Shown here: in pieces, positions 1 to 64,000 of the stretch
Position numbering within the stretch: the first letter of the stretch is position 1
How the letters are laid out: each line of letters opens with the position of its first letter
DNA from: Antedon mediterranea
Lineage: Eukaryota; Echinodermata; Crinoidea; Comatulida; Antedonidae
Assembly: GCF_964355755.1 (NCBI RefSeq)
Contig: NC_092671.1
Location: forward strand, 10,489,001-10,553,000
Reading direction: 5' to 3'
Length of the DNA: 64,000 bases
Notes under the pieces: model-generated
The model's database searches: none
What the model saw: only the letters and a program-made list of their open reading frames with translations
What the model was told of the DNA's origin: nothing
Position numbers and translations under genes: made by a program

Positions 1-170
1 AGTTGTGGTATGTGTCGTCCACACCTGTGCGCAATTTAGTTATTTCTCATGTACACTTTAATTTTACAATATGAACCAATTCTTTGTTCGCTTTTGCAAA
101 GTTCCTTTTCGATAAACTTCTCCATCTTTGCCTTTATAATTTAATATCATATCAAATATGTTTTGTTTAG

Positions 171-722
171 CAACATGTTGAGTCTCGGATCAAGTAAACC
201 GTGGCCAGAAGCGATGGAACAAATCACAGGGCAACGAGAAATGGACGCAGGTCCTCTTGTCGAGTACTTTAAGCCGTTGACAGACTGGTTGATAGAACAA
301 AACACACAAAATAACGAAGAGCTGGGTTGGCCCGAGTCAACATGGATGCCAGATGGTAAATACGTATTATATATGTTTATGTCTTCATCATGTTACAACG
401 TAGTAACTACGCCTATTATAGGTAAGGTATCATACAATCGAGGGAGGATCCAGAAGAGGGATTAGATTTGGATGTAGAGAGGGGGGACAAAATTGTATGT
501 TAGCGCTCCAGTTTAAAAAATTATTGGATTCGCCCCTGTCATTCTATAAAACACTACACATAATGTATCATAATCGATCGAATAAAATGAATAAAATAAT
601 ATAATTATTTCTCTTTAAATTAAACAGCTCCACCATCCGGAGGTAGTACTATGGTCTTCTGTAACACTCTTCTCATTGCCGTGATGTCATTGGTGACGTT
701 TCTTTTTGTCACAAAGCTATAG
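171..722 (+). CDS. Angiotensin-converting-enzyme-like peptidase (M2 family), C-terminal two exons only
   Basis: Partial gene; it starts off the left edge. Exons are 171-355 and 628-722, joined in phase (donor GGTAAA, acceptor AACAG) to a TAG stop at 720-722. The first exon encodes a stretch with SSKPWPEAMEQITGQREM, then AGPLVEYF and LGWPEST. This matches the conserved C-terminal end of the M2 peptidase catalytic domain of ACE, which follows the zinc site lying outside the window. The second exon encodes PPSGGSTMVF and then a roughly 20-residue hydrophobic segment ending in FLFVTKL, which looks like a type I membrane anchor with almost no cytoplasmic tail. M2 dipeptidyl carboxypeptidases trim C-terminal dipeptides from extracellular peptides. 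The catalytic residues cannot be checked here. Family assignment is confident. Whether the parent protein has one or two catalytic domains is unknown. Confidence 0.85.
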
Positions 723-1401
723 AGTAACTACCAAATGTCAACATATACAGCAGTCGACGAGATTAGATGTGCTATTACATCAATAATGACTTAACTGTTT
801 CAACTGAAACTCATTTAACACATTAATAACTTATACCACGAATCGTAGACCAGTTTCTCTGGCAGCAATATTAAAAGATTAAATCATTATTTACATGCAC
901 TTGATGTGCATACGGGATCTGTTTTAAACAATTTCCAGTACTGTTATTAAACTTTTTACCATATTTTGATGGTACAATCAATATAAATTTGTCATTTTCA
1001 CACAAGGCCCTTATAATTCGTATCATGTGAAGATACGTCTTTGATCAACATCTAATCAGAATGAAATAATGCAAAATGATTTTATTATTATTATTATTCT
1101 CATTATAAATCTTATTCGAATGAAAAGTTGGTGTATTTCCGATCTCTTGTTTGGTTACTTCGTTCGCATTGATTTGATCGTCGATTGTGATTACATTTTG
1201 ATATGAAATTATATAATTTATAAGCATCTTTTAAAATTATGATGTAAAATATCTGTCAGATTTTGTAATAAATATGTTAGAATATTATTAAAAACATCCC
1301 ATTTTGTAGCTTCTTTCTGTGCATTTCTAAATTTGGGCTGAAGTATAAATTGAAAACATAATTAATTGTCTTATCATGGACCGTACGGACCTATACATTT
1401 A

Positions 1402-1582
1402 AAGCGTGGTTCCCACTAGCGACGCAACACAAGGACGTAACGCAACGCAAGTGAATTGACCAATCACAAGCGATGGCTTATTCGTTTGTGATTGCTAACT
1501 GTCTATAACTTCGCTTGTCATTGGTTAAAACGCTTGCGTTGCGTTTACGTCCTTGCGTTACGTTCTAGTGGGAACCAAGCTT
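1402..1582. mobile_element. Palindromic MITE, copy A (TTCCCACTAG family)
   Basis: The left end AAGCGTGGTTCCCACTAG is the inverted complement, with few mismatches, of the right end CTAGTGGGAACCAAGCTT. The inverted similarity continues inward through CGTAACGCAACGCAAG and the CCAATCACAAGCG motif, so nearly the whole 180 bp can fold back. There is no coding capacity. A second copy lies at 13702-13842, which supports a dispersed non-autonomous DNA transposon. Confidence 0.75.
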
Positions 1583-2350
1583 AACTTGCGTTTAATTCTT
1601 ACGTTACCGTAGTACTTATGCGCATGCGTAATATAATTCATAAAAATAGGTGTCGTCATGGGATTTCGAAACTACTAACCAATCAGAAACAACAGGCATC
1701 ATCTATCATCATCACCACACGCAGTGCGGCGACAGAGCAAAATAAAATGGTGAATGAATTGTAAGTTTAATTTATTAAATTATATGAGGATTTTAAAATT
1801 TTTGTTTAAATTCACATCATCAGGATCATGCTGATCTATCATGAAGTAAACATGGTCACTCTACCTTGAACTTAACCGCGGATCTGCCAAACAGGCCTAG
1901 GCTTAGCCCTACTAGAGCCTAGACAACAGTCTATCAGCAGGAAGGATTGATTCAGGCTAAGTATCTTACATCTCACGGGTCGTCCCAAGAGAGCTTGATA
2001 TTTATAATGGGTAAAACGTATGTGTTCTATATTATGTATTCACAGATTCTATAAATAGCCTACATAAAAGAAGAATCACATCACATTTTAATGGTTCTCC
2101 AAAAACGCATTTTAAGAGAGAGGAAGATCCTTTTTATCGTCTGTTCCTCCTCTCTGCTGTGTAGTGAGTGTGTAGGCTAGTAGGAGACCATCTTATGCTA
2201 ATCGGTAAACACATTTTGTTAGTTAAAAGAAAAAAAAAAGAGCAATTATGAGGAGTTGCAAAAACAGCGCTGTAATCATGGACCATTACATGGAGTAAAA
2301 CAAAACCATCTGCTGCTGTAGTAAAACCAAAACCAAAACCGTATCCGGAT

Positions 2351-2975
2351 ATTCACCCCCTGGACATTTACCCCCGGAAAACTACCCCCCGGACAACCAC
2401 CACCTGGACCACTACCCCCTTAGGACAACTACCCCTTTAGGACAACTACCCCCCAAACAAATACCCCCCGGACAACTACCCCCTTAGGACAACTACCCCC
2501 TGGACAACTACCCCCCGGACAATTATCCCCTAGGAACAATTACCCCCGGACAATTATCCCCCCCCCGGGTAATTACCCCGTGGACAACTACCTCTGACAC
2601 AATACTCCCCGTAGGACAAATACTTCCTGGACAATACTCCGAGGGCAAATAATCTTTTAGGACAACTACCTCCGTAGGACAACTAACCCCTGGACAACTA
2701 CCCCCGGACAATTACCCCTAGGAACAATTACCCCCTGACAATTACACCCGGAGAATTACCCCCCCCCCCACCCCCGGGTAATTACCCCGCGGACAACTGC
2801 CTCTGACACAATACTCCCCGTAGGACAACTACCTCCTGGACCTGGACAATACTCCGAGGGCAAATAATCTTTTAGGACAACTACCTCCGTAGGACAACTA
2901 ACCCCTGGACAACTACCACCCAGAAAACTATCCCTTTAGAACAACTACCCCCCGGACGGACAACTACCACCCAGA
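2351..2975 (+). repeat. Degenerate C-rich minisatellite (GGACAACTACCCCC)
   Basis: About forty imperfect copies of a 14-16 bp unit GGACAACTACCCC(C), with C-runs of variable length and a larger internal duplication (the stretch around 2580-2700 recurs around 2780-2920). The reverse complement of the same unit forms a second array at 3905-4190, so the two arrays are inverted arms around a spacer of about 930 bp. There is no convincing protein; the open frames here come from the repeat. Confidence 0.85.
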
Positions 2976-3546
2976 CCATTCAACAACCTGACTCTGCAAC
3001 AGCGTATAATAGGAATTAATAACTATATTTTAATTCGTTACTTTGACGAATTACTATTCATTATTGTAAACAAAAGTAAAAGATTGAACATAAATATAGC
3101 CTGGTATAAACTGAAGATTGTCACACATGATCATAGGATAGTCGAACGTATTATATAGTACTCCCTGTATTTACTGTAAAGACTGGGTTCGCTAATAATA
3201 ATAATAATAATAATTTTTGCGTCAGGACAATGCTTCGATAACCACTGGTCTTAAACGAATTAATTTTTGTCTCAAATTTGTCATTTGTATTTTTGTACAC
3301 TTGAAGAATAATATCACTTTTGATATTTGACCTCAATGTTCACTCACCGAATAAACGGCGATCTTTAAATAAATTCCCCTCAAATAAACGGTGACCATGT
3401 CACTCCCATGACACATCATATGGAATAATCGGCGTCTATTTCCATTAGATTATACCCCCTCCCATTGAATAAACAACTTTCTTCCAATAAATGTCCACCT
3501 AAAAACCACCTAAACAATAAACAGCCCAGGCCGTTTTTTCAATAAA

Positions 3547-3830
3547 TACGAAATATACGAAAAGGGAGACCCACGTACGAAAAGGGAGACCCCACTATAC
3601 GAAAAGGGAGACCCCACTATACGAAAAGGGAGAACCAAATATACGAAATGGGAGACCTAAATATACGAAAAGGGAGACCCACTATAAGAAAAGGGAGACC
3701 CCACTATACGAAAAGAGAGACCACACTTATACGAAAAGGGAGACCCTAATATACGAAAAGGGAGACCCAAATATAGGTCTCCCTTTTCGTATTGGGTCTC
3801 GTGTCAGGTCTCTGGTCTCGGGTCTCTAGT
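3547..3830 (+). repeat. 18-bp-type tandem repeat (TACGAAAAGGGAGACCC) ending in an inverted copy
   Basis: About twelve imperfect copies of a 17-19 bp unit, TACGAAAAGGGAGACCC with short variable linkers. At 3773-3800 the sequence flips to GGTCTCCCTTTTCGTAT, so the array ends in a hairpin, followed by degenerate GGTCTC repeats. It sits inside the spacer of the larger inverted pair of C/G-rich arrays. Confidence 0.8.
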
Positions 3831-3904
3831 TTCGAAACACCCGTTAAAAACAGATGATTTCATTTTTACAGAAACCGGTCCTATATATTTGTCTACTTTT
3901 GTAT

Positions 3905-4190
3905 TGGAGGGTGGGGGGGGGGGGGGTAGTTGACCAGGGGGTAGTTGACCGGGGGTAGTTGACCGGGGGGTAGTTACCCGGGGGTAGTTATCCTAAGGGG
4001 GTAGTTGTCCTAAGGGGGTAGTTGTCCGGGGGGGTAGTTGTCCGGAGGGTTGTTATCCTAAGGGGGTAGTTGTCCTAAGGGAGCAGTTGTCCGGGGAGTA
4101 GTTGTCCGGGGGGTAGTTGTCCTAAGGGGGTAGTTGTCCGGGTGGTAAACATCCGGTGGGGGGTAACTGTCTAGGGGGTAGGTGTCCTAG
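3905..4190 (-). repeat. G-rich minisatellite, inverted arm of the 2351-2975 array
   Basis: About eighteen copies of GGGGGTAGTTGTCC(TAAG), the reverse complement of the unit at 2351-2975. It begins with a G-run of about 15. Repeated GGGG runs on this strand could form G-quadruplexes, which is inference from base composition. Confidence 0.85.
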
Positions 4191-4500
4191 AACCAGTAAA
4201 ACACCGCTTCTGAACTTAGGTGACGGTATAGAGGGCGCTAGTAATTTGTTGACAAACAAGCCAAGATCTACACTATCTTTGAAACAAGTCAGATAACCAC
4301 AAAACACACATGGTCATGATGGATGGACATGTTTGAAACGTAAAGAAACATTTTATTGTAACATTATTGTAATTAATAGGATGTAAGTTAGGTTAGCTAC
4401 TACTACTAAAAGAGGCTAGAGTAGAGGCATATAGTAAAGAAAGTAGCCCCTCTTATAAGTTCTCTACTACACATCACATGTCACCCTACTAGCCTAGCTA

Positions 4501-5040
4501 GGGTGTCTGATCATTTCGGCCGCCAGTCATTTCGGCCGCCGGTTATGGAATTGCCAAATTCATGAAACGCCAAAAAGGACAAAATATGTATTGTTAATTT
4601 CGGCCGCCAGAATTGTAATTATTCTTGAATATGTATAACACGCCATGTGTGTTAAAATGTTAATATTTTACTAAATAGTGTATTATTAAGCCGAATCGGT
4701 GGTCTTCAATTCCAGAAACAGCAAGCGATATTTATAGCGTGCACATTGCCATCACTACAGTGAATATTAATGATATTTTTTTAATAAGAAGGAGTTGATG
4801 CTGAAGTTTTTAGCCCATTGGACAACTGATCTCTAGTTTAAATGACCATAATTCTCTGTGGCGTTCCATAGACTTGATAAAGTTTTTTTTTTTCACTGTA
4901 ATTCTGTACAGTTATTTCTGGCTATTTCAATTTGGCGCGCCATACCTGGCGGCCGAAATGATCATGCCATATTTTGTCCTTTTTGGAGTTTCATGAATTA
5001 GGTCGTTCCATAACCGGCGGCCGAAATGCACTGTGACCCT
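4501..5040. mobile_element. Fold-back DNA element with CATTTCGGCCGCC ends
   Basis: The left end carries two CATTTCGGCCGCC motifs, then GGTTATGGAA, then TTCATGAAACGCC and AAAAAGGACAAAATATG. The right end at 4940-5035 is the reverse complement in the same order, with few changes. Both ends are flanked by CTAGCTAGGG and its complement. The inner 350 bp is unrelated and non-coding. It looks like a non-autonomous transposon of about 540 bp with terminal inverted repeats near 100 bp. Confidence 0.8.
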
Positions 5041-5097
5041 AGCTAGTAGGTGGTACCGGGTAGTAGCTAGCTAGCTTGGTTATGTTTTATGGGAGTA

Positions 5098-7335
5098 TGG
5101 TCGAAGCGGCCGCCAACCAAAGCGGCCGCCAGTTTAATATCGTCATTTGTATGGAACGCCATGTGCGCTTTAATCTTTGATTGTGATTGTTGATTTAAGT
5201 TTGCCTGCCTGCCGATAAATCAATGTATATTTTATTTGTATTTACTATTAACTAATACATAGGCCTCTATCGAAATATATTTTGCCGAATCTTTATATCT
5301 TGTTTACATACTATTGGATCCTTATACAGTATTGCAATAATAATTTACGTATACGGTATTGCCGAATCTTTATATCTCGTTTATATACTATTAAATCCTT
5401 ATACAGTATTGCAATAATAATAATAATTTACGTACGTTATTGCCGAATCTTTATATCTCATTACATACTATCGAATTTTATACAGTCTTGCAATAATAAT
5501 TTACATACGGTATTGCCGAATATTTATATCTCATTTACATTTAACTATCAAATTTTATACAGTATTGCAATAATAATTTACGTACGGTATTGCCGAATAT
5601 TTATATCTCATTTACATTTAACTATCGAATTTTATACAGTATTGCAATAATAATTTACGTACGGTATTGCCGAATATTAATATCTCATTTACATACTATC
5701 GAATTTTATACAGTATTGCATTAATAATTTACGTACGGTATTGCCGAATCTTTATATCACATTTACATGCTATTGAATCTTTATACAGTATATTGCAATA
5801 ATAATTTACGTACGGTATTGCCGAATATTTATATCTCGTTTATATACTATCGAATCTTTATACAGTATTGCATTAATAATTTACGTAAACGGTATTGCCA
5901 AATCTTTATATCTCGTTTACATACTATTGAATCTTTATAGAGTATTGCAATAATAATTTACGTACGGTATTGCCGAATCTTTATATCTCATTTTTACATA
6001 CTATCGAATCTTTATACAGTATTGCATTAATAATTTACGTACGGTATTGCCAAATCTTGATATCTCATTTGACATATGTACTATTGAATCTTTATACAGT
6101 ATTGCATTAATAATTTACGTACGGTATTGCCGAATCTTTATATCTCGTTTACATACTATTGAATCTTTACAGTATTGCATTAATAATTTACGTACGGTAT
6201 TGCCGAATATTTATATCTTGTTTACATACTATCGAATCTTTATACAGTATTGCAATAATAATTTACGTACGGTATTGCCAAATCTTGATATCTCATTTGA
6301 CATATGTACTATTGAATCTTTATACAGTATTGCATTAATAATTTACGTACGGTATTGCCGAATCTTTATATCTCGTTTACATACTATTGAATCTTTACAG
6401 TATTGCATTAATAATTTACGTACGGTATTGCCGAATATTTATATCTTGTTTACATACTATCGAATCTTTATACAGTATTGCAATAATAATTTACGTACGG
6501 TATTGCCGAATATTTATATCTCATTTACAGGTACAGTACTATCGAATCTTGGTTTTTATTATTAGTAATAGGGTGTGTTATACATTTAAGTGTTATTCCA
6601 TTGTAATACATTGTTTGTGTTTTCAATAAAGCAACATGGGACGCGCACCTAATGTGCAGCAGCACTATTGCTGGCCGTCAGTCGAGTTATTAGCAGAAAT
6701 TCGCGTAATTAATTACCGTATCAAACAGACACTTTCATCTTATTTTAGTATTTAAAACTCATTTTCAATTGATCAATATTTAAATATCTGAAGTAATAAA
6801 ATAGTGTAGAATATTAAATAAATTGCTCTCATCATGTTATTGTAATTAAATTATGATTGCGAACACTACTAGTTACTTTACTAATTACTTTACTAATTAA
6901 TTAATATAAAATAACAAATATTTTTAATTATTAATATATTTATATATTTTGATATACTTTATTGATTGGTTTATTTATATATAATTCTTAATAATTGGCT
7001 TATTATTATATTATATTATATTAATATACAATATAAACACCACAATGTATTTTATAGACTTTATTAAACATATCATTTAGAACAGTTAAAATAAGTAATC
7101 ATCGATTCGCCATTTCGTTTAAAAGAACGTACGCGTATCACATTCAATCTGTAAAAAAAAAGAGAATAAGTTACATAATAATGTAGATTGTTATTTACGT
7201 CCGAGGTAAAGAAAACCTGTCGAAACAATGACAATCAAAGATTACAAAACAACGACAATCAAAGCGCACACGGCGTTCCATACAGATTACCGTTATTGAA
7301 CTAGCGGCCGCTTTAGTTGGCGGCCGCTTCGACTG
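5098..7335. mobile_element. 2.2-kb non-autonomous element with AAGCGGCCGCC ends and an internal satellite
   Basis: The left end reads GTCGAAGCGGCCGCCAAC, then AAAGCGGCCGCCAG, ATGGAACGCCATGTGCG and CTTTGATTGTGATTG. The right end at 7240-7335 is the reverse complement of the same series. TA dinucleotides at 5096-5097 and 7336-7337 fit a TA target duplication. The interior has a 75-bp satellite (5270-6520) and plain AT-rich DNA (6600-7100). No transposase is visible. Confidence 0.75.
5270..6520 (+). repeat. 75-bp tandem satellite inside the 5098-7335 element
   Basis: About sixteen copies of a 75-bp AT-rich unit containing TATTGCCGAATCTTTATATC, ACATACTATTGAATC, ACAGTATTGCAATAATAA and TTTACGTACGG. 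A block of about 234 bp (three units, with the diagnostic variant CATTTGACATATGTACTATT) occurs twice in a row, near 6047-6280 and 6281-6514, which shows a recent higher-order duplication. Open frames through this region are a by-product of the repeat. Confidence 0.9.
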
Positions 7336-7337
7336 TA

Positions 7338-7990
7338 ATCCGTTTTATGTAGGCCTAGCTAGGGCCTATCACCTAGCTAACTAGGCTAGGGCCAGGCCCA
7401 CACCATAGTCTACAGAGAGAGGGCTTAATATGCTACTAGGCTAAGCCTCGGCCCTACTAGATAGCCTTAGGCCTACTCTACAAAAATAGTAGGTAGGCTA
7501 GTATGTAATAACGTAAGAAAAGGCCTGCCTAGCTCAGGATAGGCCTAGTAGTATTAGTAGAGTAGCCTCTCTATTATTAATCCACTCCTATCTACTACGG
7601 TAGTCTATATTACTAATGAATTAGGACCTGCTAAAACTAACCTACCTAGGCCCGGCATATGTCACATGATGACACTATTCTCTCGACATATAGCCTGACA
7701 AAATTGTAGAAATTATAAACTAAAATGGGCCTACTAGAGACTACCTACACTACCTACACTACAAATTATTTTTTATTTAAATTATGATTTGATATAATTA
7801 TATGGTTTATTGGAATGCAACAATTTGTTTTAAGTAATAAGTAACCCAAACAGCCAACAAGATCCAATTTGTGTGTGTTATTTTGTATTGGTTTACTTAC
7901 TGTCATTTCTTGGTATGATTTGCCTGAAAAAAAAAATGTAAATTGTTGCAGGTATAAATAAAGTGTTATTAGCTCTGTGACCCAATCAAT
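7338..7990. other. Intergenic, rich in AGGCCTAG; 5' region of the next gene
   Basis: No gene seen. From 7345 to 7670 the sequence is a scrambled low-complexity mixture of AGGCCTA, CTAGGCC and CTACTA words, a style that recurs near 33500-33700 and 35040. The last 200 bases precede the start codon at 7991 and probably contain its promoter and 5' UTR. No TATA box is obvious. Confidence 0.5.
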
Positions 7991-10900
7991 ATGGCTGCTT
8001 CTCACGTTGATCAGAAGAACAAGAATATGGAATTTGTTTGGAGTCTGGACGAGCTTAGTTCTCAAACTTCACTAAAAAATTGTGAACTAAATGTAATATT
8101 TAATCAACAAACTGGACATTTTGCTCAGAGTTATTTAAGAAACAATTGGTTTGCTAACATTGAACAAGTGAGTATAGTATTTCACTTGTTTCATATACAA
8201 AACCATTAACACCATGAAATAGTGCATCTACTGTAATTTGGGACAAACCATTTCAGAATTGGAGTAAATTGTCTCCACACCAAGTTAGTCATTATTCAAT
8301 GTTCATTGTAAGATAATGATATATAGGGGAGCTATGCAAAATTCTGGTTTTTCAAATGAATTAACACCAACACCAATTTAAAACTGTGATAAACAAACAC
8401 CTATTAAATGTTATAGGGCTCACAATTAGTCATCAACTTATTAAACAGCTTGAAGTCATAATAAACGTTTCTTTTGAATCTAAAAACATTGAAAAATTTA
8501 AATATTGTATTAAAATTTCTAGATAATCACAAATAAAATATCTTGGTTTTTTTTTTTGGTTTAGTCATCAAAGCCAGAACTAACAGCAACTGGTTTATTA
8601 GTATTCTCTGTAATATCAGCCTCTCAGGGAAACCACCAACTGCGAGACAGTCTTCAAGTTGCCCTGACGATAATGTCTGCCAAAGATCATGAGAGGTACT
8701 TCCAAAGAATTCCATCGTTGTCACAACATCGGACAATGTTTCGAGGTTATGTTGATCTCTGCTTAAAGTTTGTTAATGTTTGTGACTGTAAATCCGGTGC
8801 TTTAAACAGTGATACAGAAATTGTCACGGTGTGGAGTTCTTTATTGCAACCGTTGGGACAAATGCTTAACTTGTTATTTCAAGGTAAATATATTATTCTT
8901 TATATCTAATCTATCCATCTTTAGCCCCTTCTAGGGAGGGAGGGAGAACTCATGTTGCTGCTCTGCTCAACTATAAGTAGCACCTAAACAGTTTATTACA
9001 TAATGGAGGACCCCTCGCCCCTTACATTTGAAAGTAAAAAGATCACAAATGTTGTGTCGTTATATAATATAAATAAGATGTTAACAGGTTTAAAAACAGA
9101 AATAGGAAAGTTAAAATTCGTAAAGAAATTTCCCCATTATGCTTATTTTTTGTATGTTAATTATTTATTAGTTTTGCCATTGATCATTATTATAACCTAA
9201 TATTTGTATAACTGTTGTTGTACACATGCTTTCAGTGACCTTGGATTTTAATTCTACATTCCAATCTTGTTATTTATTTTTAAAATGTGATTTATTAATA
9301 ATTGAATCTTTGAAACAGCTCTTGCTGTGGATCATAAAAATCAGTGTTGTAATACCATGACATCATCATCTAACACATAAAGTAGATTTCAATGTTAATT
9401 ACAATACTGTTTATATTTTTGAATTCATTTGTTACCTTGTTTTCCACCGAGAAAGATAAAAAGCATATTTTATCCAAGCTGACAATTTGGTGATCGTTGT
9501 AAACATTCAAGGTTTAAACTTTCAATTTCTTTTGTGAGGATTTCATTTAAATTAGTTAGTTTTAGTATTGATATTAAAATACAGAATTTAAATTAAATCC
9601 CTAAAAAACTTTTTTTTTAAAAGGTAATTGAAATTGAAAGTTAATTCCTTGCATGTTTACAGTATATGGTCATCACATTTTCGTATTGCTTGTGAAGATT
9701 TAATGATTTTGTAAGAAAGTGCATCACTATCATTTTGTATTGTATGCTAATTTGCTTCAGTAAGTAAGCGCCAAGCACAGCCGTATTCTTACTTCTGTAT
9801 TGTACAAATTTAATGATTCATATGTTTTGATACTTTAATTTTTAAAATTGGTTTCATAATATCGGGGGCATTAAAACTAATTTGTTTTATTGGAACGTAC
9901 TATATATTGTTAATTAGGTTAACAGCAATTTATTGTCCCAAATTTAGATTTCCAGCTCATTTAAAACGAGACATTATATAATTCTTTTTTAGTTTAAACT
10001 TAGTGTGTAAAGATTACGACATATAGTAATTTGTTATTACTTAATTAGTATTCTCCTTCTCTATTAGTATTAACCTTTCATAAAAAAAAAATAAAAAAAT
10101 TTACCTATAATATCATTGTATTCGAATTAGACTTTAAAAATGATGTCATGACCTTAAATGTATTTTACTTTATTTACTCATTGAAGCGTGTTGTTTCATT
10201 TTCATTTATGGCTCTTGCGTGACAATACATTTCTTCTTGCATGATCCTCTATCATTTGTATTGGTAAACTGTGTCATGCCATTGATAGAAATTTATAATT
10301 GTTGATTGATTGAAGTAGTTCATACAACAATACTTTACTTCTTTTAGATCACCTGCGAAGAACAAGTAACCAGTGGCTAATCAATATTCCTAAACCCAAA
10401 AATCTTGACATCATCATAGAGAGGTTGACATTTTTAAAAGATGATGGTATTTATGAGCAATTTTATAACTATGATTTTGATGGAGATCAGCGATTTAAAA
10501 GTGGCGTTCAGCAAATCATGTCACAATTGAAAAGAGGCAAGGAAGATTCTGGACAGGAGAATCTAGACCTTTTGTTACAAGCTAAGCTGTTCTACTTCTC
10601 AAGGTAATAGAGCACCACTAACACCATTGATTTTTAAATTATTTCCATTGATATAAAAGATATATCCTTGTGTGAATGTACTGTTTATGAGCGTGTTTCA
10701 CTGATAGAGTAGTTTCAATAAATTACATTAAGAACAAAATCTTGATACTTTTAAACAGTTCTTACTGTAGAACCAATTTTCTGCTTGTTTTATAATGTTA
10801 CATTCTGCATTGTTCTTGTTGCTTACTTACTACTAAATTATAAGGAATAAACAAGAAATTGTTTTCTTATTTATTTCTATCTTATATACAGAATCCTCAA

Positions 10901-11833
10901 TAATGGTCTTTTTTTAATGTCGTATTTAAAAAAATATATTATTATTTTGCAATTATTGAACATAATAATAAACGTTCTGAAAATGAAATAATACACATGG
11001 AGGTTTATTTGGTTATTTGGTAATGGTTGTTATAACTGAGTTTTTCCTTTGTAATTGAATTTTAAATAGATATTGAATTTGGTAGTATATTTGTTTTTAA
11101 TATTCATTTTTTTTTATGACAAATTATAAATCTGTAATCATTTCTAATATATTTTGTTTTGGTTAGATTTTACTTTGAAATTGAACTTGAAGGATACGAG
11201 ACATGGCTGAAGGAAAAATGCAAAGAGACATTTGAACCTATCTCTGAAAATGATGTTACAAGTACTGAAGATGAATCAGAAATACTGACAAATGCAACAG
11301 ATTGCAGCAGTGAAGAACAAGTAGTGGAAGGAGATATTATCCCTGAAGAGGAAAATATAGAAGAAAATAGTAGAGAATCTGCAGAGATTATTAAAGAACT
11401 GGAACAAGCGACAGATTTTGAAGAAGAAACACATTTGCTTACAGACGAAGAAAAAGTAAGGAAGTTTGAAGATACAGAAAGGCAACATTTATCGGCTGTA
11501 GGAGGACAAGTAGCAGGCGGAGCAGCAGGGGGAGCAGCAAACAGTGAAATGCTACTTCCTGTTGCTACATCACAGTTGCAGGAAAGTCATTCTTTAGAGC
11601 TACCAAGTGGTCTGAATACAAATTTAGTGACAGACCCAAAACTAGAAGGTGCTGTAGCAATGGAAGAGTCCAGTGATAATAGCAGCTTGTTTGCGCCCTC
11701 GTTCATGCAAATTTTACAACTTGTACAAGAAGGTAAAGATATTCCTGGAGTAGAGGATATTGTGGTGGAACCAACAAACAAACCACCCACTGCATCCAAA
11801 ATGGAACGTACTCCAAAACCATGGGAGCAATGA
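7991..11833 (+). CDS. Unrecognised 472-residue protein with C-terminal KPWE-type motif
   Basis: Four exons: 7991-8167, 8565-8883, 10348-10603 and 11167-11833. They join in frame to a TGA stop and give 472 residues. The start ATG is preceded by non-coding AT-rich DNA and is the first in frame. Residues 1 to about 270 look folded and mostly helical, with motifs such as FVWSLDELSSQ, LQPLGQMLNLLFQ and LKDDGIYEQFYNYDF; I do not recognise this part. Residues 270-420 are acidic and low complexity (Glu/Ser/Asn). The last 44 residues contain SFMQILQLVQEGKDIPG, then PPTASKM and TPKPWEQ at the very end. This arrangement (short helix, -IPG-, then PTAS and a KPWE ending) resembles the KPWE domain known from peroxisomal import factors of the PEX39 type and from PEX13 N-termini. 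A peroxisomal role is inference. No signal peptide or membrane segment is seen. The gene model is solid; the function is open. Confidence 0.8.
8884..10347. other. Intron 2 of the KPWE-motif gene
   Basis: AT-rich intron of about 1.46 kb. I see no exon, RNA gene or clear repeat in it. The intron before the last exon (10604-11166) is similar plain AT-rich sequence. Confidence 0.6.
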
Positions 11834-13388
11834 TTATGAAAAATTATTCTACAGGAATAGAAGAAAAAATATGATACCTGTATTTTACAAAATTATTGCA
11901 TATAATATATATCATATATATCATGAAATATATATATTATTAATATAAAGATGATCTATATAACAGCATGCATCATATTATGGTGTCCTGTTTTGTGGTA
12001 TATTTTATTTTTCCAGCACAACATACTGTCAAAGTAAAGCAATAACCAACCAAAGTTATTTAATAATTGTATAGAAGGTGTATATGTATTTTTAACTTGT
12101 ACAGTAACAATAATCATGTAATTAACTTTATAATTAAGTACTGTGCTAATTATGAAACAAGAAAGAAAGTTAACGTCTTTTTAAAAGATGAATCACTGTT
12201 TATGGTTTTGTACCTGTTCCGTTTTTTGTCTTGTTTTGTCTGGTGTTTCATTTCGCAGTCATTAAATTGTTCCTAGTAAACTAAGCAGTTTGCTGAAGAG
12301 AGTAGTACACATAAATAATGATAATAATAGTACGAATTTGTAACGCGCCAACAGTAAGTGATCAAAGGCGCAGTGTATGAGAGAGCTCAATCTGAAGAAA
12401 AAGATGAGTTTTCAAGGCAGATTTAAAGGCGATAGTAGACGAAAAATAATCTAATAGAGGCGAGTAGGTCATTTCATAAGCGAGAGGCAGCAGAAGTGAA
12501 GGTGCTAAATGTGGTGTATTTAAATAACTCTACTTAATTCTACTTTTAAAAGAAAACAGTTTTTAACTCTTTGTTTAATGCGACAGTTTTCTCACCTTTC
12601 TGACCTAATAAAATAATAAATAAATTCAAGGGAATACTAGTAAATTTGTATATATTACATATGTATAATGTAATTGATTTTTTATTCAGTAATGTATTCA
12701 TACAATTAATTAATTGCAATAATAACCATACCAGTACATAGGAATGAATTTCTATTTTATACAAAGAATGCTCAGTTTTTTTTGCTGTATTAACAAAAAA
12801 TATGTGGAGATTCAAATAATCTGACATCAGCCCGTTTTACATTAGTAAATTGCAGGGTGTCATCTTTGTATCAAGAACAGTTTTATTTTATGGTAAACAC
12901 ATCTATAGTATTACATACCATTACTCAATTGACAAGTATTTACATATATACTTCAAAATAAACAAAAATAAATAGTGTAAACATGACAATAGACGACGCC
13001 TCTGCAGTCAGAAAGGCTGCAGGTCGACCTTGCTAAGTATTTCGCTAAAAGGGGGAAAACATCTCACAGGTGAAAATCACATACTATTATGATAATCGAC
13101 AATATGATTTTTACTTTAAACGGTCAACATTGTTGTGAAATAATGTGTTTTTAATCTTGGGCTAAAGGTAGAGTTTCTATTTTTAATCGTAAGCCAAGGG
13201 TAGAATTTCTGTTTTTCATCAATGTACACAACCCTAATAAATGGCCACAATAGTTTTTACAATATTTACAGCTCCTTCGTATATCGCAACATTATTTTGA
13301 TTTGCTGGTATGACAACGCGAAAAAAACATTAAAGCTATGATGATTCAGGGCTTATCGTTTTTCTTTGCACACGTAAACTAGAATGTA
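11834..13388. other. Convergent intergenic region (3' ends of two genes)
   Basis: 3' UTR and downstream sequence of the KPWE-motif gene on the left and of the Ig gene on the right. At 12300-12530 there is a dispersed-repeat-like block (ATAATGATAATAATAG followed by GTAACGCGCCAACAG and GATGAGTTTTCAAGGC), which looks like the 3' part of an old LINE or SINE. A complement AATAAA at about 12881-12890 could serve the Ig gene. No further coding sequence seen. Confidence 0.45.
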
Positions 13389-16300
13389 TTAATTTACTAT
13401 TACGCATACATGTTGTCTATCCATAGTAATGCGACCCTTTACCATATTAACAGCATCACAAATATAAGTACCGCTGTCGCTTTTTTTAATATTTGGTAAA
13501 AGTATTTTTCCATTTATTATTGTTTTATTTAGTAACGTATCACTTCGTGTCCATGTTATATTAGGTGTTGGTATTCCATTCACGACGCAATTTAGGTAAA
13601 CATTCTCTCCAAGATTGAAATATATTTTTCTATCGATTGCAGAATTCGGTTCGATTCTCAAAATGGTTGACGGAACTGAAATGAAACAAAAAATTAGTCC
13701 TGCTTGATTCCCACTACAGACGCAACACCGATTCGACCAATCACAAGCGATGGGTTATTCTGAACTGTTGCTTGTGATTGGTGAACTCGCTTGCGTTTCG
13801 TCTACGTCATTGCGTTGCGTCTATAGTTAGAACCAAAGCTTTAGTCATTATTGTCTTGAATAATCAATTACATTCTGTCAACTCATTGCGTCACAGTCGA
13901 CTATAAATCAAGTTCTGTAAAATCTTACCTAAAACGTTTAGCTTTGGTTGAATATCAAGAAACTTATTTTCAAATTTAGGTTGGATTTGGCAAACGTAAG
14001 TTCCTGCGTCACCTGGTGTTACGTTGAGGATTTGTAAGTTATAAGTTCCTTTTTGCTCATCAACTAAAATCCGAGTATGGTTGTTTACGTCATATCTTTT
14101 ATTAGTAATGTAAAGTACTCGTACTAAAATGAACAAAACAAGTCGTAAAATTCATTCATATGCAAGAAATCAAATTGTAATAATAGTATAATTGTTAAAG
14201 GAGATCAACTTCCTCTGGGACGTACGTATACTGAAAGAACGACAAAATACAGATTTTAAAGATTAGAAACTCACACTATACATACATGTAGTAATTGTTT
14301 TCTAGCATACACACTGAACCGTTTGTTTTACGAGATTGCCGAGAATTACCGTGTTTCAAACCAAGTGTAAGTCTGAGATTGCTGTGCGATATAATATTTA
14401 TAGTGTCTAGCATGATGCGTTGAAACAAATTCCCTCAAATAAAAGTCATAATTGTCACTCTAAAATCTCAGTCAAAGGTGATATGAACGTGTAATATATA
14501 TAACACCATTAAATATAGATTACTATTATTATTGGATCGGCTTGTTTGTAATTCTCAGAAACTTCACTGTCTCCTTAAGAGTCTGCAGCGGCACATGTTT
14601 AAAGATTTTGCCTTAGCACATGATCGAATTTAGTATATTTTTATATACGGTTCTCAAAGTATATAGGCCTACTGTACTGAAAACCAAGTGTATAATGTGT
14701 TTACCATTCAGTGACAAAACAAACAAACTAGTGTAATTTAGCTAATCGTATATAGACCTAAGTAACTTTAAAATATAGTTAAAAAGTATAATTGTTTATA
14801 GCTTACCCCTTTCTTTGTGAAACCACATTACTTTGGAATTATTTGTAAGATTTTTAACATTGCATTTCAGAAGAGCATTTTCACCCAAGCTGGCTTCCAG
14901 TGAGATAGTTCCCCAAATAACTGGACGGCCATCTAAAAAAAATAATGTCATTATGAATATTGACTTGTATTATTCTAATAAAATCATTTTTTTATGACAA
15001 AATGTGACATAATACTAGGTTTTAGATTTGGAAAAAAACTTGGTGTTGACTGACTCGATTCATTCAAAATATTAGAACGAATTTTGCTGATATAGGCCTA
15101 AGTAGACTTCTCGTTGTTTTTATTATAAATATTTTAATGGAAATGCCATAAACAAATAAACTAACCGTTATTTATATCGGGAACTGATGAAGACTCTGTG
15201 CCTTTAGTAGCTTCATTTCGTTTGCACAACTGGATCATGTTATCGCCTTGGTATCTCATATTTGGAGGTAACTGTGTTGCACAAGGATTATCATCCGAAA
15301 GGGAATAGAATTTAGAACCAATTATGATACTCATTTCTCCAGCAAAACCTGAAATTAGAATGGTAACTTTATTTATATCGCTTTTATAGCATTGACATTT
15401 CGCTCACTCACGCGTGAAAATGATGATATGTCGATGTGTATTGTACGCGCGCGTACACTTTACGTCACACAAAATGTTAAGATACATACAAAATGAACAT
15501 TAAAGCAATCATCGTTTGACTCGGTATTTTGGTGGAGATGTGGTTGGTCATCAACATGTTTGTGTCCATCTATATATAGATATACAATTGTTCTTTTGGT
15601 CAGTCAACCAATTATGCTTTGTTGTAATTATGGTTTTTTTTTACAAATTTTTATTTCAAAGAAGAGTGTTTGTGTTATATCCTTAATATCATGTGGTTAA
15701 ATATTCAGTATACTGAATGATATTTTACAGTGCTGATCGATACTAATAATACCGTATTTATTCGAATACAGCCTGGATTATTCATGTTTTTTTAGGGGAG
15801 GGGAGCGGTGCGTTTATTCGAGGGAGTAATAAAAAATAAAAAATAATATAGTAAAAATTGTATCATAAATGCTTGGTGAAATTGTAGATCATGTCAATCA
15901 ATGATTTTATACTATAAATAGATATGTGTTGTAATACTATATAGGCCTATGCATGTAGTAATAAGTCAATCATAGTCTTTTAATTTAACTTGTTTATATA
16001 TTATTGTTTTTTTATATTTACGTGTTTAATGCAATACCGGTACTCTGTAATGTTTATATTTTTTATGTTAGAATATAGAAGGATCCCAATGGAAATAGGC
16101 TAATAAGCTTTTTGGACAATCCTGGAAAATCTTTTATAAATGTATTATTTGTAATGCCAGTAATTTATCACTTTGTATGTATTTTTTATGATGATTTTCC
16201 TAATAAATTCAAATCAAATAAAATCATGCGGCGGGGCGTTTATTCGAATGAAAAAATATGAGGGGAAGTTTATTCAAAATGATGTTCTATGCGGGGGAGG

Positions 16301-18829
16301 TTCATTTATTCGAATAAATACGGTATAGAAGAAAATGAAGACAATATTACAGAAGATTAATTGGTATTTAATGCAGTAACATGTTATATATTGATTAATT
16401 TAATAATTGGTTGGTTTCTAGATAGAATTGTATGTTCTCATGAGTTGCTTCATGGAGTTATCGGATAATTAGCGTTGAAATATTAAGTCAGAAAATCAAA
16501 TCGGAGACACGGTGGGACGGTAAGTGTGATAATGATGTGGCGGAGATTTCTCCCGTGTATCATTTTCAAATCTCAGGTTTAATCGCTTGAGAGACATTAG
16601 TTCGGCTAGAATACACATCAGTGAAGACGTCGCTATCTGACTTTATTTATTGTTGGATTGAAAATGTGTGGTAATTTTGTATTTTATTTGCTGAGACCGA
16701 CAAAGTATAAGGCCTACTAATCGTAGGCCTACCATAAAATCGCCTTTATTTTAGAAAACCTGACCACAGCGAGAGGTTGCCTGCTGATCAGTTTTGTTCA
16801 AAGTGGGATGTGGCTATAACGAACGGGTGATGGCGATAATTGAACGAACAATTTTAAAAATGGTAAAATATAAATTATTTATATAGTTACGGTTGCTAAA
16901 TATTTTCCAATTTCGTTACTAAAAATTACATTACTAACATTTTTAAAAATTGTTCTTTTTACGGAATAAGAAACATAACAATTTCCGATTGTAGGCCTAT
17001 ATACATGTTTAAATTACATACTAATACAAAATAAAACACTTATACAATTAGAACTTTGTTAACATTTCCGTGCATAAAATGGATCGAACGTCTTGAGATT
17101 TAAAATTTAATTATAAAACTGGAATTGAGTTTAAATCTTTATATTTCTCACGTGAGCTTAGCAAAATGACGGCAAGAACTTTATCTTAAAATCCGTCTTA
17201 CAACAAGAGCAGTTTCGATTTTAACCTGGCCCACTTAGTTGTCTAACAATTTCCAGAACAAAATATATTTGTTTATAAGTAGAATATCTGGGATATTTGT
17301 TTTTTAGTAATAAGCCTACCGTAATTAAATGAAATTATTGGTTTATCTTGCAAGGGAGAACAAGAGTAATTTTACTCTTCCCTGTAGTCTAGGTTTCTAT
17401 GCGGAGTTTTGACTTAATATTAGTAAAAAGGTAACACATTTGGCATATCGAAAAGCCGATTGGTGGACTAAAATAAAATACAATAACTACAGACTTGAGG
17501 CAAGTCTATCTTCCCTGATGTTGCTTTGCAGAATAGAGAAACAGAGGCAAGACTCCACCATACTAAGATAACATAAATGGAATAAGTCCGTGATATCATC
17601 GAATAGAAATGTACAGGCTCGTATGAATAAAATATTACAGAATATACTTACAAGATGAATGTGGAAATAATACAGCCACCAACTGGATAAGAACTATTAC
17701 ATTGTAAACCTATAGTAAATAAAGTGTTATGTATTGTTGTATATAGTTAGTCCAAATCCAATTACAAAATTATTCTCAACTTCAGATTTAACCTGAAATG
17801 TTATCACATTGTTAAGGGGTTAAGATATGGATGTTAAAAAAATTCATTGAAGATATACAAAGTTGTGCATTACCGTAATACAACATCGTTTCGCTGTCTT
17901 TGCCTCAGTCCTGGCCAATGTGTTAGGTAGTAAAGTATACAAAGTGTCCCGATTTTGTACCGGTATGTACTCAAATATTATTGGAAAACTTGTATTCAGT
18001 TTAAAAAAAAAAACAAGAAATGGAATGGGATACCAAATATAAGCATAATCTCTAAATTATGATCAAAATGGGAAAAAAAGAGAAACTGTTATAAGGTTAT
18101 AGGTTTTTAAAAATATATTTTTTAATGTACAGTAAAGTGTTTTATTTAACAAAACTATTATTTAACGAAAATGTACGCAGGTAATGAACGAGTGAATTTA
18201 GCACAGTCTTTCTTTCAATTTATAGATTAATTAATTACGGTAATGAACAGAATACAGTTTATTCGTATTCATCCAATCCAATATTAATTAGGCCTATATG
18301 GCAATAAGCTATATTCTATATTCAGTAAGGTAGGTTTACCTTCTATTACCAGGCAATATGAAAATACTCAATTCATTATAAGAAGGATGAAATATTCACG
18401 ATATTCAACATTAGTGTGGCTGATATTCATAGATCTACAGCTGCTAAACAATATTTTCCTTCAGTTATCCGATAGCATTATTTGTTTTCTCGCTTTAAAT
18501 ATAGGTAATGTTATTGCAACAATGCATAAAACGCTGTCTTGTGAAACAATTTATAAACGCATTTCCTCTGCCTATTTTGTTACTAATTGAAGAAATTATT
18601 CTGGACAATAAAAATTATATTCAAATGGAAACATGAATATTACATGTTATTGCAAACGAATAACGATGTTCGTTTTATAATCAGTCTAGATAAAAAAAAC
18701 ATCCCGTTCTTACGAATGTGACATTTAAGTTATTGGAGATAATAAAAGAAGTTCGAAAACAATAATAATTGTGATAATCAATATGGTGATAATATCACAG
18801 AATTGCCTCTAGACATATCTTACCTTCAT
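13389..18829 (-). CDS. Secreted protein with two Ig domains (lachesin/IgLON-like Ig repeats)
   Basis: Six exons on the minus strand: 18824-18829, 17652-17709, 15166-15348, 14807-14932, 13929-14123 and 13389-13675. They join in frame to 284 residues with a TAA stop. The first coding exon is only ATG AAG. It is supported because it restores a classic signal peptide with exon 2, MKVYNVIVLIQLVAVLF. Residues about 25-85 form a segment with two cysteines (DNPCATQLPPN...IQLCKR) that I do not recognise. Ig domain 1 (about 88-190) has ALLKCNV, VMWFHKERVRVLYI and DAGTYVCQI. Ig domain 2 (about 192-284) has VYLNCVV, NITWTR and SDSGTYICDA. Both have the canonical Cys-Trp-DxGxYxC pattern. Domain 1 resembles lachesin/IgLON/DIP first domains. 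There is no membrane segment or obvious GPI signal after domain 2, so a secreted product is predicted; an alternative 3' exon could add an anchor. Possible roles are adhesion or immunity, not determined. Confidence 0.8.
13702..13842. mobile_element. Palindromic MITE, copy B (in the last intron of the Ig gene)
   Basis: Same family as 1402-1582. Its ends GCTTGATTCCCACTA and TAGTTAGAACCAAAGC are inverted relatives, and the inner CCAATCACAAGCGATGG and CGCTTGCGTT motifs are shared. It lies in the intron between the two Ig-domain exon groups (13676-13928) and takes up more than half of it. Confidence 0.7.
15749..16326. mobile_element. MITE with perfect 20-bp ends (ACCGTATTTATTCGAATA)
   Basis: The first 20 bases (15749-15768) and the last 20 (16307-16326) are perfect inverted repeats containing ACCGTATTTATTCGAATA. 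Subterminal GTTTATTCGA motifs are repeated on both sides. There is no coding capacity. Remnants of the same 'GAATAAACGGCG' style occur at 3348-3545. It lies in the 2.3-kb intron of the Ig gene. Confidence 0.8.
16327..17651. other. Intron 2 of the Ig gene, left part
   Basis: Intron sequence between the exon at 15166-15348 and the signal-peptide exon at 17652-17709. I see no exon or RNA gene. The intron from 17710 to 18823 is also plain AT-rich DNA. Confidence 0.5.
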
Positions 18830-19311
18830 TGCTGTGACAAGTATCTTCTAAATATCCAAAACGTCTATGTTTACATCGTGTGTGTCTTGGTAGATTTTAA
18901 CGACTTGTTTGGATGTTAGAAAGCTACTGAAGAACTGAACGCACGAGATTTTGCCGAACGAATATTATTATTGAGCGGATCATAATATTGTCAATCAGTA
19001 ATTCTGAGTAATGAGCCAAATTTCAGTGTTGGCTGATTACTATATCATTCCCCGTTCCACATCGTATCAGTCGTAATGATTATTACCACAACTAAAATGT
19101 CTATCAACCTAATCCAACTTATTACGGCTCATGTTGTTATATTTGACATGTATTTATTTGTAGTAAATCAATACATACTCCGACAATTCACTTCTGCCTA
19201 AATTTCAATTCCCTATTGCTGTACATCCATCAACAATGTATTACTATTAGTACAATAGAGTATAATCCTATTATTAAACATTTTAAATAACACATAAAGT
19301 ACAGGCGGGTA

Positions 19312-19640
19312 TAATTTTTCTAGGTTAACTTAATTTATATTATTATTTATTGTAGATATACTAAAACATTAATGTCGTGATTCGGCAGATCATTTTAAAT
19401 ATTATATACAATGCGCTTACATTTTCTAGGTTAACTTAGGCCTAATTTATATTATTTTTATTGCAGATATTCTAAAACATTAATGTCGTGATTCGGAAGA
19501 TCATTTTAAATATTACAATACGCGTCAAATTTTCTAGGTTAACTTAATTTATATTATAGATATTCTAAAATCTTATGTTGTGCTTCGGCAGAACACTTTA
19601 AATATTAACTTGATTAATATTATTTGTTATTGCAGATATT
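19312..19640 (+). repeat. Tandem repeat of about 120 bp, roughly three copies
   Basis: Three imperfect direct copies begin with TTTTCTAGGTTAACTTA at about 19315, 19423 and 19532. They continue through TTTATATTATT, GATATTCTAAAA and GTCGTGATTCGG to ATCATTTTAAATATTA. A partial fourth copy ends at about 19640. It is non-coding and intergenic, between the Ig gene start and the SLC20 gene end. Confidence 0.75.
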
Positions 19641-20814
19641 CAATAAACAAGCATTAAAAACAATAAGCAATTAGATTGTTTAAAACATTTTATTACATCA
19701 AATATTTTGCATTCAGTATCAAAGACGTGCAATTGTTGAATGACAAACTGAGCTAAAAAGATCATTGCTCGTTTTAAAGTAATGATTTTAATGGTTTGCC
19801 TATAAAAGACCTTTCTTAATTCAGTACTGTGCATTGAAACTATTATCAAAAAGAACCATCCCCCAACCCGAAGTAATGACGTAAGGGACGATCGCCCTCT
19901 ATAACAACACAAACTCAAAAATCTGTCAGCTGCTAAATGATGGAGGTCTATTAAAAAAACCAAGAACAAAAATCTGTTTAATAGTGCATCTATTTAATAC
20001 TGTTTTGGCTACTAGCTATTTTGTAAAGTAAAACATGTTTTCTTAAAACACTGTTGAAATTTAATAAATAATGTTCTTGTTATGTCAACGAAAGCAAATA
20101 TGTAACTTAAAAATCTATCATATTATAGATATTTAAAACATGTGTAATGAGATAAAGCTATGTGATTGGACAGCAAGCACCATAAAGTGTGTGATGTGTA
20201 CCACTTCAAAGATAACATCACACGTCATGTGCTCATTGAACTGTGACCACAAGTTATAACAATCACACAGCAAAAGCATACAGCTATGAGGTAGTACAGT
20301 GTTTGAAACACCAAACCGAATATTTACAACACAGGCTTAAGTATTTTAAAGGTGGGCTTCAGGAATAAAGTTTCTAAACGGAATGTTTTGATAAAAATAG
20401 TCTATTTCAATAACTATAACTTATTCCGTCTTCTGGAACGTAGGCCTAGTGTAGTGTATCACAATATTTTAATTATTTGAATGCGGAAAATGCTCTGAAA
20501 TATGAACTTTTCAATATTATATACGGTTAGTAATGAAGCTGGCCAAACCAATTTATGTGGAATTAATTAACTTATAGATACTGTACTGCATTTTCAAAGT
20601 GCCAGATATATTTGTTATGAAAACAATTTCACCAAAAATAAAACCACTCCCATATCTAAGTAACTTTTTGAAATTAAATCTGCAAACTTATTTTAAAATT
20701 CTCTTATGAATCTCACAGCTGGAGATATTAGCATTGCCATACCTTATATATTTGATTGAAATTTCATTTATTTTATTTGTAATCAGTAGGAGTAAACAGG
20801 TGAAAATTTTCAAT
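19641..20814. other. Intergenic, probably including the SLC20 3' UTR
   Basis: No gene supported. The part next to 20815 is downstream of the SLC20-like stop codon (minus strand) and should contain its 3' UTR. A minus-strand frame at 19640-19969 has no recognisable features. Confidence 0.4.
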
Positions 20815-23800
20815 TTATAGTGTAAATTGTAATAAATACATTATAAAAGCGCTAATACTAGCTGTTATTGGCAACGTCACAATCCATGCAAAGATAATAT
20901 TCCGGAAGAGATTCCAATCAACATGTTTTCTGGATCGAACTAAACCTATTGCAATAATGGATCCTACTTTGCAGTGTGTGGTTGAGACCGGAATCCCAAG
21001 CTTGGAGGCTGTTAAAACAGTGGTGGCAGCTCCTAGTTCGATTGTAAAACCACTAAAAACAAACAAAAAACACTGTTGTCTTGTATACTATGTTAGAAAT
21101 AATGGAAAGTGTGGGTATATTGCTGATATGATATATACAAACACACACATTAGTAGACCCTTTATCCCAGATAAATATTTGCATAAAGCGCTATAGATCT
21201 ACAAATGGCATTTCTAGACACTCTTGAATCTACATTATACAGTGTTACAACTTGAACTAACCTTGATGATGTCATTGGGGTAAGGTTCTCACCCATTGTC
21301 TCGAGAACTCTTTTACCAAATAGCCACAACCCAAGACTGATTCCACAGCCACCATAAAACAGAATCCAATATGGTGTACTCGTGGTACCGGAGACTTCAC
21401 CTGTCTTATGGATCAGCCACAACGCAACGAAGGGAGACACAGCATTGCTGAAAAAGATATTTGGATGATAGATACTTATAATTATAGAATACCAAGGTAT
21501 ATACATAAATCTAACCAAAGACTAACAAGGTGCTGTTTACCATTTAGGGGTAACGTGAATATAGTATACCGTAGCTTACCTGACATCATTACCGCCGTGA
21601 GCAAAACTGGCAAATGAAGCTGACAATATCTGGAGAGGTCCACAGAGTTTCTTTACAACTAGATTATCCTGAATAGCTAACCATTCTGGCAGCGCCTTCT
21701 TTTTTGGAGGATGCAGTGTTGCATACAGTCGACTGAAAATAGTACATCCACGCTCAAAAGTAGGCTCTTGAATATCACTTGTACTATCTTGAGAATCTAA
21801 CATTTACAAACAGAAGATATTGTATATTTGAAGAAAAACTAAAGATACACATCCAACATATTGGTTATAACATTCTATGGCTCTTATGTTAGACATGGTG
21901 CATCACTCAATGCATCTATCAATGTTATTATTTACCTGATGATGTACTTGCTTCGTTCTCAGCTTCATTCTGTGTTTTACCATTAATACCTAAAAGAGAA
22001 TTTAAAGATGTCAAGACAACACTGTCTTCAGTAGTCAATTCCACAATAAAAATCTATATATTGAGTGGTACCTGTTTACCGAAGATGGGTATTGCTAAAC
22101 ACCGCAAACCTCCAAAAAAACATAGCAAACCCCACCGAACCAACATAAAAGTGATTGAATCATGTAGTGTACAACCCACTGGGTATATCCATGTAAACAA
22201 AATATTACATTTTTACTGTTAACTACTTATTTTTTAGGTAAAACATCATTTTTTGGTAAAAAATGATTGCTAAACCCTGCAAACCTCCAAAAAAATATAA
22301 CAAACCCCACCGAACCAACATAAAAGTGATTGAATCATGTAGTGTACAACCCACTGGGTATATCCATGTAAAAAAAATATTACATTTTTACTGTTAACTA
22401 CTTATTTTGGAGGTAAAACATCATTTTTTGGTCAAAAATGATTGCTAATTTTTAACCAAAAAATGATGTTTTATCCCAAAAATAAGTAGTTAACAGTAGA
22501 AATTTAATATTTTATATACCCAGTGGGTTGTACACTACATGATTCAATCACTTTTATGTTGGTTTGGTGGGGTTTGCTATGTTTTTTTGGAGATTTGCGG
22601 GGTTTGTCACATAAAGTTTGATAGTGTAGACAGAGCTTTAGAGATAGATCATGGTTTTGAGTCCTGCCTGAGAAAAATTTATGCATTTTGTTCATAAGAA
22701 ATTCCAAAGCCAGCCAGTCAATCAATCAATGTTCACGTCGGGTTATACAAATGTACTACAGTATTCAATATTTGGTTTACCATTTTGAGTTTCAACATCA
22801 ATTGGCTGTTGTGATAGTACCTCTTGTGACAGTCTTATCTTTTCTTCCATTCTATGTTCTCTTTCTTGTGTCTCAGCAATAATTTCTCCTTTGTATCAGA
22901 ATGGAAACACAAACTTTAGTTTCATTCAAAACTCACATTAAAAGGTTATAATAGAAAATATGATATGTATTATTATTATTATTATTATTATTATTTATTG
23001 CCAAAAACCAGTTACAAACAAACAAAACACAGAAACTAAGGGAGTAGGCAGGAACCTAAAAGTGAACCTAATCACTATAACAAGAGTTCAGGTTCCGTAC
23101 TCGCAAAGTAACAACAATGATATAAAATAAACTATATGAAAATATTTAAAAAACAAATAGACGAATCAACAGTGTCAATATAAAATAAACGGATTAGTAT
23201 TACTAGCGTTATAATATAAACATTTGTTAAAACTTTTATTACAGCATGTTTACTTTTTGATTTTTGCATACATATATACTGAACAGTAGATTCCTGAATT
23301 TGGGACATGAAATTAACAATGGAAAATATAATATAATTCAGGAGACACTAGAATATTATGGTACTTTGTTGGGTTTTGAAGGTGTCCTCTTAATACAGGT
23401 TCTACTGTATATAACAAGAATGTTTCACGTACAGAAATTGATTGCACTGATGAAGGGCTAGTGTTGCCCGAAAGCTCTGCTACTCTTCCTGGCTGTTTTA
23501 CTTACTTACATATCGTTTTTATTTAGATTTTTGCTTATTTTATTTTGTATCTCCATTGATACTCACAGCATTATTTTCAGTAATTTGCCTTTGGATATAT
23601 ATAGATTTATATATACAGAAGTTAAATATACATACGCTTGTATTTTCTTCTCAGCCAAGGAGTTACAAAGAACCACACAATACCAGCAATTAGTATACTT
23701 ATTCCAAGACTTAAAACAACTGGTGCCCATCTTGGTAAGTTACCCATGCCGATCACTAGGAAAACAAAGTACAGTTTATAAAACATAATTATGGGAATAT

Positions 23801-26507
23801 ATGAATGAAATATGTAACACTGCGGATAAAACAAAAACAATGATGGTAAATAAAGATGATGAAATAATAATAATGTATGAAATGCAACACTTACTGCTTG
23901 GACCATCAAATGTAATGGAAAAAATGTTTACAAGAAAAATAGCTCCATAACAAATAGGCAGAACTTTGAGGCCTGGCTCTAATGGTTCCACCTATAATGA
24001 GAATGATTATAAATATGTAATGATGAACTCTTTTCACACAGAAACATGTTATGATGACAAATTAAAATGAAAAATAATCATAGTTAAGTACAATACTATA
24101 AAATCAAATGTTAAGAGAGCAGTTATCTAAATTGGGCTCTTACAGCTTCAGAACCTAACAAAAAAGTGTTACCCAATAGGATTATTCCCTAAATAGGGTT
24201 GGACACCCTAAAACCCTTGTTTATTTTATGGAAAAGTGTCTCAAAAAGGTTCTAAATTAGTATAAATCCCTTATATTTATTTAGTTTATCATCCCTTACA
24301 CTGAATAATCATTTAATTGCATAGGCCTTTAGGCAATGATGGTAATACAACTAGCGGAAACAAACTTGCATACCAACAAATTAAGTAAGGTACGACTATT
24401 ATAAAGTTACACTCTGTTTAACAACACTGGACTACTATTTTAGTCATTGGGCACTCAGCCATATCTCATTGAAATTCAATTGAACAGTCCATTTGGACTA
24501 CAGATAGTATTCACAATTACCTTTTTGACAACAAAGTGCTGGTATAGTAAAAATATAATTGCTGAAACCAGTCCTGAGAGAAATGGAGAGGTAAACCATG
24601 ACGAAACTGAAAGAAAAGAAAACAAAACCCGATGGATTGCATAATCAAGTTAATAATAATTATTGTGTGAGCCTACTTTGTGGGCCTACTGAGTGGGCAC
24701 AATAATCATCAAATTAAAGGAAACTTTGCACTTACTAATAAGACCAAACTTCTGCCAATTAATACCCTGTGTTCCTTTAGCTACAAGATGAAAGCCAACC
24801 ATAGCACCCACAATACTATGAGTTGCAGAAACAGGTAGACTTAACCAAGTTGCAATAAACAACCATATACACGCACCTAAATTAAACAAATGTATTTATT
24901 AGTGCAAAGTATTATACAGATATTGACTGCTTAGAGGTTAAATATAAGATTTGAAATCCCCGAGGGAATGATATTATGTTCGAGGGAAATATATAATTCC
25001 CAAGAACTTAATATCATTCCCGAGGTGATGTCTAATCTAATCTGTTATATTACATAGCCAACAACAAGTAGAATATCTGCTGGGTCGGGTAGCTAGGCTA
25101 GGCCTCCTTTTTGTATTGTATTATGTATGTAAACAAGATGCCCAGACACCTTACCCGTCGAAGAATAATATACAGATAATTGCTACGGTAATTAATGATT
25201 CCTCGGCAATGAAATATTCACTAGCCTAGGTCGTTTAAATAATAACAGAAGAATTTCCATCAATAAGCCTACATTAATAGTTATCAGGTAGGCCTAGTAG
25301 GCCGAATAAATAATAATTCGTCTTCATAATAACTTCGAGCCGAATCACCGGATGTTCAGTGCGTCGCGCGCGTACCAGTTACTACTGTGAGTATTAACCA
25401 ATCACAAACGGTGTTTCATCACATCTAGAGAGGACTAAAAATAAATGAGGGCGCTATATATGCATAGTTTAAATAGTTTCGATGATCAATTTCATCAAGC
25501 AAGTTCCGTGGCGCAGCGCATGAAGCGTTGTCTTGTGATGGAGTGACAATTGCATTGCAAGTTCAAGACCCAGTAGATGACTTTTGTTTATTTATCGGCA
25601 AACGCGAGTGTTGCACACGAAAATTACACAGTCAATATCATCGTACTCGAGAATTTATATGATTAATGACAGGGGACACAATAATTACGCGAAAATTACA
25701 CAGTCAATATCACCGTTCTCAAGGATATATACGATTTACAATCCTCGCAGCGGCAGTCATGTGATGCAGTTTCAACCAATCACGTTCGCGTATTGACATA
25801 GGCTATGTAATATAAACTTTTAAAACACTCTCTTTGATGCTAGTTTTTTCTAACTAGGTTCTACAAAATTGAGACAATGGCCAGTTTTGTTTGCAGGCAA
25901 GATGTTTTTCTGATTCTATCCCCTCACACTTCGGATGGGATTTTAAGAGATGTTGGTCCTGTGTACACAAACACCACATTTGCATGAATAAAATTAAGAA
26001 CTTAGCACAGCAGAAAGAGTAGAGAATTGGTTCTGGCAGCATGCTCATGGTTGGCGCTACTCTCTACGACTGCTTACATACAGATCTAATCAACATACTC
26101 CATAGATATCTGGCGTGGAATAGAAAATAATGGTATCACATGAGTGCATCCTTACCACTAAGGGCGGATAGTTGCCCGATGGCTAGTAGATCTTCTTGAC
26201 CCTCGTATAGCGACACATCAAAAATACCTTTCCTAATCGTGTCTGAAACTTTAGATCCGAGGAAAACAGCACCAGCAGTTTCGAAAATTGATGCAAGGAT
26301 ACAAACTTGAAAAAATGTTAAAATCTTTGCACCAACTGTTGTAGCAAAAGAGTTAGCCACATCATTAGCTCCTACTCCAACAGCTAATATAAATGATAGT
26401 ATAAAACCTAATACAGTCATCCATAATATACTACTGGGAATGGAAGTTTCATAGGCTGTCGTGGTTTCACTTATCATTGTAGTCATCATCAATGAGACAC
26501 TTTCCAT
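20815..26507 (-). CDS. SLC20A: SLC20 (PiT) sodium-dependent phosphate transporter, complete
   Basis: Ten coding exons on the minus strand: 26156-26507, 24736-24876, 24521-24606, 23895-23991, 23636-23755, 22781-22888, 21936-21989, 21580-21796, 21262-21447 and 20815-21052. All join in phase to 532 residues ending in TAA. Type III Na+/Pi symporters import inorganic phosphate at the plasma membrane. The N-terminal PiT signature [14 protein letters not shown] is at residues 46-59. The second signature [16 protein letters not shown] is split by the intron after GGNDV (residues 387-391). Other family hallmarks are [15 protein letters not shown] in the first half and [12 protein letters not shown] in the second, giving the inverted two-fold symmetry. 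Between the halves is a short hydrophilic loop (about 110 residues, exons 6-8, Glu/Gln-rich), which makes the protein shorter than vertebrate PiT-1/2 (about 650-680). All key motifs are intact. A splice acceptor just upstream of the ATG (near 26530) and a GTAAGT donor near 27536 suggest a 5' UTR exon near 27540. Confidence 0.93.
22094..22636. mobile_element. Composite fold-back element: two direct copies plus one inverted copy
   Basis: A block of about 170 bp containing CGCAAACCTCCAAAAAAA, AAGTGATTGAATCATGTAG and TGTACAACCCACTGGGTATA occurs directly at 22094-22255 and 22262-22430, and inverted at 22445-22607. The right flank adds TTTGATAGTGTAGACAGAGC, a terminus also seen on the MITE at 37209-37395. 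It lies in an SLC20 intron and is non-coding. Confidence 0.8.
22975..23110. repeat. TAT microsatellite with LINE/SINE-like flank
   Basis: (TTA)n of about nine copies at 22970-22997, followed by TTTATTGCCAAAAACCAG and GGTTCCGTACTCGC. This is the usual look of a retroposon tail and its body. It lies in an intron of the SLC20 gene. Confidence 0.4.
23446..23604 (+). repeat. Dispersed repeat, copy 1, with hammerhead-ribozyme-like core
   Basis: A block of about 160 bp shared with 40651-40809: ACTGATGAAGGG at the start, TTTTGTATCTCCATTGA in the middle and TTTCAGTAATTTGCCTTTGG at the end. This copy contains CTGATGA (23447-23453), a GGGC...GCCC stem (23455-23469) and GAAA (23470-23473), which is the layout of the hammerhead catalytic core up to stem III. 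Confidence 0.6.
24959..25025. repeat. Short inverted repeat (CCGAGGGAATGATATTA)
   Basis: CCCGAGGGAATGATATTATG and its complement TAATATCATTCCCGAGG face each other with a spacer of about 30 bp. It lies in the first large SLC20 intron and is probably a small MITE or MITE end. Confidence 0.6.
25503..25578 (+). ncRNA. tRNA-derived SINE head or tRNA pseudogene
   Basis: An A-box-like GTGGCGCAGCGCATGAAG at about 25508 and a B-box-like AGTTCAAGACC at about 25560, spaced as in tRNA genes. It does not close as a clean cloverleaf, and it is followed by a duplicated GAAAATTACACAGTCAATAT block (25619 and 25692). I read it as a SINE head, not a working tRNA gene. Confidence 0.45.
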
Positions 26508-26573
26508 TGTAATACAATTTTTTTAAATCTGAAAAAAAAAAAATAAAAACACATTTTTAAATTGGACTAAATT

Positions 26574-27256
26574 ATTACCTATTAATATTTTGTATAAAAC
26601 CTAAATAAATTCCTGTCATTTGATTTGTGTGTAATATTATACAAATAATGAATGTTTATGAGTTCAATGGTATTGGTACAAATAATTTCATTTGGTGAAA
26701 TATGAAATTCTATTTTCACGAGGTGAAGCTAGAGTGAAAATAGAATTTCATATTTCACCGAATGAAATTTTATTAATTTTGTACCATCAAACGAATATAA
26801 TTATATTCATTATTTGTTATACTGTATATAACATCTACAGTAAGTAGATTCCTTTCATTGCCATTTATTGATTGTGAGATCTTGTTTGTGAAGGAGAGAT
26901 CACCTTGTGCACGTCGCTGCTTCAGTTTGCAGAACAGACAGCTGGTGCTGTTATTAGATTTCACATATTTTTTCCATACACATTTTTCCCTCGTAAAAGT
27001 ATATTACACAATTGTTACATAGAAGGTACTAATGCACGCCATGTGACCCATCGTCCAACTAAATGACAGGAATTTATTTAGGTGTTATATGCGTACTATT
27101 TAACGATTGTGTAGGACTAATAGTACATTTTTTTCATTTTTCGAGCGATGGTAATAAATAATTTCATTCGGTAAAAATATGAAGTACTATTTTCACTCGC
27201 CTCGTGAAAATAGAATTTCATTTTTCATCTCATGAAATTATTTGTACCAATGCACT
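26574..27256. repeat. Cluster of palindromic AT-rich repeats (ATAATTTCATTTGGTGAAAT family)
   Basis: Two palindromes, at about 26676-26785 and 27148-27256, share AATTTCAT, CTATTTTCAC and GTGAAAATAGAATTTCAT. They are bracketed by inverted copies of AAATAAATTCCTGTCATTT (26604 and 27055). Part of the same family (AATAATGAATGTTTATGAG) recurs at 46142-46330 in BUD13. It lies upstream of the SLC20 start codon, inside the presumed 5' UTR intron. Confidence 0.65.
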
Positions 27257-27918
27257 AATCATAAACATTATATTTATTAGCCCTATTATTAGCACAATAA
27301 ACTTTATAAAACACAAAGGCACGTTATATAATAGGCCTTACACAACTACTACACAACTACAACACAAATAGGCCTAGGCCTAGGTAGGCTTGAATGTTAT
27401 GTTAGGCAAAGTACCACACATCACATTTCATTCAACAATTCGCGCCATGCTTACCATATTTAGCGCTCAGCAGGCACAACTTAACTAATGACAAGTCGTA
27501 AACCGTATATGGAATTTATTCGATACACTTACCTTTACTAAACAAAAACACTTCTATTTTATAGTCTGAGCTTCACCTAGACTTTATTTTACTAAAAAGC
27601 ATAAACCATGTGCACTTTGGATCGATCCTGCACTTTTTTATTTTCTTTATTTGATCTTTCGATGGATTATAAAGAACCTGATTTTGCGCACTTCGTTCTA
27701 GATAAACTAAAACTGAAAAGTGTGGCAAGCCATCAGCGCAAAAATCTATCTCTATCACCGTTCAATAATTGTGATATCAAAATTATATGATGTATTTTCG
27801 TCGACGAGTGACGATAGAAAGATGGAGTTTATTACCTTACGAAAATAATAAATATTGAATACTGATACAAATAATAGCTAGATTTTGATAGAATAAACTG
27901 CCCAATATGGAAATGCCT

Positions 27919-28313
27919 AAGGGTCCATTTATACTAGAACGATAACGAGCGACGATAAATAGATAAACATACATTTTTCTTGCATAAAACAAAATAAATT
28001 AGAAAAGTTTTTGTTCTAAAACTATAGGATAATCATTTAAGCTGTCTTTGATAAAAAGGATTAATAAAAAAAACAACAATCAAATGACTTCATGACCAAT
28101 ACAATCGTTGTATTGTCACGATGATTACTCTTACTAATCATGACGTCATTTGATTGGACTTGTGAAAATATCATTTTCATCAAGACAGGCTCAGCATAGT
28201 TCTAGGATGAAAACTTTTAACATTTTCTTTGTTTCAGGTATGAAAAATGTATATTTATCTATTTATCGTCGATCGTTATCGCCCTATAGTGTAAACATGG
28301 TGTAAATGGGCCT
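27919..28313. mobile_element. MITE with ends of about 60 bp (GGGTCCATTTATAC family)
   Basis: The left end contains GGGTCCATTTATAC, GATAACGAGCGACGATAAAT and AGATAAACATACATTTTTC. The right end is the inverted complement, GAAAAATGTATATTTATC, ATTTATCGTCGATCGTTATC and GTGTAAATGGGCC. The inner sequence is non-coding. It lies between the divergent SLC20 and SLC37 genes. Confidence 0.8.
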
Positions 28314-28796
28314 TAAGCGATATGACCAGGGGGAATTGACAAAAACCACCAGATACCACTCTGGTGGTAGAATGTGTTGCTCTGATAGGTATCTGGTGGT
28401 ATCTGGTGGTGTTAGTAGGACCTGACAATAACTCCAACAATGATGATGCGCCGCATCTATATTTAATCTCTCATATCATCCCATTATATTAGATAGGAGG
28501 TATACCCCCCTGCCCTATAATACTATAGCCAGGCCATGTAATGAATATATTATTGGACCTAGGAGGCCTAAATCAAATTAAATTTAAATTAACTCGAAAT
28601 TAATTTTATCTATTAATTAATTAATCAATTCAAAATAAATGTTGATACATGTACCCAGACTACTCTCTAAACTAAAATTATATGCATATTTTATACAGTA
28701 AATGTATTGTATACCAAATTGTAGTTATTTTGTGTATTGTTTTATTTTTCAGGTTATTTTAGTATTTTCCGTTCCATAATCGTTCCAAGTCATTTG

Positions 28797-29215
28797 ATGA
28801 TCATGTGCCAAACGGGCTGCGTGTTTTTTTTTTCCAGGACGAACGTGGGCAGAAGTCATGAATAATTCATTACCTTAGTTATTTTCTATTATAAAGAATT
28901 GAAAGATAGCTGATCTACTTCCTAAATATACTAAACCTAACCCTCTAAATAATCTCTCTCAACTATTAAAAAAAACATGTTCATGAAAGACCTCGAACCG
29001 AGGGCTTCAGCGTAATAGGTTAAAGCCTTTACCACTAAACCAAACATTTCGGTTGGCAAACATTGTTTACACTAATTACTAATATCTCTGCATTCTTATA
29101 TAGCGCCCTCTATAATGTTCCCTATTATGTCATAATTAATCATGAATTATTCATGATTTCTGCCCACGTTCGTCCTTTTGCCTGGAAAAAAAAATTACGC
29201 AAACGGCCTTTGATT
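28797..29215. mobile_element. Fold-back element enclosing a tRNA-like SINE head
   Basis: The left arm (about 28797-28871) has CCAGGACGAACGTGGGCAGA and AAGTCATGAATAATTCAT. The right arm (about 29125-29215) has the complements ATGAATTATTCATGATTTC, TCTGCCCACGTTCGTCC and GCCTGGAAAAA. The tRNA-like sequence at 28982-29050 lies between them. Confidence 0.7.
28982..29050 (-). ncRNA. tRNA-derived SINE head (minus strand)
   Basis: On the minus strand an A box GTTTAGTGGTAAAGGC (29040-29025) is followed about 26 nt later by a B box GGTTCGAGGTC (28999-28989). This is a strong internal RNA polymerase III promoter match. The flanks do not form a good acceptor stem, so a functional tRNA is unlikely. Confidence 0.6.
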
Positions 29216-29381
29216 GGCAATTTGGTCGCTAGAGGTCGTTTATTTTCAGATCGAGGAGTCGAGCGTTTAGGTGACACCGAAAACAACAACATCGTCGGGG
29301 GAGAGGAGAGCGAGAGAGAGGAGCTTCATGGATAATAGAAGATAAATAATAACAAAAGTCAATATTTTACAGCTTTTTGTT

Positions 29382-32300
29382 ATGGCTTCTAGGAATATAC
29401 CGCTTGGTATTTGGTGTTTACAAAAATGTAGTACTGAGACAAGGTAAGTAGCCTAGATGGCCGGAAAAGACACTCTCATGCAGCGAGCAAAACGATGGTA
29501 CTTGGACTCGACTGTGGACCGACTATTTAATGAACGATAACATTTGTTGCCGTGCTCTGTGCGGAACCGCCGATTGTTTGATCATTCGGGTGCAGGTCAA
29601 GTCGGCCCTAAACCGTCTCGGCCAAAGTCAAGTCGGCCCCACGTCAAGTCGGCCCCAAGTCAACTCGGCCCCAAGTCAAGTCGGCCTCAAGTCAACTCGG
29701 CCTCACGTCAACTCGGCCAAAAACTGATCGGTCAACTCGGCCACAATAAAGTATGGAATGCAAAAAGTACTTAATATTATTATGATTCTTACTATCCACG
29801 CTTTAAAAAAAATGAATAAAAAAAAAAATATAATTAAATAATATCATATAAAAAAATGAACTCATTGCCAATATGAATATAAGTACCCGCGTGTTACAAA
29901 AACACGTGCAGGTACCGCATTTTAGTAAATCGAAGACGGAGGCCTACGTTCCACCATTTGGCCATAGAAAAAAATGATTGTACATCGTTTTTGTCCATGA
30001 TTTGCGTTTAGAAAAAAGGGGAATCCCCCGGTCAGTGAAAACACGTAGCAGTTGTAGATATCGAAAAAGCTGCCAAAGGCGCAGGGAGGCGCAGCTACGA
30101 ATTGTTTTCAATTGTGCAATTTGAAATTTTATTAAACGTATTAATAAAGGAAAGTTGGTGAAATCATTCCTATTTTTTTTGCTAAATATATTATTGTCTA
30201 AATATTAATATTCATTAAAAGTCAGAATTATTTATAGTTAAAAAATTGTGATGAAATATTATTTTATCAATCCCCTTCATTTGCACTTTTTGCGTTCCAT
30301 ACTTTAGCGGGGCCGAGTTTACCGATTATTTTTTGGCCGAGTTGACGTGAGGCCGAGTTGACTTGAGGCCGAGTTGACTTGAGGCCGAGTTGACTTGAGG
30401 CCGAGTTGACTTGAGGCCGACTTGACTTGAGGCCGACTTGACTTTGGCCGAGACGGTTTAGGGCCGACTTGGATCGAAATTGATCATTCACTCGGTATTT
30501 TGTTTTGCGAGCGTACGTCTAGAAGAAGCCCCGAAAAAGCACACTGGGTGAAGGCAATTAATGCAATTCTTATTATAGCTCTATCTATGATATTTATTTA
30601 CAATTTGTTGAGGAAATTAATGCCAATGTAAATACTGTAGGTGATATTGATATACAGTTGAGTACGTATCGGATCGGCTGGTGGTCTAGAAAAAAATAAT
30701 CGGATGTCATAATGTGAACTACAGTACATGATACCATATAATAATAATATATTATGTGTAATATATTAATATTCACTATAATCCTCTATGATGATGATAC
30801 ATTATACGCCGTGGTTAGGATTCCGGCACCGGAACTCAACTGCCCAGCGTTAGGGAATCCGACACGCTATTGCGCATGCGCAGAGCGAGGTAATCGGCGA
30901 CTCTATACTTATCATCAATAACAGCGATGGATCGTTTCATGAGCTGCGCCACAACACACGGCGAACTAGCCTAGATGCCTACTAATATGGGATCCACTAA
31001 TCTAGGCTAGGGCTACCAGTTAGACGTGACCAGTGGGCCTATAGTATTTATTTTGTAATTAAAAAATGGTTGCTTCATTCATATATAAACTTCATATCAT
31101 TATGAATTATATAATTACATGACTAGTTTTATGATTTTTCATAACGCATTATACTGTACACAAAGAACTTAAGTTCTTTGCTGTACATAAACAACATGCA
31201 ATCACAAGTTGATTTTTTGACACGGCAGCCACCGTGTGGATGTGAAAAAACTGTTCGGGAAGTCAGGGTTGCAACGCTAAAAACAGCATTACGATTCTTA
31301 AATCTTAGATAGATACTGATACTTATTAATATCATTATAAATATTATAATATAATATATAATTAGTCGTATTTTAATTATTAATTCATGTATGGCATAGG
31401 CCATGAAGTTTCATCCATCGCTCTCTCGCTCGCGCAACGACTATCTAGGCTACAGTAAATCCCTATAACACTCCGACTCTCCTTGGTGTGGCACTATTAG
31501 TGCAAGCTATAATTCACTTCCCAGAGCTCTGGGCATGCGCAATAGCGTGTCGGATTCCCTAACGGTGGGCAGTTGAGTTCCGGTGCCGGAATCCTAATCA
31601 CGGCGTACATTATACTTCATAGCCACACATAAATACTGAAGTCTTCCAGATGACTGGATATCATTATCAGCTAATGTCTGTCCTATTTATAAGAAGGGAG
31701 ATAAATCATCACCAGCAAACTATAGACCCATTTCATTAACATCAGTATGCTGTAAGCTACTGGAACATATCCTATTTCACAACATCACGGCTCATATTGA
31801 AAAGTTCAACATCATCAAGCCATACCAGCATGGCTTTCTGAAGAAACATTCATGTGAAACTCAACTCTTAAACACAATTGAAGAAATCAGCCGCCATCTT
31901 GACCAAGGATGTAAACGCCAAATTGATGTACAAATACTTGACTTCAGTAAAGCGTTTGACACGGTTGCGCATCAGAGACTACTCCACAAACTCAGCAAAT
32001 ATGGAATATCAGGACAAACTCTAAACTGGATCCAGTATTGGCTTACAAATAGAAACCAATGTGTCATAGTTGATGGGGAGATATCAAAAACAGCAAAGGT
32101 AACATCAGGAGTGCCTCAAGGCACGGTACTTGGTCCGTTAATGTTTCATCAATGACATCGGAGACGATATTAGCACCGGTACAACCATAACATTATTTGC
32201 TGATGGCTGTTTACTCTTTCGACCTGTAAATAAAAAGCAGACCAAGAACAACTACAACATGACCTTGATCAAGTAGTCCAATGGTCTAAAAAATGGCAGA

Positions 32301-35300
32301 TGTCTTTTAATCCATCAAAATGCTATACAATGAACATGACGAGGAGTAAAAATCCACTTACACTTGAATACAAGATGAAAGGAGAGATTCTAACCACTGT
32401 CAAGAGCAGCAAAGACCTTGGAGTCTTAATAACAAATGATCTATCATGGGAACCACACATAAACCAAGTTATAACCGATTCCAATAAGATTCTAGGCTTC
32501 CTAAGGAGAAACTTCTCTCGATGCGACTCTCGTATTAAGGCAACTGCCTATCAATCACTAGTTCGTCCAAAACTTGAATATGCAGCTACAGTATGGGATC
32601 CCCATCAATCACAACTTATAAACAAGCTTGAAATGGTACAACGAAGAGCTGCAAGATTTGCAACATCCGATTACAGAAGAACATCAAGTGTGACATCCAT
32701 GCTACACACACTACACTGGCCAACTCTTCAACAACGTAGGAAAAAGAAAAGATTAATGTTATTGTTACGCTACAGTATGGGATCCCCATCAATCACAACT
32801 TATAAACAAGCTTGAAATGGTACAACGAAAAGCTGCAAGATTTGCAACATCCGATTACAGAAGAACATCAAGTGTCACATCCATGCTACACACACTACAC
32901 TGGCCAACTCTTCAACAACGTAGGAAAAAGAAAAGATTAATGTTATTGTTACGCTACAGTATGGGATCCCCATCAATCACAACTTATAAACAAGCTTGAA
33001 ATGGTACAATGAAAAGCTGCAAGATTTGCAACATCCGATTACAGAAGAACATCAAGTGTCACATCCATGCTACACACACTACACTGGCCAACTTTTCAAC
33101 AACGTAGGAAAAAGAAAAGATTAATGTTATTGTTACTAAAATGAGCTATTAATGAGGAGTTAGCCATTGACATTCCATCATATGTTAAGAAACCATCACG
33201 TCAACAACGAAATACGAACTTGCATAAATATACGCCGATCTTCTGTTGTACACAATGCTACAAATAAAGTTTTCTGCCCAGAACATTAAATGACTGGAAC
33301 AGCCTCCCGACCGAACCCGCGCTGTCTCAAAAAGCCGCATTTGAGCAAGCCCTTGATAAATTCATAAAAAGTTTATAGATAAATAAATAAAACTGAGCAC
33401 ACGTGGCGTACCGTAAGCTGCAAACCCACTGGATTATAGTGCTGAAATCAGCGATGTCCAGTCATCATTCTGAAGATTCTGAAGATTCTGTACTTTTTAG
33501 GCCTACTAGGCCTAGCCTAGCTAGATTAGACTCTCTCTAGACTCTACTACTTACTTACTAATACTAGCCTAGTCTACTGGCCTAGTAGGCTTAGTTAGAG
33601 GCTATTGGCTAGGCCTAAAGCCGCATAGATGGGTAGGCCTAGCCGTAAGTAGTAGGCCTTGGCCTAGGCTTGGATGAGGCCCACTGTACTAAGTAATATT
33701 AGTATGTTAAATTGATGTAAATAAGGATAATAATAAGGCCCTTGCCTTGGGGCCTGGCTGGTAACAAATCTCTTTTCAAAATTGGTTTGCCTTGATTGAT
33801 TGAATTGTTTTGTATTTTCAATGATTGAAATGAAATAAATATTCCAAGATATATAATATACTGTGTCTGTGGGCTATGATGTATGTAGGCTAGGCCTATC
33901 TTATATTTATATTATACTGCAGTATGTGAACTTGTTTTACATTCATTTTGTTTTTTTTTTCTTTAAACAGATATCGAATACTGGTTTTATCATTAACATT
34001 TATGGCATACACTAGCTACCATTTATCACGGAAGCCAATTAGTGTTGTTAAGGTACAGTAAGACAAAGTTCTTTTAACAAAGTTAATTTTTAATATGGTA
34101 GAAAATTAAAAATATTGACTGTTCTTTACCTTTTCAATGTTATGCTTTAAATATATATATATATATATATTGTCCTATAAAACAATTTTGTACACATTTT
34201 TTGGTGAATATGCCATTTTAATGTCACATAATAGTTCTTCACCTGATTTTTTTCTACAAAAGTGAATCTCTGCAAAATGGCCTATTCAAAGTCTGATTTT
34301 ATTAATCTTTATTTTTCAGATTTTTGTTTTTTTTTAAATCTTTAAACATCAATGAATAGCTTTCAATAGATTATTTCATGGACCTATGCATTTATATAGT
34401 TCCATGTATTATTATTAAAATTAGTTCTTAAATTCTTAAACTTCAGAAACTTTTGAATTGTTAGTTTATAGTGCACTCTCCTTATATTTGCCCTTCATTG
34501 CATTGAGGTCTTTGTCATGAATTGTACTACAATTGCATTCCACTCTAATAATAGGTAATCGTCTGAAATTGGTTTGTTTGCTTTTATGACCTTTGTCACT
34601 GATTGATAAGTGTTTTTAGTTTTGCTTACAGTAGTTGCTAACTGTTGATAAATAACAGTATACTAAAATTGTTTTAATTATTCCAATATATACAGTATAT
34701 ATAATGTGAGATAATATGGGAGGTGCTGCTGTCTACCACTTTTAGTGAAAATAGAATTTAAAATATTCAAAGTATAGCAATGCAGTACAACAACAATGAC
34801 TTCAGTAGTACCCTTTCTTTCAAAAATTTTCTCAACATATCTATTGTTTTTTAACAATGAGTTAAAGACCCCTTCCCTGCAATTTTGGACGTTTTTTGGA
34901 AAATAATACATATATATCACTTTAAAAACATTAAACCATGTCATTCCTTATCTTAAATGTACGTTTTATGGTAAATTATGATAAAAAGTGAGAAACAATG
35001 CACTACCTAAGTAGCTCGCGGCGATCGACCTCTCGTGGACGGTCTTAGGCCTAGCCTAGCTAGGCTTAAGTTTTGTAGGCCTAGCTGGTAAATATCGGTA
35101 ACGTACGAACATCGTACGCGAGCTATATACCTATCCTGACGTTGTATAGTTGCTGCATTAATTGTCTTTCTATTTTTGCCAGACTCCGTTGATACAAATT
35201 GGGGAAAACCCGGTATTTTCGCTGAAAAGTTAGGAGTCTTCCATTTGTTTTGGCCTCACGATCGATCGAAAAGTGGGGGAATTACAGGTGAAAAACAAAA

Positions 35301-38300
35301 ATATCAATCCGCGCGCAATGCATTTTGGGATTTATAGCGGGCCGCTATAATTATTAGAATCGGCTTATTTTTCACATTTTTAACCGTTTAAAGACGAAAA
35401 AAGTTATCGCAATAGGACCATATAGTATTATTTTTACATTAAATATAGTTTGTGATCTTAAATTAGATCTAAAAAACGTAGGGAATGGGGCTTTAACTTT
35501 CTCACCCACTCCTTGAAAACATTATGAAAGTATGCTCTACAACAATAGAACTATGTAAAAGAAACAATAAGTGTAATTGTCTTATTTTTCACACTGATTA
35601 CTATATTAGACCCTGGATAGACCAGAAGGAATTCCTGGTATTAGAAGTTTGGTCTGAGATTTATTAAATTAATTGTCACGTTGCTCAATATATTTTCACA
35701 GGAAGTCCTTCATCAGAATTGTACCTTGTTGTCAGAGGATGAATGGAAACCAATCCTGACACCAGAGGAGGCAAATGAAACATGCTGGTGTTGCTATAAA
35801 CCATTTGGTAAAGACTATGTTTCTGATTGCAGTATTCCACATTCTTGCAATGTAGCCATAATGTTTTATAATACACTGTACAGGGATGCATATTTTTTAA
35901 TACAGTTATACAGGTGTATACATGATCAAGATATAACATTGATTGAGCAAAGGATTATAAATGTATAAGATTATACATGGATTTGGAGTTTTGTGTCTTT
36001 TGTTAACCTACATTATAGGGAGTAGGATTATATTTGACCATATACAATTACAGTATTTAAACAAGATTTCTAAAAAAAAAAAATTATAGCTGACCTGTAG
36101 TTTAAACTGATTTTATACAGGAAAAAAAAAGTTAGCCAAATTTGTTTTACTACTACTATTTTTATATTGTATTATAATATATACCTATATATTCTATTAC
36201 TCATTAATTCACTATCTTATCTCTTTTTTTATAAATCTACTTAACTTAATACTGTATCATGTAAATTAATTACAACCTATTTAATTGTTTATTGTTTAAT
36301 ATTTTACTTCAGATCAAGCAAATGCAAAGGGGCTCCTGGGTGGATTGGATACGTCATTTTTATTTGCCTACGCCATTGGCATGTTCTTTAGCGGTCATGT
36401 TGCTGAACGCATGAACCTTCGGTATTTTCTAACAGGCGGAATGTTGCTCAGTGGATTGTTTACAGCACTTTTTGGATTAGGATATTTTTGGAATATTCAC
36501 AGCTATGCATACTTTGTTATTATTCAGGTATTGAATAAGTCTTATAAGTCATATTTTTCAGTAATTTTATACATGCTTTGAATTAGTAAGGAGCAAAAAA
36601 AAACAAACAATCTTTAAGCACTGTGAAAACAAGTGAAATATGCTAGCACTGAAAGTGAAGTCTAGTAATGTACTGTATATAAAATAACAACATGCATTTT
36701 CTCCTGTCACTAGATATTTGGAGGTCTTATGCAATCTAGTGGTTGGCCTTCCGTTGTCACGTGTATAGGAAATTGGTTTCCAAAAGGAAGGTTAGTTATT
36801 GTGTGAAGTGGGTTATTATTATTATTTCAACATTATTGTTTATAATACTAGATAAAAGTTCCTTGTGAGTGCAAGAAAAGAAAGAATATAATACATGATA
36901 TCTCTTATCTTAGGATATTTATCACTAAACTGCCTTTTAATACATCTTATTTTTTGTACAATGTATCAGTAATTGCACAGTATAGTAATCGAATTGAAAG
37001 TTTAATTATTAACTAATTTGCCATTGAAACCTTTTTTAAAAGTAAACAAAATTGTTTAGTTTAATTGAATGAAACAGTAATCAAATGAGTAAACTGATTT
37101 CTAAGGTCACAAGGTCAGTCATTATAGTGGACTTCCTTCATATTTGTTTTAGTTATTTATTTCTAAATATTTAACCTCTAAATTAGAGGAGGTCAATGTA
37201 TGTGTAGCTTAAGCTCTGTCTACACTATCAAACTACTTTAACAAAAAAATGTGATATAAATATGGTAGTGATATTTCCAAATATGGTGGTGATATGCCCA
37301 AATATAGTAGTAATATGACATCATCATATATGGACACGTCACATTTTGTTGTCACATGTTTGATCCATGGTTTGATAGTGTAAACAGAGCTTTAGCACTA
37401 ATTATATACATACATTTGATTTTTAAATCTACATAATTTCTCTAATATTGATTTTCAAACCATGATATATTAGTACACACCTACATTAGAACCTCTATTA
37501 AGAGATACCTTCAGGACACACAAAAGTGTCCCCTTAACAGGAGCGGCCAATCCTCTGTAGTGGTTGAGTGTACAGTGGTGTTAAAACATATGTCCACTTA
37601 ATAGGGGTGTCCTCTGAATAGTTGTTGGCTGTAGTGTTAAAACATATACTTCCCTTTGTTTGTTTCACAAGAAAAATGTCCCCTTGATATTAAGTTGTGT
37701 CCCCTGAGTAGAGGTTCTACATGTACTTTATTATGCTGGTATCTCGATGCTTGACTATGATTATGAACATGAAAGTATTGTTGGTTTTTTTTTCAGACGT
37801 GGCATCATCATGGGAATATGGAACTCGCACACCAGTATTGGCAACATTCTTGGATCTCTAATCGCTGCCATCTGGGTAGATGATGACTGGGGTTGGTCTT
37901 TTATTGTGCCAGGAATTATTATTGCTGGAATGGGACTTATCATATTTCTCTTTTTAGTTGTTTGTAAGTATACTATAACCATATGGATCATGGCAATGCA
38001 ATTTTATACTCGGCTTTATCTAAAAAATAAAGTTCAATTTTTAAATTATAATCAACCTAAATGCAACCTGTAAAAACAGGACTTTTCTACTATTTGACCT
38101 AGCCTAAATGTGTCCAACTTCAGAAGTGTTGACTGTATAATGTTTAATTTTTCAGTAATTCATTTTGTACGATTTTATTTTTGATTAATATTACAATACA
38201 AATGTTTTAAAAATAAAGGTATTGTATTTGTTTAACCTGATATACAATTTATCAAATATGTTTAATCATTTGCAGATCCAGAAGATGTTGGTTGTGCACC

Positions 38301-41300
38301 AGTAAATAAAAAAGTGAGTTATTATAATTATAAGTGAGGGGTGTAATATGATTTAATAATAAATTGGAGTATTAAAAACGATGTAATCATGGATCTATAA
38401 ATTAAATCTAATTTATAGGTCCATGATATAATCATATGGTTGTCCATGATCAGCATGCTAGAGTTTAGCATGTACTTTACATTTAAATAAATCACTGATA
38501 ATAGATAGTGCCATCTGAAGCATACTGAGTACCCAATTCTGCAATAGCCATTCTGTTTGTGCAAGTATATTTATTAATTCTATATTTAAATGTTTGTATA
38601 CTCTTATATTGGTCTTATTTTTTGTATTTGTTTCTTATGTTTGTTTTAGAAGGATACTCATTCTCAAGAAGAAGCAATATCATTACGTGGGGCTCTTTTA
38701 ATACCAGTAAGTTCACACAGGAACCACTAATATTTAGTTTTAGATTTTACACAGTAAAGACCTTGTTTAAGTATTTTACCTGTAAGGTACTAGGCCGTAG
38801 CTAAAAATAATTAACTACAAACAGTTTTTCTTTTCATATTGTCATAATGACATTAGCAGTCTATTTCGTGAGATACCTACCTGTATAGACTCTACATATG
38901 AGATGTAGAGTCTATACAGGTAGGTATCTCACTCATAGACTACCAACACCACTGTTGGTTTGTGTAATATTTGTTTTCTTTCAGGGAGTAGTGGAATTTT
39001 CATTGTGTTTATTTTTTGCAAAACTTGTTAGTTATACATTTCTATATTGGTTACCTCTGTACATCAGTCAAGTTGATCGTAAGTAACTCTTTAATCAAAG
39101 TTTGTCTTTTATTGATTTCCACACATAATAAATAAGATAATTGTAAGATGTAAACATATATTTATGGGAGATGTGTGGCTGATGTTAACAAACATATGAT
39201 GATTATCATGCATATAGGCATATTTATTTGAGATGCTTCACTTTTGGCACAAAAATTCTGGTGCAGTCAAATACTGTACAAATATAAAAAAATGTCCTTC
39301 ATTGCAATGCATGAAAGATTTAATGTGGTTTTACTTATTTCATTTATTAGCTGCTAATTAAGTTTTTCATTCATCAAGCCATTTAGGATATGAATCACTA
39401 CTAAATGTTCACTTTTGCGTCGTGTATCATAAATCACCAACTTTTTTTCACAGCTGATTTATCTAATAAAAAGAGTGCAGACCTGTCGACGTTGTTTGAT
39501 GCTGGTGGTATATTTGGTGGAATTTTAGCAGGACTTATTGTAGATATGACATCAGCTAGTGGGCTAACAGTATTTGTAATGTTGGTGTTTGCTGCTCCTA
39601 TGGTATGCTGTTTTAAAAAAAAATGTATTATTATGGTATAAAACATACAAACCAGCAACCGCTAAATACAGAATATCTATTGGTCCAAAAAGAACACATT
39701 TTTTTTTTACACAAAATATACAAAATATATCAAAAATATGTAATAGCTCATTGAAATTGGATGTTAATATCAGATTAATTGTAATAGACAATTAAACATC
39801 ACATAGAAAGTGAACAATCATTGCAATAAATTAGATCTTCTGTCTACACAATGAAACAAATATAAAATTTTAAATAATACAACTTGATCATTTATAAACC
39901 TATAAACATAGCCAATAATAAATAAATTATTGTTTTTGTCTTTAGTTTTTTGTTTTTAGCTGGTTCATTCTATGGAATACTTTAATTTTATTGTTATGTT
40001 TAATTTCAGATGTTTTTATACCACCTGTTTGGCAACTCCAGTTCATTTCTTAGAATAGGTATGTATGGTTATAAAACATAAATAATAATAATAATAATAG
40101 TGATAGTTCATTCTTATATAGCACATATAAGCAAACTCTCAATGCTGTGAACATTATCACCCCAGTCAATTTTTGTTGGATCAAACACGTATGGAAACAT
40201 CCTTCCATAATGCAGCTAGTAATCAGCTCAAAGTTGTGTCTTGATCTAACCGGGTACCCATTTATACACCTGGGTGGAAAGAGGCAAACGTAAGTAAAGT
40301 ATCTTGCCTACGGATACAAGCAATGCGGCGAGAGTTGGATTCGAACCTCAGTCTCACGATCAGTAGTCCAACGTCCAACACACTGTGCCACACGCCCTCA
40401 ACTCAATAAATCAACAAATGTTCTTTTGTGCTAGTAACATAACTAATGAACATTAGTCAATTGCAAAATTGTTTTTCTTAAATTTCAGCATTATTAATAG
40501 TAACAGGATTTTTTGTGAATGGTCCTTATGCATTGATAACGACTGCAGTATCAGCTGATCTTGTAAGTTTTATCATTCTAAATCTATAATCATTAATTTC
40601 CTTAATATATATACTGTATACATTATATCTTGTCTAAATACTCTCACTTTCACTGATGAAGGGCCAGTGAGAGTGAAAAAAATTGTTCTGACTCTTTTAA
40701 TTTATCGTTTTGTTTTAGCTTTTTTCTTACTTTATTTTGTATCTCCATTGAGTATCCACTGATACCCACAGAAGTGTCATTTTTCAGTAATTTGCCTTTG
40801 GATTTATATATATTAATTGTTATCAACTGAATGAAATTCATCTGATATCTGACGTGAAGTGTAATAATAGCTAGCTTGTTGACAGATGCAATTTGAACCA
40901 TTTGAATCATAAACACCCATCAACTTAACCTTTATCATTATTTTACTTGATAAGTTGTATGTTTTATTTTCATAGGGTACACATGAATCACTTAAAGGCA
41001 ATGCTAAAGCTCTTTCTACAGTCACAGCAATAATAGATGGTACTGGGTCAATAGGTGCTGCCATAGGCCCTCTCTTAGCTGGACTTTTAGGCAACAGTTG
41101 GAGCCATGTTTTTACTATGTTGATAGTTGCAGATGTTCTTGCAGCATTGGTAAATGTTTTATGTTATTTTTTCCACAAAAAGTTTTTCTGTAATAAGTAT
41201 TTTATTTCTCAGGTTGAGAATTTTATATATAATTGTAGATGCAGAAATATTATATAATAATTTTGTTATATACTTTGGTTATTTTCAGTTGATTTTACGT

Positions 41301-42260
41301 CAAGTTTTTAATGATATTATTAAACTACGTCTGAGGTACAGAGCAGAGTACAGGAGTTTGAATAGTGATACTGAAAATGGATCAAAGTAAGTTAAATTTG
41401 TAGTACTAATTAGTAAGTATTTTTTCATTTAGTTTTGTGAAGAATTCGTATGTGATGAATTCGTATGTGATGAATTCGTATGTGAAGAATTTGTATGTGG
41501 AGAATTCATATGTGGAGAATTCATATGTGGAGAATTCATATGTGGAGAAATCATATGTGGAGAATTCATATGTGGAGAATTCATATGTGGAGAATTTATA
41601 TGTGGAGAATTCATATGTGCAGAATTCATATGTGGAGAATTCATATGTGCAGAATTCATATGTGGAGAATTCATATGTGGAGAATTCATATGTGGAGAAT
41701 TCATATGTGGAGAATTCATATGTGGAGAATTCATATGTGGAGAATTCATATGTGGAGAATTCATATGTGGAGAATTCATATGTGCAGAATTCATATGTGC
41801 AGAATTCATATGTGGAGAATTCATATGTGCAGAATTCACACGTGGAGAATTCACACGTGGAGAATTCACACGTGGAGAATTCACACGTGGAGAATTCACA
41901 CGTGAAGAATTCACACGTGAAGAATTCACACGTGAAGAATTCACACGTGAAGAATTCACACGTGAAGAATTCACACGTGAAGAATTCACACGTGAAGAAT
42001 TCACACGTGAAGAATTCACACGTGAAGAATTCACACGTGAAGAATTCACACGTGAAGAATTCTTAAGTGAATTTATTGTATTGCAATCGAGTGATTTAAC
42101 AGATCATTTTATAATAAAACAAATACATACATACAAACATATTAAAGCTTGAAATTGTTGACAGATAAAAATATACATTTATTTAAAAAAAATTAAATTA
42201 ACTAACAAAAATTGTATTTTGTTTTTCAGACCACTTCTTCAAAATTCTGCTGATGAATGA
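29382..42260 (+). CDS. SLC37A2: SLC37A1/A2-like sugar-phosphate/phosphate exchanger (MFS), complete
   Basis: Fifteen exons: 29382-29443, 33971-34052, 35702-35807, 36313-36527, 36714-36790, 37797-37963, 38276-38313, 38650-38706, 38985-39078, 39454-39602, 40010-40058, 40489-40562, 40976-41149, 41289-41386 and 42230-42260. They join in phase to 490 residues, close to the usual length of about 500. The first exon ([15 protein letters not shown]...) was chosen because its phase and sequence fit the family N-terminus ahead of [10 protein letters not shown] and [12 protein letters not shown]. Other hallmarks are [62 protein letters not shown] and [17 protein letters not shown], followed by [23 protein letters not shown]37 proteins are endoplasmic-reticulum antiporters exchanging glucose-6-phosphate for phosphate. 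The acidic cytoplasmic loop (exons 7-8) is short. Paralogue A1 versus A2 cannot be settled from the sequence alone. A short upstream open frame (29328-29345) precedes the start. Confidence 0.93.
29575..30492. mobile_element. Fold-back element with minisatellite arms (AAGTCGGCC / AACTCGGCC)
   Basis: The left arm (29590-29745) is a tandem series of a 15-16 bp unit CAAGTCGGCCTCAACTCGGCC-like. The right arm (30300-30470) is the same series inverted. Unique arm parts are also inverted: GCCCTAAACCGTCTCGGCC at the outer side and AAAGTATGGAATGCAAAAAG at the inner side, with TGATCATTC near both ends. The centre of about 550 bp is AT-rich and non-coding. It lies in SLC37 intron 1, close after exon 1. 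Confidence 0.8.
30805..31607. mobile_element. Non-autonomous DNA transposon of about 800 bp with 75-bp ends
   Basis: Left TIR 30805-30887 (TACGCCGTGGTTAGGATTCC, GGCACCGGAACTCAACTGCC, ATTGCGCATGCGCAGAGC). Right TIR 31521-31607 is its inverted copy with few changes. TA on each side fits a TA duplication. The interior is AT-rich with no intact coding sequence. It lies in SLC37 intron 1. Confidence 0.8.
31620..33394 (+). pseudogene. 5'-truncated, frameshifted LINE (CR1/L2/Jockey-type reverse transcriptase)
   Basis: A retrotransposon fragment inserted in SLC37 intron 1. Reverse-transcriptase landmarks appear in order: [20 protein letters not shown], then [40 protein letters not shown], and FADGCLLF where the catalytic [FY]ADD box should be. 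The second aspartate is replaced by glycine. The reading frame shifts near 32141 and again near 32236, and a stop interrupts one frame. The thumb/C-terminal part ([32 protein letters not shown]) follows from 32270. A 184-bp segment of this part is present three times in tandem (32587-33138). The element ends with ATAAATAAATAAAA near 33390, a usual non-LTR tail. It lacks its 5' end and endonuclease and is plainly inactive. Confidence 0.88.
32587..33138 (+). repeat. 184-bp triplication inside the LINE 3' part
   Basis: TACAGTATGGGATCCCCATC begins at 32587, 32771 and 32955, exactly 184 bp apart. Each copy runs to TTAATGTTATTGTTACGC (the last one to TTGTTACT). The copies differ at only a few positions, so the duplication is recent compared with the decay of the LINE. 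Because 184 is not a multiple of three, each copy shifts the reading frame. Confidence 0.9.
33395..33970. other. End of SLC37 intron 1, AGGCCTAG-rich
   Basis: After the LINE tail there is a block of AGGCCTA/CTAGACT low-complexity words (33500-33690), then plain sequence up to the acceptor at 33970. The following intron (34053-35701) has a (TA)n run at 34156-34171 and a second short AGGCCTAG block at 35045-35085. No exon or RNA gene seen in either. Confidence 0.5.
37209..37395. mobile_element. MITE with AAGCTCTGTCTACACTATCA ends
   Basis: Left end AAGCTCTGTCTACACTATCA and right end TTTGATAGTGTAAACAGAGC are inverted complements. Inside are two or three degenerate copies of AAATATGGTGGTGATAT. 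The same terminus is found at 22610-22636. It lies in SLC37 intron 5. Confidence 0.75.
37486..37720. mobile_element. MITE with TAGAACCTCTATTAAGAG ends (family member 1)
   Basis: Starts with TAGAACCTCTATTAAGAG and ends with its inverted relative GAGTAGAGGTTCTA. GTGTCCCCTTAA and similar words are repeated inside. Related, more decayed copies lie at 23281-23412, 52231-52412 and 63089-63290. It lies in SLC37 intron 5. Confidence 0.75.
38869..38931. repeat. Perfect 29-bp palindrome with 5-nt loop
   Basis: Arms 38869-38897 and 38903-38931 are perfect reverse complements (TGAGATACCTACC ... GGTAGGTATCTCA) around the loop ATGAG. It ends 53 bp before exon 9 of the SLC37 gene and lies in the intron. 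Its transcript would form a strong hairpin. Confidence 0.9.
40083..40398 (-). mobile_element. tRNA-derived SINE (minus strand)
   Basis: Read on the minus strand: a tRNA-like head with A box TGGCACAGTGTGTTGGA (40390-40374) and B box GGTTCGAATCC (40347-40337), a body containing CACCCAGGTGTATAAATGGG, and an (ATT)n tail at 40100-40083. The body motif resembles the conserved central part of several SINE families of aquatic animals; that comparison is from memory. It lies in SLC37 intron 11. Confidence 0.75.
40651..40809 (+). repeat. Dispersed repeat, copy 2 (partner of 23446-23604)
   Basis: Shares ACTGATGAAGGG, TTTTGTATCTCCATTGA and TTTCAGTAATTTGCCTTTGG with the copy at 23446. In this copy the stem and GAAA part are diverged, so the hammerhead-like layout is not kept. 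Instead CTCTCACT and AGTGAGAG form a local hairpin (40641-40674). It lies in SLC37 intron 12. Confidence 0.6.
41437..42066 (+). repeat. 15-bp minisatellite, 42 copies, in the last SLC37 intron
   Basis: Perfect 15-bp phase over 630 bp. The unit changes in order along the array: GAATTCGTATGTGAT, then GAATTCATATGTGGA (most of the array, with some GTGCA variants), then GAATTCACACGTGGA, then GAATTCACACGTGAA. The right-hand quarter therefore carries about fifteen CACGTG E-boxes and the middle carries CATATG E-boxes. Since 15 is a multiple of three, long open frames appear on both strands; they are not genes. Confidence 0.95.
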
Positions 42261-43430
42261 CTATAAAAGTTTAACTACTATTATAAGTAGCTTCCTGTTC
42301 GACATTCCACCAAATTGAAATGTGTTTACCAAAGCAATTACTAATGACACAAGCTGTTTTTAATTGTTTGGTATACAAATTTGTACTTTACGCTAAATAT
42401 ATTTTATCGGTTTTGTTTTTCGTAAATTATCTGACAATATTCCATTTGATGCATAATGCTTGTTTTAACAAATTGTTTTAAAATAATCAAGGGTTTGAAT
42501 ATACATAATTTTTATTGGGTCATATTTTTGTAGTGATCTATATTATATACTTTGGGATGTTTAATCAAATTTTTAATGTTTTACCCTATGTTGTATGTGC
42601 AACATATTTTAACAATTGTAAATATTTAACACTAAATACTATAAACAAAGTGTTGAATAATGTTATTAACCTATGTATATACAATGGAAACATTTTTAGC
42701 AGACAAGATTTTACCATTGCGTTTTGTATACTATAATATTAAAACAAACATGCTTTTAATGTATTTAATTCATATTCTATATATTCTATACTATATTAAT
42801 TATTGAGTTTTGTATATATAAATTGGTTATACATTTAAGTATGCTGCTATATAATACAGTATTATTAGCACATGTATATTTTCTACACTTTATTTTACCT
42901 GATTACGGCTGGAACCAGTTTAAGAGGTGTATATTGGTACAGAGTACAGTGCTTAAAATGTGTAATTTTGCAGTTTAAAACACCATAAACATCAAATTGA
43001 GTATCTTGTATATATAATGTAAATTACACTAGATTTTACCTCATTACTGCTGGAACCAGTTTAAGAGGTGTATATTGGTACAGAGTACAGTACTTAAATG
43101 TGTGATTTTGCTGTTTAAAACACCATCGAATTCAGTATATTGTATATAATGTAAATTTTTGGGCGAGTGTTAAAGGTTTTATTTTGCAATAGTATCTATG
43201 AAATTATTCAAATATTCATACATCCTGACCACTAGAATATATTACATTGTATCGAAGGTCAATAGTAACTAAAGTTACGAGAGGATGAAAGTTTAAATAA
43301 ATGGTTATTGCAATTTATTAACAATATAAAGGCTGACCGTAGTACAATTAGTAGATGATTGTATATAAGATCATAAAGTCATTTACACACACAATTTTGT
43401 CTTGCAGTGTATTTGACAGTATTCAATAAA
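42261..43430 (+). other. SLC37 3' UTR with a duplicated segment of about 130 bp
   Basis: Sequence after the stop codon. A segment with GCTGGAACCAGTTTAAGAGG, TATTGGTACAGAGTACAGT and GTTTAAAACACCAT occurs at about 42893-43020 and again at about 43036-43150. No other coding sequence is seen before the poly(A) signal. Confidence 0.6.
43425..43430 (+). terminator. Poly(A) signal AATAAA, probably of the SLC37 gene
   Basis: AATAAA in the context TATTCAATAAAAGTTTTTTTT, with a T-rich stretch directly downstream. It lies 1.17 kb after the SLC37 stop and about 400 bp before the BUD13 start. Position and context fit a cleavage signal, but other weaker signals exist upstream. Confidence 0.5.
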
Positions 43431-43828
43431 AGTTTTTTTTTTTATTGTAATACTGTACTGTACCACAGTATATAAATTACTTCCTATGTAATAATTATAG
43501 AGGAGATTCATAAGAAGATTATTTGGTAAAATATACAGTTTTTAATTCATTGTTCTTATTCAATCACATTGAAAATTTGAAAAAACTGTATGGGAATAGT
43601 CTTAGATTTTAAATATGGGTTAGGTTGTAACATTACTTATACAAATATATTTAAAAATGAAAAATACAATTTCAAAGGTATGTTTGTGAAGTATATGTAC
43701 TGTACTATCAAAATTCAAGGAATTATCTCACTCTTTTGACTACAATAGAGGGCTCTTTCTTTTCTTTCGAGCGAGCGAAAGAGAGCGACTCGAGCGAACA
43801 CACGCACGGAGCATGCAGAAATAACATA

Positions 43829-46800
43829 ATGGAAACGACAAAACAAAGTAAAGAAGACTATTTAAAACGATATTTATCGGGATACACAGAAGAAAAAAAG
43901 AAGCATAAGAAAAAAAAGAAACATTCAGTTATAAAACCAAGGTATTATAAGTCACAACTATATTTATATTTGACTTACTAGCTAGGCCTAGTTTTCATTA
44001 CCGTTTGTTTTCACGGCGGCGACAAGGCTTGCGTCCGCCTGTCTGTATGACATCAATGCCTCATTCGACAGGCCTAGGGTCAGCCATGCATGTCTCATTC
44101 ACTGTGCCGGTCATCATCTATCTAGCCTAGTCCCCATCGACATATATATACACTGCAATGTGCATAATATAATATGTATAGTGGTACTGCACTTTCGCAT
44201 TTATTTAGCCAATTTAAAAACATTCACCCGCTGCTTTTTCTCCATGTGCTAACAGTAACAGTAACTCACTGTTTTCTTTCCTTATTATTAACCTTACATA
44301 GTAAATGTAGTTTTTAATTGCACGAATAAATGATTAGGCCTATGTGGTTAGTGCACACATAGCCTTATCACACCTAACTGTATTCTTTATTTTTTGTTTT
44401 GACAGGACAAGAATATTTGATGATGACGTGGATTTATCTCAATTGAATCCAAATTCTGAAGATAAAGATGACGTTCTCTTCGTTGATGAAGCTCCTCAAG
44501 TTGCGGGTAAAACAGTTATTACTCAATAAAAAATAGCCTGATTTAAGCCCCTCTTCTAGCTTGAATTAACATTTAAAATATTGTCAGAACACATAGTTTA
44601 TAAGTGATGTTTATTTTAATTCTAATTATGTAAGTACTGTACAGTATTTAAATATGTTACTGTTATTTCTTTGCAGAAGTAGTTGATGAACGACCATTAG
44701 AAGAAATTGAACTTGAAAAATACAGAACAGGGAAAAAATGGCGTATAATTAATGATGATGAAGGTAAGAAATGTTACACAATTAAAAAAAATACAATTTG
44801 ATAAGCAACACAATTTTTAATAACCATTCTTCAAGCATATATCTTTGTATTTTCAGGAGAAAATCAGATTAACAGTGATGAAGAAGAAAAAATAAGGCTT
44901 GATAAAAAGTCTTACCAAAATAGGCGGCATGATAGCGATTCCGACCAATCTCCACCTAGAAAGAAAAATATGAGGCATGATAGTGATTCTGATCAATCAC
45001 CACCGAGGAAGAAAAATGTGAGGCATGATAGTGATTCGGACCAATCGCCAACTAGAAAGAAAAATGTGAGGCATGATAGTGATTCGGACCAATCACCACC
45101 AAGAAAGAAAAATGTGAGGCATGATAGTGATTCGGACCAATCACCACCTAGAAAGAAAAATGTGAGGCATGGTAGTGATTCCGACCAATCACCACCCAGG
45201 AAAAAGCAAAGTTTGAGAAAAAGTAGGGAGTCTGATCAATCGCCTAGAAGAAAGAAAAAAAGACAGCAAGATAGTGGATCTGATCAATCGCCACCGAGAA
45301 GAAGAAAACATTTACTTGACGATAAAAGTAAACACAAAGATGAAGGTTGTAAACTTAAAAAAACATTATCTGGTTAGTATACAGGCAAACGTCTTTAGTA
45401 ATTTACTTTTTTGGTTTTATTAATTAATTTTAATGTTTAATGTTTGTGTGCCCTCCATGCTTGAAAATTGTTATTTTACTGAAAATCTTTCGCTATTTTT
45501 TGTGTATGTTTCAATCTGATCTATTAAGGTTTACAGTATACAGAATAAAAATTTCCTAAATAATAAAGGTTTAAAAAATTAACAAAAGTAAATTGCGTTT
45601 TCAAAGGTAAATCGGCAGGCCTTCAAGACGCATCGTCAATGCGGATGGAAAATCAACAAAAACGGCAGTCTGATAAGGAGGCACTCGATAGACTTGATCA
45701 TGAAACGTCTGGAAAGAATGCTGGTAAGAATAATATATTTTTTTAAAGCACCAATTTTTTTTAAAGGGTAAATTAGGAGAATTAAGAGTTTGTTGATTTT
45801 AAAATGCATTAGTTCAAAACTAAGATTACAGAATAGAACTTCTGTCTATAATTATTCCATTTTGTTGCCCAATATTTGTCATATATAATATAATTCAATA
45901 CAGCACCTACTGTTTATTACATAGCACCCTCTATGGCCTTAGAATACTTTTATAAATCTAAACTTTTTTTAAGGTACTGTATATCGTGATAAAAGTGGAA
46001 AGAAAAGAGACTTGCATAAGGAAAAATTAAAACATGCAGAAGAATTAAAGAAGGAAGAGGAAGACTCCAAACAATTTAAGGAATGGGGTAAAGGGTAAGT
46101 TGTCTACTCATGAATAGCTGCACGATTCCATAATATACTAATAATGAATGTTTATGAGTGTAATGGTACAAATAATGAATGTTTATGAGTGTAATAGTAC
46201 AAATAATGAATGTTTATGAATAATGGTACAAATAATGGCATAATTGACTGTTCAATAGTGCATACTATTACATGCAATGTGACCCAATCGTCCAATCAAA
46301 TAACAGGAATTTATTTAGGTGTTAGAATGGCAATTATTTATAATGAACATGATTGATCATTCAATTTTCTCTTTTGTGGTATATTCACTATTAACATTTA
46401 AAATTAAATTCCAAATACATTTATTTCTAATTAAAAGCTTACATCTTGAGAAAAAGGATTTATATTCTGTATTATGAAGAAGTGAGTTGTGATATTTACA
46501 TTTCTTTTTGGACAAATAAAAGTTGTCTGTATCTGTGAAATCGTGACGTCCAAGCAACGTAGAACAGAAAGATAACAAACATTTGTGTTTTTATTTTGAA
46601 GAGTTGTTCAAACAAAGAAACATCAGGAGACTATAGTGGATCACATGAAGGAAATGGCAAAACCCTTCGCTAGGTATGAAGGCGATAGAGACTTAGAAGG
46701 GATGCTTAAAAACCAAGAGCGGGAAGGTGATCCTATGTTAGCGTTTATTAAGAAAAAATCAGCAAGGACAAACGCAAAAAATAATGTACCAGGTAAGGTT

Positions 46801-48667
46801 TGCAATGCCCAGTCGGTAGACTTAAAAATTTGCCTTGTCCGTGGCAGATCAAGGATAGACAGGGTCTAAAAATGGTAAAATGAAGGGCTGAGCTTAATAT
46901 GGAGGTGTGGTGGTGAGGGGGGGCTGGGGCGGATCCAGAGGGGGGGTCCACGGGGTCCGGACCCCCCTAAATTTTAAGGGTGCCCTTTTTTTAGAGGTTC
47001 AATATTTTATTCGTGTGACATATTTGTGTGTATATTAGTATGCACAGAGTAAGCTACACTAACCCCAAAAATAATAACAGAAATTTATCACAATGAGCGC
47101 GATGTTAAGTTACGGCGGCCGATCAAAGAGCATTGTGAGAGGTGGTGATCCGTGATGATCTCTACTTAAACTTCTAAAAATAGATCGTTTCGCATACTAC
47201 AGAGGGCGCATGTAAACTTTTTACGATTCAACTCCTCGTACGTTACCATGCGCGCTCTGTCATTGACGCGATTATTTGTCCATTGGTAAACACATTTTTA
47301 TGTATTATTATTCTGACAATAATTGAACTGTAAACATAATTCTTTTGAGTATTTGTTTATTTACATATCATTCCATCAGATCAACTATTTTTTATTTCCA
47401 TTACATCCAACCAAACATGTAAAAAATGTAGTTAAAATATCGTACTATCTACCGCGTACGACCATACGCGGTAGATTGTTTACTCAAAAATCATCGAACG
47501 GTCTTACACTATACTATTCAACCTTGTTTTTGTAGTTGAGCCTCTCATGACCTGGGATTTGTTTGTCTTCCTACGCCAAGATAATATAGTTCTACAAGCC
47601 ATGTGCTTTTTTCTCTGAGAAATATTTATTATAAGTGCCATTTGTTTACACAACGTTCGTGGCTAAAAACGATCATTTTCGGCAATGTTTTAGACCCTAT
47701 ATTTCGAAAACTACAAGTCAGATTTTCGTAATTCTTTCTTTATTGGAATATTGAAACAAAATACCAACAGATAATGTTTAAATTGGTTGAAAAATAACAA
47801 CTTTTAATTTTGCATCGTTATCCCTGCTAATAAAGTGTCATTTCCGGCGAACTAGAAAGGTGCCATTTATCATGGATTTTGCGTGCGAGAGTGCCATTTC
47901 CGGCCATCTAAGTGTGTCCTGTAACAAAATTCGCTTCGCCACAACCCCCACCATGGGGGGGCTGTGGCTCAAATACTCAATATCTGATGTGCCCTTTTTA
48001 TCGGCGGACCCCCCCCTCTCAACAATGTCTGGATCCGCCCCAGGGGGGGGGGGATGTTTGGATCCGACCCTGCTTGTAGGAAATGTGAGAATTTGGATAT
48101 TAAAATTTACTCAGTTTAATAACATGTTTTACTGTTCAATCAGTCAATTTGTACTTCTGTAAATTAAAAGATGGCTTGACAGTAAATAGAATGCAATTTT
48201 AACATCCTTTGGGAACGTTATTATTAATTTTATTTTTTTCATTTATTTATTTGACCAACAATTCATAATATAAAATATACAGAGATGAATTGGTCAGGGA
48301 CTGCTAAAGTAAATAAGATGACTATAACTACAAGAGTTAAGCTATGATTGTTCAGCGCTTAGAGTCGTCCTGCATTTTGCGCTATAGTAAATTGAACATT
48401 TTATTATTATTATTATTGTTTGAGCTGTGAAATGTCCATACAGTTTTATGTATATTTCGGTATGTATAATTTTCTTAACTGTTTATTTCAGAAAAACCAA
48501 AGTATAAAGGACGTGCACCACCCCCAAATAGGTTCAACATTCCTCCGGGATACAGATGGGATGGAGTGGACAGATCTAATGGATTTGAAAAGAAACATTT
48601 TGAAAGATTATCTAGTAAAAAAGCAATGGAAGAAGTGAAATATAAATGGAATGTTGAAGATATGTAA
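43829..48667 (+). CDS. BUD13: BUD13 homologue (RES complex splicing factor), complete
   Basis: Eight exons: 43829-43941, 44406-44506, 44677-44763, 44857-45372, 45607-45723, 45974-46094, 46602-46792 and 48492-48667. They join in frame to 473 residues with a TAA stop. BUD13 is a nuclear subunit of the retention-and-splicing (RES) complex bound to activated spliceosomes. The N-terminus has the family's [13 protein letters not shown] followed by a Lys-rich tract. Exons 2-3 give [12 protein letters not shown] and VVDERPLEE. Exon 4 is Arg/Ser/Asp-rich with six to seven 15-residue repeats [15 protein letters not shown] (45-bp units, about 44925-45200), as in other BUD13 proteins. The conserved C-terminal part has [13 protein letters not shown], then [28 protein letters not shown], then [20 protein letters not shown] and KWNVEDM. 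It is shorter than human BUD13 mainly in the repeat region. Nothing suggests inactivation. Confidence 0.94.
46142..46330 (+). repeat. AATAATGAATGTTTATGAG tandem copies in BUD13 intron 6
   Basis: Three direct copies of a 30-bp unit AATAATGAATGTTTATGAG plus TGTAATGGTAC, then GTGACCCAATCGTCCAA and AACAGGAATTTATTTAGGTG. The latter two also occur at 27045-27080, which links this repeat to the palindrome cluster upstream of SLC20. Confidence 0.65.
46920..48060. mobile_element. Element of about 1.1 kb with GGGGCGGATCCAG / CTGGATCCGCCCC ends
   Basis: The left end has GGGGCTGGGGCGGATCCAGA, G-runs and GGTCCGGACCCCCC. The right end has GGCGGACCCCCCCCTCTC, TGTCTGGATCCGCCCCAGGG, an inverted relative. Just inside are GTGCCCTTTTT and complementary copies. 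The interior is non-coding and has a 10-bp hairpin CTACCGCGTA...TACGCGGTAG at 47450-47475. It fills most of BUD13 intron 7. Confidence 0.65.
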
Positions 48668-49381
48668 CATTTCAACAAATGTTTGTTTGTGTTTCCCAGT
48701 TAATCTCTGAAATTGGTGAAAAATTTCAATGTCAGTTGAAGATGTTCCAGACTGGAATCCTATTCAACATTTTACTAGTCACATCATGTGAAATTATGAT
48801 TAATGGAAAAGAATATGAAAATATAGCTATTGCTATAGTTCTTAACAATTTTATACCTGTAAGATATGAACAATGATCGCCTGATCAGAATAGTGCAAGA
48901 AGTTAATCAAATGATTTAACATTTTTAAATCTCCATGAAAAGTAGCTGGAGGTTTTCCTTTGATTGTTGCTCACCTGGGTTGGTCATTACAGTAATTTAT
49001 TTTTTATATAATATGTACATTTAAAAAGTGTAAGATAAATGTCAATTAAATATGTTTGATGCGTTTATTATTTCTTTAATTTAAAGTCAAGTCAATAATA
49101 TGTAGCTGCCATAAAAAGTGAGATGAAGTCATACGCCGCGGCGTTCCATACTAAATAGCGCCACCACAACATCACGTTTGGTTTCTGAAATTATCGCGAT
49201 GCGATTTATTAAAAATTAAAGAGGCAGAGCCTAGGCCTAGAGAGCGGAAGTTGTGGGAGGAGTTCTAAGTTCTTTCGTTTTAAAACTTGTCTGATGTCCA
49301 ATTTATCTTGTTTTAGTTAATTCTTCTAAGGATTACATAACACCAAATCATTGATGAACCTTACTGTTTAAATCGGGCGAC
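48668..49381. other. BUD13 3' UTR and promoter region of the PRUNE2-like gene
   Basis: The BUD13 stop and the next start codon are 714 bp apart, same strand. There is an ATTAAA at about 49046. The sequence becomes less AT-rich from 49120 to 49380 (e.g. GCCGCGGCGTTCCATA, GGAAGTTGTGGGAGGAGT), as expected for a promoter. No separate gene seen. Confidence 0.5.
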
Positions 49382-52300
49382 ATGGAAGCGTTTCTTTCTA
49401 AAACAAAAAAGGAACTGTCGGTACGTAAAATATGCTAGGCACATGTTTACCTCACATTTGATTCGTCAGTCATATGTGTGTAAACAAAAGATTATCTCTT
49501 GTTCTGTGTGGTTGGTCACGTAGACGACTGGACCCATTATAAAGTCGATTTGCCCTACCTTTCCAACTTGGATACATGTGTTGTTTTAAAATTAAATGTC
49601 AAATTGTTCTGAAATACATTTATTTATTTATTTATTTTAAATTACTACTGTAATGCAGAGTAGAAGAATACAAGAAATATTAAGCTAAGCTAGGTACTGG
49701 TAGGGCTTGTTAAACATCATTAACTGAAACCTAAAAGACCCACCCAGATATTTAATGGATAGCGGTAGACTAACGATGATTAATCATTATTTATTGTTAA
49801 ATATTTCATTTTATTTTTTTTTCGATGTACTGTATTATTTTGTTCAATGAAGTTGTGCAATATTATTGAGTTACACTTACATTTTCTATGCTTCTTGCTT
49901 AAAAAGCCAAATAATTACAAAATGTTTAAGTTTTATCTTTATTTAGTATCAATACTTTATTTACAGATTTTGTAATTTTTGAATGTTCAATATCAATTAA
50001 AAAACTTTATTATTACAGTAAAAACTTGTTTTTTCTTTGCAAGCTCAATGTATTGACAATTAGGCTAACTGATCAAGCTATGTATTTGTATTGGTAATCA
50101 TATTCATACATTGTTGTCAAAGAATTTAAATCCCTTGGAATTCAAATCCTTGCTTTTTAAGCACCTACTGTAAACATAAACAAGAATATTTCTTACACAA
50201 AACGCTGCTCGCTTATTGTTATTGCTAAGGTCAAGTCTGGGGGTCACTTCATCACGCCTAGATACTTCAAGTATCCTATTACAAACAAAAACTTCAATGG
50301 ACTGTTTTGATAATAATTCAATGATTATCTGACAGAGAATTATATCATGGGACTCATAAATACCAGAATGCTTTGGGATTTGTCATTAGACTCTTTTCTC
50401 AGCCGTTTTTGGATTCAACAGGTGGTACCAATAAATTATAGTGGAGTTTCCATTTTAACAAAAATGTCAAAGTGTAGTACTATAAAGCTGCTTGATTTCA
50501 TCTAATGAATGAGTCATCTCGTGTGACGTAGCGGGCTAGAGCAGCAGCGTGAAAAACACCTAGTACTAAAAATTCCCATTCACTCCCCAAGGACATCTTT
50601 GTATACTGCCAGTTTTGTAAAAAAAACTTTATTTACAGTTACATACACTTTACAGTACTAATAATTTACTATACTAATACTACTGTACAGACTGAAGTGT
50701 TCTAGTTTATATACTAATGACATTTAATTGTACAGTTACTGTACAGATGATTCATGGAGTATTTGATTGAGTGTATCCTCTGTGTTTCATTTGTTAATTA
50801 AAGGAATGTTTCAAATTGTATTATACACTGTTTTCGTTTAATTAGTCAAGATTAAAGATTGAAAATTACATAATGACATTACACATTAAAATTATGCATA
50901 AAAAACTTCAAAAAGGCCTACAGTTGTACAGTATGTGATAATTAAAACAAATAAACAAGTGATTTTATTATGAGTGTAGGCTTTTATTTTGTTATACAGT
51001 AGTTAATTAATTTAGTATTTGAATATTTTAAAACAATACATTAATATTACTGGCACTCTTTATCCTTTTATTTTTTAAGGTGGATGGCAAATTTACAAAC
51101 TAAGATAAAGGCTGTTGTTAATAGTAATTTACAGACTACCGTTGTGTTTATTATTTGCCTAAGTTACTGTGGATGTTAAAGTTCAAACTACTGTAAGCCT
51201 ACTGATACTGATATTTTACTCATTAGAGTTGATAATGCTTGGTGTCCAAAGTCCTATATATTATCATTGTGGTTCACATCAAAGTTATTTGTCCTGCTGT
51301 AATCTTTGGAAACTGTTTCTTTTAGTTAAATTGTTATTTGAATTAAACATGTGTACTGTTACATTCTGTAATAAATGACATATACTGTACCCAACCCCAA
51401 CAATGCCACAAACTACAGTATAAATACAGTACAACGTTATAGTGATATATTGCACTACTAGGTGGCGTGTACTGTACCTTGTAAAGATAAAGTGCCAGAG
51501 ATAATGTAAAGAGGACACAGATAATAAAAGCGATGACATACAATGGTGAACTCTCTTTAATGTTTTTAGTCATGTCTCAATCTTATTAGCATTTATGTTT
51601 TTTAAAAGATTGTTCCCAGTGGGACATTATTTAAAAGGTCTGCTTTATTAATTTCTTTAGTAAAAAGAATAACTATGTATATTGAATAATGTAGACTGTT
51701 TAGATGCTATGCCAAAATTATTCTAATGCAGCTAAATGTTAAAAAAAACCAAAAAAAAAACAAAAAAACAAAACAATAACTACTACTAGAATAATTTTGA
51801 CATGATCTCTTATTCACATCACATAAATCATCACATAAGATAGTCTTTTTAAAGATTCATTTAATGATTACCATTTTCAATCATAAGATTGATATTTGCT
51901 GGTATTTATCTTTCTTAGGAATTAGCATCATTTAGCAAAATCAACGTTGTTCTTGGAAATGAGTCATGTGATTTGGACTCAGCAGTTAGCTCGATAGTTT
52001 ATGCTTTTTATCTATCACAGGTAAGGACATTTTACAATTTGAATTATTATTTTTGTATGTTAATTGTCAAGAATATTATTAATTGTATTTTTGTAATAAT
52101 TTCAAAAGACAATTTATTCCACAGGGAAGAAAGCATAATAACACTATATGATGATAAATCAATTTTATGTCAGAAAATTCTCACACTTTACAAAAATATT
52201 GGATCATCTAGAATTAATATGAATAACTGATAGTAGAACGCTTATTAAGAGGACAAATTCAGGACCCAACACATTTTTCCTTTTTCCTCTGATGATACAC

Positions 52301-55300
52301 ATTGTTTTTCATGAAAAAGTGTCCATTTTATAGTGAGTGTTCATTATAGATGTCCCCTGAATATTAAGAATGCCCTCTTAAAAGGGATGTCCCCTAAATA
52401 GAGGTTATTAGATGTAGTTAAAAAAAAACATATATACCATCATTCATTACTGTATATTTTAAGAGAAAGGGTTCCCATAGAGATATGCTGAATAGGGAAG
52501 TTCCCATGAATATGTCCACTGAATACTGTACATGTGGGTTCCACTGTACAACAGTTTAAATGTATGAAACATTTTAAAATAATATACAGTATTTTGTTTT
52601 GTATCTAAATCCTTCAAAATAAATTTTTGTAGTATGATGCAAACAGATACGCTTGAGTAGCATTAGAATAATATTCAGAATACATAACACAATGATGATT
52701 GATTATTAAAGTCTTGAGTCAATCCTAATCAATACCTAGCATTGTAATGCGCTTTAATTAAAGGGAGTACAACCACTTGCTTCACACTGTAATAACGGTC
52801 ATATTGAAGTACAGTAGTCATAAGGAACATTTAAAATACATGCTCTTTCATTTTATTTATTAATATTTTTTTACCACAATTTACTAAATAGTCATAATCA
52901 CTTACATTTACTTTTTTTAATCAATCCCATCGGATATGAATATTCTCATTCATCCATATAGTATTAGGTTTAGAAATATATTAATCAATCCTATCAAACA
53001 TTGGCATACTGTAGCAGTATCAAAGAACAGATTGATAGCTTGGAATTTGCAACTTGCAAACAGGTTTTGCAACTACAGTATGAATGAGGCTTTTAACAGT
53101 GGCGCTTGCAACTACTATGTGGTGCTTGTACAGTAACTGTGGTACTTGCAAACTACTATAGTGCTTGCAACTATAGGTCTTGTAACTGTGTAATTTGCAA
53201 CTATGGAGCTTGCAAAATCTACTGTATTAAATAAGGCTTGTATTTTTGGAGCTTGCAACTATGGAGTTTCTAAATAATGGAGCTTACAACTATGACTTGT
53301 ACAAGGCCAAATAAAACAGATTTAGATTTTGAATTATTTATTCAGTATATCAGTATTTGTTTTCGTTCAGTAATTGTATTCTATCACGGAGAGCTTGTTT
53401 CTCCATGATTCTACCAAATATCATGTTTACATCCATTTTAGCTTCATCCCTGGAAATATAGTGAGTGGGTTGGAATTATTTATAACAGGCTCAAATGATA
53501 TGTTTCTGGAACTTGATTTCACTGTTTGAATTGCTTGTCTTGTGAGAAACTTCAAATTCAATGCAAACAGTTAACACCTTTTGTAATTGAATTTTTTTTA
53601 AATAACAAACAATACATATTCACAGACATAATTACTTGAAAACAGTATCATGCAAGAAAATGGATTTAGAGTTTCAAAAGATTTGCACACACTATGAATA
53701 CTATCTTGACTATTAGTATTACTAAAGACTTAACATTTTATAGGATTTTTATACTGGTACACTTCACCTACAGTACTGTAGTGTATTGTACATTGGTAAA
53801 ACCCTATTCTTTTTGGGGAGAAATTGATTTAATTGGCATTATATACAGTATGTATTCAATGTACAGTAAACCGGCTAATATGACAGTGTTTTATTTTGTA
53901 ATAGTTTAAAGTATGATGTTACAAGGGGTGTACAGTTTACTTAATGTCATCTGAAACTTGAATGTTAAGTGTGTCACTGGTACTTTTAATACTTTCACTG
54001 TTATTGTTAAGTCAATTGTGGTATAATGTTTTTGAAAACATGTGAACTAATACATGTTAGTAAACTACTACAGTATTTTATAGTAGAATAGAGTAGTTTA
54101 CAGAATACTATACTGTACTATAACATCTTTACCATGCTATCTTATAGAAAGAAGATAATCCATTAACACCCTGCATTCCATGTTTTAATATCAACCAAGA
54201 AGATCTTGCTCTACGAACTGAAGCGGTGTATTACCTCGAGAAAAATGGCATCAATTTGAGCAATTTAACTTACCGAGATCAGATAGACTTAGACGAACTA
54301 CACAAAAATAAGCGACTACGCCTCCACCTTGTGGATCACAACACTCTACCCGGCAACGACAGTGACCTTGAGGGTGCTGTTGTAGAAGTTGTGGACCATC
54401 ATAATTTCATTGGTGATGATGCACCTGATGGAGTTATTGAACCTGTAGGTTCATGTTCAACGCTGGTTGCAGAGCATATGTTAGGAGAAGACAGAGATTG
54501 GGTGTCGCAAAATGTTGATGAAACCATTGCAAAGTTATTAATAGGTATTTTCCATGTTTTGATATCTGAAAATATTGGTTTTATGGTTGTATGTAAAATG
54601 CAATTCAGTTTTGTCCTGCCATGTCTTTTTTTTTAATAAACCAGAATAAATAAAAAAAATACATAATTTATAGTTTAGTGAAAAATATTTCACTTTTTTT
54701 ATGTTCGTTAATTGTTAAATACTAGATGGCACGCTCGCTTCGCTCGCGTACCATCTAGGTCGTGCCCACAGATGGTTCTCGAATACACAGTATTTTCCAG
54801 CGAGAAAAAAATGGAGATTTCAAATGTACGTACTGCAGGACTATAATACATTGTCGTTTACAGAAACGAATAAATATACACGATGATTTATGTAGTCAGC
54901 TAAAATTAGCACCCTGGGAATTACTTCCGAGAGAGAAACAAAATGAGTCAAATTTTTTTATTTGGACTCATTTAAACAAACCCAATTTGTGTTTTGAATG
55001 TAACATTAAGGGTTGAGGGATGGGGGAAGAAGATAGGTACAAAGAGGAAACATTTTAAAATATATTCTTATCCACTCAGTAACGAAATATTGTTTTTAAT
55101 GTTTTATAGGCCTATAAATAATATACCACTAAATACAGTAAAACATTTACGATTTAATACTTTGTTAAAACTCTCACTGTCATAGTCTATTGAAATAGTA
55201 AAGTACATGTAACGATACACGTACCACTATGTACGTTTATATATTTTTAAATTATTAATTAATACAAACGTTGAGAAGCAACTGTCAGTAATAACGTTTA

Positions 55301-58300
55301 TTTATTTGTATATTATATGTTTATAATCTAACAATACCTTAACAGTATTGTACAGCATTGCAATACTATTTATGTTTATTCTCCAAGGGGGCCCATAAAT
55401 CTAAATCTATACCTCTATGGTTAAACCAAATAATTTGGAATGTTCCATTCATCACAAATCAATACATTTGTAAAAACGTATATTACATGTATCAAAATAG
55501 CATTTTTTAAAGAAAATCGGCCTGTCTTCAACATCATGATGCTGTACTCGAACTGTTCAACCGGTTTTCAGCTATTAAAAACAATTATCGTAGGAGGAGA
55601 TAGGAAAATGCGAAGCGTCCTCGTATTATTGTGTGCGGGTATTTTTCAAATTGACATCCATTAGACAGTGTATACCACGATCGGAAAACACCCCTATTTG
55701 GGGCAAATCTTTGAACCTAAATTCGTTTTAATCGTCAATAACTAATTATCGAACTCAATTTAATTAGTAAACAGGGTTACATCAGGTGGTTAAAATTAGT
55801 ACCGAAAGTACGAACCAACTTTATATACCATCGCGTAAACATTCTAGAAATAACGCACGATTTACCGATTTTTGCCCTTACGTAAATTTATATATAGATA
55901 CTTTCCTAAATTTACTACATTTCCCGGCCTTGTAACTATTAAGATTTTTTTGTATGATAATATTGTGAACTTTCAGCAAAAATCTGAATTACTTAATCTA
56001 CTTAATTATTAATTTATAATCATAGGAACTATTTTATTTGACACTGTGAAATTATCGGAATCCGCTGGCCGGGTCACTCCTAAAGACGTGAAAATGGTAG
56101 AAGACTTGCAGAAATTTTGTCCAAATATCAACAAAGATGAGGTTTATCAAGAGATACACAATGCCAAGTTTGATGTTGCAGGTAAATATAATTTGGTTTA
56201 TTTTAGATTCACAGTATAACGCAATATTATGGATTAACTGTTTTCTTAAATAATTGAACTGTAGACCTCAACTTAGTAGTGAATCATAGATGAGTGATAT
56301 ATATACTTAACAAACATCTTTATTTTTATAGTCTCATTGAAAAGCTATACTGTTTAGTTATATAAACAAATTACCGTATAGAAAAAAATATGATAATTTA
56401 TAGTATGATGAATACAATTTTATACGATCAGTATATTTTCCCAATCCTCATGTGATTTATAAATGCTATTAGTATAAACTGCATTTGTTAATGCTAATGT
56501 CCTCTAGAAAGCAATTTTGTGTGCTCAATTCTGTTATTAAATCAGTTGTGTATATATTGAAAAATAAATGTGATTTTGGTATGTTTGCATACAGTAAACA
56601 TTACATTTAATGTTGTAACTACAGTACCAAATTGAAAAATAATGAGTTGCAAAATAATGTGATTTTTTGTTGTTGTAGCTGCTATGCAAGCAATGAAATA
56701 GATGTAAATTCTATATAAACTGAGGAATACTGTAAATAAATAGGTTAATTAAATTAATTCTTTCATTTTTTATAATAGTTTCATAAAAAAAATACACATA
56801 CATTTTAATCATGCTTAGTACAGTGTATGAGATATTCTTGGACTCATTATATGAACTTGCAAATAAATTATGAATATTTCCATTACATAATCATGAGGAC
56901 AACTGATGTGACAGAACATCAAGTGTAGACATACTCAATCTGGTACACTACACCATGTGTCGTTATAAACATACTCGTTAATGTCTTTAATTTATCCCCT
57001 ACAGGATTATCAATGCTTGACTTACTTCGTAAGGATTTCAAAACAGTATCGAGTAGAAGAGCTGATAATACTACTGAAAATATCATCGGTATTAGTTCTA
57101 TTACAATAGAGATGGAGGTAAATTTGTAATTCAATATGTCTGTCTATGCATTTGAAATATTGAAGTATTTGGTGTGAACCTTCATTATACAAAACTCTTC
57201 AAAATTGGTGTTGATTTCTTGATTGATTTATAACATGTAATTTTGTTTACAGAAAATATTGCAACGTTCCGGGATGCGTGATGATTTTGAATCGTTTTGT
57301 ACAAGTAGGAATCTTAAGGCACTTATCATTATGACAATATCAATGGACAGTGATGGAACCCCAGAGCGATGGCTTCTGATGTACAATCCTGGAGATTCTA
57401 TATGTCATAACCTAATCCGTACATTGAAAGAAGATCAACAGCTTCAATTGTCCGTTTTAACTGAGGAAGAAGAGGGAGTAACTTTATTTAAGCAAGAAAA
57501 TTCTAAAGTTTCAAGAAAAATTGTCATGCCTGTATTACAGATGTTCTTAGATACTGCAATCTCTGATCAAGATGATTTACTTGGAGGAAACTTTAATAAC
57601 AGTGCTCTTGTAGATTTCTCTGGTGGAGGTGAGGCTTCCAGTAACTTTATGGATTTTGATCCATTTGGAAGCACAACAACAACAAGTTTTGAGGATCAAG
57701 TAGCAAGCAGTGGTAACAATGATCCATTTGGTGATCTTGTAGGAGGAGCGGAAGGATCTGCAAACTTCTCATTTGATCCTTTTGCAACAATTACAGAAGA
57801 TGATCCATCATTTACTTCTCCAAAATCTCCTTTGTCACCTTCTGGACAACAAGCTCCCATTGACCTCTTGGGTATGGATCCTTTCGCGCCTTCAGAACAA
57901 CTTCTCAATGTTCAGGAAGGAGTTTCAGACATGTTCGACCCATTTCAAACAATATCGCCAAGCTCAGATTCATTCAATAGTCAGGAAGACCTACTTGGTG
58001 CACCACCAGCCCAAGCTGACCCTTTTGATTTATTTACAAATAGTAACATTCAAAATTCATCTCCGGTGACCTCAACTGACCCATTTGATATATTTACAAA
58101 TACAGACAGTATCAAATCAACTGAACCGTTTGCAAATGTATCAGAAGATCATGAGAGTGCTAATAGTTTTGAGTTTGTTGAAAAGGTTGACTGTGAGGAT
58201 GAATCTAGTCAAGCTATACCCATCTTAGGCATGCCAAAAAATGTCCCACCAACTCCACAAAACTCATATGCAGACATGAGTGAGCTTAATGTAAACAAAG

Positions 58301-61300
58301 AATTTGATCATAATGAGCTTTTCCAAAAAGTTCAAAAACTTGATTCAGACAGTAGTGATAACATTATAGTATTTAGCAGTAACAGTAATGGTGTTGAAGA
58401 AAATGGTTTTGAAAGATCAATCAATGGATTGCATGATGTAAAAGCTGAAATACAAGTAGATGAAAACAACCAGCAAGAAAAACCAATAGCAACCTTTGGT
58501 AATGGATCTGTTAACATTATTAATGAAGATGACCATGAAATCGGTGAAAAATCATCGCCTACAGATAATGAAATTAGCGACTCTGCAAATAGTAGTAACA
58601 AGTCAAGGACTATAAGTTGTGGTAGTGAAGGGTCTGCCAGTTATACTGATGATCTTTCTGATTCATCCAGTGGAGACTCTTACTCTCTTAATGAAACTCC
58701 CCAATATGCAAGTCATCATGTGATTACTGAGATCCAAGAGGAGGATGAGGAAGAAGAGGAACGTAATGAATATATGGTTGAAAGAAATAATTTAAACAAT
58801 TTTAATATGGCAGCATCTAATAATGCGTCATCGATTCCTGCCATAGTGATTGATGAAGTGCACAAAAGAAGTCAATCTGTAGAAGAATTTGAAGTGCCTA
58901 TGCCATATATTGTAGTTGAAGAAGTTGAAAATATGAACTTTTCGGATGGTGATGAAGAGATAATAGCACAACATGCGGAGAAAGATGATGCTGAGGTAAA
59001 TAATGCTGAAATGTCACATGATATCATTGGTAGTTCAGAAGAGAAACCATCTTCTAATCTTCAAAGGGTTGACAGTGAAGCCGTGGAAGAATATGTGGAA
59101 CATATTGTTGATGCAGCTGTTGATACATTAAATAATGAACACGATTCTTCTACAACATTAGTAAGAGTTGATAGTAAAGCAGTTGAAGAGTATGTAGAAC
59201 ATGTGGTTGATGCAGCTGCCAATTCAATAAGTAAAGAAGTGCCATCTACAAATGAATTAATATTCAATGATAAAGTACTGTCAGAGAACCTTCCAGCTGC
59301 ACTGGTAAGAGTTGATAGTGAAGCAGTTGAAGAATATGTAGAAGATGTGGTTGATGCAGCTGCAAATTCAATAAGTAAAGAAGTCTCATCTACAAATGAA
59401 TTAATATTCAATGATAAACTACAATCGGAGAACCTTCCAGCTGCACTGGTGAGAGTTGATAGTGAAGCAGTTGAAGAGTATGTAGAACATGTCGTTGATG
59501 CAGCTGCAAATTCAATAAGTAAAGAAGTCCCATCTACAAATGAATTACTATTCAATGATAAACTACAATCAGAGAACCTTCCAGCTCCACTTGTGAGAGT
59601 TGATAGTGAAGCAGTTGAAGAGTATGTAGAACATGTGGTTGATGCAGCTGCCAATTCAATAAGTAAAGAAGTGCCATCTACAAATGAATTAATATTCAAT
59701 GATAAAGTACAGTCAGAGAACCTTCCAGTTGCACTGGTAAGAGTTGATAGTGAAGCAGTTGAAGAATATGTAGAAGATGTGGTTGATGCAGCTGCCAATT
59801 CAATAAGTAAAGAAGTCCCATCTACAAATGAAATAATATTCAATGATAAAGTACAGTCAGAGAACCTTCCAGCTCCACTGGTAAGAGTTGATAGTGAAGC
59901 AGTTGAAGAGTATGTAGAACATGTCGTGGATGCAGCTGCAAATTCATTAAGTAAAGAAGTCCCACCTACAAATGAATTAATATTCAATGATAAACTACAA
60001 TCAGAGAACCTTCCAGCTCCACTTGTGAGAGTTGATAGTGAAGCAGTTGAAGAATATGTAGAAGATGTGGTTGATTCAGCTGCAAATTCAATAAGTAAAG
60101 AAGTCCCATCTACAAATGAAATAATATTCAATGATAAAGTACAGTCAGCGAACCTTCCAGCTCCACTGGTAAGAGTTGATAGTGAAGCAGTTGAAGAGTA
60201 TGTAGAACATGTGGTTGATGCAGCTGCAAATTCAATAAGTAAAGAAGTCCCATCTACAAATGAAATAATATTCAATGATAAAGTACAGTCAGAGAACCTT
60301 CCAGCTGCACTGGTAAGAGTTGATAGTGAAGCAGTTGAAGAATATGTAGAACATGTGGTTGATGCAGCTGCCAATTCAATAAGTAAAGAAGTTCCATCTA
60401 CAAATGAAATAATATTCAATGATAAAGTACAGTCAGAGAACCTTCCAGCTGCACTGGTAAGAGTTGATAGTGAAGCAGTTGAAGAGTATGTAGAACATGT
60501 GGTTGATGCAGCTGCAAATTCAATAAGTAAAGAAAACATAACTGTAACTGAATTATGCAATAATGAACCTCTCTTGCCAGAAAAGGCTGCACCAGAACTT
60601 GAGAGAATTGACAGCACAGCAGTTGAGGAATATGTTGAAAATATTGTTGATGCTGCTGCCAATTTAATAAATAAGGAAGATGCTGTTAATAACCCAATAT
60701 GCAATGAGCAAGATCTTCAAGAACCTCCAGCTAAGCTGGAGAAGATAGGCAGTGAAGCAGTAGAAGAGTATGTAGAAAACGTTATTGGTGCTGCTGTTAC
60801 CCAACCAAAAAATATTGATCAGGATCTTCAGACGAAGGAGTCCTCATCAATACTACAAAGAATTGACAGTGATGCAGAATATGTTGGAAATGTAGTAGAA
60901 GCTGCTCAGATTCAGACTGCTTTAAAAAAAGATGAAAATGATTTAAAGCAGAATATTGATATTGAAGATAGTTATCGAGAAGTTGTTAGTAGTGTCATCC
61001 AAAATTCTGAACTGATACAAGGGAGGAATGAAAGTGAAGCTGACCAATTGCTTGTTGAACGAATAGCAAGCATAGATGAACTAGAGAAACAACAAAAGAT
61101 AAGTAATGTTGATTTATCTAGTGATGAAAATAGTTTAGATGGCAGAGATAATCTTGATAGAGATGATATGGTACAAAGTATAGTCAAGGAATCAGATGAA
61201 GTTTTAGTATCTCAAACTGCCTCCTTAGTTCAATCCATGCCACCCGATTCCAGCGATGTAGACCAAAGTAAAAAGAACTCACCAACTGAACACAAAAAGG

Positions 61301-63019
61301 TATTGGCGTTGCCAATGGATTTAGATTTAGATGATGAAGAAGTTGACAATGAGAATGTTAAGAGGAAAATGTCATCATCAGCTGCTGTTGATATTATTGA
61401 GGAAATGGCTGCTGCTGCTTTTCACGAGAAAATACCAACAAAACAACCAACTGATCTTCAAGAAAGTATAAGCATTGATGACTCAATTAATTCTCCAGTA
61501 AGCGGTCTTAGTTTTGATGCTCTAACACCTGAAGAGGAGGTCAAATTTGTGGATTTATTGGTAGCCTCTGTACCAATAGAGAGTACACCGAAGAAGCCGT
61601 TGACAGTTTCTGAAGATATTAAAAAAAAAATTAGCTTTGACTGGAATGATGATGCAGATATCATTGCTAAAGCTGAAGAAAAAATGAAAAGGGTAAAAAT
61701 ATTTTTCTTTTTACTTTTTTTAGTTAATGAACTCGTAGAATTTATGTCATCCCTACTTTTTAATACAGTATAACTTTATTTTTAAATAAAATAATCCAAA
61801 CAAAAATCAGACAAAGTCAGACAACTCTTTAAAGTTGAACAAGAAGCAAGAAATATGAAAACTATTTTGTGTGTCGAAAGTATGTGGAGCCATTTAGACC
61901 ACCTAATTTAAATATTCTATTAATAAAAAAAAATATTATATAATAATAATAAATTTATATAATAATTTAATATAATAATTTGTTCTAAATGCTTAGGTGT
62001 AAACTAAGCCAGCAACAAATTACAGTGATCAATGATTATTATTTTGTCTAATAACATTTTAATACCAGTAACCTTCAAATGTTATGCTTACTATACAACA
62101 TTTGTAAAGTACAATTAATTCAAATGACCCTCAGCATAATTGGTGCAGGTTATAGGTTAAACAACGCAGCTGTAATTGATGTATTTCTTATCTATATAAA
62201 TCTATAAAATTCAGTTTGCTTTTGGCATTTATGACAGCAAGGCCTAGTAAAATAATTGTATATTACATGTTCAGGATTTATTATACAGTAATAGGTCTGA
62301 TATAGAAATGATTAAGGTTTGAATTTTGAATTGTTAAATGATTTATTTAGTTTGTTGGTTGCGATTTATTAAAATCTGGATTAAAAGTGTTTACACTTCC
62401 TGGTTCCTGATTGATTAGCTTCACAGTACTATTGTACTCTATTGTGTCTAGTATTTAAGTTGGTTTAGTCAATAACTGTATTATAGTTTTACCTGCTGCA
62501 GTTTTCTGTATTCATAGTTCTCCAAATAACATCACACTACAATATACATTGTTTTCAAACCAGAAAGACAAAGAATCGTCTGATTATCTTTGTGTTATGC
62601 CATTTTATTTCAGAAGGAACAAGAGAAGGATGCGCGAAATAAAACCCTAAACAAGACTTTGTCTGAAGCATCATTTGCAGCCAAAGTTCGCATGTCAGAC
62701 GTATCCATCAATGAGGAATGGCAGGATGATGACTACTCGCATCAGAAGCTTCAAGGTCTCTCCAACACATTGACTTCACAAGACTCTTTCTTTGCGAGGT
62801 CAGTTCCAACATTGGAGACTGACACTATAGAAGAAGAAAACTATGATGATAAAGAAGTACAGTTAGATGGAGCAATGTTGAGAGCGGATTATTCTTTGAG
62901 AGATCGACGTTTGACAACTGATAGTGCTGTACTAGATGCAGCATATCCAGTTGATGAAGATGATGACGACGACGATGAAGAGGAGGAGAATACTTTCGCA
63001 GAAGAAGAAGAAAGACCTG
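49382..63019 (+). CDS. PRUNE2: PRUNE2 (BMCC1)-like protein: DHH phosphoesterase, repeat region, start of BNIP2-like part; 3' end missing
   Basis: Seven exons seen: 49382-49420, 51919-52020, 54148-54544, 56026-56181, 57005-57117, 57253-61692 and 62614-63019. All join in phase (1,884 residues plus), and the last ends at a GTAAGA donor, so the gene continues. Residues 1-375 are a PRUNE-type DHH-DHHA2 phosphoesterase with every metal-site motif kept: GNESCDLDS (D31, D33), LVDHN (D110), VVDHH (130-132) and TILFD (D185). Such enzymes hydrolyse short polyphosphates and nucleotides in the cytosol. The DHHA2 domain ends near SKVSRKIVMPVLQ. The sixth exon is 4,440 bp, as large central exons are in vertebrate PRUNE2. 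It encodes an acidic Ser/Asp/Glu-rich region with seven DPF motifs (residues 405-547) and fourteen tandem repeats (residues 872-1489). The seventh exon carries NEEWQDDDY, matching the N-terminal EEWQDEDF of BNIP2-family proteins. The lipid-binding BCH/CRAL-TRIO domain should follow outside the window. Confidence 0.9.
49421..51918. other. Intron 1 of the PRUNE2-like gene
   Basis: Intron of 2.5 kb, AT-rich with many ACAGTA/TACTGTA words. No exon, RNA gene or clear transposon seen. The same TACAGTA-rich style fills the next intron (52021-54147). Confidence 0.5.
52231..52412. mobile_element. Decayed member of the GAACCTCTATTAAGAG MITE family
   Basis: AGAACGCTTATTAAGAGG at the left and CCTAAATAGAGGTTATTAG at the right are inverted relatives. 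GTCCCCTGAATATTAAG is repeated inside. It is the same family as 37486-37720. Confidence 0.55.
53040..53300 (+). repeat. Degenerate tandem repeat of GCTTGCAACTAT
   Basis: About twelve degenerate copies of a unit near 20 bp built on GCTTGCAACTA(TGGA). It lies in intron 2 of the PRUNE2-like gene and is non-coding. Confidence 0.6.
54721..55680. other. Repeat-like insert in intron 3 of the PRUNE2-like gene, starting with a 37-bp palindrome
   Basis: 54722-54758 is a near-perfect palindrome, CTAGATGG...CCATCTAG with an inner CGCTCGCTTCGCTCGCG. It is followed by an open stretch (54762-55016, 84 codons) with a CTYC...H...C pattern that could be a decayed zinc finger of a transposase. I see no known domain and no right-hand end that pairs clearly. 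It is described as a probable mobile-element remnant only. Confidence 0.35.
57658..58130 (+). other. Cluster of seven DPF motifs in the PRUNE2-like protein
   Basis: Coding sub-region. DPF occurs at residues about 405, 426, 444, 478, 498, 525 and 545, plus one EPF near 560, in contexts such as DFDPFGS, NNDPFGDLVGG, FSFDPFAT, MFDPFQT and ADPFDLF. DLLG motifs (QDDLLGG, IDLLGM, QEDLLGA) are interspersed. DPF/W and clathrin-box-like DLL motifs are known short linear motifs of endocytic accessory proteins that bind the AP-2 appendage and clathrin. Confidence 0.85.
59059..60910 (+). repeat. Fourteen tandem coding repeats, core ten exactly 144 bp each
   Basis: Units start at 59059, then every 144 bp from 59158 to 60454 (ten units), then at 60598, 60736 and 60853. 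The 48-residue consensus is LVRVDSEAVEEYVEHVVDAA followed by ANSISKEVPSTNE, (L/I)IFNDKVQSENLPA(A/P). The ten central copies are nearly identical in DNA; the first and the last three are diverged and of different length. The amphipathic helix EAVEEYVEHVVDAAA is the part kept best in every copy. The array also leaves a long open frame on the minus strand, which I do not count as a gene. Confidence 0.95.
61693..62613. other. Intron 6 of the PRUNE2-like gene
   Basis: From the GTAAAA donor to the TTTCAG acceptor, AT-rich; no exon, RNA gene or transposon recognised. The preceding exon could read on for 81 bases into this intron to a TAA at 61771-61773, which would give a shorter protein if the intron were retained. 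Confidence 0.6.
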
Positions 63020-64000
63020 GTAAGATTTTGATTATTTTTTCAGTGCACATACTACAGTAAATGTATAATTAATATGCTAGAAGTACAATAGAATCCCTCC
63101 TTTGGGACTCCCTCTTATTCAGTGGACACCCCTATTAAGAGAATACTTGTGAACCAATCAATGACAAATATATGCATTATACATTATAGACAACACCCAT
63201 TCATGGAAACCCTATTTAGTGGTTATCCCTATTAGAAGATAGTATGGAGACACTTTGTTGGGTCCTGGAGGTGTCCCCTTAATATTTATATATTTATTAA
63301 ACTTTTAACAACACTATATGTTCATTCAATTCAATGAGGAATAACCATCATCATTGTCTAAACGCATGATTCTTCATTTCAATTATATAATATACTTGTA
63401 TATTAGAATATAATTTGCTTCAATAATTTGAAATACAGATAATAACTTGGTGCTTGAAAATAATTATGTTCTTGGTTTTCTAAATGTACATTACACTGCT
63501 TTAAAATATTATTTTAAATAATGTTTTATTAATTACACAATTAAATATTGGTTAGGATAACATATTCATAAGTTCATTGGCATCTACTTTTGCATATAAT
63601 CATTCAGTGATTTAGGAAATAGAAGAGATGTTGTTCCGCTATAGGATTTACTGTTAATATCTGGCGAGGAATAGTACTTTAGTCCTATTCTAAGTTATTC
63701 AACCATAATCAGTTTTTAGGGTTTTAACCCATACAATAAAGACATTTTTTGGTATTTTTTAAAGTATTTATATAATTCACTGAAGCATCCATTGACTCAA
63801 AAGAGATAATAGTAGTAGGGGAGTTTTATTTGTTCCCTTCAATAATTTACACTAAAGTGTCATTTTCAAGCAGAAAGAAGTATTTACATTACAATTTATA
63901 AGTTTGGAGCATTTATTTAGTTGACAAATGACACATAGTTGAAATATGGAGTGGAAAGAAGACATTAAAACTGTAAATGAATGCGATCATCTCATGGCAG
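63020..64000. other. Start of the next intron of the PRUNE2-like gene
   Basis: Intron sequence running off the window. It includes a decayed MITE (63089-63290) with ACTCCCTCTTATTCAGTGG, CACCCCTATTAAGAGAAT and GGAGGTGTCCCCTTAAT, of the family at 37486. No further exon recognised. Confidence 0.5.

What the first reader, a model, noticed from the sequence alone, without database searches (positions are those of the whole stretch)
59059..60910. Fourteen AKAP-like helices in tandem in a PRUNE2-like protein
Seen: each 48-residue unit has the helix AVEEYVEHVVDAAANSIS, with hydrophobic pairs spaced V-EE-YV-EH-VV-DA-A. Established: A-kinase anchoring proteins bind the PKA RII dimer through an amphipathic helix with hydrophobic pairs at the same spacing; the Ht31 helix of AKAP13, as I recall it, contains EEAASRIVDAVIEQV, which lines up with EEYVEHVVDAAANSI (EE, VD and the hydrophobic positions coincide). 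Inference: the protein may be a multivalent PKA anchor, or bind another RIIa-type docking/dimerisation domain. The helix is preserved in the diverged outer copies (12 and 13) while the linker is not, which points to selection on the helix. A tyrosine at one core position is not in the strict RII consensus. I know of no PRUNE2 described with such an array.
Basis: partly seen in the sequence, partly recalled or inferred. Interest (0 to 1): 0.8.

Follow-up and report, generated by a model that had tools for sequence, protein, structure and literature searches.

The report
Tandem helix array in PRUNE2-like protein
An invertebrate relative of the human PRUNE2 protein carries a string of about sixteen near-repeated short helices that look built to grip many copies of one partner; the proposed partner, the kinase PKA, is possible, but the helices do not match known PKA anchors closely.

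Summary
The array is real. One 4.4-kb exon of a PRUNE2/BMCC1-type gene (DHH, DHHA2, BNIP2 and CRAL-TRIO/BCH segments all found) holds 14 units. Ten are 48 aa; the flanking ones are 33, 46, 39 and 39 aa. The next exon, starting one base past the window, holds two more diverged copies. The motif occurs nowhere else in the genome.

Each unit is 'LxR[VI]DS' followed by a predicted acidic amphipathic helix (residues 6-26, pLDDT 82-89 over residues 1-20), joined by coil. Amino-acid changes among diverged copies avoid the hydrophobic face (6/36 versus 16/36, p=0.02).

The PKA reading is weak. The units meet a permissive RII pattern that 9% of random bacterial 48-mers also meet. They score below all ten known AKAP helices in every profile tested, and on contact residues alone they look like background. 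The misfits are V at position 6, A at 14 and I at 17.

Upstream are seven DPF motifs (0.2 expected), a clathrin-box-like LLGMD, and LVRVD repeats that fit the clathrin box. So I favour a multivalent helix-docking array in an endocytic PRUNE2 scaffold, partner unidentified.

The parts
51919..54633 (+). Exons of the DHH domain (CDLDS, VDHN and VDHH motifs present)
   Evidence: Pfam DHH 34.8 bits on the joined exon translations
56013..57570 (+). Exons of the DHHA2 domain, the last part at the 5' end of the large exon
   Evidence: Pfam DHHA2 53.6 bits
57253..61692 (+). Large coding exon of 1,480 codons, GT/AG bounded, holding DHHA2 end, DPF region and helix array
   Evidence: open frame and splice sites
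57658..58089 (+). Seven DPF motifs plus LLGMD (clathrin-box-like) and repeated DLLG: AP-2/clathrin-type motif cluster
   Evidence: 7 DPF against 0.21 expected, maximum 3 in 5,000 shuffles
59059..59157 (+). Unit 1 (33 aa), LQRVDSEAVEEYVEHIVDAAVDTL
59158..60597 (+). Units 2-11, ten tandem 48-aa units LVRVDSEAVEEYVE(H/D)VVDAAANSIS + linker (unit 11 linker diverged)
60598..60735 (+). Unit 12 (46 aa), LERIDSTAVEEYVENIVDAAANLI
60736..60852 (+). Unit 13 (39 aa), LEKIGSEAVEEYVENVIGAAVTQP; proline at helix position 24
60853..60969 (+). Unit 14, degenerate; helix has a 2-residue deletion
62614..63019 (+). Next coding exon, acidic, no helix unit
   Evidence: splice sites and open frame
64000..64000 (+). 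Splice acceptor at the last base of the window; the following exon (genome C2:10553001 on) carries units 15 and 16, outside the window

Best explanation
The gene is a PRUNE2/BMCC1-type protein whose long disordered middle works as a multivalent docking platform. Seven DPF motifs, and probably clathrin-box-like sequences, tie it to AP-2/clathrin membranes. Downstream, about sixteen beads-on-a-string units each present an N-capped, acidic amphipathic helix that folds into a hydrophobic groove on one partner, so many copies of the partner are gathered on one chain. The helix array, its uniqueness in this genome and its bias against change on the hydrophobic face are shown. That it docks a groove-bearing partner is inferred. 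The partner is not identified; a D/D-domain protein (PKA R subunit or a relative) is one candidate, not the favoured one.
For: AF2 on one unit with 14 aligned units: helix 6-26, pLDDT 82-89 over residues 1-20. On three units: three separate helices, coil linkers, no packing, but confidence is low, pLDDT 42, pTM 0.16. Hydrophobic moment 0.44, p=0.003 against shuffles, best angle 94 degrees, near Ht31 at 92. Changes in diverged copies: 6/36 on the hydrophobic face, 16/36 on the rest, p=0.02. dN/dS among units 2-10: 0.12 for the helix block, 0.65 for the linker, from small counts. Linker length and sequence are free to change in outer copies. 15 of the 16 copies found, and nothing else in the genome. 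Seven DPF motifs against 0.21 expected. Human BMCC1 binds AP-2 through aa 575-904, a region without a recognised domain (PMC3765211).
Against: No partner or binding is shown. Units 2-10 are near identical, so they are recent copies and partly lack independent evidence of selection. Per-site dN/dS for the hydrophobic face alone is not lower than for the polar face (0.49 against 0.41). Units 12 to 15 and 13 to 16 show pN near or above pS over the 25-codon block. No other species could be compared. Expression was not testable.
Confidence: 0.5

Rival explanations
1. A multivalent PKA anchor (AKAP): each helix docks the D/D dimer of RII or RI, placing many PKA holoenzymes on a PRUNE2 scaffold whose DHH module is of a family once reported to hydrolyse cAMP.
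For: Hydrophobic spacing as in Ht31 and AKAP-IS; best similarity to Ht31, P=0.003 uncorrected; permissive RII pattern met by units 1-12; aliphatic at all seven positions of the published consensus LxxxAxxIVxxAIxxA, score 10-15 reached by 0.05-0.4% of bacterial 16-mers; acidic flanks as in known anchors; RII, RI and SPA17-like D/D domains encoded. The cAMP-phosphodiesterase report for human prune is cited in PMC3022644 and PMC4170634.
Against: Below all ten known AKAP helices in every profile variant; V6, A14 and I17 do not fit known helices; the species' RII groove looks ordinary (sequence), so no compensating change is expected; the permissive pattern is met by 8.6% of bacterial 48-mers; conservation of LxR[VI]DS is not explained by it.
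Confidence: 0.15
2. Clathrin-box array: LVRVD at the start of each amplified unit binds the clathrin terminal domain; the helix is mainly a spacer or secondary contact.
For: LVRVD fits L-Phi-x-Phi-[DE] in ten units; the strict form occurs in only 2.6% of bacterial 48-mers; seven DPF motifs and LLGMD lie in the same exon; LxRVDS has the lowest dN/dS in units 2-10, 0.01.
Against: Units 1, 12-14 and 16 have Q or E at the second position and unit 15 lacks the motif, so the outer copies do not fit; does not explain the constraint on the helix face; arginine inside the motif is unusual (own knowledge).
Confidence: 0.13
3. Largely neutral expansion of a coding 144-bp minisatellite (a multiple of three) in a disordered region; the helix is incidental.
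For: Ten recent near-identical copies, a frame-keeping period, other minisatellites in the same window, pN near pS for the pairs 12/15 and 13/16.
Against: Hydrophobic-face bias; helix block and linker differ in dN/dS; the two copies in a separate exon keep AV-YV-[VI][VI]-A.
Confidence: 0.17
4. Phospho-switched array: LxRxxS fits basophilic kinases (PKD/CaMK type) and the serine sits at the helix N-cap, so phosphorylation would stabilise the helix and tune docking. Compatible with the best explanation.
For: Pattern in 14 of 16 units; AF2 starts the helix at this serine in the unit model.
Against: The pattern is common, 11% of bacterial 48-mers; unit 16 has H in place of S; D5 and V4 may simply be helix-capping residues.
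Confidence: 0.2

Closest known systems
PRUNE2/BMCC1 (BNIP2 family, human KIAA0367)
   Same: DHH + DHHA2 at the N-terminus, long disordered middle, BNIP2/CRAL-TRIO (BCH) at the C-terminus; AP-2 association of the human protein (PMC3765211)
   Different: Tandem helix array and DPF cluster; no such array found in the papers searched. A 2009 paper reported no BMCC1 homologue in frog, fish or invertebrates (PMC2655648)
AKAP RII-binding helices (Ht31 of AKAP-Lbc, AKAP-IS, MAP2)
   Same: About 18-residue acidic amphipathic helix with hydrophobic pairs every four residues; EE-VD-A coincide with Ht31
   Different: Contact residues V6, A14, I17 do not fit; profile score is at background level; ten or more copies, against one to three helices named in the papers read (BIG2 three candidates; PMC13025221)
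Endocytic AP-2/clathrin adaptors (epsin, Eps15, AP180)
   Same: Clustered DPF and clathrin-box-like motifs in a disordered region
   Different: No ENTH/ANTH/EH domain seen; no UIM or NPF; the helix array is not a known adaptor motif

Membership tests
PRUNE2/BMCC1 | DHH and DHHA2 domains at the N-terminus | tested here: met
   DHHA2 53.6 bits, DHH 34.8 bits, both above cut-off
PRUNE2/BMCC1 | BNIP2 and BCH/CRAL-TRIO region at the C-terminus, same strand | tested here: met
   BNIP2 63.6 bits, CRAL_TRIO_2 31.5 bits in exons 3-7 kb past the window end; joining into one transcript is inferred
AKAP | Amphipathic helix with paired hydrophobic residues every four positions | tested here: met
AKAP | Permissive RII signature (pattern recalled from the literature) | tested here: met
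   Units 1-12 match; so do 8.6% of bacterial 48-mers
AKAP | Contact residues like those of known RII helices | tested here: not met
   Score -8.4 against 11-35 for ten known helices left out one at a time; seven of the ten sequences are recalled, of which AKAP7 was checked against PDB 4zp3
AKAP | Pfam RII_binding_1 | tested here: not met
   Array not among hits; the model covers only 19 positions, and Ht31 finds no other AKAP peptide in the PDB either, so this carries little weight
AKAP | Binding to PKA R subunit | not testable with these tools
   No complex modelling allowed; RII, RI and a SPA17-like D/D domain exist in the genome
AP-2/clathrin-binding protein | Cluster of DPF motifs | tested here: met
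   7 against 0.21 expected
AP-2/clathrin-binding protein | Clathrin box L-Phi-x-Phi-[DE] | tested here: inconclusive
   LLGMD and LVRVD of ten units fit, outer units do not
Ubiquitin-interacting motif | Phi-x-x-A-x-x-x-S-x-x-[DE] core | tested here: not met
   No match in the array; not in Pfam results

The most novel reading that the evidence does not exclude
A single scaffold with about sixteen PKA-anchoring (or other D/D-docking) helices fused to a prune-type phosphoesterase module and AP-2 motifs: a high-valency PKA concentrator at endocytic membranes, using a helix that departs from the known RII consensus.
Probability: 0.12. Interest if true: 0.75.

Novelty: new variant of a known kind. 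Interest (0 to 1): 0.38.

Why it matters
PRUNE2's long middle region has no assigned structure, although human BMCC1 binds AP-2 through part of it. This orthologue shows discrete, countable, selectable modules there: DPF motifs and a helix array. If the helix's partner were found, it would give a handle on what the middle of PRUNE2 does; if it were a D/D-domain protein, it would be the most multivalent such anchor I know of.

Tried and rejected
Histone-fold reading: Pfam CBF/NF-Y reaches 32 bits only by summing over repeats of one helix, with no other part of the fold. UIM, NPF, FxDxF, LIR, YxxPhi and B56 motifs: absent from the array. PDB sequence search with one unit: nothing relevant, and Ht31 itself finds only its own peptide entry plus a chance hit, so a blank says little. 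Helical solenoid: no packing in the three-unit model, but its confidence is low. The AKAP10 helix searched in the genome gave no control hit. Antisense ORF 59061-60716: a by-product of a period divisible by three. A literature search for PRUNE2 with tandem repeats and anchoring gave nothing. A literature search to name the organism gave nothing.

Full report
OBSERVATION. The window lies in a 354-Mb genome of 18 contigs. RIIa searches find one RII, one RI and one SPA17-like D/D domain, which suggests an invertebrate; the species was not identified. A gene on the + strand begins with DHH exons (51919 and 54148 on) and DHHA2 (56013-57570), confirmed by Pfam on the joined exons. The large exon 57253-61692 then runs open for 1,480 codons. 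Past the window, exons on the same strand match BNIP2 and CRAL_TRIO_2.

The array is as described, with corrections. Unit 1 is 33 aa, units 2-11 are 48 aa, unit 12 is 46, unit 13 is 39, and unit 14 is degenerate. A search of the whole genome with the helix finds 15 of the 16 copies in this gene and no other place. Two copies lie in the next exon at window-equivalent 64009 and 64141. That exon aligns collinearly with units 12-14 at 68%, with well-aligned gaps of 6, 12 and 9 bases, so it is a duplicated array end that kept its frame.

ANATOMY OF A UNIT. The conserved block is LxR[VI]DSxAVEEYVEx[VI][VI]xxA. AlphaFold2 on one unit with 14 aligned units gives a helix over residues 6-26 with pLDDT 82-89 over residues 1-20 and a poorly defined linker. 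Three consecutive units give three separate helices, but overall confidence is low. The helix is acidic and amphipathic; its hydrophobic moment peaks at 94 degrees per residue, against 92 for Ht31 and 88 for AKAP-IS.

SELECTION. Among units 2-10, dN/dS is 0.12 for the helix block and 0.65 for the linker; the LxRVDS part has 0.01. The counts are small: 4 replacement and 7 silent variants against 9 and 4. Among diverged copies, amino-acid changes fall on the hydrophobic face in 6 of 36 cases and elsewhere in 16 of 36, p=0.02. Per-site rates corrected for silent changes do not separate the two faces (0.49 and 0.41), and the pairs 12/15 and 13/16 show pN near or above pS over the whole block. Selection on the helix is therefore suggested, not proved.

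IS IT A PKA ANCHOR? Similarity to Ht31 is better than for 99.7% of random bacterial 48-mers; that is the best of 13 helices tried and not corrected. The permissive pattern [AVLISE]xx[AVLIF][AVLI]xx[AVLI][AVLIF]xx[AVLISE], quoted from memory, matches units 1-12, but also 8.6% of bacterial 48-mers.

Against: a profile built from ten AKAP helices gives each known helix 11-35 when it is left out, and nearly no bacterial window reaches that; the consensus unit gets -8.4, reached by 4% of windows, and its best other register gets 4.0, still under every known helix. The misfits are V at position 6 (known: A or S), A at 14 (known: mostly I or V) and I at 17 (known: almost always A). Of the ten helix sequences, Ht31, AKAP-IS and an AKAP10 variant were read in a paper and AKAP7 checked in the PDB; the rest are recalled. 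The species' RII D/D sequence (IPPGLTDLLQDFTVSVLKEKP) looks ordinary beside human RII as I recall it, with no sign of a changed groove.

CONTEXT. Between the DHHA2 end and the array lie seven DPF motifs in 230 residues (0.21 expected, maximum 3 in 5,000 shuffles), an LLGMD clathrin-box-like sequence and three DLLG. DPF is the classical alpha-adaptin ear ligand (own knowledge). Human BMCC1 binds AP-2 through aa 575-904, a region with no recognised domain (PMC3765211). LVRVD at the start of the ten amplified units fits the clathrin box, a pattern found in 2.6% of bacterial 48-mers; the outer units do not fit. LxRxxS fits basophilic kinases in 14 of 16 units, and its serine is where the predicted helix begins.

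MOST LIKELY MECHANISM. A disordered, AP-2-linked PRUNE2 presents many copies of one docking helix. Shown: array, helix prediction, uniqueness, DPF cluster. Inferred: groove docking, multivalency, endocytic site. Unknown: the partner. I give 0.5 to this, 0.15 to PKA anchoring as the specific case, 0.13 to a clathrin-box array, 0.17 to a mostly neutral expansion; phospho-tuning at the N-cap is a compatible addition.

NOVELTY. Tandem short-motif arrays in disordered scaffolds are a known kind; this one, in PRUNE2, was not found in the papers searched. A 2009 study reported no BMCC1 homologue in frog, fish or invertebrates (PMC2655648); this gene contradicts that for invertebrates, though later databases probably already do (own knowledge).

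Noticed in passing
57658-58089: Seven DPF motifs, LLGMD and three DLLG in about 230 residues: an AP-2/clathrin motif cluster that could explain the AP-2 binding reported for human BMCC1.
   Followed up: partly
genome C2:10553001-10553320 (L011:1001-1320), starts one base past the window: Exon that is a collinear, frame-keeping duplicate of array units 12-14, carrying units 15 and 16.
   Followed up: yes
44805-45377: Coding repeat [15 protein letters not shown] in six copies, resembling the repeats of BUD13 as I recall them.
   Followed up: no
41436-42062: 15-bp unit repeated 42 times, open in at least four frames on both strands; probably a minisatellite rather than a gene.
   Followed up: no
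5282-6550: Satellite with 77-bp unit nested in 228- and 459-bp higher-order periods.
   Followed up: no
31640-33136: Pieces of a non-LTR retrotransposon reverse transcriptase, followed by three tandem 184-bp copies of its end.
   Followed up: no
genome C8:1838531-1838638 (L010): A SPA17-like D/D domain protein, another possible binder of AKAP-type helices in this species.
   Followed up: partly
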